Below are positions 1 to 64,000 of a stretch of 64,000 nt of DNA, piece by piece. Where the stretch lies: the NCBI RefSeq assembly GCF_963576615.1, contig NC_088713.1:39263276-39327275 (forward strand), in the 5' to 3' direction. A program made the position numbers and the translations under genes. Origin of the DNA: Watersipora subatra (lineage: Eukaryota > Bryozoa > Gymnolaemata > Cheilostomatida > Watersiporidae). The stretch's first letter is position 1, and the number at the start of each line of letters is the position of its first letter. The notes below the pieces were generated by a model that searched no databases, had not been told where the DNA came from, and worked only from the letters and a program-made list of their open reading frames with translations.

Positions 1-19
1 GGTCTTTGGATTAATCAGT

Positions 20-1960
20 TCAGATGTTATAAAGTTTAGCATCACCATATGACACATTTTTGCTGGGTTTTATCATAACAAGAGCCACATCTGTCTGTGT
101 GAAGCCATGAGAAAATCATGTGAGAAATATTGCACCATGCAATATCTTAACTGAACATTTAGTTTACACACAAACCCTAGGCTAAACATTAACTTTTCCG
201 AATTTTGGAATACTTATAACATGCTTACAGTTTTGGCTTTTTTGACAACCATAAAAATCTGTTATGGCACACTGGACTGCCAGGGTATTAGCCTTTACTA
301 TAATAAGAACTGTGTTCGTCCTTTAAAGTCACATTTTGAGGTTGCACAGCAGATTGGTTTGTTTAGCAATCAAACCAGGGATATTTGGCATATCCACTTG
401 TCATACTCCGAGCTGTCCCATTCATTCTCCTACCATAGTTTATAATTACTAGTACCCTTAGAGTCTGGTGTGCCGTGAGTGATTAGCTGATGTAATAACT
501 AAATGTATATTTTTGGAGCTCCAACGGGTCATCGGTGTGCTCTTTTGTTAATGCCAGTCCTCCATGCTGACATTTGCGGGTTTGAATCAAGCTCAATGCT
601 AAGTTTTTCCTAACTTATTGTACTAGCAGGGAGTCTACCTCTGATCAGTTGTTTTCACTAGAGGTTGGAGCAGTTGGTGAATTGGTTAGTGTACATGTAT
701 ATATCTAAAAAGCGAATGGCTGATAGTTCGAATCCTGAGCAAAGCAGTCTTGCTTACACCACACTGCAGCTGCAGACAAACAGACATGGATCTGATTATA
801 GTAAACATTGAGTGTATAGTTATTCTATGTACATTATTGACACACTCTACATGCATGATTTACATGGCAATGGGGTCTGCCAGAGTACGAGTTTTTACTG
901 TAATGATAGTGTGTATATATTTCTGTATGTCAGAAGCTACCATTGCAAATAAAGTATTCCTTCTCACGGAATTTGAGCTCTTGACATTTGGCTTAGTAGC
1001 CCAACACTCTACCACCCACACCAATTATACCCTAACCCTTTAAGGAATATTTGTGCACAGCCTTATTCTCTGTGCTTTGTTGGCACACCTTATGCATTTT
1101 CACAAGTATCTCCCCTATGAAACATTTTGTATTTTAGTTAAAACTGTCCTATTATTAACTGAAATGAACAATGTCTAAAAAGAGAATATCCTATTTAAAT
1201 TATGTTATTTGTTGAAAGAGTTACAAAGCATTATGTCTCTATAATTTTTGAGTTATTTGTAGATCTGTGTTTATTGTTGCTCCAACAGTATGTGTAACAA
1301 TTATCTTATCACAGCCGTCATTGCCAATTTTGCATGTATAGCCCTATCTATGCTTAGCTCTATGGACTCACTACGACACATTCTTTCTATTGTATCATTC
1401 TGTATTTTAGTTCTGGGAAATTCCAATGAAGTTTTCTTATCATATTTCCACACGAAGTCTAACTTTTCTAACATGGAGTCTAATACCTAATTTTGGTAGA
1501 TATGATTTGCTAAAGATTGTCTCATTGTATTCACTTTTAGGCTGATTGACGCCAACTTTGTGCTGGTGCTGCTCGTAAGCAATGCTAAGTCTATGGAAGA
1601 AGAAAACATAACTCCAATGTGCTATTTATTTTGGAAAACTTCATTAGTCGTTTTGATAAGTTGAATGCGCAAAAAAGTGTCTCATTGCTTTTGATTAGAT
1701 CTGATTGAGGCTAACTTTGTGCTGGTTCTACTATTATGCGTTGCTTACTCTATGGAACAAGACAAGATAACTCCAAAGTGTTATTTGTTTTGACAACTGA
1801 GTGGTTTTGGTAATTTTGATCTGCTAACAAGTGTCTATTTGTATTTGGTTAGATCTGATTAAGGTTAAATTTGTGCTGTTGCTAATAAAAAGCAATGTTA
1901 ACTCTTTAGAAAATAATAATATAACTCCAATTTGATTATATTTTGGAAAATTTCACGATA
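20..1960. repeat. Diverged dispersed repeat block, copy 1
   Basis: No gene is visible here. Stretches of about 20-610 recur, diverged, at about 12,355-13,050. The part at 660-1,500 recurs at 14,100-14,790 and 16,610-17,400. The part at 1,540-1,940 is three imperfect tandem units built round the phrase 'ggctaactttgtgctgg', and the same units recur at 18,340-18,740. Many substitutions and small indels separate the copies. Short ORFs here are not conserved between copies, so they are read as chance. Confidence 0.6.
663..800 (+). repeat. tRNA-derived SINE-like head
   Basis: An A-box-like stretch (ttggtgaattggttag) is followed about 45 bases later by a B-box-like stretch (agttcgaatcc), the spacing of an internal RNA polymerase III promoter. 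The body downstream recurs in the copy beginning near 16,610 and partly near 11,870. No cloverleaf with complete acceptor stem is evident, so it is a SINE-like repeat and not a tRNA gene. Confidence 0.5.
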
Positions 1961-4145
1961 AAGTTGCTAACATAGAATTAGCTTAGAACTTAAAAACTAT
2001 AAGCGTCTCTGCTATCTGTTACTTACAAGCAGAACAATACTGAAAGCAGAGAAAGAATGCTCTCGGGTTATATGTTTTGGTATTAACTCTTTTCCCATAT
2101 TAAATCATGTATTGTCAAAATGATGCCAAACTTGACGCTATATATTTAACTGTATTGGAACAGTACTTAACTAGTTCCGTTTTTTTTTAAATAACTGTCA
2201 TTTTGACCTCAAACTTTCAACTACTCGTACAAATTAAAAATATGTTGAGTCTGCTTCCGCTTCCTTACAGAAATAGTTGTTTTGCATTTGCAGTCAGGGT
2301 TGGCATTGTGAAACAAACTATGGTACTATAATAACTTTATTCAAGTATAACATATATTCGTTAGTAACTAAAATTAAAAAAATATTCATCATAATCTGAC
2401 ACTTCTACTCAAGAAATGAGTTACTTTAGTTTGAAGTTATGTTCCATCATTAACTGAAATTGCTTTTTGACATGTTGCCAAAAGAAAGATCCTCATTTTG
2501 TCGCTTCTTTTTTGTGTGCGCACCAAACGGTAAAAGCACTGAGTTCTGCTAATTTATATTTTTAGCCAGCTATTATTAAGTCTTAAGATTATTCACTTGC
2601 GCCGCAGGGCAATATATGTGTATGCATTTAAACATCAGTTTGTGGTTGATCATCACAATGGAATATTAGATTTGAGTTAAGTAGATGAAGAGGCTTTCAC
2701 CATTCATTAGTAGAAGTTGCATGATTGGATAAAACTTGTAAACTTAGCTTGTATATGACCGGCAATTACAGCCCTCATAATGGAACTTTTTTTACCAAAA
2801 TAATTTGGACAGCGTTGGAAAATTCGAGTAGCAGTTGATGCTATGGCCAGATAGCTAACAAGATGAACTATTGACACTAAAATAGATTGTCTTACTGTAC
2901 TTAAGTTGCAAACAATAACTTTGCGCTATATTAATTGAATTTATTGTGTAATAGCTACAGTGTTTTTTGTTAAGTGTGTAAATATTTTAAAAGCAGGTTC
3001 AGTTTAAATACATGCTTGCTGAAGTTTTACGTATCTATATAAAGTATATATATGGTATACTATTGATATATTCTAAGCAGTTAACTATTATCGATGGTGC
3101 TATTTGTTCAAATTATTCATGGGAAACAAGTTTGTTCTATTTTTATTCTGATCTAGCGCATTATAAAACCGTAGATTTTCTGTTCATCAATAACTGATAA
3201 TGAACCAAGTGAGGTTTTTATTGTGGGATACTTCAAGAACAATTTACAAACAAGTCTTTTGTGACGCCATGTTATATCTTGTAAAGAAAGATGGAACTTT
3301 TCCATTGTCAAAAAACATTTTTGTGTTCCTTCCACCACACCACCAATATATAAGGAGATGAACATAACTGCATTCTCATCATGGTTGACGAGTTACATTT
3401 GTGCTCACAGCCTAATAGTAATCGGTTCAATAATGACAGGTTTGCTCCAAGCCCGGCTATAACCTGGAGTTTATCCTCTAGTTTAATAAAACCATATGAT
3501 GGCTTCAAAATGTCATGGAGTGATTAATGGCCATTTAATTAAAATGAACCATTCTTGTTCGAACACGGTTCTGTAATTATATCTAACTGAGCAACCATCA
3601 ATCATTTTTTATGATAGTCCCTTCCCACTGACTGGGTTGTCAAAAACCAATTGTATAATAAGATGCAAAAGGTTGAGCTTTTTAGCACCTCATTGATACT
3701 CATTACTGTTTGATACAAAAGTTTAGTGTGTCAGAATCATGAGAGTCGATGGTAATGATAGTGTTTTTTTCTGTACCTATAGTCAAGTGTAACTTTAACC
3801 AGTCTATATCTCACCTAATTTTGAAACTATGAACAACTTGTTTAATTGTTTTGGTTAACTTGTACCTTTCTTGTGATTGACTTCCTGTACAAGTCATAGC
3901 GCTTGTGTCTGGTTGATTGACATGGGCATCCTCTGAATTTTGGCTCCAAAGCTTTAACCTTAGTCTTTGCACATTATTTCTTTACAGTTTTGAACTGAAG
4001 TGTTTAGTCAGCCATTTGTTTTCCTTTATTTTGCCAAGTGATTTCTTATTGCATTCTTTCTCCTGCGATTGACATTCCACGGAGGCTATTAAAACCTTAT
4101 CTGGTAGATTGACATGGGTAGTGCCTGTATTTGCTTTGTTAGTTT
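1961..4145. other. Intergenic, no gene seen
   Basis: AT-rich sequence with only short ORFs, no recognisable protein domain and no convincing exon bounded by splice sites. No clear tandem repeat was noticed. Confidence 0.4.
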
Positions 4146-4898
4146 AGGTGAAAAGGCTTCAGCGATTGCAATGCGCATCCTCTCATGAATCACTATGTTT
4201 CCATGATGCGCAGTGCTTCGGAGTTGCGCCCTCTCCGAATCATGGAAACGGCGTCTTCGCACAGAAATCACTGTGCACTGATCAGTGCGAAGCCAGTGCA
4301 AATTCGCAGCAAGGAAACAGCAACTGCGCAGTGGCTGCGCAGTGGCTGCGCATAGCTCTCATGCTGTGGAGACGGATTCTTCGAGGGCCATAAACTACTA
4401 CAAATGTTATCCCGGTAATCTTGTTTTTTTCTATTCTTCCAATCTTCTTTCACCAATATTTAATTATGGTCTGCACCCACGAAGATGATGAGGTGATTAC
4501 TTTCCTAGACATTGTTATCGATGCCAACACTTTTCGAAAAATAGGTTGCAAGTCCTAAATTAACGTTTAAATAATATATTACTTAAAAAATATTTATTAA
4601 AAATATATTACTTTGTAAAAACTGTGTTAAGGTTTGTAAAACCTTGTGATGTGTATTGTAAATTAAAGTATAATGATGACAGAAGCATAAAAAGACCGTT
4701 TCTGATAATTGGTATCCATGATCGATTCAATTTCTCCATCAGGCGCTTCAATTTATTTAATGTCTCTTCTCTGCTAATTTGCTGAAAACCACTGCGCAGC
4801 ATGGAGACGTACAATCCCCTCGACTTTGGAGGGGGCTGTATTGCAGTACTGCGCACCCTGGAAACATAGTGAACATGTTTAACTGAAGCCTTTCACCT
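4146..4898. mobile_element. MITE-like element with inverted ends
   Basis: The left end (aggtgaaaaggcttcag) is the reverse complement of the right end (ctgaagcctttcacct) apart from one extra A. Pairing continues inwards around the phrases 'actatgtttcc' and 'ggaaacatagt'. The interior is much richer in GC than its surroundings and full of TGCGCA-type self-complementary words between about 4,165 and 4,360. It has no coding capacity. A target-site duplication is not clear, so the superfamily is left open. Confidence 0.6.
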
Positions 4899-5739
4899 GT
4901 ATTCTGTCTTCCATTATTGTCACAAGCGCTTTATCATTCATTTAAAGGATTATGGTCAAACCACTCAAGCATGCAAGTCTTTACAATAGAGGTTAAACTG
5001 ACCTTACACACTTAGTTGCAGTAATAGCGACACAACATTCATCCGTTATGCTCTGCTCATGTGTATGTATGTACAGCAAGTGTTAGCTTTGCTGCAGGAT
5101 GTTACTTAATAATGGTATCTGTGTTAGTGAGGTACATGTATTGTCTAATGAAGTATTACATTCACAACAATTTTTAATCCCAGTTTTAGTAACTGGAACC
5201 ACTTTGACATGAAGACTGATATGTTTTATCAAATCTGCCAAAAAACTGTTTCTAATGATGGAATAAACCAATAGTACCTGAGCACCGCTTCAAAAGCATT
5301 CAGAACGTGCACCGACATTGAGAACCTTGTGTTGGTACCACTCTAAGGATGCACTAAACATATTTCTATCAAACAGCAGCTTTTGTAATGATGACTTTAG
5401 TTGATACTTCTGCTAATATCATGGCTTTACATAGCTTGCTTCAGTTGTCCTTCACATAGTTTATTCTTCGTATTTCATGTTTGATTATCACAGTATTTAG
5501 TATGATTAGCTTGTTGCAACATGAAAAATAACTCAATCCTGTTGGATTGGTATATTTTATCAACTCAACTTTTCCTTTGCATTAAGTTTTAATCTAAAAT
5601 TATTGGTTACAAATGTTCAAATTTCTGGCAATCCTAAACTTTTAAACTACGAAATGGTTTTTTGGTAGTAGGACAGTCTTTAATTTGTTAGTTGCTCATA
5701 GTTGTCTTTCAATTTAGTGACATGCAATTTTAAACTATA

Positions 5740-7930
5740 AATAGATAAGACATCAATATAAATTATAAATTGGCAGAAACACAAGACTTATCCACTCTGG
5801 AAGGCATACTAAAGCAGAAACTCTATTTTTAACCAAGCTAAGTACTTTTTCTTCAAGACTGAAGTAAGTGCATTAAAGTGTATATAAAACTGAGTGGATA
5901 GCTGATGGACCTTAACCACCCTTTAATAAATTGGATGGCCCTAAAAAGGCAATTGGGAAGAACCAGGGGAGCGAACTTGAAAAATTTATAACTAAGTATG
6001 CATTCGTGCTTTCAATAGTCCAGAATTTTTACTATTCCCATTATTCAAAATTCTGTTGCTACCAAAACTTGGTATATTCCCTTTATGTTTTATATATTTT
6101 ACTAGAGATTTATGCTTTGATAGAAATATAATTGAAAATCTATTAAACCTTTTTACATAGGCATTTTTTACTTTAGTTGTTTTGGAGCGAGTTTATTTGC
6201 TGTACTAAACAAGGTAATCTGGTTAAACAGAAAAGTAAATTTTTTTCTTGTAAAACTACAAACATCTAATAGTTTTAAATTAGAGTGTTTTAATTTATCA
6301 ATATTTTTTACTGTTTGTATAAACAATGAGGTTTACAGCTACTAAAAAAACTTCTTCACTGTTTGGTCATTCTAAAGTTTTTAGTTTATCATGGCTGTTT
6401 TGATGGTTGGATACTATTTGCTACTTAACTAATGTTACATTTTAAATTTGTTACATGCTAATACTCACTTTTTTTAAATATTGTCAGGAGTACATGATCT
6501 ATCAGCTTTGGAAGGCGTATTAAAGAATGTATAGTCCTAATCTAGCTAAGGACGTTTCATCATTGAAGAAAGTAAATACACTTTATATTAAAGTAAATAT
6601 AAGCATCTATTTGACTATTAGAGTTAAATGACTTTTGATAAATCGGATGACCCTCACAGACACTCATGAAACTCGTAAGCATAAAGCGCTGTTCTTGTTA
6701 ATTTTTTTTAATTTCCTATCAGTTTTGCTGAGTACATTATAGCATAACAATTTATTGCTTTGAGCCATAATCAAAAACCATGATTAAATGCATCGAAAGA
6801 GGCTCCCATCACAAGTTCGCAAGTAGTCTACAAAAATTAATGAAATATTATACATTAGTCCATGTAGTTGGTAATTTAATTGAGCTGTGCTCATTTGATC
6901 TATATATGGTGTGGGCTGGGAGACTTAAAAGTGTGTCTGTAAAGATTTTGATAGTATTGCTATTATTTGCCTGCTACACATTGCATACCCATAAGCCTTA
7001 TCAAACTGATTATTTTCACATTTTGTGTGCCTCTAACATAGAATTTGCTTTTGACTGTTAAGTATGTAAAAAAGAGAATATATGTTTTTAAATATACACT
7101 ATGATATCCTTTCTGTTTTTTCGACACATCTGACACTCTAGAACAAAAACCTAGGATGTCATGGAACTCGTATATGTAAACAGAGGTAATGCTATACATA
7201 TGTTGTTATTTTTCCTTCACGTGAGCGGCGAGAAATAAAGCAATATTTTAAGGGTAACTATAGGATGATCGTTATTTAAATAAAACTTGAGAACTTGCGC
7301 CAACACAGCAATCTACGTTATTTGAAACTTTTGGAATATGAAGTTGAGAATGCATACTTTTAATCTAGCACAGTACTTGTTATAAATGCGTAAAGTAAGT
7401 CGATTGTATATTAAAGTAAATGAAAGCAACTATTTGACTATTAATGAATGACTGAATGACATGACAAATCATATGAAATTCACAGACACTCATGAACATC
7501 GTAGACATAGATTTCTCAATTATTATTTTGTGTACTTCATACCTAATTTTTAAAATTGTAGTGTGATGTAACAACTCCATGGCTGTAGACAATAACCAAC
7601 TAACACAATTACATATAGCACACAAGGATCCAAAGCACCATTTGGTAAAGTGTTTACAAAAAATAATACAATATCACATCGAGTTGTCTATATGGTTAGT
7701 AATATAAATGTACTGTATTTATTTGGAATCATAATTATACGGTGTGGGCTGGTAAGATTTAGCCTCGTTTGTGTATGTATACAAAGAGTTTGGTAGTGTT
7801 GCTATTATTTGTCTTTTACACACTGATCAACCATAAGCCTTTTCAAATGGTTATAATCACATTTTTTGTAAAGTCTCACAGAGAAATTTGCATTTGAGAA
7901 GAATGCAAAACGGAGAACATCTGCTTTAGC
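5740..7930. repeat. Three diverged tandem units (~0.75-0.9 kb)
   Basis: Units starting near 5,740, 6,480 and 7,330 share phrases such as 'aaagtaaat..aagca..tatttgactatta', 'cacagacactcatgaa', 'ggtgtgggctgg' and 'gctattatttg'. The first two units begin with an AG followed by a short open stretch reading DLS(T/A)LEG(I/V)LK in the same phase, which could be a duplicated exon. No donor site follows cleanly. The short ORFs at 5,931, 6,780 and 6,963 lie in this repeat and are not conserved. Confidence 0.5.
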
Positions 7931-9890
7931 TATACAATAGGACTTTCACTAAATTATTGAACATTTTACTCCAGCCTTTCAGGTTCATTTATGCTGCAAT
8001 CATTTCTGCTATGATTAATGCAAAACCAGTTTCTAAAACTACGAACATGTACTGCGTGTTTCTACAGTCAAAATCACTAGCATAAGTGGTTTTGTGTGTT
8101 GTTGAATTCTTTACAAATCTTTAAAATGTAAACAATGTTATTTGTGAATTATTGTTCCGCATCGCTTAGTAATAGAATGATGTAGTGATTGCCTTTGTTC
8201 GTTGTTTACAGACACACCAGAGCAGTGATAGGATAGTCTCATCTCTGTTCTACATCTGCTTGTATTCACCTTCATTTCTACTATTACTTCTATGGGTCAT
8301 CCTTACTTAGACAAAAGGTGAGTCAATATATCATGGAAATATTAGTAGTTTGAGGCTTACACTCCCCCCCCCCCATCTCACCAGCGGTACCATTTCACCT
8401 CACATAAATTAGGCTACCGAAATCGGCACTAGTCCAAACATTGTGTGCCAGACTTTTATAAATAGCGTAAACATACCAAATTTCTGTACGATGATAGTGT
8501 AGGGCAACTGGCTGAACCAGTGCAGAAGGCTATTCTGTGCAGACAAGCAATCATGTTTCCATAGGAGGCTGTAGTATAGTGATGGTTATGTGGTTCCTCA
8601 TGTCAACCCGTGTCTGCATATGAAGTAACAGAATAAAAGACCTTGCACAGCACGCATAATTGTGACTAGTTTTTTAAGTTTCCCGAAACTGGCTGAAAAC
8701 TAAAAATGCTGTTTTTTGCAGTGTGACCAATAAGCAGACCACCATTATCTAATATAAAATATAGTTATCAGAAATATCTGATGTCAATGTTAAATGTTGT
8801 AAATGTTGAAAAGATTCTACTAGCAGAAATAGGTGTAGGTCAATGTTTACCATTTTTCTTTTTATTTATCCTGAAATGAAAATGAAACAGTGTCATTACT
8901 CTGTGCATTATGAGTAAAAACAAAATTTGTGTTTGCTTTTGCAAAATCATAGCCTGATATCCTAAACTTATCGTGGCAAAATTATGGTAGAATCTGTAGA
9001 CTCTGTGATCTGTGGTCAATGTTTGTGACTAGGTACTAAGGCAAGCCATAATTAATCTATAGGGTATGCCAGCTCATCTAAGACCTTCTACTGTGTAATG
9101 ATGTTTCCTTATTATGGTTTAATTAGTATGGCTGCAAATGTTTGAAATTTTAATTTGTGTACTAACTTTTATGTGTAATTATAATGATAACCTGTATGTT
9201 AAAGTTGACTGCACTTATTTCATATAGCAATTGTACAGATTCTAGCCTGCCCATAAAAGCTGTTCTTGTTTCTAGGGTGTTTCCAATGTAAATGGCAAGC
9301 TTTTTCATGTATTTGGTTGTCGTGTAAACTTATGCTATATTATTTGTCTTGGAAAAGAACTGAATGGCACGGTCCATTAGCAAAACAGGAAAAAGCTAAC
9401 AACAGGTTTGTTACTGAAATGGCCATCAAATTCCTGCAGAAGTTCTGAAGAGAGAACTTGAAGTTAATGTATTTTAGTATAGTACTTTTAGCGGTTGTGT
9501 GTAATTGTTTTGTCATTCAAATGTGTTACATTTGAAAATAGTGGGAATTGTCTTCTCTTGCCTGGTCAGGCCTCACCTGGTGCTAGCATGCAGATGACTC
9601 CAAACCTTAACTTTAAACTCATTCCATTTTTCAACAGATTGAATTGGTTAGATTAGAAAATGATGTGTTGAACATTAAAATTTAACACTTGTGCTCTGCA
9701 TTGATTTGTAGATTCTTCTAGAACTAGTACATCCACTCATGAACTCAGTTCTATGACCACCTCTACTACCACATACAGTGAGTATGGCTGCCTGTTAAAG
9801 TCACACTAGTATCACCTGTTGTTAATCATGAGCTTTTTCTAGAAATTTAAATCTGTTCATACTTTTAGGGTTTTGATCATAGAACTATTC
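7931..9890. other. Possible isolated exons, no gene assembled
   Basis: Three stretches have good splice borders: about 8,211-8,319 (ends CAAAAG/GTGAGT, contains an ATG reading MGHPYLDK), 9,276-9,405 (after a pyrimidine-rich acceptor, one frame open throughout) and 9,712-9,777 (Ser/Thr-rich, ends at GTGAGT). Their phases do not chain into one reading frame and no domain is recognised. They may be exons of an unrecognised gene, repeat fragments or chance. Confidence 0.2.
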
Positions 9891-10150
9891 ATAAGTTTTA
9901 GCCAAGTGATAGTTGCCAAGTATTGTTCGCTATTCGCCAGTTAGTTAATAGCTTGCATTTGCTAGTTCTCACTAAGTACATCTGGTAAAACTGGTTTGCT
10001 AGTTTTATTTGCTAGTTGCTTTTTGGTAAATTCCAAGAGTTACTAGCTTTTTGACAGTTTTTAGTTTTTATTTGCTACAAAATATTTGTTAGTTTTTATT
10101 TGCTAGTTGTTAGTTTTGATTTGCTAGTTGCTAAATTCTAGTTAGTAGTT
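9890..10150. repeat. Irregular TTTGCTAGTT tandem repeat
   Basis: Words related to 'tttgctagtt' and 'ttttagtttttatttgctag' recur many times at short irregular intervals, giving a degenerate minisatellite just upstream of the sulfotransferase-like fragment. Confidence 0.55.
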
Positions 10151-10421
10151 TTTAGCGGAACCTTCACTTTGTATGCATTGTTATTATGTAAGCTAATGCA
10201 GCGTGTATAATTTATAAGTGAAGTAAAGATTACCATAGAACAATAGTTAGCTCTCTGAACGTCTCCACAATAATCATGTTTATTCGAAACTGACTTGGTA
10301 CGTAGAAAGTCTTACTCTGCAAATTAATTGAAAACTAAATAATTACAACAATGAATTTAAATCTGATATTCTAATCATAACTTCATATTTTTTGTGCCAT
10401 TTAAAGATTTTTATAGAAGAA

Positions 10422-10613
10422 ATGGAAGTACATGTACATTTTAAAGGTGGCAGGACAATCAACCAGTAGATCACTAGTGAGGATGGTTCGGTAAAGTTCC
10501 CAGCTATGATTGTCGATGCTGGTGTCTTTTATGAGGAGTTAAATTGCTACAAGCTTAAGTCGGATGACTTATTGTTGACAAGCTACATGAAAATAGTAGG
10601 TACAAAATCATAG
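10422..10613 (+). pseudogene. SULT-like fragment 1 (N-terminal)
   Basis: The frame from the ATG at 10,422 has a TAG at 10,467-10,469 and then stays open for 47 codons. Recognisable SULT features are a Lys-Phe-Pro turn and the segment KSDDLLLTSY. The nucleotide-binding loop that should follow is altered and ends in TAG at 10,611-10,613. Confidence 0.5.
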
Positions 10614-10794
10614 GTCAATAGTAGGGAACCTCACTGGGGTGTCTTTTCTCTTCCCATAAGGAAATGGAATTTATATGAAAGTTTACTGTACTAAAACTAA
10701 ATCCCTCCTTTGAAAGTTCACCTTTTCAAATTGTCCAGAGTATATTTTATTTAATTATTAAACTTATTCAAAATTTAATTGATACAGGAAATTA

Positions 10795-11500
10795 CTAATC
10801 TCTACTAATAAAACCTACTGTGTCATTCTTACATGTGTGTATGTTTGTATGTGTGCATGCGTGTATGTGTGTGGTTGTGTGTGAGTATATGTGTGTATTT
10901 GTGTGTGTGCTTGTTTGCATTGATGCGCATAGGCGCGTGCATGCATAAATTGTGCGCGTTTGTGTGTATGTGCTGTGCATGTTTGTGTGTGTGCGTACAT
11001 GTGTGCGCGCGTGCCTGTGTGTGCGAGTGTGTGTATGAAAGTGTATGTAGGTGTGTGTGCATTTGTATGTGTTAGTATGGGTGTCATTGGTAGTCTGCGC
11101 GATTGCTGTTTTTTCATATTTCTTTACTGATTTTATTTAAATTTCCCTCTCATATGATCTGCGCTTTTGGAGTTTTCTATGTGAGTGTATGTGCGTGGGC
11201 GTGTGTGTGCGTGCGTGTGCGTGCGTGCGTGTGTGCGTGTGTGTGCATGGGTGTCGAACTCATCCAAACTTCACACCAATATTTTCCCTACCTCCCACCA
11301 GGTGGCTACAAATATTTGCTATCAAAACCCCATCTGGTTCCCATGAACCAGCCTCCTAAACACCTACCTGCATACATCTGATTAAAAATGTAGGAAGTCC
11401 CGGACATCACAAGGCTTACTGCTAACAATTTTATGAAAGTTTTGAGCTTATGTGAGGCTGCATCTTACGGAGTGGGATACAAAGGGATTTAAAATTAACA
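10795..11500. repeat. Dispersed repeat with GT-rich microsatellite core, copy 1
   Basis: It begins with a phrase like 'ctaataaaacc', continues into an interrupted (TG)n/(TATG)n tract (10,829-11,090, second tract 11,178-11,250) and ends in a unique-looking tail with 'gattaaaaatg' and 'gtgaggctgcat'. The same order of parts recurs at about 13,405-13,830. Long ORFs on both strands here are low-complexity artefacts. Confidence 0.65.
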
Positions 11501-11864
11501 AGTAAACTAACTTTTTCAGATGTAGAAACTAAGTTAAATTCTGACATCAAAGACCTAAATATTAACTATTTCGGTAACAAATGGTTATATTTATAAAGTT
11601 ATGTAAACTTGAAAATTAAAAAAAATATTTTAGGAATCAACACTATATGGAAATATAGACTATGTTTTTTTAAATACCTCGGAACACATAACGGGTTAAA
11701 AGACTATTCCTCTCTTCAAGAATGCTCAACTCCCATTACTGATTTGAGGCTCTCCCAAAGGCTTAGCAAAACCTGAAAACTGTTCAAAGTAAGAGCCTCA
11801 TTCTTTTTGTTTAATCAAATATGAGCTTGTAATTATGTTTAGTTAATTTTTAGTAGCAGGTTGG

Positions 11865-12000
11865 CAGGGTGGAATTTTACAGGATCGAACCCTCTGCGAT
11901 GCAATCCTTTTTCCCAACCTGCAACAGTAGCTTTGGACAGACACGACTCTTATTATAGTAAAAGTTCTCAGCTTAAAAAGGGCTTGTCAGACAAGCAGCA
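11865..12000 (+). repeat. SINE-like repeat fragment
   Basis: A stretch containing 'ggatcgaaccct' followed by 'gacacgactcttattatagtaaa' matches the body of the SINE-like copies at about 750-810 and 16,690-16,750, with substitutions. Confidence 0.4.
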
Positions 12001-12354
12001 GAATGGCCTTTCTTTCTTTATAGCTGCATTATATCGGGAGAAAAGATTGGTTTTATTCAAAAAAGCATATACATGTTTATCAGTTTCTGTTACTGAATGT
12101 CTTAGTAGTGAACTTTTACACTATTTCAGTAAATTGTATCACAAAATATCAGTATTATTATATTATTTTTTATTGTTTTCGATGCTTGAGGTGATCTAAC
12201 AGCCAGGACGCTTCAAGGTTAAAATCATCTCAACTTGATTGTGGTTGAAGTGCTCAAAATCAATCGCAACCGATAGAAAAATGTCAATACTTGGTAATAA
12301 AATCTACTAAAATTTTGCGCGAGTTTATCTCTAAGTACCAGTCCTGTTACTTGA

Positions 12355-13050
12355 ATTAACCAGCACAGAAGTTATAAAACTTAGCGTCATCGTATGACAT
12401 ACTTTAGCTGGTTTCTACAATAACAAGAGCTGCATCAGTCTGTGTACAGTCATGGAAAAAGAGTGCAAAAAGTATTGCACCTCACAGGATTTTAACTTCC
12501 AACATTAAGTTTGAACACAATCACTTAAATTTTCACTATGATTCACCTTTCGGACACCATGAATCACTTTTCAGAATCATGAAATACCTATAACACGCTT
12601 ACTCTTTAGGCTATATTGACACACCTGACGACCTCTTACAGCACAGTTGACTGCCAGGGTACTAGCCTTCACATAATAGGAGCCGTGTTCGTTCTTTGAA
12701 GGCACATTTTGAGGTTGGGCAGCAGATTACTTTGTTCAGGAATGAAACCAGCAATATTTGGCGTATCAACCTGTCATATGGCGACCAATCGTTATCTTAC
12801 TATGGTTTTATCATTACTACTACCCTTGGAGTCTGGTGTACAATCAGTAATCACCAGATGTAATAACTAAATGTACAACTATCCTGGAAGGTCAGCAGAT
12901 CGTTAATTTGCTCAGGTGTTAGTGTAAGTCCTTTATGCTGATTGTTGCTCATTAGAATCCAGCATCATGCCAGGTTTTTTCTAACTTCCTGCAGTAGCAG
13001 GGCTTCAGCCTCTATTCTGTGGCTTTGGCTAGAAGTTTAAGCAATTGGTG
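12355..13050. repeat. Dispersed repeat block, copy 2
   Basis: Diverged second copy of the block at about 20-610; shared phrases include 'ttataaa', 'ataacaagagc', 'atcagtctgtgt' and 'agtctggtgt' in the same order. No coding capacity is shared. Confidence 0.6.
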
Positions 13051-13184
13051 AAGTGGTTACTCTCAACAATCTCTCACCTTCAAAACAATTTGTAGTTCAG
13101 TTTAAATTGTTATAATATTACGTCTAACTAATTAGGAAGATTTGAAAAGATAAATTCCTTTTAATTTATGTTATCTGCTAGTCA

Positions 13185-13260
13185 ATTATGGTATAGTGGC
13201 CAGTTCTGTGTACTACAAAGTGGTAGGTCAATGGTTTGAATACTCTCTGTGGTATCTCTT
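13185..13260 (+). repeat. Second tRNA-like SINE head type
   Basis: The sequence 'tggtatagtggccagttctg...gtggtaggtcaatggtttgaata' has A- and B-box-like blocks and resembles 20,757-20,835. Both look like heads of a second tRNA-derived SINE type, distinct from that at 663. Confidence 0.35.
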
Positions 13261-13404
13261 TCACTTGCATCTGAATAAAACATCTGATATAAAACTTTAC
13301 TGTGCTTAAACAAATTCACTCATTTTTAAATTTATTTATTTAAAAACTTTCTAAAGTATATTTATTCACTTATTGAATTTATTGAATTTTGCATTGCTGT
13401 AGAA

Positions 13405-13850
13405 ACTTAATATCTAATAATAAAACCCTTGTCGTGGTTTTCTGTGCATGCGTGTATGTTTTTTATTTGTGTGTGCGTATGTACGGGTGTGTGTATGTGT
13501 GTGTGTGCGCATGTGTGTATGTTAGTCTGTCTAAACAATATCCGTTTCCTATTATGTTTTCCTTTACATTTTCTACTGATTTTATCAAAAACTTCACCCG
13601 TATAATCCGTGCATTTTGCCACTAAAATATTCGGTTTCAGAACTGGTTTCTATAAACTCTGCTTGGTTACAATCAACCAGCCTCTTAAGCACTAACCTGC
13701 TGATTATTTGATTAAAAATGAAATAATTGCCGGGCATCACAAAGTTTACTGATAGTGAGTTTATAAAAAAGTAAAGCCCAGGTGAGGCTGCATGTTACAG
13801 AGTGCAGTGCAGAAGGGTTTAAAACTAGCAAATAAATTAACTTTTATAAG
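13405..13850. repeat. Dispersed repeat with GT-rich core, copy 2
   Basis: Same architecture as 10,795-11,500: 'taataataaaaccc', a GT-rich tract at about 13,443-13,525, then a tail including 'gattaaaaatg' and 'gtgaggctgcat'. A conserved border plus microsatellite core recalls non-autonomous Helentron-like elements of molluscs, but no terminal hairpin was demonstrated. Confidence 0.55.
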
Positions 13851-14825
13851 GAGTGAAAACACATTTTAAAATTATTATCAAAAACCTAAGTATTAAAGAC
13901 TTCAGTAAAAAAACAAATATATTTATGAAGTTCTGTCAACTTACAAACTTGAGAGAAATTTCAAGAACCCAATTTAAATGGGAGACTATGTCCATGCTAG
14001 TTCAAGGTAATTCTGAATACATGGAGTCTAAACGTTTCTGCACAATGGACTTGTTTCCGGTTTATTATGAGAAAACTCGGTGATGACAAACTCTTCCCCT
14101 TTTTGAGTTAGTTATTCTCTGAACTTCAGTGGCTCCCCTATAATCTTACATGGTACTGGAGTATGCCAGGGTATGAGTATTTTCTGTAGTAGCAGTTGTA
14201 GCTCCTTCTGTCTGTCAGAAGCTACCATATGTAAAACATTCTCTCCCACAAAATTTGAACCCATGACATTAGGCTTAGTAAGTTACTAAGCCTTATGTTG
14301 GGTTACTAATAGTAACCCAACATTTCAACAGCCAAACTAATTAATTACCTAAACACTTTATGGAATATTTGTGCACAGCCTTATTCTCCGTGCTTTATCA
14401 GCCCACCGTATGATCTGTCACAAATCTCTCACTTAAGAAACAATTTGTATATTAGTTTAAACTGTTGCAATATTAATTCTAACTAATTAAAACTGTTTGA
14501 AAAAATTAATTTTTTCTATAAATTATTGTATTTATTAAAACAGTTAGAAAGAACAATATTTCCTCACAATTTTGGTTTAATATGTAGTTCCGTGTATATT
14601 ATCACACTAACTGAATGTGAACTAATCATCTCACCGCAGCCATCATTGTCGACTTAGTATGTTTAGTTTTATGTTTTGCTCTATGGGTTTATGGACTACA
14701 TTATTTCTACTCTGTTATTCTGTATTTTAGTTCTCGGAAATCCAAAGGATGTTTGCCCATCGTATTTTCACATGGAGTCGCAGATGGTAAGATTGTAAAG
14801 ATATTCATTAACTACGGTAGTTGTA

Positions 14826-16061
14826 CCCTAGGACACTTATGTATTCGTGGCATCTAACTTTCGCGTTTTCGCGGCAACAGCCTCTCGCGAAAATTTCATG
14901 AGCGAAACTAAACTATCATAACGAACGAGCGAAAATGTGAAAATAAATGGCTTTCTTCAATGATATTCACAATAAGATCGTCATATTAAAAATTCAGGCA
15001 ATTTTCGTGTGTGGTTGGCTCATTGGGCAAGTTTTGCTAAACTCATTATAGCTAGTACACCGACTGAGCAGCTTGGCAAAACAGATTAAGATAATAAGTT
15101 TTTTTTGGAAAAGCCTAGACAAATGAAGAAGATGATGATATTAGTTTAGTCATTGAATTTGTAACTGATGAGGATGACAGTCTGGTAGGGAAAGTCATAA
15201 AATTGAATAATAATTATTGTGGTGATGAATTTTATTACCAACCAAAAGCAATAACAACCCGGGGCCATGGCCACCGCGGCACCACGTGCTATAAATACTT
15301 GAATTCTAATATTAGTACAACATATTCAGTCACTGCGGCAGGGACCTTGACGTCATTGATAGTCCAGGAGACAAACTGCAGCAAGCGATCAAATTGCATT
15401 ATTGATCTCGCCTACACATTTCTACCTGCGGTTCACAAATACAAACTACCGTACTTTTCGTACGATTAGCCGCTACTTTTTTCTGATGATTTGAGCCATG
15501 CGGCTTATAGGTAGGCCTACAAGGGTGCGGATAATCACTGTGGCTTATTCTGTGGCTTTTTCTTTCACCGCTAGGGCGCACTAACGGGAATCTCCAATTA
15601 GTGCACTTCTAGCTGTGAAAGAAAATACGAAACAATGCCTCACGGTACTGTCCCGTTAGGCACTAACTTAAAAAGCGTCGGATAATACGAAGCTGTGCCG
15701 TTCTGCACTGTTCCGCTTTAAATGGCAAAGTTGCTGCCACGTTAAAAAGCTCAGTCCTTAGTTCTGCGGCCTATAGTAAGGTGTGGCTTATGTATTGTTT
15801 TATTATCGTTTTTGGAAAATAAAGCACATGCAGCTTATATAGAGGTGCGGTTTATAGTCCAAACAGTACGGTAGTCCCAAATTGAAAAATATTTCGTACC
15901 AGTGAACTGGACCTGAGGAATCTAACGTTTGTTCCATTGCATTTATTTTCACATCACTATATTTTTGCACTCATCAGAGCTGCGAAATTAAGTTCCAGCG
16001 AAATTTTACTCTGTATGCTACTCACGAAACTAAATACCAGCGAAATATAAGTGTCCTAGGG
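14826..16061. mobile_element. Tc1/mariner-type MITE, TA target duplication
   Basis: Ends are CCCTAGGACACTTAT and its reverse complement, flanked by TA on each side. Diverged subterminal sequence rich in 'gcgaaa' words is also inverted over roughly 130 bases. The related duplicate at 17,440 has the uninterrupted site 'gtagttgtctttcc', showing the pre-insertion state. The short ORF at 15,203-15,469 has no recognisable domain. No transposase is present, so the element is non-autonomous. Confidence 0.7.
15449..15871. mobile_element. Nested mariner-type MITE
   Basis: A second element lies inside the first. Its ends, ccgtacttttcg... and ...cagtacgg, are inverted and flanked by TA. The 'accgtactnttyggactataa.ccgcac' type of end matches a widespread family of TA-inserting MITEs in animals, named from memory. 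Its interior contains repeated 'gcggctta' and 'gtggctta' words. Confidence 0.65.
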
Positions 16062-16609
16062 TATTTCCATGTATGAAATGCCTTTGTATCCCTCGAAAGT
16101 TACCAAAATCAGTTATAATGAAATTAAGTGCATGAAAGTCTTGTTTAACAAGTTGGAGATGACTTTTCCTTAACATAAATAAGTAAAATAATCAATGTTC
16201 TATAGATTTTGTACAACTAACTGACTGCCATCAGAAATTCTACATAATTTTCTATTGCAAGTTTTCTTCAAATCTTTGATGTTTTGTAGAATTGCTTTCT
16301 CATGGACGAGGCAACTACTAATTTTATAGTAACCTAACTCAGCTAGAGGTTATATTTATCATGAGAAGACAATTCAAATTTTCCTTCTGAATTGTAATCA
16401 TTAGATGCAAGGAGTCGAAAATTAGAAAAATTCTTTTTTATAAGTGTGCAATAATTTGGTTGTGAATGCAAAAACTTATACTAAAATCAAGTTGCCCGGT
16501 TTTTTAAAGTTACTTTTAAAATTTAAAAAAAGTTTTGTTATGCAATCACAGTAAGCAGATCGGTCTAGCTGAAATCTCCATGTGTACTACAGGGTTGCTA
16601 TTTGCTAGA

Positions 16610-17950
16610 GGTTGGATCAATTGGTGTAGCGGTGAGCATATCTGACTACAGAGCTGATGGCTGGGAGTTCCGATACTGCCCAATACAATCTTACTTTTAT
16701 CAAACTCTAGCTTCAGATGGACATACATGGCTCTTATTATGGTAAACATTGAGCATATAGTTATTATCCGTGCTTTATTGACATACCCTATGATTTTACA
16801 TGGTCCTGAAGTCTGCCAGGGTGCAAGTATTTACTGTAATAGGAGTGTGTATGTCCCCTGACGTGTCGGAAGTTACCGTTAGATGTACAAGTTTAATTCC
16901 CACATAATCTTAACTGATGACATACGGCTTTGTAACCTAACACTCTAACATTCAAACTAATCAACTACCTAAATATTGTGGCACAATTGTGCACAGTATT
17001 ACTCTCTCTCTGCTTTATCAGCATGCCTTATGAGCACTAACAGTTCTTTCACGTACGAAACATTTGGTATATTAGTTTAACCTGTTGCAATATTAACTCT
17101 AACAAATTAACAAGATTTACAAAGATAATTTCCTCTTTAATTAATATTATTTGTTAAAACGGTTACAAAGATTAATATCTCTCCATAGTTTCGAATTAAT
17201 AGGTAGATCTGTGTTTATTGTTACACTAACTAAATGTAAAGCTATTGTCTTACCACAGCTGCCATTGTCAACTTTGCATGCTGAGTTCTATGTTTTGCTT
17301 TATGGATTTACCAAGGCTACATTCTTTCTACACTATCATTCTGTATTTTGGTTCTCAGAACGCCAAAGGGTGTCAGCCCATCGTATTTTCACATAGAGTA
17401 TCAGATGGTAAGATTTTTAAGAAAGCCATTAAGTACAGTAGTTGTCTTTCCATGCATGAAATTTCTTTGTTTTCCTTGAAAGTTACCAAAATCTGTTATG
17501 AAGTTTGGTGCATAAAAGTTTGTTTGGTATGTTGCCGATGACATTTACTTAATAAAAGTAAAATTGTAATTTCTTAAACTTTTTTACAAATAACTGTTAG
17601 CCACCAGCAATTTTAAATAATTTACTATCGCAGGTTTTCTTCAAGTCTTGGATGTTTTGTAGTTGCTTTCTCATGGACCAAGCAACTAATAATTTTAAAG
17701 TCACCTAACTCAGCTAGAGGTTATATTTATCATAAGAAGATAATTCCAACTTTTACTCATATTTTTAGTCGCTAGATGCAAGGAATTGAAAATTAGATCA
17801 TATCAATTTAAGTGTATTTATATACTTTTATTGTAAATGTAGAAACTTAAGGTAAATTCAATTTGCTAAACCTTTTAAATTTAACTTCATAATTTTAAAA
17901 CAAATCTTGCGTGTCTGAGTTGGGTGGACTAGCTAGAATCTACATGTGTG
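16610..17950. repeat. Duplicated block, right copy, with SINE-like head
   Basis: Starts with a tRNA-like head (ttggtgtagcggtgagcat...gggagttccgatac) and continues with the same sequence as 14,100-16,560 without the MITE. The short ORFs at 17,151 and 17,245 lie inside this repeat and have no support. Confidence 0.6.
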
Positions 17951-18127
17951 CTAGAGGGTTGCTATTTGAACTTGTGAGTTTTCATATTCATATCAGACAA
18001 AATAATAACACAAAGTATTGTCAAGGTAATTCCTGTGGAATAGAGGCTACTGAGTCTAACTGCGTATAAGTGAGTTCAGTTTGACAAGAAATTGAAATGT
18101 CATACTGTATTGTTGTTTGGTTTGTAG

Positions 18128-18308
18128 TGGGACATGATTAAACAGGAAGTTGGAAAGATAGAAAAAAGGACGCTGAGCAAATTAGTTAAAATATTTTTTC
18201 TACGTTGATGAAATGCCATTTGGGAACTTGTTTGAGTTTTTTGAGCACATGTTGGGGATAAAGGACCAGCCACACATTCACCTCGTTTATTATGAAGACC
18301 TTATTTTG
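18128..18308 (+). pseudogene. SULT-like fragment 2
   Basis: A good acceptor (pyrimidine-rich, ending TTTGTAG) and donor (TTTTG/GTAAGC) bound this exon. The first part reads TLSKLVKIFF, then at a run of six T the frame must change by one base to reach DEMPFGNLFEFFEHM and HIHLVYYEDL. The change could be a real mutation or a homopolymer sequencing error. Confidence 0.5.
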
Positions 18309-18339
18309 GTAAGCATGGTCTGCTAAAGAGTGTTATTAT

Positions 18340-18740
18340 ATTCACTTTTAGCTGATTGAAGCCAACTTTGTGTTGGTGCTAGTAGTAAGCAATGCTAACT
18401 CTATGCAGGAAAATTAGATAACTCCAATGTGCTGTTATTTTTGGAACTTTCATGAGTGGGTATGATCAGTTTGATGTGTAAAAAATTGTCTCACTGTATT
18501 TGTTCAAATCGGATCAAAGCTAACTTTTTTCTGGAGCTACTAGTAGGCATTGCTAACTCTATGGAACAACATGAGATAACTCCAATGTGTTATTTGTTTG
18601 GATAACTGCGTTGACTTGCTAAGTTTTATCCGCTAGCGACTCTTTCATTGCATTAGTTTGAATCTGGTAGAGGCTAACTTTGTGCTGGTGCGACTAGAAA
18701 GATATGCGATCTCTATTGAAAAATATAAGATAACTCCAAC
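18340..18740. repeat. Three imperfect tandem units
   Basis: Units carrying 'ggctaacttt.tgctgg', 'gctaactctat' and 'gataactccaa' recur about every 130-150 bases, the same family as 1,540-1,940. Confidence 0.55.
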
Positions 18741-19598
18741 GGGCTATCACGATAAAATAGGTAATTTAAAATAAAGCTTAGAACCTGTAACTGTAAGTGT
18801 CGCTGCTATTTGATATGTTTCGTTCCTGTGTGGTGCATAAACTGGAAAGTCAAGACTTATATACTGTAACCAATACCAATACCAATCCTGACTAATACCA
18901 AGACTTTCCATGCTTCAAATGGATTCAGAGTTGCTTCCAATCTAAAGCATAGAAACGGTGAAATTCAAAGGCCTCTGACCATATTTCTCTTTGCTAACTT
19001 AATGTGAAAAATTTTGCTCTCAGACCGCTATTCAACATTATAGAAACACTCACTGCTGATGAATCCCTATTTATAATACATTGCTAAACTGATGCCAGTA
19101 AAGTTACAAAAAATATCAGCATTGCAACAAATTGCAGGCAGACATCCTAGCTTAGTGCAAGTATTTAACTACAAATGAATTGGAAGCTGACCGTGACATG
19201 AAAGTGAGTTTACCTTAAAAAATTTGGTTTTGTGGAGTGCATCGTAAATCATTGGAAGATTTATACAGTGCTACTGCGATTTGTTGAAATAATAGCACGC
19301 AAGTTCGTTTGCACTGGAAAACTTTGAACCCACTTGACATAAGGAAACACTATGATAGCTTTGTAGTTATGAGTGGTCAGAGACCAACCAGGCAAGAAAG
19401 TTTTAGTCAAAACATGACAATTGCAGTTAATATCGGATATCTGTTCTCATCTCCATTAACTCTTCTTTATAAATTTTAATTAAAATGCAAGTGCGTCTCT
19501 TGCAAGGAAAGATCGTTTACTCAGATCATCAGTACCATTTTTATTACCAATTTTAAATATTTCTATGTGATTGTAGATTCTGGTAGGCACATGGTTAG

Positions 19599-19775
19599 TT
19601 CATGGGTGCTAAAAGATCTCCAGAACAAGTTCAAGAGATTGCTGGAGCTACCAGCTTCTCTGAGATGAAACAAGGAAAATATGAGCATGGCTTTTCTGGA
19701 AGTGGTACGTTTATACAAGACTGCAAATGTTACATTAGCAGGGCACCTCAAAAACTACCTATAAGGCTATGTTGA
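19599..19775 (+). pseudogene. SULT-like fragment 3
   Basis: An open frame of 58 codons carries GAKRSPEQVQEIAGATSFSE, matching the late SULT helix and TSF-MK motif. A possible donor (AGTG/GTACGT) follows at 19,705; without splicing the frame ends at TGA 19,773-19,775. It is preceded directly by an in-frame TAG unless the acceptor is that same TAG. Confidence 0.45.
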
Positions 19776-20250
19776 TGTTTATGTCAAGTTGTGGAGAAAA
19801 CAACTCATTTAATAATAATTCTTGTTTATTTTTATTATTTACCAGCACCATCATCTCCTAGTTATGAACGTGAAGGTTTTCGAGTTGTAGCTATAAACGA
19901 CGCTTAAATTTTGCTTATTTAGAAAACTTACAACTTTATACAGTGTAAATTTTAAAAGAAAAGCAGCAGCCGAATTTTGCTCTTAAGTTGTGTTTCTAAT
20001 ATCACCCGATTTGTTGTGTTGCAGTGAAAATTCTACCAGTGGAATTTCCAAATTAATATCCTTCGTTGTTTCGGGACGTCATTCTATCGTTGTCTGCCAT
20101 CTTTATGGACAACTTTTATCATTAAAAACACGGATCTTCTGCAATTAATTATTGCAATCAATGCTTTTGTTTGCAAATATTTTATTTTAGTATTAAAACA
20201 ACACCGAAAAATACTACTAATCAGGAGAATGACGATCGTTTTCTACAAAG

Positions 20251-20289
20251 ATGGCAGCTGTTTCGTGGACGAGGGCATGTGCTAACAGG
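20251..20289 (+). CDS. Possible first exon, MAAVSWTRACANR
   Basis: A good start context (ACAAAGATGGCAGC) opens a frame with a basic, amphipathic N-terminus of the sort seen on mitochondrial presequences, up to a possible donor AGG/GTGATT. Its phase (0) does not match the phase-1 exon at 20,431; a weaker donor at 20,279 (T/GTGCTA) would match. It may be a 5' exon of the small gene described next, or unrelated. Confidence 0.3.
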
Positions 20290-20430
20290 GTGATTACGCA
20301 ACAAAAACGATGGATTTTAGTACTTTTTCTGTAATTTCTAATTACATGTACATTTTACTAATTATTGCATGATTGCAATAATATGATATTTCGCAAATGA
20401 TTGTATTCATACATTGCTACTGTTTTGTAG

Positions 20431-23400
20431 CTCATACAGATAAGGAGAACATGAAGTGTACATTGACACGTATGTTTAGGAGAGGTAAGAAAAATTCATA
20501 AACAGCCTAATACATTTTGGTTTTTGAACCAAAATCAATTGTTTAATTAAAAACAGGTTATTCGAACAGTAAAATGAACCTTCCTAACTTTGTAAACTGT
20601 TTAAATAATGGAAATTTTTACCAGCACTAAAAGCAACTTTTTCAAATCTAGCTATTTTATTTTAAAAAGTGTGTAATAAGTGTAAATGTGTGCGCTTATA
20701 TGTTTTTATAAATACTCTATTCATAGCTAGTATGGGAACTGCTTCTAAGGAACTATAGAAATGGTAGTGTAATGGTTAACACTTAAGACAGTAGAGTGGT
20801 AGGTCAGTGGTTCTAGCCCTGATACAGGATGTTTTCAATTGCTCCTGTAGTAAAGAAAACGATGCTGCACAAACTTCTTTAGATATGCTGTAGTGAAATC
20901 TTTGTTTGGATTATTTAGACCAAAATCAATAGGAGCAGATTGTGAAAGCCATAACCCCGGCCTTTGGCAGAAAATGCTTTTTTCACAAAATAAAATATTC
21001 TTTGTGAAATAAAAATGTATAGCGATAGGTTAAATCTTTAATATCTGGATACACTACATAAAATACAACCTGCAGTTCCTATTTTATAAACCACAACAAA
21101 GACATCTGCAAAAAATGATCCGGCGCAGAAGATAACGATAGTAGTATGTAGAGAGCAGATCTACACAAAAAAGTGACGGATCCAGCGGGGGGATAGAAAA
21201 AGGGGGTTGCGAATTAAATTGGCTAGGGGTGTAGATTGAATTGGGTGGAGTTGAATGAGATGTTGGGGTTTGGGGGGAAATTGTGGTGTAGAGTAGGGGG
21301 TTGAATTCGAGGGGGTATGGATCCGCTCCCGGCGTAATCGGCGGATTATCTGTGGATGAGTCATCCGATTAGTGGGGGATGAGTCATCCGATTAAACGTG
21401 GATTATCGCGGGATTAGTCGGGGGAATCGTTGCGGATTAGTCGGCCGAATCGTCGCGGATTATCGGTGGATTAGTGGGGGGTGAATATCTGGGACATCGA
21501 GGGCTGGTTGGTTTTCCGGAGTGGATCTCGCGGATTATCGAGGAGAGCGAGAGATTACCGGATGAGTGAGGGGGTTAATATCTGGGACACCGAGGGGTTG
21601 ATTTTCCAAGTAATACAAGCAAATAAGACTGACGAAAATAACAATAATGAGATTGCTTTGCAATTCGTTATCGAGTGCAAGGGGGAGCGTGTGACATTAT
21701 GTTCAATCATCAATCCTCAAATGTATAACATTTCCTCATCGTTTCAATGGAGCGTACCAGCTCTCATGATCTTGGATCGAAATGAAATTTATAAAGAGTC
21801 TAGGTCTTCTTCAGAATTGAAACTATTTAAAATTGATGGAGCCTGCAATCTGAAGGAATTTAGAGAGAAAATAAGCAAGGATTACAATCTCTGTATATCA
21901 AGACATTGATTACTTGAGGAAACTGTTCGGTGATAAAATTTTGGTGAAGGAATTGTTAATATGATTGCATTTTATAGTGATTATATGTTGTTATATCGTA
22001 CAGGATTGAATTTACTATTAACGGATGATTTACCGAATATAAGTTTTGTATAACTTACAATATTTTGCAATTTCGCATGAGATGAATCTAAGAAAGATTT
22101 GGTTGATTGTACAATTCTCAATGTTTTAAAATGTTGATTGGAATAAATTTACAAAAGATTCAGTTACTCTCACTACGAAGTCTATATACAACACAATTTT
22201 TTGATTTTCGAAGTTGAGAGATCATCATGAGTAATCAGTATATTGAGAATTATTCCATGAAGTGGTAAAGCACCCATGGATCTTTTAATTAGATTAAACT
22301 AGTAGACTCGCTAGTTCCATGCACTGTGAGAGATCATCATGAGTAATCAGTATATTGAGAATTATTCCATGAAGTGGTAAAGCACCCATGGATCTTTTAA
22401 TTAGATTAAACTAGTAGACTCGCTAGTTCCATGCACTGTGAGAGATCATCATGAGTAATCAGTATATTGAGAATTATTCCATGAAGTGGTAAAGCACCCA
22501 TGGATCCTTTAATTGGATTAAACTAGTAGACTTGCTAGTTCCATGCACCGTGAGAAATCATGATGAGTAATCAGTATATTGAGAACTATTCCATGAAGTG
22601 GTAAAGCACCCATGGATCTTTTAATTAGATTAAACTAGTAGACTCGCTAGTTCCATGCACCGTGAGAGATCATCATGAGTAATCAGTATATTGAGAATTA
22701 TTCCATGAAGTGGTAAAGCACCCATGGATCCTTTAATTGGATTAAACTAGTAGACTTGCTAGTTCCATGCACCGTGAGAGATCATCATGAGTAATCAGTA
22801 TATTGAGAATTATTCCATGAAGTGGTAAAGCACCCAAGGATCCTTTAATTAGATTAAACTAGTAAACTTGCTAGTTCCATGCACCGTGAGAGATCATCAT
22901 GAGTAATCAGTATATTGAGAATTATTCCATGAAGTGGTAAAGCACCCATAGATCCTTTAATTAGATTAAACTAGTACACTTGCTAGTTCCATGCACCGTA
23001 CACTCCTGATGATCTCTTACAGTACTTTATAATAATTGTACACATACTTATTCTCTGTACTTTATTAACACTCATGATGATCTCTTACAGTACTTTATAA
23101 TAATTGTACACATACTTATTTTCAGTACTTTATTAACACTCCTAATGATCTCTTACAGTACTTTATAATAATTGTACATATACTTATTCTCTGTACTTTA
23201 TTAACACTCCTGATGATCTCTTACTACACTTTATAATAATTGTACATATACTTATTCTCAGTACTTTATAACCACTCCTAATGATCTCTTACAGTACTTT
23301 ATAATAATTGTACATATACTTATTCTCAGTACTTTATTAACACCCCTAATGATCTCTTACAGTACTTTATAACAATTGTACATATACTTATTCTCAGTAC

Positions 23401-26400
23401 TTTATTAACACTCCTGATGATCTCTTACAGTACTTTATAATAATTGTACATATACTTATTCTCTGTACTTTATTAACACTCCTAATGATCTCTTACAGTA
23501 CTTTATAATAATTGTACATATACTTATTCTCTGTACTTTATTACCACTCCTGATGATCTCTTACAGCACTTTATAATAATTGTACATATACTTATTCTCA
23601 GTACTTTATTAACACTCCTGATGATCTCTTACAGCACTTTATAATAATTATACATATACTTATTATCAGTACTTTATTAACACTCCTGATGATCTCTTAC
23701 AGCACTTTATAATAATTGTACATATACTTATTCTCAGTACTTTATTAACACTCCTGATGATCTCTTACAGCACTTTATAATAATTGTACATATACTTATT
23801 CTCAGTACTTTATTAACACTCCTGATGATCTCTTACAGCACTTTATAATAATTGTACATATACTTATTCTCTGTACTTTATTAACACTCCTGATGATCTC
23901 TTACAGCACTTTATAATAATTGTACATATACTTATTCTCTGTACTTTATTAACACTCCTGATGATCTCTTACAGCACTTTATAATAATTGTACACATACT
24001 TATTCTCTGTACTTTGTTAACACTCCTGATGATCTCTTAATACACTTTATAATAATTGTACATATACTTATTCTCAGTACTTTATTAACACTCCTGATGA
24101 TCTCTTAATACACTTTATAATAATTGTACATATACTTATTCTCTGTACTTTATTAACACTCCTGATGATCTCTTACAGCACTTTATAATAATTGTACATA
24201 TACTTATTCTCTGTACTTTATTAACACTCTTGATGATCTCTTACTACACTTTATAATAATTGTACATATACTTATTCTCTGTACTTTATTAACACTCCTG
24301 ATGATCTCTGACAGCACTTTATAATAATTGTACATATACTTATTCTCTGTACTTTATTAACACTCTTGATGATCTCTTACAGCACTTTATAATAATTGTA
24401 CACATACTTATTCTCAGTACTTTATTAACACTCCTGATGATCTCTTACAGCAATTTAGAATAATTGTACACATACTTATTCTCTGTACTTTATTAACACT
24501 CTTGATGATCTCTTACTACACTTTATAATAATTGTACACATACTTATTCTCTGTACTTTATTAACACTCCTGATGATCTCTTACAGCACTTTATAATAAT
24601 TGTACATATACTTATTCTCTGTACTTTATTAACACTCTTGATGATCTCTTACTACACTTTATAATAATTGTACATATACTTATTCTCTGTACTTTATTAA
24701 CACTCCTGATGATCTCTGACAGCACTTTATAATAATTGTACATATACTTATTCTCTGTACTTTATTAACACTCTTGATGATCTCTTACAGCACTTTATAA
24801 TAATTGTACACATACTTATTCTCAGTACTTTATTAACACTCCTGATGATCTCTTACAGCAATTTAGAATAATTGTACACATACTTATTCTCTGTACTTTA
24901 TTAACACTCTTGATGATCTCTTACTACACTTTATAATAATTGTACACATACTTATTCTCTGTATTTAATTAACACTCTTGATGGTCTTTTACTACACTTT
25001 ATAATAATTGTACACATACTTATTCTTTGTACTTTTTTACCACACCTGATGATCTCTTACAGCACTTTATAATAATTGTACATATACTTATTCTCAGTAC
25101 TTTATTAACACTCTTGATGATCTCTTACAGCACTTTATAATAATTGTACATATACTTATTCTCAGTACTTTATTAACACTCTTGATGATCTCTTACAGCA
25201 CTTTATAATAATTGTACACATACTTATTCTCAGTACTTTATTAACACTCCTAATGATCTCTTACAGTACTTTATAATAATTGTACATATACTTATTCTCT
25301 GTACTTTATTAACACTCCTGATGATCTCTTACAGCACTTTATAATAATTGTACACATACTTATTCTCTGTACTTTATTAACACTCCTGATGATCTCTTAC
25401 AGCAATTTAGAATAATTGTACACATACTTATTCTCTGTACTTCATTAACACTCTTGATGATCTCTTACTACACTTTATAATAATTGTACACATACTTATT
25501 ATCTGTACTTTGTTAACACACCTGATGATCTCTTACAGCACTTTATAATGATTGTACATATACTTATTCTCTGTACTTTATTAACACCCCTAATGATCTC
25601 TTACAGCACTTTATAATAATTGTACATATACTTATTCTCTGTACTTTATTAACACTCTTGATGATCTCTTACAGCACTTTATAATAATTGTACATATACT
25701 TAATATTTGTACTTTATTAACACTCTTGATGAACTCTTACAGCACTTTATAATAATTGTACATATACTTATTATCTGTACTTTAATAACACTCCTGATGA
25801 TCTCTTACTACACTTTATAATAATTGTACACATACTTATTCTCAGTACTTTATTAACACTCCTGATGATCTCTTACAGGACTTTATAATAATTGTACATA
25901 TACTTATTCTCTATACTTTATTAACACTCCTGATGATCTTTTACAGCACTTTATAATAATTGTACATATACTTATTCTCTGTACTTTATTAACCCTACTG
26001 ATGATCTCTTACAACATTTTATAATAATTGTACACATACTTATTCTCTGTACTTTATTAACACTCCTGACGATCTCTTACAGCACTTTATAATAATTGTA
26101 CATATACTTATTCTCTGTACTTTATTAACACTTTTGATGATCTCTTACAGCACTTTATAATAATTGTACACATACTTATTCTCTGTACTTTAATAACACT
26201 CCTGATGATCTCTTACAGCACTTTATAATAATTGTACATATACTTATTCTCTGTACTTTATTGACACTCCTGATGATCTCTTACAGCACTTTATAATAAT
26301 TGTACACATACTTATTCTCTCTACTTTATTAACACTCCTGATGATCTCTTACAGCAATTTAGAATAATTGTACACATACTTATTCTCTGTACTTTATTAA

Positions 26401-29400
26401 CACTCTTGATGATCTCTTACTACACTTTATAATAATTGTACACATACTTATTATCTGTACTTTGTTAACACACCTGATGATCTCTTACAGCACTTTATAA
26501 TAATTGTACATATACTTATTCTCTGTACTTTATTAACACCCCTAATGATCTCTTACAGCACTTTATAATAATTGTACATATACTTATTCTCTGTACTTTA
26601 TTAACACTCTTGATGATCTCTTACAGCACTTTATAATAATTGTACATATACTTAATATTTGTACTTTATTAACACTCTTGATGAACTCTTACAGCACTTT
26701 ATAATAATTGTACATATACTTATTATCTGTACTTTAATAACACTCCTGATGATCTCTTACTACACTTTATAATAATTGTACACATACTTATTCTCAGTAC
26801 TTTATAAACACTCCTGATGATCTCTTACAGGACTTTATAATAATTGTACATATACTTATTCTCTATACTTTATTAACACTCCTGATGATCTTTTACAGCA
26901 CTTTATAATAATTGCACATATACTTATTCTCTGTACTTTATTAACCCTACTGATGATCTCTTACAGCATTTTATAATAATTGTACACATACTTATTCTCT
27001 GTACTTTATTAACACTCCTGACGATCTCTTACAGCACTTTATAATAATTGTACATATACTTATTCTCTGTACTTTATTAACACTTTTGATGATCTCTTAC
27101 AGCATTTTATAATAATTGTACATATACTTATTCTCTGTACTTTATTAACACTCTTGATGATCTCTTACAGCATTTTATAATAATTGTACATATACTTATT
27201 CTCAGTACTTTATTAACACTCCTGATGATCTCTTACAGCACTTTATAATAATTGTACATATACTTATTCTCTGTACTTTATTAACACTCCTGATGATCTC
27301 TTACAGCACTTTATAATAATTGTACATATACTTATTCTCTGTACTTTATTAACACTCCTGATGATCTCTTACAGCACTTTATAATAATTGTACACATACT
27401 TATTCTCTGTACTTTGTTAACACTCCTGATGATCTCTTAATACACTTTATAATAATTGTACATATACTTATTCTCAGTACTTTATTAACACTCCTGATGA
27501 TCTCTTAATACACTTTATAATAATTGTACATATACTTATTCTCTGTACTTTATTAACACTCCTGATGATCTCTTACAGCACTTTATAATAATTGTACATA
27601 TACTTATTCTCTGTACTTTATTAACACTCTTGATGATCTCTTACTACACTTTATAATAATTGTACATATACTTATTCTCTGTACTTTATTAACACTCCTG
27701 ATGATCTCTGACAGCACTTTATAATAATTGTACATATACTTATTCTCTGTACTTTATTAACACTCTTGATGATCTCTTACAGCACTTTATAATAATTGTA
27801 CACATACTTATTCTCAGTACTTTATTAACACTCCTGATGATCTCTTACAGCAATTTAGAATAATTGTACACATACTTATTCTCTGTACTTTATTAACACT
27901 CTTGATGATCTCTTACTACACTTTATAATAATTGTACACATACTTATTCTCTGTACTTTATTAACACTCCTGATGATCTCTTACAGCACTTTATAATAAT
28001 TGTACATATACTTATTCTCTGTACTTTATTAACACTCTTGATGATCTCTTACTACACTTTATAATAATTGTACATATACTTATTCTCTGTACTTTATTAA
28101 CACTCCTGATGATCTCTGACAGCACTTTATAATAATTGTACATATACTTATTCTCTGTACTTTATTAACACTCTTGATGATCTCTTACAGCACTTTATAA
28201 TAATTGTACACATACTTATTCTCAGTACTTTATTAACACTCCTGATGATCTCTTACAGCAATTTAGAATAATTGTACACATACTTATTCTCTGTACTTTA
28301 TTAACACTCTTGATGATCTCTTACTACACTTTATAATAATTGTACACATACTTATTCTCTGTATTTAATTAACACTCTTGATGGTCTTTTACTACACTTT
28401 ATAATAATTGTACACATACTTATTCTTTGTACTTTTTTACCACACCTGATGATCTCTTACAGCACTTTATAATAATTGTACATATACTTATTCTCAGTAC
28501 TTTATTAACACTCTTGATGATCTCTTACAGCACTTTATAATAATTGTACATATACTTATTCTCAGTACTTTATTAACACTCTTGATGATCTCTTACAGCA
28601 CTTTATAATAATTGTACACATACTTATTCTCAGTACTTTATTAACACTCCTAATGATCTCTTACAGTACTTTATAATAATTGTACATATACTTATTCTCT
28701 GTACTTTATTAACACTCCTGATGATCTCTTACAGCACTTTATAATAATTGTACACATACTTATTCTCTGTACTTTATTAACACTCCTGATGATCTCTTAC
28801 AGCAATTTAGAATAATTGTACACATACTTATTCTCTGTACTTCATTAACACTCTTGATGATCTCTTACTACACTTTATAATAATTGTACACATACTTATT
28901 ATCTGTACTTTGTTAACACACCTGATGATCTCTTACAGCACTTTATAATGATTGTACATATACTTATTATCTGTACTTTATTAACACCCCTAATGATCTC
29001 TTACAGCACTTTATAATAATTGTACATATACTTATTCTCTGTACTTTATTAACACTCTTGATGATCTCTTACAGCACTTTATAATAATTGTACATATACT
29101 TAATATTTGTACTTTATTAACACTCTTGATGAACTCTTACAGCACTTTATAATAATTGTACATATACTTATTATCTGTACTTTAATAACACTCCTGATGA
29201 TCTCTTACTACACTTTATAATAATTGTACACATACTTATTCTCAGTACTTTATTAACACTCCTGATGATCTCTTACAGGACTTTATAATAATTGTACATA
29301 TACTTATTCTCTATACTTTATTAACACTCCTGATGATCTTTTACAGCACTTTATAATAATTGTACATATACTTATTCTCTGTACTTTATTAACCCTACTG

Positions 29401-32400
29401 ATGATCTCTTACAACATTTTATAATAATTGTACACATACTTATTCTCTGTACTTTATTAACACTCCTGACGATCTCTTACAGCACTTTATAATAATTGTA
29501 CATATACTTATTCTCTGTACTTTATTAACACTTTTGATGATCTCTTACAGCACTTTATAATAATTGTACACATACTTATTCTCTGTACTTTAATAACAAT
29601 CCTGATGATCTCTTACAGCACTTTATAATAATTGTACATATACTTATTCTCTGTACTTTATTGACACTCCTGATGATCTCTTACAGCACTTTATAATAAT
29701 TGTACACATACTTATTCTCTCTACTTTATTAACACTCCTGATGATCTCTTACAGCAATTTAGAATAAGTGTACACATACTTATTCTCTGTACTTTATTAA
29801 CACTCTTGATGATCTCTTACTACACTTTATAATAATTGTACACATACTTATTATCTGTACTTTGTTAACACACCTGATGATCTCTTACAGCACTTTATAA
29901 TAATTGTACATATACTTATTCTCTGTACTTTATTAACACCCCTAATGATCTCTTACAGCACTTTATAATAATTGTACATATACTTATTCTCTGTACTTTA
30001 TTAACACTCTTGATGATCTCTTACAGCACTTTATAATAATTGTACATATACTTAATATTTGTACTTTATTAACACTCTTGATGAACTCTTACAGCACTTT
30101 ATAATAATTGTACATATACTTATTATCTGTACTTTAATAACACTCCTGATGATCTCTTACTACACTTTATAATAATTGTACACATACTTATTCTCAGTAC
30201 TTTATAAACACTCCTGATGATCTCTTACAGGACTTTATAATAATTGTACATATACTTATTCTCTATACTTTATTAACACTCCTGATGATCTTTTACAGCA
30301 CTTTATAATAATTGCACATATACTTATTCTCTGTACTTTATTAACCCTACTGATGATCTCTTACAGCATTTTATAATAATTGTACACATACTTATTCTCT
30401 GTACTTTATTAACACTCCTGACGATCTCTTACAGCACTTTATAATAATTGTACATATACTTATTCTCTGTACTTTATTAACACTTTTGATGATCTCTTAC
30501 AGCATTTTATAATAATTGTACATATACTTATTCTCTGTACTTTATTAACACTCTTGATGATCTCTTACAGCATTTTATAATAATTGTACATATACTTATT
30601 CTCAGTACTTTATTAACACTCCTGATGATCTCTTACAGCAATTTAGAATAATTGTACACATACTTATTTTCTGTACTTTATTAACACTCTTGATGATCTC
30701 TTATTACACTTTATAATAATTGTACACATACTTATTATCTGTACTTTGTTAACACACCTGATGAACTCTTACAGCACTTTATAATAATTGTACATATACT
30801 TATTCTCAGTACTTTATTAACACTCTTGATGATCTCTTACAGCAATTTAGAATAATTGTACACATACTTATTCTCTGTACTTCATTAACACTCTTGATGA
30901 TCTCTTACTACACTTTATAATAATTGTACACATACTTATTATCTGTACTTTGTTAACACACCTGATGATCTCTTACAGCACTTTATGATAATTGTACATA
31001 TACTTATTCTCTGTACTTTATTAACACCCCTAATGATCTCTTACAGCACTTTATAATAATTGTACATATACTTATTCTCTGTACTTTATTAACACTCTTG
31101 ATGATCTCTTACTACACTTTATAATAATTGTACACATACTTATTATCTGTACTTTGTTAACACACCTGATGATCTCTTACAACACTTTATAATAATTGTA
31201 CATATACTTATTCTCAGTAGTTTATTAACACTCCTGATGATCTCTTAATACACTTTATAATAATTGTACATATACTTATTCTCTGTACTTTATTAACACT
31301 CCTGATGATCTCTTACAGCACTTTATAATAATTGTACATATACTTATTCTCTGTACTTTATTAACACTCTTGATGATCTCTTACTACACTTTATAATAAT
31401 TGTACATATACTTATTCTCTGTACTTTATTAACACTCCTGATGATCTCTGACAGCACTTTATAATAATTGTACATATACTTATTCTCTGTACTTTATTAA
31501 CACTCTTGATGATTTCTTACAGCACTTTATAATAATTGTACACATACTTATTCTCAGTACTTTATTAACACTCCTGATGATCTCTTACAGCAATTTAGAA
31601 TAATTGTACACATACTTATTCTCTGTACTTTATTAACACTCTTGATGATCTCTTACTACACTTTATAATAATTGTACACATACTTATTCTCTGTATTTTA
31701 TTAACACTCTTGATGGTCTTTTACTACACTTTATAATAATTGTACACATACTTATTCTCTGTACTTTTTTACCACACCTGATGATCTCTTACAGCACTTT
31801 ATAATAATTGTACATATACTTATTCTCAGTACTTTATTAACACTCTTGATGATCTCTTACAGCACTTTATAATAATTGTACATATACTTATTCTCAGTAC
31901 TTTATTAACACTCTTGATGATCTCTGACATCACTTTATAATAATACACATACTTATTCTCAGTACTTTATTAACACTCCTAATGATCTCTTACAGTACTT
32001 TATAATAATTGTACATATACTTATTCTCTGTACTTTATTAACACTCCTGATGATCTCTTACAGCACTTTATAATAATTGTACACATACTTATTCTCTGTA
32101 CTTTATTAAAACTCCTGATGATCTCTTACAGCACTTTATAATAATTGTACATATACTTATTCTCTGTACTTTATTGACACTCCTGATGATCTCTTACAGC
32201 ACTTTATAATAATTGTACACATACTTATTCTCTCTACTGTATTAACACTCCTGATGATCTCTTACAGGACTTTATAATAATTGTACATATACTTATTCTC
32301 TATACTTTATTAACACTCCTGATGATCTCTTACAGCACTTTATAATAATTGTACATATACTTATTCTCTGTACTTTATTAACCCTACTGATGATCTCTTA

Positions 32401-35400
32401 CAGCATTTTATAATAATTGTACACATACTTATTCTCTGTACTTTATTAACACTCCTGATGATCTCTTACAGTACTTTATAATAATTGTACACATACTTAT
32501 TCTCAGTACTTTATTAACACTCCTGATGATCTCTTACAGTACTTTATAATAATTGTACATATACTTATTCTCTGTACTTTATTAACACTCTTGATGATCT
32601 CTTACAGCACTTTATAATAATTGTACATATACTTATTCTCTGTACTTTATTAACACTTTTGATGATCTCTTACAGCATTTTATAATAATTGTACATATAC
32701 TTATTCTCTGTACTTTATTAACACTCTTGATGATCTCTTACAGCATTTTATAATAATTGTACACATACTTATTCTCAGTACTTTATTAACACTCCTGATG
32801 ATCTCTTACAGCAATTTAGAATAATTGTACACATACTTATTCTCTGTACTTTATTAACACTCTTGATGATCTCTTATTACACTTTATAATAATTGTACAC
32901 ATACTTATTATCTGTACTTTGTTAACACACCTGATGATCTCTTACAGCACTTTATAATAATTGTACATATACTTATTCTCAGTACTTTATTAACACTCCT
33001 GATGATCTCTTACAGTACTTTATAATAATTGTACATATGCTTATTCTCTGTACTTTATTAACACTTTTGATGATCTCTTACAGCAATTTAGAATAATTGT
33101 ACACATACTTATTCTCTGTACTTCATTAACACTCTTGATGATCTCTTACAGCACTTTATAATAATTGTACATATACTTATTCTCTGTACTTTATTAACAC
33201 CCCTAATGATCTCTTACAGCACTTTATAATAATTGTACATATACTTATTCTCTGTACTTTATTAACACTCTTGATGATCTCTTACAGCACTTTATAATAA
33301 TTGTACATATACTTATTCTCAGTACTTTATTAACACTCCTGATCATCTCTTACTACACTTTATAATAATTGTACATATACTTATTCTCAGTACTTTATTA
33401 ACACTCCTAATGATCTCTTACAGTACTTTATAATAATTGTACATATACTTATTCTCTGTACTTTATTAACACTCCTGATGATCTCTTACAGCACTTTATA
33501 ATAATTGTACACATACTTATTCTCAGTACTTTATTAACACTCTTGATGATCTCTTAATACACTTTATAATAATTGTACATATACTTATTCTCAGTACTTT
33601 ATTAACACTCCTGATGATCTCTTACAGTACTTTATAATAATTGTACATATGCTTATTCTCTGTACTTTATTAACACTCTTGATGATCTCTTACAGCACTT
33701 TATAATAATTGTACATATACTTATTCTCTGTACTTTATTAACCCTACTGATGATCTCTTACAGCATTTTATAACAATTGTACACATACTTATTCTCTGTA
33801 CTTTATTAACACTCCTGACGATCTCTTACTACACTTTATAATAATTGTACATATACTTATTCTCAGTACTTTATTAACACTCCTAATGATCTCTTACAGT
33901 ACTTTATAATAATTGTACATATACTTATTCTCTGTACTTTATTAACACTCCTGATGATCTCTTACAGCACTTTATAATAATTGTACACATACTTATTCTC
34001 AGTACTTTATTAACACTCTTGATGATCTCTTAATACACTTTATAATAATTGTACATATACTTATTCTCTGTACTTTATTAACACTCCTGATGATCTCTTA
34101 CAGTACTTTATAATAATTGTACATATGCTTATTCTCTGTACTTTATTAACACTCTTGATGATCTCTTACAGCACTTTATAATAATTGTACATATACTTAT
34201 TCTCTGTACTTTATTAACCCTACTGATGATCTCTTACAGCATTTTATAATAATTGTACACATACTTATTCTCTGTACTTTATTAACACTCCTGACGATCT
34301 CTTACAGCACTTTATAATAATTGTACATATACTTATTCTCTGTACTTTATTAACACTTTTGATGATCTCTTACAGCATTTTATAATAATTGTACATATAC
34401 TTATTCTCTGTACTTTATTAACACTCTTGATGATCTCTTACAGCATTTTATAATAATTGTACACATACTTATTCTCAGTACTTTATTAACACTCCTGATG
34501 ATCTCTTACAGCAATTTAGAATAATTGTACACATACTTATTTTCTGTACTTTATTAACACTCTTGATGATCTCTTATTACACTTTATAATAATTGTACAC
34601 ATACTTATTATCTGTACTTTGTTAACACACCTGATGATCTCTTACAGCACTTTATAATAATTGTACATATACTTATTCTCAGTACTTTATTAACACTCCT
34701 GATGATCTCTTACAGCAATTTAGAATAATTGTACACATACTTATTCTCTGTACTTCATTAACACTCTTGATGATCTCTTACTACACTTTATAATAATTGT
34801 ACACATACTTATTATCTGTACTTTGTTAACACACCTGATGATCTCTTACAGCACTTTATGATAATTGTACATATACTTATTCTCTGTACTTTATTAACAC
34901 CCCTAATGATCTCTTACAGCACTTTATAATAATTGTACATATACTTATTCTCTGTACTTTATTAACACTCTTGATGATCTCTTACTACACTTTATAATAA
35001 TTGTACACATACTTATTATCTGTACTTTGTTAACACACCTGATGATCTCTTACAACACTTTATAATAATTGTACATATACTTATTCTCAGTACTTTATTA
35101 ACACTCCTGATGATCTCTTAATACACTTTATAATAATTGTACATATACTTATTCTCTGTACTTTATTAACACTCCTGATGATCTCTTACAGCACTTTATA
35201 ATAATTGTACATATACTTATTCTCTGTACTTTATTAACACTCTTGATGATCTCTTACTACACTTTATAATAATTGTACATATACTTATTCTCTGTACTTT
35301 ATTAACACTCCTGATGATCTCTGACAGCACTTTATAATAATTGTACATATACTTATTCTCTGTACTTTATTAACACTCTTGATGATCTCTTACAACACTT

Positions 35401-38400
35401 TATAATAATTGTACACATACTTATTCTCAGTACTTTATTAACACTCCTGATGATCTCTTACAGCAATTTAGAATAATTGTACACATACTTATTCTCTGTA
35501 CTTTATTAACACTCTTGATGATCTCTTACTACACTTTATAATAATTGTACACATACTTATTCTCTGTATTTTATTAACACTCTTGATGGTCTTTTACTAC
35601 ACTTTATAATAATTGTACACATACTTATTCTCTGTACTTTTTTACCACACCTGATGATCTCTTACAGCACTTTATAATAATTGTACATATACTTATTCTC
35701 AGTACTTTATTAACACTCTTGATGATCTCTTACAGCACTTTATAATAATTGTACATATACTTATTCTCAGGACTTTATTAACACTCTTGATGATCTCTGA
35801 CAGCACTTTATAATAATACACATACTTATTCTCAGTACTTTATTAACACTCCTAATGATCTCTTACAGTACTTTATAATAATTGTACATATACTTATTCT
35901 CTGTACTTTATTAACACTCCTGATGATCTCTTACAGCACTTTATAATAAATGTACACATACTTATTCTCTGTACTTTATTAAAACTCCTGATGATCTCTT
36001 ACAGCACTTTATAATAATTGTACATATACTTATTCTCTGTACTTTATTGACACTCCTGATGATCTCTTACAGCACTTTATAATAATTGTACACATACTTA
36101 TTCTCTCTACTGTATTAACACTCCTGATGATCTCTTACAGGACTTTATAATAATTGTACATATACTTATTCTCTATACTTTATTAACACTCCTGATGATC
36201 TCTTACAGCACTTTATAATAATTGTACATATACTTATTCTCTGTACTTTATTAACCCTACTGATGATCTCTTACAGCATTTTATAATAATTGTACACATA
36301 CTTATTCTCTGTACTTTATTAACACTCCTGATGATCTCTTACAGTACTTTATAATAATTGTACACATACTTATTCTCAGTACTTTATTAACACTCCTGAT
36401 GATCTCTTACAGTACTTTATAATAATTGTACATATACTTATTCTCTGTACTTTATTAACACTCTTGATGATCTCTTACAGCACTTTATAATAATTGTACA
36501 TATACTTATTCTCTGTACTTTATTAACACTTTTGATGATCTCTTACAGCATTTTATAATAATTGTACATATACTTATTCTCTGTACTTTATTAACACTCT
36601 TGATGATCTCTTACAGCATTTTATAATAATTGTACACATACTTATTCTCAGTACTTTATTAACACTCCTGATGATCTCTTACAGCAATTTAGAATAATTG
36701 TACACATACTTATTCTCTGTACTTTATTAACACTCTTGATGATCTCTTATTACACTTTATAATAATTGTACACATACTTATTATCTGTACTTTGTTAACA
36801 CACCTGATGATCTTTTACAGCACTTTATAATAATTGTACATATACTTATTCTCAGTACTTTATTAACACTCCTGATGATCTCTTACAGTACTTTATAATA
36901 ATTGTACATATGCTTATTCTCTGTACTTTATTAACACTTTTGATGATCTCTTACAGCAATTTAGAATAATTGTACACATACTTATTCTCTGTACTTCATT
37001 AACACTCTTGATGATCTCTTACAGCACTTTATAATAATTGTACATATACTTATTCTCTGTACTTTATTAACACCCCTAATGATCTCTTACAGCACTTTAT
37101 AATAATTGTACATATACTTATTCTCTGTACTTTATTAACACTCTTGATGATCTCTTACAGCACTTTATAATAATTGTACATATACTTATTCTCAGTACTT
37201 TATTAACACTCCTAATGATCTCTTACAGTACTTTATAATAATTGTACATATACTTATTCTCTGTACTTTATTAACACTCCTGATGATCTCTTACAGCACT
37301 TTATAATAATTGTACACATACTTATTCTCAGTACTTTATTAACACTCTTGATGATCTCTTAATACACTTTATAATAATTGTACATATACTTATTCTCAGT
37401 ACTTTATTAACACTCCTGATGATCTCTTACAGTACTTTATAATAATTGTACATATGCTTATTCTCTGTACTTTATTAACACTCTTGATGATCTCTTACAG
37501 CACTTTATAATAATTGTACATATACTTATTCTCTGTACTTTATTAACACTCTTGATGATCTCTTACAGCACTTTATAATAATTGTACACATACTTATTCT
37601 CAGTACTTTATTAACACTCTTGATGATCTCTTAATACACTTTATAATAATTGTACATATACTTATTCTCAGTACTTTATTAACACTCCTGATGATCTCTT
37701 ACATTACTTTATAATAATTGTACATATGCTTATTCTCTGTACTTTATTAACACTCTTGATGATCTCTTACAGCACTTTATAATAATTGTACATATACTTA
37801 TTCTCTTTACTTTATTAACACTTTTGATGATCTCTTACATTACTTTATAATAATTGTACATATGCTTATTCTCTGTACTTTATTAACACTCTTGATGATC
37901 TCTTATTACACTTTATAATAATTGTACACATACTTATTATCTGTACTTTGTTAACACACCTGATGATCTCTTACAGCACTTTATAATAATTGTACATATA
38001 CTTATTCTCTGTACTTTATTAACACTTTTGATGATCTCTTACAGCATTTTATAATAATTGTACATATACTTATTCTCTGTACTTTATTAACACTCCTGAT
38101 TACTCTGTGAGAGATCATCATGAGTAATCAGTATATTGAGAGTTATTCCATGAAGTGGTGTTAAATGAAGTCGAACATTCTAAGCAGATATATTTATTAG
38201 CTGAAACGGATGATGCACTTCTTTCCCTACTTCTGCTTCTTTCTCTATTATCAATTGAAGTGGAAGGAGTAGAATTTTCCGATGAAATTAAATTATGCTC
38301 TCGTGAAAGCTTGAACATCTTCGAGGAAGATTTCCAGCTGCCAAGAATTAAAAATCTCATCTTACTATTCTCTCTACATTTATTCATTCATTAAAAAATT

Positions 38401-41400
38401 TTTTCCACCAATTATTGTAAATCAACTTACCTCATCAGATTTGCTCCAGTCTCCTTCTGAATGGGAAGATGCCGGATACATTTCCTCGTTGTATTCAAAT
38501 TTCGGAGATATATAATCCAGTGAAACAGAGATAATCCAAAGTTCTGAGAGAAGATTATACGTAGATATCCAAATTGTAGAATTAATCCAAACTTTTGTGA
38601 GATATATAATCCAGTTAGGTATAGAAATAGTTCGAAGTTCTGAGAATTTCATGTATAATAACTCCAGGAAAAAAAAAAGTCTCGATAATGGTGAGCCCAT
38701 CAAACTTGGCTGTTTTTATACTAGTCAAGTTCAAGGAGGTGGAACCTGGACAAAAGCTATAAATCACTTCTAATCCATCTTGTCTCACTCAACTTTCGCG
38801 AAAATTGAATTTCGCGAAAGTGAATTTCGCGAAATTAGATTTCGCGAAATTACACAATATATTTATATTATATAGTCAACTTTCGCGAAATTGAATTTCG
38901 CGAAAAGTGAATTTCGCGAAATTGGATTTCGCGAAATTATATATTATATAGTCTACTTTCGCGAAATTGAGTTTAGTGAAAGTGAATTTCGCGAAATTTG
39001 ATTTCGCGAAATTACACATTATATATTATATAGTCAACTTTCGCGAAATTGAATTTCGCGAAAGTGAATTTCGCGAAATTGGATTTCGCGAAATTATACA
39101 TTATATATATTATATAGTCAACTTTCGCGAAATTGAGTTTCGCGAAAGTGAATTTCGCGAAATTGGATTTCGCGAAATTACACATTATATATATTATATA
39201 GTCAACTTTCGCGAAAGTGAATTTCGCGAAATCCAATTTCGCGAAATTACACATATATATTATATAGTCAACTTTCGCGAAATTGAATTTCGCGAAAGTG
39301 AATTTCGCGAAATTGGATTTCGCGAAATTACACATTATATATATTATATAGTCAACTTTCGCGAAATTGAATTTCGCGTTTTTCAATTTCGCGAAAAGTC
39401 TTCTGATATTATGGATGATGCAGCTAAATTTATCAAAACTCATTAATTATTTGATGAGGAGAATTGTATATAACCAGCAGAATTTTACTAAAACGATATC
39501 AATTCTTCATTCAATCTCAGAGAATTATCACACTACACAACTATGGAGGATAATACTCAATCTGGAGTGATAAAACCTGGATCGAATAGTTCAGTGAAGA
39601 TGTCGAAAAAGAAAATTTCACCTGTAACTCTTTCTAACAGGACTCCTCCAACGAAGAAGAAGACATCCGACCAAATCGTAACGAATTTGGAGCAAAGGGC
39701 AAAAGATATGGCAGACAAGTTAAGAACATTAAGTAAGGATACTTTAATGGAAGCAAAATCACTGCAGAAAATGACAGACCTTTCAGTAGGATTGATTATG
39801 GAGGTGACAAAAACGGAAGAAGCTCATTCGATCCATGGAGCGTGCTGTATCATTCACTTTAACTATGTGGAAAATGGGATTAGTAAATCTACTGCTGTAT
39901 TTGCTCCAAAACGATTTTTAGATGAATCGCTGTCTTATCCAAGTATTATGGTATATCTTGGATTAAAACCTAAGAGTAATGGACAGGGAAGTTACCATGA
40001 CTTAAGACGAGTAACAGAAGGAACCTCAACTCCCTTGGAAATGAAACGCACTCTAGCCAATCTGAGAACGAAGAGACTTGAAAAACTTATACAACTTTTC
40101 GAGAGTCGTCATCTCAAGGAGTTCAAAGCTCCATCTATTTTCTACTATCACAATGTTGGAACAAGTGAATACAAAGATGCTGAAGGCAAGGTGAATGTGG
40201 TACCAACTGTAGCATTTTCAACCAAAGTTGATGGAGAGGAAGTTCAAGGAACTTTAACGATGCCTTCGAGATATGCCCTTTCGTTGAAAGAAAATTATCC
40301 GGGTATCATTATATACAAGGGACTAGTAACATCTCACAATACTCGCGAATACTACGATGTAGTAGTCATGGGATATGAAGAAGCAAGCAGTTTTTACGAG
40401 AGTTCACAATGCAAAAAGGAATCTGCTATCATAGATATTTCCAATGACGATGAGTGAATGATAAACAACTCGATACAAACTTCGTTATAAAGATTGTACA
40501 TGAACATTTTCTCATATATATATTCAATGTTTCATTTATACTATATTATCTTTATTGTGTCCTATCTACTTGAACATTTTCATATATTTCAAGTTAAACA
40601 TAAACTATTTTATTTTTATTGAAACAAAATGATGTTGGAAATAATGAATAATACATATAAATATATCTTTTAAAGTGAATAATTTTGTAATAAAACTGAT
40701 CTTTCATTCAACATATTAATTTCTCCAACAAATTTCAATCTTACATACAAAAAAATACAAAAAAAAAACCGAAAATAAATTCCTTAAAATTCTTAACCAT
40801 TCAAGAGCTTCAACATTACAAAATCATCAAATCTTCAAAAAATAACTTTGTACATAAACACTTTCTCATATATATTCAATGTTTCAAATATATAACAATC
40901 TCCGGAAAATCAACCCCTCGGTGTCCCAGATATTAACCCCCTCACTCATCCGGTAATCTCTCGCTCTCCTCGATAATCCGCGAGATCCACTCCGGAAAAC
41001 CAACCAACCCTCGATGTCCCAGATATTCACCCCCCACTAATCCACCGATAATCCGCGACGATTCGGCCGACTAATCCGCAACGATTCCCCCGACTAATCC
41101 CGCGATAATCCACGTTTAATCGGATGACTCATCCCCCACTAATCGGATGACTCATCCACAGATAATCCGCCGATTACGCCGGGAGCGGATCCATACCCCC
41201 TCGAATTCAACCCCCTACTCTACACCACAATTTCCCCCCAAACCCCAACATCTCATTCAACTCCACCCAATTCAATCTACACCCCTAGCCAATTTAATTC
41301 GCAACCCCCTTTTTCTACCCCCCTGCTGGATCCGTCACTTTTTTGTGTAGATCTGCTCTCTACATACTACTAACGATAGAGCGAGAATGGTCAGGGACTG

Positions 41401-41710
41401 CTTAAAATCGGATACAAAAGTATCTCAAATAACCTGTTTGACTTTGTACAAACACTGACATTAGGTGATATAGCCTATAGCAGTGAAGTAAAGTAAAAGG
41501 GTTCGTTCGTAGACAACTCCCTTTGCCAGAGAAGTTAACTTCCCTAAGAGTAGCTTTTTCGCAATAAAAAAACTTGTCAAGAAATGTCTTGTGTTTACTG
41601 ATATTGTGTATGAATTTGCTTAAATACACTGAAGTTAATTTTTTGCAGGTAAATTTGGAGACCGCAAGAACTACTTCTCGGTTGCTGACAATGAGCTCTT
41701 CGACGCGTAA
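20431..41710 (+). CDS. Small gene split by the giant transposon
   Basis: Exon 20,431-20,484 has a strong acceptor (CTGTTTTGTAG) and donor (GAGAG/GTAAGA). Exon 41,649-41,710 has a strong acceptor (TTTTTTGCAG) and ends in TAA. The phases are compatible (1/1), and joining them gives an open frame ending KFGDRKNYFSVADNELFDA. The 21.2-kb intron contains the whole 20,230-bp element; without the element and one copy of its duplicated target it would be about 0.93 kb. AATAAA at 42,143 and 42,156 could serve the 3' end. The start lies either at the ATG inside the first of these exons (31-aa product) or in an upstream exon such as 20,251. I do not recognise the family; a small basic, possibly mitochondrial or complex-subunit protein is a guess. 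Confidence 0.45.
20757..20835 (+). repeat. tRNA-like SINE head
   Basis: The sequence 'tggtagtgtaatggttaacac...gtggtaggtcagtggttctagccc' has A-box and B-box-like blocks at tRNA spacing and resembles 13,185-13,260. Confidence 0.4.
21133..21140. repeat. 8-bp target-site duplication, left copy
   Basis: TAACGATA directly abuts the left end of the giant element; an identical TAACGATA follows the right end at 41,371-41,378. Confidence 0.9.
21141..21607 (+). repeat. Left terminal inverted repeat (467 bp)
   Basis: The reverse complement of 40,904-41,370 with about three mismatches (two near 21,187-21,193, one near 21,503). Identity stops abruptly after 'gattttcc'. The inner half is crowded with GGATTA words (GGATTATC, GGATTAGTC, CCGATTAG), candidate transposase-binding or replication motifs. 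Confidence 0.92.
21481..21909 (+). CDS. Left-end ORF of the transposon (142 aa)
   Basis: The first 40 or so codons lie in the terminal repeat and are probably not protein-coding, since the other terminus carries the same sequence. After the repeat boundary the frame reads a plausible globular segment (ALQFVIECKGERVTLCSIIN, then SVPALMILDR, ending in CISRH). Its pattern of hydrophobic residues, a conserved Pro after about ten residues and a P-x-(I/L)-M-(V/I) strand resembles each half of the 304-aa protein at 39,543, so it may be a third, single copy of that domain. A start inside the repeat or an upstream acceptor near 21,605 is possible. A possible donor (GTATAT) lies near the end. Function unknown. 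Confidence 0.45.
   Translation: MNIWDIEGWLVFRSGSRGLSRRARDYRMSEGVNIWDTEGLIFQVIQANKTDENNNNEIALQFVIECKGERVTLCSIINPQMYNISSSFQWSVPALMILDRNEIYKESRSSSELKLFKIDGACNLKEFREKISKDYNLCISRH
21910..22213. other. AT-rich spacer inside the transposon
   Basis: No ORF, repeat or motif of note between the left-end ORF and the 112-bp array. Confidence 0.4.
22214..22999. repeat. 112-bp tandem repeat, 7 copies
   Basis: Units begin 'gagagatcatcatgagtaat' and recur every 112 bases with few differences (for example 'gactcgc' versus 'gacttgc' and 'atggatctt' versus 'atggatcct'). A further partial unit, in the same orientation, lies beyond the 68-bp satellite at 38,107-38,159, so the satellite sits inside what was a 112-bp repeat tract. 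Confidence 0.92.
23000..38100. repeat. 68-bp satellite array, about 222 units (15.1 kb)
   Basis: The unit reads 'cactcctgatgatctctta', 'cagcactttataataattg', 'tacatatacttattctctg', 'tactttattaa' in sequence, 68 bases in all. Variants (cacata/catata, ctctg/ctcag, cagcac/ctacac/atacac, caatttagaa) are arranged in higher-order blocks. Marker units at 24,021, 25,021 and 25,701 reappear exactly 3,400 bases on (27,421, 28,421, 29,101), which is 50 units; a 952-base (14-unit) step is nested within. From about 31 kb a different register of about 3,873 bases is seen (31,761 to 35,634; 31,941 to 35,814). There is no ORF and no CRISPR character, since there are no unique spacers. Confidence 0.95.
38107..38159. 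repeat. Isolated partial 112-bp unit
   Basis: It matches the first half of the 112-bp unit at 22,214-22,999 in the same orientation. With the last satellite bases it forms a short inverted pair, ctgattactc and gagtaatcag. Confidence 0.8.
38293..38700 (-). CDS. Candidate two-exon gene, leftward of the promoter array
   Basis: Read on the minus strand from the ATG at 38,700, a frame runs to a consensus donor (GATGAG/GTAAGT, exon edge 38,431). A 93-base intron ends at a pyrimidine-rich acceptor (TTCTTGGCAG, next exon from 38,337). Joining in phase gives PKFEYNEEMYPASSHSEGDW, then SKSDE and LEIFLEDVQAFTRA before TAA. The acidic C-terminal part looks protein-like; the N-terminal part is made of imperfect tandem sequence (ttggattat.tatctc) and a later ATG may be the true start. 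Another frame over 38,118-38,387 is open and Arg-Ser-rich (ERSRSRERSASS), so splicing could differ. A TATA-like element lies upstream. No family recognised. Confidence 0.35.
38713..38720 (-). promoter_or_regulatory. TATA-like box for the leftward gene
   Basis: TATAAAAA on the minus strand, between the TTTCGCGAAA array and the leftward ORF. A start site 25-30 bases downstream would fall just after the first ATG at 38,700, which favours a later start codon. Confidence 0.35.
38800..39398. promoter_or_regulatory. Array of ~28 TTTCGCGAAA palindromes between divergent genes
   Basis: Eight units of 65-85 bases each start 'caactttcgcgaa' and usually hold four copies of the 10-base palindrome TTTCGCGAAA separated by about 5-7 bases, followed by an AT-rich 'acattatatatattatatag' spacer. 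The word contains TTTCGCG, the core of E2F-type sites. The array is flanked by TATA-like boxes pointing outwards on both sides, consistent with a shared bidirectional promoter or a replication or transposase-binding region. Both strands stay open by chance of the repeat and are not taken as coding. Confidence 0.7.
39467..39473 (+). promoter_or_regulatory. TATA box for the 304-aa gene
   Basis: TATATAA lies 70 bases before the ATG at 39,543, with an initiator-like TCATTC about 40 bases downstream. Confidence 0.5.
39543..40457 (+). CDS. Transposon-encoded two-domain protein (304 aa)
   Basis: A single uninterrupted exon. Residues 1-45 are basic, Lys/Ser/Thr/Pro-rich (a likely nuclear signal around KMSKKK and PTKKKT); 46-75 is predicted helical; then come two diverged copies of one domain, about 75-160 and 195-280. 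The copies align at STAVFAPKRF..SYPSIMVYLGL..GSYHDLRRV and GTLTMPSRY..NYPGIIIYKGL..REYYDVVVM. The shared signature is (A/M)P-(K/S)-R-(F/Y), YP-(S/G)-I and Y-x-G-L. A helical KRTLANLRTKRLEKLIQLFE segment links them and the tail is acidic. I do not recognise the family; a beta-rich nucleic-acid-binding fold is conceivable but unproven. It has its own TATA box, sits beside the TTTCGCGAAA array and is followed by AATAAA at 40,689. Intact coding in a recent element suggests a functional accessory or regulatory protein. Confidence 0.8.
   Translation: MEDNTQSGVIKPGSNSSVKMSKKKISPVTLSNRTPPTKKKTSDQIVTNLEQRAKDMADKLRTLSKDTLMEAKSLQKMTDLSVGLIMEVTKTEEAHSIHGACCIIHFNYVENGISKSTAVFAPKRFLDESLSYPSIMVYLGLKPKSNGQGSYHDLRRVTEGTSTPLEMKRTLANLRTKRLEKLIQLFESRHLKEFKAPSIFYYHNVGTSEYKDAEGKVNVVPTVAFSTKVDGEEVQGTLTMPSRYALSLKENYPGIIIYKGLVTSHNTREYYDVVVMGYEEASSFYESSQCKKESAIIDISNDDE
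40458..40903. other. 3' region of the transposon gene
   Basis: Very AT-rich with A-runs. Two related phrases (cattttctcatatatatattcaatgtttc and cactttctcatatatattcaatgtttc) repeat at about 40,504 and 40,859. A polyadenylation signal AATAAA lies at 40,689-40,694. No ORF. Confidence 0.5.
40904..41370 (-). repeat. Right terminal inverted repeat (467 bp)
   Basis: The inverted partner of 21,141-21,607. On the plus strand it shows at least seven TAATCC words plus several TAATCGG words at irregular 15-25 base spacing. ORFs on either strand mirror those in the left repeat and are not genes. Confidence 0.92.
41371..41378. repeat. 8-bp target-site duplication, right copy
   Basis: TAACGATA immediately after the element, identical to 21,133-21,140. 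Confidence 0.9.
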
Positions 41711-42580
41711 TTGGAACAGTGGACCGATGGAAAAGACACAATTTCCGATATAAACAAACTTGTTTTTCAAAATACAACTGGACGACGCATAATGCGTTCA
41801 CATGTTTTATATATTTTCCTAATTTTTGCTGCTAGCTTACTCTGTACCAGACAAGGAACTGCAACTTGGTTTTACTTATAAGGTAAAATTTTCGCACGAA
41901 CTGGTATTTCATGACAATAGTTAATTCTTACTGAAGAAGTTGTTGGTAATTGGCTCTAGGCTTGCTAAAGGCTGGTATTAGAGCTGAAAGACATTGGTAG
42001 CTGACTCGAGAACTCTTTTTAAATTGGTTATAAGGTTTTGTACATTATATCAGGAGTTTTCAAGATTTGACCGTTATTGTTATTATCTAGATATGCTGCC
42101 TGTGTAACATTTGCTGCCTGTGTAACCTAATTACTTTATTTAAATAAACTAACATAATAAAGTTTTTACTTTTGATTTTAGAGCTACATTATGGAACACC
42201 TCCAGCTTGAGAAATACACAAATCTAGAGTTACACATGCGGGTGTGTTTATGCTTAGTGTGTGTGTGCGTGTACCTTAACTTGGTTAACTCGAAAGGTTT
42301 TTTGCCCAACGGCTACCGAGATGGCTGTTATCGCTTTAGAATATCACTTTATTTCAAGCCATAGATACATACATCAAATTTTAGTAGTTATTAGGCGTCG
42401 TTATTACCACGATCGGCAAAATATCTTTGTTAACAACTTTTCTTAAGGTTTGCAAAAAATCAAGTTGTAACCAAACATCCGCTTTGGGGTAGCCTTTCGA
42501 AAGCAAGGAAAAACGAGGTACCTTTCAGATAAACTTAAAGAGAAATCGGCATCGTTGGTTTTTGTTAAATTGCTCTAAAG
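41711..42580. other. 3' flank of the split gene and intergenic DNA
   Basis: AATAAA signals at 42,143 and 42,156 may end the split gene. The minus-strand ORF of 122 codons at 41,402-41,770 overlaps its last exon in antisense, has no domain and is judged chance. Confidence 0.35.
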
Positions 42581-42831
42581 AAAAATATGTTTTTTTTACT
42601 GTTTCAACCACAATCAAGTTTTGCCTATTTTAATCTGAAAACGTCCCGGCAGTCACATCACGTAAAACAAACTTTTAAATCTCAAGTAATAGGAAAATAT
42701 TTATACTTTCTGACAAAAATTGTTAAAAAATTACACGAGAGGTCCTTTAACTTGCAACAAGCAATCTATGCTTTTGACTAATATGAAGTTTGTATATGTA
42801 CTGATGAATACATGCACTTGTGACAGCATTC

Positions 42832-42904
42832 TCATAACTTGAACGCTCTAATAACTCGAACACTTTTTTCGGTCCTGTAATGTCGAGTTAGTCGGGTTTC
42901 ACTG
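42832..42904. mobile_element. End of a TA-inserting MITE
   Basis: The phrases 'ataactcgaac', 'cggtcctgtaatgtcgag' and 'gggtttcactgta' form a terminus also seen, diverged, at 52,611-52,652. The opposite end was not located. Confidence 0.35.
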
Positions 42905-42974
42905 TATCTACAAAGTATCTACAGAATATTGCCTTTCTATTGGCCATGTTTGGGGCTGTCAACAAGGTTCTGCT

Positions 42975-43425
42975 TTTTCTCTAGAGCAGTACATCTACTG
43001 AGTCCGCGGCCGTGGGCTCTTTTCTGGGTTTTTTTCCTGTGCCAGGAATTTCTTACAGTAGGAACATTGCTGCCTTATCAGGCAAGTCCTGTCGGAGCCT
43101 TCAGCAAGTTTATGCTCCTAGAGCAGTGCATCTACTGGGTTTGTTGCTGCAGGGTTGTACACAGCTCTTTGGATTTCTTCCTGTTGCCAGGAGGTTTCTC
43201 CAATAGGAGCAATGCTGCCATTTTTCAGGCAGGCCCAGGCCGCGTTCAGTAGGTTTCTGCTCCTCTCCTCGAGCAGTTCATCTACTGAGTCCGCTGCTGC
43301 AGGTAGGATGTTACGCAACTCTCTCTGGGTTTCTTCTTGTTGTCAGGAGGCATGCCCTAATCCGTGTCGTCTGTGTTTCTTCCTCCTGCCACTTTTAAGG
43401 CAACAATAAGTTCATCCAGAAATCT
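42975..43425 (-). repeat. Decayed coding-like tandem repeat (~3 units)
   Basis: Units of about 135-150 bases share 'gagcag(t)(a/g/t)catctactg', 'tttcttcctgt(t)gccagga' and 'caggca'. On the minus strand one frame runs through more than one unit and repeats QQEE-(T/I)-QR, PAA and (S/P)VD-(E/A)-LL motifs before a TAG. This suggests the remnant of a protein-coding tandem repeat. Local GC content is higher than in the flanks. No family recognised. Confidence 0.45.
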
Positions 43426-44315
43426 AGTGATCTAACGCAAGTCTTGTGGTGGAATTCTTGGGATCATCAGCGATCCCACTGCTGCCCAAGTGTAAAGGTT
43501 TTGTGCCACTTTACTTTCCTTTACTAGTACGAGACTCAGTGCATGAGTTTATAGATGTATTTCTGCTTTGTTCATGAGAGTTCAAGAATAGTCAAACGCA
43601 TGCAATGAACAGGCCCAGAACAGCTCTGCTCTTTAGCGCAAATGTCCAGGTTTATATAGCGGGTAGGCCCCCCTCTCATTCTGCTTGGCTGGGAAAATTG
43701 CCTATTTTTATGAGCCAGCTCAAAGGGTACTGCCAAAAAAACAGTTATTCTCCCTTGTCAGTAGCAGTGAATTAGCTCCTGGGAATAGTTGACAATTTTT
43801 GATATTTACAAAATGTATATCCATCATCACCGGTGATTGAATAGTTTAGATTACATTCTGTTTATAATGCCATTGCTAACATATAAAATAGTTTGATTCA
43901 ACAAATGTTTTATTTTGGTTGAAACGATTTAGAAAAGAACTGAAAGTTGTCCGTGAAGAATCAATATATGGACTCGGTAGCTCTATACTATTTTATTATA
44001 AATATATTCCTTGTGGCGGTGAAAGTACAGATAATCGCTCACAAAAACTTAGAGAAGTGTGCGTAAAGATCTTTGTATGTAACAAAAAGTTAAATGCATA
44101 CAAAAGTGCCACAATTTTGCATTAGTACAGAAAACTTGTACACTATGACAAAGGTAGTACAACATAAAGCAACTGCATGACATAGGACTGATCTCAAACT
44201 ATGGTGGAAAACATAAAAAATGCAAGTCCCACACTGAGAATGTTTTAATCTTATTAACTAACTGATGCAGAATGTAAGAAATACACACATTAACCTTGTA
44301 TATGAAATAATCTGA
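43426..44315. other. Intergenic between repeat and caspase-gene 3' end
   Basis: No domain, exon pair or clear repeat seen; a 68-codon ORF at 43,919 has no support. Confidence 0.35.
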
Positions 44316-44321
44316 TTTATT
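44316..44321 (-). terminator. Candidate polyadenylation signal of the Roc-COR-caspase gene
   Basis: AATAAA on the minus strand, about 260 bases after the stop codon at 44,580. Confidence 0.4.
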
Positions 44322-44579
44322 GATATAGCGAGGTCAATCAGAATAATATAATATAAGTAAGTGAATGGGAATATACTTATATATAAACCAAAATGTAAGA
44401 AGAGAATATGTGAGAATTTCTGTATTTAACAAATCATCCCTCAAAGCAGCAACATCCTAGGGGGTAAACAGGATGAAAGACTGTTGACCACCGTAAACTT
44501 TGTCTTTCAATTGGTCAGTCAACATCACAGCTGTCTAAAGGCATGGAGACAGGTAAGGCAGCAAATGATTAGCAGGTGA

Positions 44580-44701
44580 TTAATCAGGGGGAGGAGGGTT
44601 GTATCCAGGGAACAAGAAAAGCTTTTTCCGAAGATGTTCGATCATAGTTGGATTCTGACCTCTTCCATGCCAATGCTTCGATTTCTTACTTTCCTTTTAA
44701 T
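44580..44701 (-). CDS. Terminal exon: caspase p10 end, apparent frameshift
   Basis: After acceptor GATACAATAG the phase-0 frame reads IKRKVRNRSIGMEEVRIQL and hits TGA at about 44,643-44,645. A different frame immediately takes over as TMIEHLRKKLFLFPGY and ends NPPPPD, TAA at 44,580-44,582, which is a typical caspase C-terminus. One missing base near 44,645-44,650 would reconcile them. An alternative acceptor giving only the second frame is possible but would drop conserved residues. Confidence 0.65.
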
Positions 44702-47700
44702 CTATTGTATCAGAAAACAGTGTCAGCAAGTAAACATTAGTAACAGTTTAACGAATATGAAGTATTTATATTATATAAAAAAGGGCCTAATTATTTACAA
44801 TTGTTGTAAAGGCAAATTGAACACTGCACCTATAATCACTTTTCATAATATAAAAACTGCTTACGATCACCCAAACATGACAAAACCTTGGGTGTACAAA
44901 CACTTAGAACATTTGTTTTGACATGTAAAAAAAAAGTCCACTAACAAAGTTTGAAGCTTTCTGAAGCAGCTCAAACAAGTCGATGCAAGACCACATTTCT
45001 CATTCATATAGCTTGATTCTATGTTGCTCTGAGAGTATTTAAAATTGACACACATTTGCTTCCTTTCCAAGTCTGTCTTGAATCATAAAAAGGAATTATC
45101 TAAAATAAACTGGTAGATGTCTTTCTCAAAATCTTTGGCTAAATTATTTAATATTTATTACAAGAAAGGGCTCTTTCAATTTTTTTATTTAAGTATATGA
45201 CAGAATGCCAAAAAAATTCTAGCTAGAAATATAGTGCATTGTAAGTATTTACTTATTTCTACATGCATCTAAACTCTTGAAGTTATACCCTTAATATAAC
45301 TTTCGGTGATGATCAGTTACTGGAGGCAGTAACTACTCTATTTAAGACTAACGAAATAATCCAATAAAGCGTTTTATTGTGTGTTGAACTTGCTTATTAT
45401 AAGGTATTTGCTAATCTTATGAGCAAACACTGTTAATTAGCATTATCAAACACTTTAGCATAAAAACATTAAAACGTTTATTAAGATCTCACACCACTGC
45501 TTTCACAAATGCATTCCTATGGTTGCTCTTATCTGGTATCAAATGATATTATGGTATCGGCAGACCCGACCCAGTTGGAGTATTGTGGATCTTGGTGAAA
45601 CCCAATCTAAGCAAAGCGACAGTAACTATCCAAAAATTGTGAAGAGTATAGATGAGCATAAGAGTCATTGAGAAATTATTGGATGAGATAACCTTCTCAT
45701 GTCTAATTTTGACTGTTTTTTGGCTCATATTGGTACTTTTGTACTTTCATAAACAAATAAACCTGTAAATAACTAATATAAACACAAAAGACCTTCATCA
45801 AACGCATCTACATAAAATATTAACCGTATTACCTTTAACGAACAGCGCTAACAAAGAGATTTTAATTGCAAAATTTAGCACAGCCTACTATCAAATTTCC
45901 GCTCTGATTCATTCCTGCATATAAACTATAACAATTGTGATGTGCGTAAATACGTTGTCAATAAACTAGCACTCGATTCCAAAATAAAAAAAAATTAGTT
46001 AAAACATGTAGCTATTATTATAAGCACTGGGTGTGTTCAGCTCTTACCTGTTTGTCAAAGAGAGTCTTGAGATCTCGATGGCAGGCATGTTTAGAAAGGG
46101 ACTCAACAACAGCATTAATAAACCAGGAACCGTATTGGGTATGTCTATGCGCCACGTGACCTGTCAGAGTTTAAATGTATAACTAGTTATGTTGGATGAT
46201 TAAAATCATGCTTAAGCTAAAAATGTACTGAATATTAACAATGTTCACCCTTAAATGTCTTCTTGAGTACAGTGGTCCGGTTATTAAAATATGCAATGAA
46301 ATATATTGATGTCCATCAATATTATGAATTATTTGCTTGAATTTGAAAATTATTAAGTTTACCAGGAAAACTGGCTTGCCAGATTATCAGGTCATCGGTG
46401 TCTAAGACTGCAGGAGACATGGGCATAAGCATTGGGGCAGAGACTGTGTTTGGCTCTGGAGGTGTTGTCAGGGTTGTGGATGAGCTAGAAGGAAATCCAA
46501 TGGTAGGTGAATTTGTAACTGATGACAGGGGAAAACTTGGATGAAGTGATGAAGTGGAAGGTTGAGGGTCAGTCACCACTCTATCGGGCAGGACTACAAT
46601 AAAAAGGAATTCATAATCTTTACCTTGAACATGTTAAAAATATTGTAGATTGAGGTTTAATCATTGATTGTAGGTTCACTAAAATTAGTAACCAATAACC
46701 AGGAAAGATAGACTAGAAATAATATGCCTTACAATATATAAGATTAACAGTGCTTAGCTGGTCAAACGCATATTAATGGAAATTATGTTTACTTTTGATG
46801 TGCAAAAGAAATGTAAGATGGAGTTCTAGTTATAAATAGCTTCAAGAAATATGTAACTCACCTCCAGTGCATGCCTGAATGATAAGTAATTTTGGTTTTC
46901 CGGCCATTGCTCGAAAGTTCTGAGCGTATAAAGCGTTATTGATTTCTGTTCTCTGCACCGTCGTTCCATCAGTTCCGGATATGCCTGTTTCAGAACCATG
47001 ACTAAGGATGACCAACACAAACATCCCATAGTTTGCATGCTCAGGCCTTCTTGTCTCATTTCTGATCACTTCCAACATGCGCTGTAAGGCAACCATTAGA
47101 AGTTCTCAATTAAAAAATTGGGTTGAATAATTGTATTTACAAATATATTTGTGACACCAATACTAAATCAAAACATTGTTGTGTTTAATTTCTAAATTCC
47201 AGTGAAATGTTGGAAGTGGTTTGCAGCAATATCTCAGAAAAATATCAACTATTTTACACTGTGGTAATCTTTAACAAAATTGGTTGTATTTTATTTACGT
47301 TGCTACCATACTCAGCCTTGGTTGGGGTTTCATTCATTTTAATCAAATAGCCAACAGCACACAGCCTACGGACTGCTGTGTGTTGATTTGCAATGCAAGT
47401 TTCTAGAATGTCTTCATAACAAAATTCCAAGAACGTGCTTATAGATGGCAGAGGTCCCTAATGCATGTGGCTGGTGAGTTTGAGATGCTGGTGCCCAGGA
47501 ACCAGGTAGAGTTTTGAAATCAGATAATTTTGTTGAACTGACGAAAAACACGTTACAAATGCGTGTTGAGTTGGAATAAATTAAGCTAAAATATGCAGAA
47601 TCATAGCAGTTGCAGTCAGCAAAGTGTTGTTGTGGTTTTACAAAATTATTCTTGATAAACTTGATAACAGTAAAACTACAATACAGAGAATTAACTACAG

Positions 47701-50700
47701 CATCATTTCTATCAACATTTAAGTTTGATAAAAACTATTTGTCCACAGCAACCCATGAATTTAATTAACAGACGCTAAGTTTCACGTTCAAACTTTACAA
47801 AAATATACAAAATGTTGCTACATGTACATGTACCTGTTTTCAGGCCTTCAATGAACACATTGGTATGCTGCCTAAGTACTATGACTGTAAGTTATCAAAT
47901 GTAAATATTAAATGATTACGCTAGTTATCTCCTATTTCAGACTGCACTCTGTTAACGCGTATATTATACATGTAACTCAATCTGCAATACACTGATTTCT
48001 ACTAAAGTTGTCACAAATTACATACCATTCAAAATATTAAACATAAAAATGTGCCACTTGGTTATCAAAAACACAATACATGGCTGTATGTAAATTGTTT
48101 AATCATTTAGAAAAACAGATTTTTAACTATGAAAGAAAAGCAAAAAAATTACAAAAGTGCACCAGCAGTCGATAGCAAGTGCTAGCGCTTCTAATTCCTC
48201 GCTGCTACAATAGTATTTATTAATACACACACACACACATACATGTACACATGTTCAAGCACACAAACACACACAAACATGAGCACGCACAAATGCGCTC
48301 ACTCACACAAATGCAAGCTTGCGAATGGCACAAGAAATACACACAAACTCACAAACACATGAACACACTAACATCTGTACCGCTGCGCACACTGCACTAA
48401 CACAAGCACCAATACTAGCACTAACGCATGCACTAACTTGAGCACTAGTACTCTAATACACACAAACATAATAGCAATGTGAAAATTTTTAACATAAATT
48501 ACATCACATGCAGTAACATTAAAATGGTTATAGCTCATTTGAGATATCACAGCATTAAAAGGCTGTGATATCCTAATAGTTAAAACATGCAAAAACGAAA
48601 GTTCAAATGTAATATTCAGTTTTTACCAACCCAAATTTTTAAATATCAGAGCTTATTTATCGAGTTTAAATAAAGTTTTCAATAATAAATTTCTCTCGAA
48701 CTATAGTTAAAATAATGAAAGCAGATTTCACTACAAACCTGACCAGAAAGATTTTCCTCCCTAAAGCAACAAAATCCAAGTTTATCAAAAAGACACAAGA
48801 TCCTCTGACCATCTCGAGTAGAACCTTGTCTGTCATCTGAATGTGTGAAATTTATGTTGTTAATAAGAAGGCAGTGTCCTCTTATCGTGCTCATTCTGTA
48901 CACCTGTGTTAACAAAAGGTACAAATAATGACTTAGTTCAGTTCATATAAACTTGGTTACAGCTAATACTAACTACATGGAATGACCTTTACATTGCTTA
49001 GCACGCATTTAACTAGTTACTATTAAACTATTTATTAATCTACAGGCTAAAAAGGACTCACCTCATCTGAGTAAAAGAGATCTTTGACATAAGACTTAGA
49101 GCATGGTTTAACAGTCAGTTCCTCAGAAGCCTGGTCTGAAGTATCAGAGAGCTCACTGTCACTTGACTCTTCATCTTGTTGTGGTTGAACAGCATTTGTA
49201 AGCCTTTCTGGTTGTTGTAGAACAGGTACCACATCCTGCTCTGCGGCTGTAAAATTAGATGCTAGTCATAAAATTATAAAATTATGCACTATGTTGTCAT
49301 GATGTTCTGTTTATAAAATACTAGTTGAACAAAGTATCAAACTACAATAAAAGCATTCTCATAGAACTTACCGACAACAATAAACTATTTACTGCAATGC
49401 TATATTATATATTTTCGCAGCCAGCACAACATATTGTAATGACTTAGTTAGGACTTTTAGATATTTAAAATAATTTAAAGCTGTCTAAATCATATTCAGT
49501 TTTATTGCAAGCAGTTATTTAAATAACGAGAAATTAAAAACAGATACGAACTAACGTAAAATGCTGGAAAAGTAGGTTACGTTATTATACTGACGTATCA
49601 TTTTTTTAACATTACTGTTATTTTCTTACTTTTAAAAGGGATTGTTGGCTAGCCATAATAAATCATTAACAATTATCTACTATTTATTATTGAAATATTC
49701 AAACTTTCAGGATTTAGTAGTCAGTATACAGAAAATTAGTAAAATGCATGGCAATTCCTTGATAGTCAATCTCGCATAGTGTTTCAGAGTTTAGACTACT
49801 CATTTCGAGATTTACTTAGCCTCAATTTAAGTCGTTGGTTTGCTATAATTAAAGAAAAATACTGTTTAAATTGCAGATCAGCGACCAAGTCTTATTAGAG
49901 CTGTAAAATATATGTTAGAATATTATGGCAAAAACTTTTTTAAAAGCCATGTGTACCTGTGGGTGCAACAGAGAGAGTGTCTAGATAGTCTCGTATGGTA
50001 CGCTTCTTCTCTTCATCAAGCTGATGACCTACATATAGATCAATAAATCATTAATGAGGCACAACAAATCTTTTAGTAGAGAATAAACCACTTCAGTAAA
50101 TTGCATTTGATGACATTATAACTTACAAGGTCTCATAAGGGCTGATGGCACAGTCGGCCTTTCACTTCCAGTTTGCTCCGCATACTTATAACAAGTCAGC
50201 TTCTCGACTCCCGAATATCGTTTTACTGCGAGTGCTTTACCTTCTGGACAGAACCAATCTGGATCAACAAAATCTTCTGGGTTCGGATCTTTCAAAAATA
50301 GGCAATGACCACAGAAAATGTGAATATATGGTTCACTTGCGATCCAAGCAGTTGAAAGCAGCTTCAATATGCTATTAGTTGCGTTTTCAAGCTGTTTCCA
50401 GATATCTCCAAAATGAGGTTCATCAGAACCAGCTTGCAGAGTAACTTTCTGACCACGGACATCATGTACCAAATTCAGTTGCAACTCATCATGATAAATC
50501 ACAGCACCATTTTTAGCAATCTTCTGTGTGTTTATGTCATTTGAAAGCATGTTCAGCACAGCAACTGTCATTAGTTGGAACCCATAGTTGGGGAGTGGAA
50601 GTCCTCTCAACTGTATGTGTAACTGAAGCTGAAACCTTGTCTCTTCTCCTCGAAGCTTTTCGATGCTTTTTGGTGCAAAATAAGGTATTGCGTAACCATA

Positions 50701-53700
50701 TTTTTGCTTTTGAGCGTTCAACACTATGGGACCTTGTACAATCCAAAAACTTTTCAACAACTCAATGGCGATGTCAGGTTGAAAGTCTGCTTCAAGTTTA
50801 AGAAGATGGTGCAATAGTGCCTCATCAAGGATCCCATTCCGGGTGAAGTTTTTAACAAACTGTTTATATAAAGCAAAACTGATGGATTTTCTTTTAAAAT
50901 CAAATTCACGAAAGTTCTGTGCTCTTTCTTTCCAAAGACGGTCTGACTGATGATGAAAGAGAATTGAAATCATTTTAGTCATCGCTGTGATGTCACGGAA
51001 TATGTAACCTTTTAAAGACTCTACTGACTGAAGCCAAAGAATATCACCTATGTTATGCATGTAACTCAAAATATGCAACGACCTATCTCCAGGAAAGCTA
51101 GCCAGGACATCTGAAACAGTGACTACAGGTTTTGTCAAACTCTTTTCAATAAAGGTGCACATACGATTCCATTTCTGTGGTAAAGAAACCTTGTACTTCA
51201 TGCAACGAAAATCAAGAGCTTTTCTGAGATCTTCTATTTGATGTGACTCTTTGCCAAACACAAATGTGTTCTGTTCATTAAACACCTCAGCTCCCTTGTT
51301 GGATAAAAACTTGATTTTATGGAGAACCTGTTTTTTCGCTCTACTCGGCAGTTGCTCAGCATCCAGCATCTTATCTCGAAGTTGCTTAGAATGATTGAAC
51401 AGACAATCTTTGTAAGTCTGTAGCTCCGAATCTGAAACTTTATCAGAGTGAGTGAGAACTAAAAGTGGAGACTCTACTAACAATGGACATGCAAGATAAA
51501 TGTGAGCCAACCACTGCCAGCAGAGTTCTTCAGTTGCTGCTTCTTTTCCTTTTTCTTTGGCCAGAGATTTAAATGCATTCAAGTTAACCACGATCAACGG
51601 AATGTTGCGTTCCTTAAGAATGTACCGATAAGTAATATGATAGACTTCGTGACCCCCGTGATCAATCATCTTGGCATATGAATGGTCTAGCTGTACTCCT
51701 TCTATTTGAAATACTCTGGTTGTTTCATCTAGCATGGTGGTCTCAAACCGGTTTGTGAGTACACGGCTTTTTGATTGCAGAGATCTAATGAGGCTTGTTT
51801 TCCCCGACATTGAATGGCCAACTACCGAAACTGGAACAATCGTCAATTCAACTTGTTGTTCTGATGTAAGGTCTTCAAAATATGATTTAATTGCTGTTAT
51901 ACCTTGCTGACAAACACCATAAGAAGGAGAAACTAGACTGAAGCAGCCAATGCATTTAAGGCCGATGAGATGTTTGAGATTCAAAATCTTCTCATCTATC
52001 GTTGTCAGGTTTTGGTTGTTACGGATGTCCAGTGTACGCAAGTTCTTCATTTTGAATACACAAGATGGAATTTCTGATAGCTTGTTGTCATTGCAGTTTG
52101 ACTGTTCTGACTGATTCTGAAGATGCAGCCTGCAATCAGGCAAAAATATATGAAAATGATGAGCATTCTTTACCTCAATCTGACTGTAGAAAGTTGTAGC
52201 TCGTTCATCAAACAGAAATGATTCAATGTTATAAGTGTAATTTGAAGTATAGTAATTCAATTGTATCTGATGAGATTTTTATATCATCCTTGTCTTTTCA
52301 ATACAAAGAAACTAAGGTTTATTTTGATCAACAGCAATTAATACCAAATTTATGCAGTAATTCCTTTAGAGAGATATTGCTCAACTCTTTCTCTACCGCA
52401 AGCTAATGTATCGGCTCGGGCTACGTTCTCATTGCAGCCGGAAGCCGATGCATCAGCTTTTAGACAGTGTGTTTGTTTATTTATAATTACTCAGCCTTTG
52501 CTTCAGATATGACAATTAGATTGGGTCTCCATTAAAACAAGGTTGTTGCTATTGATATATACTAATTAGCAGGACTCTCACTAGCGGCCCACTAATTATC
52601 AAACAGAAAGTTCGCTCGGTCCCGTGAAGTTTGAGTTATCCATGTTTGACTGTATTTACAAATCAAAACGTTCAATGGTACTTAATTTGTCAAAATATGT
52701 TACAGAGCTAAAAACCACATGGTCTTTTAGTTGACCAATGCAAATTATTACCATACTGCATGCATGAGTATTTCAAATGAGCACAGTTTCTCCATATTAT
52801 ATCTCACAGAGTAGTCCAACTGGTTTAATTGGATGTAGTGAGTAGCTTATGACACTAACCCTTAATATCTTAGACGTGATTAAAGTTAATTTTTTATGGT
52901 TAAACTTTTCACAAAGTCGGATTTCATCCAAAAGATTAAGCTTTTCATCCCAATGTTCTTCATTCCAATGTTCTAGTATAACTGTAGAAAATTATGACAT
53001 TATTATAATAATATAATATATATCATGATATATAAATAGTGTACATAATATATTTCATTATATATATATATGATATTATATATAATTATAATATTCATAT
53101 TATATATAATATAAACTATGATATTATGATATGAACCTTAAGATGAAATGCAACTTTTTTCCATAAGAATCTGCAAGTAGATTTACGGATGACAATTCGG
53201 CTATTACACAATCTTGTGCGTTTGAACAGCATTTGAATAGGTGACCAATCGGATGAATTGAATGAATAATCAAATGAAACCTACAGTTATTAGAAAAAAC
53301 AATGAGGGTCCTTGTTGAATGAATCAAGTTCATTAGCAAATTATTTGCTGTGTACACCAGCGAAACCGTGTCACAATGGTTTGTTTGTTACGTTTAGAAT
53401 CACCATCTATATAGTGATTGTTGACGATTTAGTTTCCGTAACCGCTGCGGTTTTTGAGATTTTAGCTGTTAGTTATGGATAAATTTCTACTTAATAATTT
53501 GGAGTGAAATATATTTTCGTAAACTTACTACTAGCTTGATTTGACTAATTCACAAAACAGCACTTAAAGCTGATTACAGATAAAAACCTAAATTAGCAGC
53601 AGGAACATGATGGTAACAAACCAGTAAATGTCAGTAAACATTATAAAATGAACAATTATTACAACCAATCAATGCTATCACGTTTCAGAAAAATATTTAT

Positions 53701-56700
53701 GAACTAAGTTTTTATCAGTTTATCTTCAAAAAATATCAATGCATTTGCTATTTGTTAGCTATTTTATTTGTTCCAAAAAACCACGCAAACAAACATGAAT
53801 ATTTTCTCCCAATTTAAATTGCAAAACTGGAGTCTCATAACTCGCTGATATTCCTGATAATTTTTTATTATTTGACTAGAACAAAACTAACTCACTCTCT
53901 GTTAGAACCAGCCGTAGTTAATGCCAATTAAATATTACAACAGTGCTTCTAAAATGTTGTTGAAGAAAACTAAAATTTGCAAAACTCAGCTTAAATTTTT
54001 TATGATGCTTTTTTAACTGCTCGGCGGTCTTTTGAACAAATTAACAACAAATTGACAGAATCGATGAGCTTTCAGTAAAGTTCTTTCAAATAGGAGCAAC
54101 AGCTTTTTGAAAAAGTGAAGTTTCTTTGTTGAATAAAACTAACCTATTAGCAAACATGTTCTCGGTACCAGCCAAACCATGTCTAGGTCGCAACAGATTT
54201 TTGCTTTTGTAAAGAATCATCATCTACATTTATTAGTGACGATTTCGTTTCAGTCACCGCTGTGGTTTAGTACACCAACTAACGTTATTTGCTAGTTAAA
54301 ACTAATTTTTCTATAGGATATATAAAACACCAGACTACATTATTGTCTGCCTGTTTTTATTAAAATAGACTGTATGTACTCTTTCTACAGATTGGATTTT
54401 TCTACCCAACAAAAAGTCCTTAAAAGGTGATGGCAGATGAAATCTTACAATTATCTTAGCAATTATAATAAACAAAATCAAGCACAATATCTTTACATTT
54501 TAATAACTTGCACAACTGATTAAATTTGCTATTCCACCAAATTGATTTAACCTGATTTTCGAAAATTTGATATACCGCTGGTATTTATGCAATATTTCAA
54601 AATTTAATGCAGATATTGTTTCAGTGTAAAATTCAACTTACAGTAATATATCCTTGTTATATACAAGTGAAGTACAGAATAGTTTAGTGAATCTTATTCT
54701 CGCAAAATTTGTGGCTCTTCATTTGCATTCACTATGAATGTGGTGAATTTCTTTTTGCCCTGATGGTAACGATCTAAACTTTTTTTTTGAAAAATAAGTA
54801 AAAATGGAACTGCCTAACAAAAGCTTTTAATTTACTTGAACTGAAAGACAACAAGGTTGTTTCATTGAAAACTAAATTTGAATGGTCTAGCTAGTGCGTC
54901 GGCTTTATAATGAAACAAAAGTGAAACCCAATTTATTAGCCAATTCATTTGCTGGTGGTCTGTACTTATACTATCGCATATGCCAATAGTGATTCGCATG
55001 GTAGCGAAATAGTTAACAAACAAAACAATGGTAGTGAACAAACACCAAACACCAACGACAGCCGCTGCTGTAGTTTTTTACAGCAACTGACTAGTTGCTA
55101 GGTATAGCTAAATCTTCTATGTATAGTATTCAAAGCAGAAGGTGAGATTCTTATGTTTTCGTTCTAACTAAAATAAACTACTCACACAATTTTTTAAAGT
55201 TCGACTTTTCTCACCCACAAAAATGAAATTAAAAAGTGTTGACAGATGAGAACTTAGAACTATCAGCAGAAACATGTTTGTAACAAATAAGTAAAGGTCA
55301 GTAAGTATTATAAATTTAACAACAATCTTTAGAAACATTTAACCACTAATATGAGGACAGCTAGCTGCATTATCAGTCTATAGATGTCACTCACCATACA
55401 GTTTGATAAACTAGTCTAGGCTCCTCGGGAAACTCCCAATTATCTGATAGACCCATTGTTGAATACTCCCCGTTGGAGAGGTCAAGATATTCTAGTTTAG
55501 TAAGCTCTGAAAGGCTACAATGCAAAAATAAGGGCAAACACTAAGACATCTAAAAACTACCAAAACAGTGGAGCCCGTTTATTGTTGAATGCAAAAGTAG
55601 CAATAAACTGCATTCTACACCAACTAGATTTATATCAGTTCGTTTACCAAAATTAAACTTTCTGCTTCAAACAATATCAATGGCTTTCATATTTTCTCGC
55701 TGTTCCATTTGTTTTAACAAAGCACACACACACATAAACATGACTGCTTTCTCATGGTTTTACATGCAGAAACTGGAGTTATATAGCTCACTAATGTTAC
55801 CGTTATTTTCTTTAGATACTCTGAGTGTAAAAAAACTAAAAACTTTCTGTGAAAACCTGAAGCGGTTATTGACAGCTCACTATTGTGAAAATTTTTCTAA
55901 AGCGATGTTGATTAGGAACAAAAAATCTTTGCAAAAACTCAGCTGAGTTTTTCATGATACTTTTTAGTCACCAAGTTATTATCACAAACATAACAAATGA
56001 TGGAGAAGTGTCTACCATCCATACCTACATTTAATGTTATATAAACAAAGGTTACTGCGTACCCTGTAAGTTCTTGTTGGTCAGACTAGCTATTGATATC
56101 TGAAAATATTATTACTGATTTTAATTATAGGCATGGGAGTGGATTTAATTGAGAAATAATGCTAATATTTAATATAAATTTTTGCCAAAAATAACAAAAA
56201 AATATCTTATACAGTAGTTTACCATTGTATTAAATCTTTCACTACTGAGCTAAATTCGCTATTCCACAAAATTAATTTAAACTGATTTTCGAAAATTTGA
56301 TATACCGCTGGTTTTTATGCAATATCTCAAAAATCAACGCAGAGAATGTTTTACTTTAAAACACATTTTACTTAGGACAAAACCTTCTACTAGAAAGTAT
56401 AAAATAGTTTAGTGAGTCTTACTCTCGAAACTTTCTGGCGCTTCCTTTGCATTGAACGAATGTGGCAAATTAATTTTTGCCATGATGGCAGCGACCTGAT
56501 TTTCCCATTTTGATAAATAAGTACAATGGAATTTTTTAGCAAAATGACTTTCTATTGGTAGAACCTGACTGACAACAAATGGGAGATTTATGGGAGACCA
56601 AATTTGATTAATCTAGCTAATGCGTAGGCTTCGTAATGAAAAAGTGAAAGCCTATTCATGGGCTGATACTCTGTATTTTTATTATCACGATTCCAGATAA

Positions 56701-59700
56701 TTTGGCACACGGTAGCAAAAGAGCTAACTGAATATTTTATAATTGGGTTGTTATTTAGGCACATTAATGAATTGTAAAAATTCTGCTCATAATAGTTACA
56801 CAATGTAACGAATGTCATTAAATTTTTAATGAAGAGATGCATTTGTGAACATTATTTTTTTGTGGTGAATAAATCATTGTCAAATACCTTCGCAGTTCTT
56901 AAAAATAAATTTTTGCTACCACCATGTTTCAAGTACTTCAAAACTTCTATTTGAGCATTCCCTTTATTTGAACACCACCTCTATTTAAACACCACTGTAA
57001 GCAAAGGTTTGAAAAATACAACACACATATTTAATTAAACGCTATTTTTAATAAAATGCCAATATAATAAATAAATAACAAGTCCCCGAAATATACAATT
57101 TTTAAAACTAGAGAAATAATATAACATATAACTGAATGACAATCCTATAAAACTTAATAGGAAAACATGTTTTATAAGAAAATTTCGGGGTTTAATAGTG
57201 TGCTGCATAGTATACGCCATAGTCAACAGCTCCGTAAAATAATGTCCCCAAAATATACAACTTAGTTCTTTGACTAAATGTTCTATTAATAGCAAGCGTT
57301 CAGTCTTAGATAAGTGGTGTGAGAAAAAACTGTTAGATTGAGTAAATACAAAATCAATGAAACTAACTGCACCTACAGTATAAATAAATATGATTTTATT
57401 AAAATTTCACATAAAAATAGGGCTGCAAAACAGTATTTACAATACAATTAACATAATGTTAAAAGGTTTTAGCAAATTTTATGAGCATGTATAACATAGG
57501 GTTAAAAAGATATAGAGTAAACTGACAACTAGAGACCTATGACCTAACTTAATTTGTCAGAAACTGTTAGAGCAGACAAAAATTAACTTTGGCTTTACCT
57601 CTTTTACGTATTGCAGTACAAAACACATGTGAACATAAAACAAACACTTTCACTCTAAACTTAAGGTCACACAGTTAGTTAAACTGGTCTAGTAAGAAGT
57701 AATGGGTAGATGATGCTAGCGACCAAGATCTTATATATGTTTGCATTTCACTATTTATTGTTTACATTTTTGGTTTCTCATAAAGTCTGAATTCATCAGA
57801 CAATTTTAAGTTTCTTACTAACACTTTAGAGCATCTGCATAACATTGAGTCACTTTTCTTTCTTAGTAGAAATGCAAAAACTTTTCATCACAAAACTCCA
57901 TTAGATTTATGTTTGACAATTCAACTATTGCATCATCACTTACATCTTCGATGTTGTTTCGGGAAAAGTTAGCAATTTTTTTGTCTCACTGATTTTATAT
58001 CGGTAATTTTTTTTCAAACAATAATCTAATTTCACAAAAAAATAAATTTTTTTCCTCAATGAAACACGTTTGTTAGCAATCTATTTTGGGTTCCAGCAAA
58101 CCATGACCCAACAAATTTTTCTATTTTTACATAGTAATCGTCTATAGCACATGTGTCAAACTCACGGCTTGCTGGTCACATCCGGCTCGCCTTGTAATCT
58201 TATCTGGCCCGCAAAATAATTTTACATTATTGCTATCCATGGCCCATTGAAAAGAAGCGCTGATAGGCCCATATTCCCTGACGCGGCTGGGCGGCTGAGC
58301 CGCCCCAACTTTTTAATGATTTTCGGCGGCCAACTACTAAGAATTGCAGTCTAAGCGCATTCACTTGGAATTTCCAACAAATAGCAACTAACTATAGCTA
58401 GTCCATCGCAACTAGCAACGAGGTTGAGAGGCTCACTAATCTAGTATTAGTTTCGCCTGCCACTAATCCAGTGACTGATCCTTTTCTGCATTGAAGCGAA
58501 TCAAAACGTTGATGAGGAGCACCATGTGGCAGACTGTCTAAATATTCTTCTAATATTATACATACATGTATATAAAGCTGTTGAAATAGATACAGAATCA
58601 GTTGTAAAATATTTCTGCCATGGACACATTGACAGAACAAGAGCTATTGCAATAAAGAGGTGATAGCTCTTGTTCTTTCAATGTCCCTCACAGAAATATG
58701 TAGTGTCCTGAGTTTTATATCATACATTGAATAAAGAAAAAGTTTCGCTTACCATGGACCATAAACAATATATTTATGTAGATTTTGATGCTTACAATTG
58801 ATTGCATTCATGCATACATGGAGGGTTGTTATTGATTAAAATGTCTATAGCAGTTAGCCTGATGAGCGCTGCGGTCTAATATGAGAATCTCCACTCCACA
58901 GAACATTACACAGAATGTGAATAAATTTGTTGTTTCGGTCAGATCATATAATCAGATCATAGTCATAAGAGCAAATAAAATTGAATGATTTAAATTGTTA
59001 TTGCTGAACAGCACACATTTTATGCATATTTCCATGTTTTTTAGTGTGTTCATATTTCTAACTTGTATAATTTTGATAGGAGATATTTTTAAGATATGTA
59101 AGTTTATTTTTTATATACATTAACATAGGAGCAAAGAAATTTGAATTTTTTGAACAAGATCTCTTTATGAAAAATAAAAAATAAATAGAAGAAGTTTAAA
59201 TGTTGACTTGCAACAAAATTCAAATTACAGTTACTCAGGATCAAAAGATTCACCATGTCTTACTCTGTTGTGTTGTAGGTTCAAAATATGGGGAAATGTG
59301 ATTACAAGCTCTTAAAAGCTCAAAAACGAACAGCTGATCGCAGCTATCTTGAAAACGGCTATCTCTCTCAAAACGGCTCAAATGTGACGCAGTCTAACGC
59401 AATGTGTTTCTGTTTACGTGTTAAGGCAACCTCATTCGTCCAAATATTTTCACAAATATACTTCATGTATTCAATGAAAACATGTTTAGTGTCCTTACAC
59501 GTATATTCCATTATCATTGTAACGCTGTTACCTTGAGCACAGATATCTTAAACCCTAGAATATAAACCAGTTTTATTTTTTAACCTTAGCTCAAAGGGAT
59601 GCATATCATCCTCTGATAAACATGAGGAGCTTGTTGGTTACATGTGATAGTCGACAAATGCTGCAGAAGTTGTTCGCACCATATAGCGGGAAATATGGGT

Positions 59701-62700
59701 CACATGATCAGATTACGACTAGATGATTAGATCGAGCGGAATTAAAACTTTTAAGTAGTGAGCATCTATACTTGATACAGGCTTTTTGGTTGAGCCTGAA
59801 ATGTTTGTCGTAAACTAGTGCTACGAGATGTTTTCTATGGAGCCTTTAATTGGCATTTGATTTCCCGTGATAACATTATACGTGTCAAAACAATAACCCT
59901 TTAGAGTTGAACATATTGTCAAAATATGGGATTCCAACCTACAACCACTTTTTAACTGTTCATTTTTGACCTTTTAAGAGCTTGTAATCACATTTCCACA
60001 TTTTTGCACCTACAACACAGCAGAGTAAGACAAGGTAAATCTTAAGATGCCAAATAACTGTAATATAATTTTTGTTGCAAGTCAGCCTTTACGGTTTAAG
60101 TTTGTTTCAGAATAATATTCCTGTCGGTTTTTATTCGTATTTATGTAAAAACATTTAGTTTTCTTGTGTTAATTAAATGTTTATCCTGTTTGGCCTACGA
60201 CCTAAAGTATGTTTTAAATGTTGCCCCCTTTTACAATTGAGTTTGACACCCCTGGTCTATAGTGATCAGATATATTTTTTCAACAGCTTCTGTGGTTTTG
60301 TATTCGAACTTATTATAGCCGCTAGTAACATTCAAACTTTTTATGTGGCTCTTGTAAAATCAAGCCCCATCACTTTGCGATGATTTCGGAATAAATATAT
60401 TTTTATACCCCTCTTTCTGGCTGGATTTTGGTAAAATCACGAAACAGAGCTAACAAAGTTTCCTTTAAAAAAGAACTTGAGAATTTAGCCGCAGAAACAT
60501 GTTTTAACAAAGCAGTGAAACTCAGTAAGCATAATATTGTGAAAACTGACTACTACTCATTTTACTCAAGCTATCCTATTCGGGTCAGCTTTGAGAAGCT
60601 GTAAATCATAAATGAGGACAAAAACTTAGAACTATGGAACATTCCAGGAAACAGTTTGGTACCAAAACCACCAAACAAATCTGGTAGTCCTCCAAAAAGG
60701 TTATTGCCAGAGAGTTTAAGCTCTTTTATTCGAGTCAACTTTGAAAAGCTATAAATCGCAAATAGGGACAAAAAACTAAAAATGTTGAACCCCAATGAAA
60801 GCAGTTTGACATGGTACATCAATTGCTGGATCCTAAAAGTAGCATTAAATTATGATTCACTCAAACAAGTATATAAATGTATGTAAAGATAGATTTGAAA
60901 TGTTATAAGTATCTTAATGCATATTCTCATAGTTTTCAATTTTTACAAAAAGGTGTATTAGAATTTAGCACCAGATGAGTATTTTCAAAGAAATAGTAAT
61001 ATTAACATATAACCTTTAGCCATTCAATAATAAATCTCTTCTGCAAATTAGAGAAAATTGTATTAAACATCGCAGTAGTGAAGACAAAGACAAAATGCAA
61101 ATTCAACTAAATTAATTTACTGAAAAGGAAATGTTATGAATACAGTATAGCAAATAAGGAAGGTCGCAATGCTTGATTTGTTTGACAAATTTAAAAACAT
61201 ACCATGAAAACAGTGCAAAATAGATGATTGATGGAAAAAAAATCGATGAGTAAAGTAAGTGAAGTCCATATAAATAAATTAAACTGACAAAAAAATGATC
61301 TACTTTGGATTATTAGTTAAGGTCTTAAATTATAACAAACTGTAAAATTTTTAATTGATTCATTCTTTAAAGTTATTGTTGCAGAGAGCGACCAAGCATC
61401 AAATATAATTTTGTTTCAGTAACCACTGTGATTTTGCACACGATTTGACTAAAGTTGCTAGATATAGTAGAGTTTATATTAAACACTCGTAACATTGAGC
61501 TCAGAACTCTGAGTGAAATATGTTTTTATACACTTCTTCCAAGCGCAAGTTTAGTGATTCGCAAAACAGCCCTTACAAAGGTTTCCATCAATTAAGACCT
61601 TGAAAAGTGGAGAGCCGAGACATTTTCATAAAAAAAAACGCAAAAGTCGGTAAGCATAATGTAAAGCACTCTGACGACAACTATATTTCAGAGGAATAAT
61701 TATATTAACATAAAACCACCAACACATCTGGTACTCAAGCAAAAAAAATTATCTCCAGAAAGATTAAGCTTTTTTAATCGAGTCAACTTTGAGAAAAATT
61801 AGCTTGCAACTGCAAAGATTCAGCTTTCTTAAACTACCAAGATCACCAAACACATCTGGTAGTCCACGAGAAAAGTTATTTCCAGAAAAGCCAAGCTCTT
61901 CTAGTTGAGTCAACTTTGAGAAGCTGTGAATCATATAAAAGGACAAAACTAAGAAACATTGAATCCTCCTGGGAACAGTTTGACGTGATGATTGTTGGAT
62001 CCGATGACCCTTTTCAGAGGAACTATTACATTAACATAAAACCACCAACACATCTAATACTCAAAATATTCTCTAAAAAGATTAAGCTCTTTTCTTCGAG
62101 TCAAATTTGAGAAGCTGTGAATCACCAATAAGGACAAAAACTAGGAAATATTGAACCGTCCTGGGAGCAGTTTGGTGTGATGATTGTTTGATCCCAATAG
62201 TAGAGACGATTTGTTCTTTGCTCAAACAAGTCTATATATAAAAAGACAAATTCAAAAAATGTTGAGTATCTCAATACATATTATCACAAATTGTAATTTT
62301 TACAAAAAGGTTAATTGGGAGTTAGGACCATATGAGTATTTTCAAAGAAATAATAATATTAACACATAACATTTAGCCATTCAATAACAAATATCTTCTG
62401 CAATTGTAAAGAACAATTTATAAAACATTGCAGTAGTAAATATGAATACAAAATGCAAATTCACCTAAATCCAATTACTGATAAGGAATTGTTGTAAATA
62501 CAATATAACAAATAGTGAATGTCGCAGCGCTTGACTTGTTTGACAAATTTAATAACATACCACAAAAACAGTGCAATAAAGATGGTTGATAGAAAAAATC
62601 AATGGGTGAAAAATGTAAATTCCAAATAAAAAGATTAAACTGACAAAAAAAACCTACCTTGAATTATTAATGGAAGTCTTAAATTATAACAAACCGAAAA

Positions 62701-63236
62701 GTTTCTAATCGATTCGTTCTTTAAAGTTGTTGTTGCAAAGGGCGACCAGGCATCAAAGATAATTTGGTTTCAGTAACCACTGTGTTTTTGCACACAATTT
62801 GACTGTAGTTGCTAGACATAGAAGAATTTCTTTTAAACACTCGTATCACTGAGCTCTGAACTATTAGTGAAATATATTTGTATACACTTCTTACAAGCAC
62901 AATTTCAGTAATTCACAAAACAGCCCTTACAAAGGATTCCATCAATTACGACCTTGAAAAGTTGGCATCCGAAACAATTTCATAAAAAAGCAGCAAAAGT
63001 CGGTAAGCGTAATGTAAAGCACTCTGACGACAAATCTTTTTAACAATTTATAGAATGATAGCTAGAAGCATTAACAGTCTGTAAATGTTACTCACCTTTC
63101 TGGTAGAGATGGTAGCTCGCAACTCTCAAGGATCAGCATTTTTAAGTTACCAAGATCACCAAACACATCTGGTAGTCCGCTAGAAAAGCTATTTTCAGAA
63201 AGTTCAAGCTCTTCTAGTCGAGTCAACTTTGAGAAG
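44580..63236 (-). CDS. LRR-Roc-COR-caspase fusion gene (5' end outside window)
   Basis: Ten exons on the minus strand: 63,096-63,236; 55,395-55,514; 50,127-52,129; 49,957-50,028; 49,062-49,246; 48,739-48,903; 46,862-47,081; 46,363-46,593; 46,048-46,160; 44,580-44,701. Nine have GT-AG borders on every edge inside the window and join in compatible phases (2,2,1,1,0,0,1,1,0). The product (about 1,120 aa here) has leucine-rich repeats, a Roc GTPase (P-loop GHSMSGKT, switch DHGGHE, THSDK), COR, a Cys/His-rich patch, an acidic Ser-rich linker and a caspase with p20 (SHG, QACTG) and p10 (GSWF). Known family facts: Roc-COR proteins are dimeric GTPase switches and caspases are Asp-specific proteases activated by dimerisation. 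Inference: the GTPase module senses or dimerises and activates the attached protease in the cytosol. The N-terminus lies beyond 64,000. An apparent frameshift affects the last exon. Confidence 0.85.
46048..46160 (-). CDS. Exon: caspase p10 core
   Basis: Reads HVAHRHTQYGSWFINAVVES and ends KTLFDKQ. The Arg before the GSWF motif is the second S1-pocket Arg (equivalent to the Arg of the YSWRN motif in other caspases). Donor ACAG/GTAAGA, phase 0. Confidence 0.92.
46363..46593 (-). CDS. Exon: caspase inter-subunit linker and p10 start
   Basis: A long Ser/Thr/Pro-rich linker (VLPDRVVTDPQPSTSS...) followed by AVLDTDDLIIWQASFPG, the first p10 strand. The linker has several Asp residues where processing could occur. 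It is unusually long for a caspase p20-p10 linker. Confidence 0.85.
46862..47081 (-). CDS. Exon: caspase p20, catalytic part
   Basis: Contains FVLVILSHGSETG with the catalytic His, GTDG, and AGKPKLLIIQACTG with the catalytic Cys. Typical caspases read QAC(R/Q)G; here the fourth residue is Thr. Acceptor TTGCCTTACAG, donor GGAG/GTGAGT. Confidence 0.93.
48224..48365. repeat. CA-rich microsatellite in a caspase-gene intron
   Basis: Interrupted (CA)n and ACACAAA/ATGAGCAC words inside the intron between the two p20 exons; the neighbouring 48,395-48,440 has an imperfect 'cactaa' repeat. Confidence 0.7.
48739..48903 (-). CDS. Exon: caspase p20, N-terminal part
   Basis: Reads VYRMSTIRGHCLLINNINF, then STRDGQRILCLFDKLGF and REENLSGQ. 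This is the first beta strand of a caspase, the S1-pocket Arg in (S/T)RDG, and the helix and strand to LTG-type residues. Phase 0 at both edges. Confidence 0.9.
49062..49246 (-). CDS. Exon: acidic Ser-rich linker (62 aa)
   Basis: Gln/Pro-rich then acidic, with DEESSDSELSDTSDQASEE, ending YVKDLFYSDE. Intrinsic disorder is likely. DTSD and SELSD are the kind of tetrapeptides caspases cut, so self-release of the protease here is conceivable. Donor GATGAG/GTGAGT. Confidence 0.75.
49957..50028 (-). CDS. Exon: linker (24 aa)
   Basis: Between acceptor ATATGTAG and donor CACAG/GTACAC. It reads HQLDEEKKRTIRDYLDTLSV and is probably helical. Phase 1 on both sides matches its neighbours. Confidence 0.7.
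50127..52129 (-). CDS. Exon: last LRRs, Roc GTPase, COR (667 aa)
   Basis: Starts after acceptor CTGATTGCAG at 52,130. It encodes the last LRRs (NKLSEIPSCVFKMKNLRTLD), then GVCQQGITAIKSYFEDL, a typical lead into Roc domains. Roc motifs: P-loop GHSMSGKTS at 51,796-51,819, DHGGHE for switch II and THSDKV for base recognition. COR follows, with a characteristic HILSYMHNIGDILWL stretch and a winged-helix-like region. Near the C-terminus HIFCGHCLFL and WFCPEG give a Cys/His-rich patch that may bind zinc. Donor ACCTT/GTAAGT. Frame is intact over 2 kb. The upstream continuation of the ORF to 52,260 is intronic. Confidence 0.92.
52611..52652. mobile_element. End of a TA-inserting MITE
   Basis: The sequence 'cggtcccgtgaagtttgag' followed by 'ttatccatgtttgactgta' matches the terminus near 42,904. 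It lies in the intron between the Roc-COR exon and the exon at 55,395. Confidence 0.35.
52985..53125. repeat. AT-rich low-complexity tract
   Basis: Interrupted (TA)n and 'atataatat' words inside the LRR-side intron. Confidence 0.7.
53370..58139. repeat. Old copies of an intronic module
   Basis: A phrase of the form 'gacgattt.gtttc.gt.accgctg.ggttt' recurs near 53,430, 54,240, 61,415 and 62,765, and 'gaaaatttgatataccgctgg' recurs at 54,560 and 56,290. These introns were therefore built by repeated duplication of one LRR-exon plus intron unit. A stretch at 57,880-57,990 reads on the minus strand as an LRR-like ELSNINLMEF segment related to 53,160-53,230 (ELSSVNLLAD); neither has proper splice borders and both look decayed. 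Confidence 0.45.
55395..55514 (-). CDS. Exon: LRR module (40 aa)
   Basis: Reads LSELTKLEYLDLSN, then a less regular stretch ending EEPRLVYQTVW across the junction. Phase 2 at both edges. Joined to the previous exon it continues LPSLPES/LSELTKL in LRR register. Acceptor GCATTGTAG, donor TATG/GTGAGT. Confidence 0.8.
58148..60254. mobile_element. hAT-type non-autonomous element (2.1 kb)
   Basis: Ends CACATGTGTCAAACTC and GAGTTTGACACCCCTG are inverted repeats of the widespread CAGGGGTGTCAAACTC type of hAT elements (recognised from memory). They are flanked by a perfect 8-bp duplication, GTCTATAG at 58,140-58,147 and 60,255-60,262. No transposase ORF is visible. It is inserted in the intron between the LRR exons at 55,395 and 63,096. 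Confidence 0.8.
59190..60105. repeat. Inverted repeat nested in the hAT element
   Basis: About 110-140 bases at the left (59,190-59,335, including 'gtcttactctgttgtgttgtaggt' and 'gtgattacaagctcttaaaa') are repeated inverted at 59,960-60,105. This forms a potential long hairpin, either a foldback insertion or inner arms of the hAT element. The 82-codon ORF at 59,288 begins in the left arm and has no support. Confidence 0.65.
60640..60760 (-). pseudogene. Decayed LRR exon copy
   Basis: After an acceptor-like AG it reads FSKLTRIKELKLSGNNLFGGLPDLFGG, then diverges with no donor. A further fragment (FSKLTRIG, then stop) lies at 60,571-60,600. Confidence 0.65.
61764..61925 (-). pseudogene. Decayed LRR exon copy
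   Basis: Reads FSKLTQLEELGFSGNNFSRG, then LPDVFGDLGSLRKLNLCSCKL, very close to the live exon at 63,096, but it lacks the donor and is fused to part of another copy, ending in TAA. Confidence 0.7.
62040..62165 (-). pseudogene. Decayed LRR exon fragment
   Basis: On the minus strand, after 'gattcacag', the sequence 'cttctcaaatttgactcga' begins an LRR exon but the frame is lost within about 20 codons. Confidence 0.5.
63096..63236 (-). CDS. Exon: LRR module (47 aa)
   Basis: Reads FSKLTRLEELELSENSF, then GLPDVFGDLGNLKMLIL and SCELPSLPE. This is two leucine-rich repeats of the 'L-x-x-L-x-L-S-x-N-x-F' style. Both edges are phase 2, so the exon is symmetric and can be duplicated or skipped without shifting frame. 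Acceptor GATTTACAG, donor AAAG/GTGAGT. It is the only complete member of a set of related exons nearby. Confidence 0.8.
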
Positions 63237-63459
63237 CTGTAAATCATAAATAACGGCAAAACTAGAAGCTATCGAATTTTCCTGGGAGCAGTTTGTCATG
63301 GTGATTATCAAATCCAGAAAGTAACAATAAGTGGTGGTTCACTCCAACAAGTATAAATATGTAAGCAAGTACATGCAAAAATAAATCTAAAGTATTTCAA
63401 TGCATATTATCACAGTTTGTAATTTTTATAAGAAGGTTATTAGTATTTAGCACCGGATG

Positions 63460-63580
63460 ACCCTTTTCAGAGGAATAATTATATTAACATAAAACCACCA
63501 ACACTTCTGGTACTCCAACAAAAACATTTCTCCAAAAAGATTAAGCTTTTTTAATTCAGTCAACTTTGAGAAGCTGTGAA
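63460..63580 (-). pseudogene. Decayed LRR exon copy
   Basis: After 'gattcacag' the minus strand reads FSKLTELKKLNLFGE, then a frame change; the remaining bases would continue as a degraded LRR. No donor. Confidence 0.6.
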
Positions 63581-63692
63581 TCATCAATAAGGACAAAAAC
63601 TAAAAAATATTGAAGTGTCCTGAGATCAGTTTGGCGTGATGATTGGCGTTAGATCCAGATAGCAGCAATGAGTTGTTTTTTTGCTCAAACAA

Positions 63693-63802
<110 letters not shown>

Positions 63803-64000
63803 AAAGATAAATCCAAAACATTAAAAGTAACTCAATGCATATTATCACAGTTTGTAAATTTTAGAAAAAGGTTTATTGGTAGTTAGGACCAGATGAGTAT
63901 TTTCAAAGAAACAATAATATTAGCGTATAACCTTTAGCCATTCAATAATAAATCTCTTCTGCAGTTGTTGAGAACATCGTATAAAACATCGCAGTAGTAA

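Follow-up and report, generated by a model that had tools for sequence, protein, structure and literature searches.

LRR-Roc-COR-caspase genes of the bryozoan Watersipora subatra: a large family of predicted single-chain proteins

Gene structure at the locus

We analyzed a stretch of 64,000 nucleotides of the Watersipora subatra genome (C6:39263276-39327275, hereafter the window) and searched the whole assembly of this species (784 Mb, 239 contigs) for related genes. The window contains a gene on the minus strand, whose exons descend from 63236 to 44580 in window numbering and encode leucine-rich repeats (LRR), a Roc GTPase domain, a COR domain and a caspase domain (Table 1). The initial annotation had described ten minus-strand exons joined in compatible phases, and the exon count and phases were confirmed. 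Eight exons, A to H, were rebuilt independently, with AG/GT borders throughout (AG and the stop codon in the case of exon H) and compatible phases, and two LRR exons, both of which are also used by the NCBI model of the locus, P0003 (98% and 100% match), bring the total to ten. Joined exons A-H form a single open frame of 1033 aa without internal stops, which terminates at 44580. The gene extends upstream of the window to about C6:39339215 with more LRR cassettes, and the design of the first cassette exon listed in Table 1 recurs in this upstream part. Recurrence of the gene structure across the family confirms that it is more than a chance observation.

Table 1. Features of the window (window numbering)
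Feature	Position	Strand	Description
LRR cassette exon	63096..63236	-	141 nt, two LRRs by eye; borders AG/GT by eye; equals P0003 residues 304-350, 98%
Relic LRR cassette, outside the gene model	61764..62030	-	LRR_1 26.4 bits, above cut-off; GTRAG donor sought, none found
Degenerate LRR-like stretch, probable relic	60571..60849	-	LRR_1 19.1 bits, below cut-off
LRR-type exon	55395..55514	-	120 nt; borders by eye; identical to P0003 residues 351-391
Exon A: last LRR, Roc GTPase, COR	50127..52129	-	100% to P0003
Exon B: post-COR linker	49957..50028	-	donor read through in P0003
Exon C: acidic Ser/Asp linker (SDSELSDT) reaching the caspase	49062..49246	-	aligned in paralogues
Exon D: caspase p20, first part (RGHCLLINNINF, RQGS)	48739..48903	-	PF00656 24.5 bits alone, above cut-off
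Exon E: caspase catalytic exon (LSHG, QACTG)	46862..47081	-	PF00656 52.5 bits alone
Exon F: Ser/Thr/Pro-rich p20-p10 linker and p10 start	46363..46593	-	exon rebuild, paralogue alignment
Exon G: caspase p10 (AHRHTQYGSWFI)	46048..46160	-	aligned to CED-3 p10
Exon H: p10 C-terminus (KKLFLFPGYNPPPPD, stop)	44580..44693	-	frame kept only via the downstream acceptor
Open frame	39492-40457	+	321 aa; no Pfam match at E up to 1
Short array	38789-39396		units rich in TTTCGCGAAA; periods 84, 150 and 234
Satellite array	23000-38100		68-bp unit; 222 copies at 92% match over the scanned part; strong strand skew in G and in C; may start before 23000, where the scan started

Domain composition

Pfam searches were run first exon by exon and then on the joined chain. 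The domain search that the initial annotation had proposed bore out the caspase in full length, while the Roc domain scored below its cut-off and the COR domain had no Pfam match. The Peptidase_C14 profile (PF00656) matches the joined chain with 135 bits (cut-off 21.4) and is covered from position 1 to 233 of 233, the C-terminal strand of p10 in this match depending on which exon H acceptor is chosen. The domain has the features of animal caspases, namely the p20 catalytic His and the QACxG Cys (LSHG and QACTG, aligned to CED-3) and a p10 with the GSWFI region and a C-terminal strand. Its best PDB match is CED-3 (5.5e-24), with the Arg positions aligned. These positions serve the S1 pocket in caspases, and cleavage after Asp is predicted.

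Exon A carries the Roc GTPase motifs (P-loop GHSMSGKT, DHGG and THSD). The Roc profile reaches 23.7 bits in the joined chain (cut-off 27) and exceeds the cut-off in the paralogue P0010 (28.2 bits). The COR domain was seen by fold directly after Roc in a close paralogue, P0001, which matches CtRoco and LRRK2 according to one structural aligner. NCBIfam profiles gave only a generic small_GTP match, plus LRR-type matches far below their cut-offs. A Roc domain with a P-loop and an adjoining COR domain place the protein among the Roco proteins, and GTP binding and hydrolysis are predicted.

In the joined chain, which covers the part of the gene inside the window, Pfam gave no CARD or DED prodomain at E up to 1, and in five longer fused paralogues (P0005, P0010, P0013, P0045 and P0046) it gave none at E up to 0.01. 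Likewise, Pfam searches of the joined chain at E up to 1 and of the five fused paralogues gave no NACHT/NB-ARC match, and WD40, ankyrin and death domain profiles had none in the joined chain. These searches thus revealed neither the death-fold prodomain of initiator caspases nor the NACHT/NB-ARC domain of NLRs. The joined chain also differs from the MFHAS1 group, which has nothing but LRR, Roc and COR, in the caspase domain that follows.

Single-chain architecture across the family

That LRR, Roc-COR and caspase form one chain, as first proposed, is strongly supported for the gene family and moderately for the window copy, since P0003 stops before the caspase. The junction from COR through exons B and C to p20 is spliced through in NCBI models P0005, P0010, P0011, P0012 and P0013, among others. 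Three protein searches returned 31 W. subatra models, with PF00656 found in 18 and not in 13, a share that is not unbiased because the queries included the caspase part. The P-loop and QACxG occur together in 12 of the 18 caspase-bearing models, several of the others starting inside Roc or COR, and all 18 except P0044 have both HG and QACxG.

A genome search with exon A gave 223 candidates, the best 66 of which all lie in stop-free open frames of 660 aa or more. A search with PF00656 yielded 158 matches among 494 candidates, and 150 of the 158 were used for pairing. At least 55 of the 66 exon A places have a listed caspase place on the same strand up to 15 kb downstream; among the matches listed, none of the 66 has one in any of three control positions (same strand upstream, opposite strand upstream, opposite strand downstream), also with the distance raised to 20 kb. 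When the 10 kb downstream of the 11 unpaired places were searched by tblastn, caspase exons were found in eight (L015, L016, L017, L019, L020, L021, L022 and L023); the other three (L013, L014 and L018) showed exon B only, with no caspase within about 10 kb downstream, and one of them is followed by a further Roc-COR copy. Together, at least 63 of the 66 places are paired, tblastn having covered the downstream sides only.

The exon A donor lies inside the same Cys codon at all 15 sites (the window and 13 fetched loci), and in copies where the exon was found, exon D starts in phase 0 (11/11) and exon E ends in phase 1 (11/11); one spurious motif match in L016 was dropped from this count. The fetched copies from contigs C2, C3, C7 and C9 are 38-41% identical to the window copy in exon A. 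The identities of the Roc-COR and caspase halves correlate (r 0.86, 16 proteins, 0 of 5000 permutations as high), and the trees of the two halves agree except for the placing of P0022 and P0046 and the order inside the clade of the window copy. LRR-Roc-COR-caspase is therefore, as judged from gene sequences, a real, repeated and spliced single-chain architecture in this family.

Three artefacts were considered and ruled out: an assembly chimera by recurrence of the same pairing in dozens of places, chance adjacency by the count of 0 of 66 in three control positions (among the matches listed), and bacterial contamination by the location of a spliced gene on a 66.5-Mb contig.

Integrity of the window copy

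The window copy of the gene may have been truncated or may be decaying. The frame of its exon H holds only if splicing uses an acceptor ending in attaaaag, 8 nt beyond the family acceptor; the acceptor at the family position leads to a shifted frame and an early stop within this exon, which is one base short relative to the sibling copy L029. In the trees of the two halves, the caspase branch of the window copy is longer than its Roc-COR branch. Decay of single copies does happen in the family, as seen from a stop within p10 of L029, the loss of the catalytic Cys in L020 (ESSSG replaces QACSG) and P0046 without an intact P-loop; for another sibling, L028, exon H was not found in the stretch fetched. 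On these grounds a last exon frameshifted relative to the family, with a product that is a truncated decoy or not made, is possible although doubtful, given that the joined frame has no internal stop and the P-loop, His and Cys motifs are all intact. Moreover, the catalytic exon E is under purifying selection, with dN/dS of 0.13 against L028 and 0.10 against L029; exons C-G give 0.33 against L028, and exon A gives 0.31 when compared with L010.

A second alternative concerns the end of the gene. Transcripts ending after COR had been named in the initial annotation as the sign of two adjacent genes, and P0003, a gene model of 1087 aa, comes close to this form: it is 100% identical to the window copy through exon B, then reads through the exon B donor and ends in GTHGF, with no caspase. 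Considering also that 13 of the 31 related NCBI models have no caspase match, the Roc-COR gene could end after exon B here, with the caspase exons separate or alternatively used and the single chain restricted to other family members or to one isoform. We regard this as rather unlikely, because the exon B donor and the exon C acceptor are present with fitting phase, NCBI models of paralogues splice through the B-C junction, the catalytic exon is under purifying selection as is Roc-COR, and the caspase is paired in order and on the same strand in at least 63 of 66 copies.

Family size, expansion and selection

A second query, the Roc-COR part of P0023, gave 181 candidates, and 74 of the best 76 places are without stops. 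Both protein queries united cover at least 129 places, or at least 137 with eight added by a genome search for the Roc family (PF08477). For at least 35 of the 63 new places a listed caspase follows on the same strand, and these pairings draw on 43 of the 150 listed caspase places; none of the 63 has a caspase upstream or on the opposite strand among the matches listed. In total, at least 98 of the 129 places are paired with a caspase (90 with listed matches and 8 by tblastn), which is a lower bound because the place of P0023 itself (C8:6077367, 100% identity) was counted as unpaired though its NCBI model bears a caspase.

Groups of copies are located on C2, C3, C4, C6, C8, C9 and C10. The dense group at C9:13.0-19.2 Mb comprises at least 37 scored Roc-COR copies, many of them 0.7-1.2 kb from a caspase exon, and is a young tandem expansion. 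In the catalytic exon, dN/dS is 0.12-0.16 among four C2/C3 copies and 0.4-1.1 among five young C9 copies with few changes.

Two individual members deviate in their motifs. L020 (C9:16495100-16505099, positions 1655-1879), with ESSSG for QACSG, resembles the other genes except for its caspase, which is predicted to lack catalytic activity. P0046 is an LRR-COR-caspase model in which no P-loop motif was found and is possibly a switchless member.

Caspase-bearing matches that also cover Roc or COR came from W. subatra only (about 8000 candidates scored per protein search); two CARD-caspases of nematodes covered 28% of the query. Relatives outside the NCBI set are Roc-COR open frames (P0014-P0016, P0018, P0019, P0028, P0032, P0034 and P0037-P0041) with no caspase Pfam match on contigs of just 2-7 kb. 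Two of them, P0040 and P0041, are about 30% identical Roc-COR frames; at the same Pro-Cys border they either stop or continue, which hints at the same exon layout in other species.

Comparison with known systems

Close in architecture are the group 1 Roco proteins of the MFHAS1/MASL1 type, which have the same LRR-Roc-COR order and Roc-COR fold; of the 31 W. subatra models, 19 are called MFHAS1 homologue or MFHAS1-like by NCBI. Group 1 proteins end after COR, according to the accessible part of a Roco review (PMC6337361), whereas the W. subatra family adds a linker and a full caspase, in many copies. The same part of the review distinguishes three groups, namely LRR-Roc-COR alone, LRR-Roc-COR with a kinase, and DAPK1, and does not mention a caspase (PMC6337361). 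LRRK1 and LRRK2 (group 2) and DAPK1 (group 3) have a kinase where the W. subatra family has a caspase. From the side of the protease, CED-3 and caspase-9, -2, -3 and -7 share p20/p10, the His, QACxG and the aligned Arg positions, but the prodomain position is occupied here by LRR-Roc-COR, with no CARD or DED found.

NLR-caspase inflammasomes and Apaf-1 consist of separate proteins joined by death folds, with a STAND ATPase as the switch. The logic of sensor, nucleotide switch and caspase is common to both these systems and the W. subatra chain, in which, however, NACHT/NB-ARC had no match. A sensor fused straight to an animal caspase is also seen in the LRR-caspase and TNFR-caspase hybrids of amphioxus, proposed, in the portion of the article available, to couple recognition directly to death (PMC2575513); Roc and COR were not found in the text searched. 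Brown algal LRR-ROCO proteins, candidate immune receptors, likewise form an expanded family with LRRs on separate shuffling exons, as excerpts of the source describe (PMC11378527). They have one LRR per exon versus two in W. subatra, the paper nowhere uses the word caspase, and in the single species that it considers the copies are mostly scattered, in contrast to the clustered W. subatra copies (PMC11378527). In Aplysia, ROCO is joined with TIR, according to an extract of the report (PMC9334734).

No described animal Roc-COR-caspase had been known to the initial annotation, and none was found in the open-licence full texts searched, the nearest being the amphioxus hybrids, as far as the available text goes (PMC2575513). 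Both 'Roc-COR' and 'caspase domain' occurred in only one of these full texts, on prokaryotic conflict systems; the passages at hand describe the use of Roco and of caspase-like domains, and a fusion of the two is not seen in them (PMC7159879). As far as our searches reach, the architecture represents a new group of Roco proteins and a new type of caspase prodomain; automatic NCBI models already hold the fusion, unnamed as such.

Proposed mechanism and function

Taken together, W. subatra probably has a large and expanding family of single-chain LRR-Roc-COR-caspase proteins, of which the window copy is a member and in which a ligand would control the caspase. The architecture, its repetition in many copies, the co-occurrence of P-loop and catalytic motif in 12 of 18 models and purifying selection are all read from sequence.

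Initiator caspases activate by pairing, and the output logic of LRRK2-type Roco switches is still debated. In the proposed mechanism, the LRR array of cassette exons would sense a ligand, microbial or non-self, and its binding would free the LRR from the Roc-COR core and alter both the nucleotide state and the oligomeric state of that core. This would let the caspase domains at the C-terminus meet and activate by proximity like initiator caspases; self-cleavage at Asp in the long p20-p10 linker, perhaps also in the SDSELSDT linker, would release the protease. The released protease could then start the death of the affected cell, with no need for a separate death-fold adaptor.

The initial annotation had suggested that GTP-dependent dimerisation could activate the protease, which is not to be assumed. 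The bacterial homologue CtRoco forms a compact dimer when free of nucleotide, its LRR folding back onto Roc-COR; with GTP, a large rotation opens the LRR and the protein becomes a monomer, as stated in the section available (PMC11052575). The direction may therefore be the reverse in the W. subatra proteins, by analogy with CtRoco, whose behaviour does not readily explain a pairing of caspases driven by GTP (PMC11052575). For human MASL1, the accessible text reports that GTP binding alters complex formation and that loss of GTP raises toxicity (PMC3995007). In the simplest joint reading, the encounter of two caspase domains would depend on ligand and nucleotide, and self-cleavage in the long linkers would come next.

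An immune or cell-death receptor that works without an adaptor is plausible from the architecture, copy number and modular LRR exons, and its function would lie in defence, allorecognition or zooid turnover. It is an even call whether the family is an animal counterpart of the plant resistance-gene repertoire, that is, more than 100 clustered birth-and-death receptors which combine shuffled LRRs, a Roco switch and a caspase in one polypeptide as a fourth Roco group for pathogen or self/non-self recognition. The family would represent an expansion of Roco proteins into single-chain death receptors in an animal lineage, in place of NLRs or alongside them, and would widen comparisons of immune repertoires among plants, algae, prokaryotes and animals. 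A Roco GTPase tied to a protease with a simple readout would, in addition, be a natural reporter of Roc-COR states and of their control over an attached enzyme.

Bryozoans practise programmed zooid removal and colony fusion tests. Together with a large variable family and modular LRR exons in a colonial animal, this fits a role in colony self/non-self recognition or zooid turnover (regression of the feeding body) rather than in antimicrobial defence; we consider such a restriction unlikely, as antimicrobial defence fits the identical anatomy. It is very improbable that the caspase domains are mostly non-catalytic regulators, like many effector-position caspases of prokaryotic conflict systems (about 70% are inactive in one such system, according to the available part of PMC7159879): L020 is an example of the kind, but HG and QACxG are both retained in 17 of the 18 caspase-bearing models, and exon E is under strong purifying selection among the C2/C3 and C6 copies compared.
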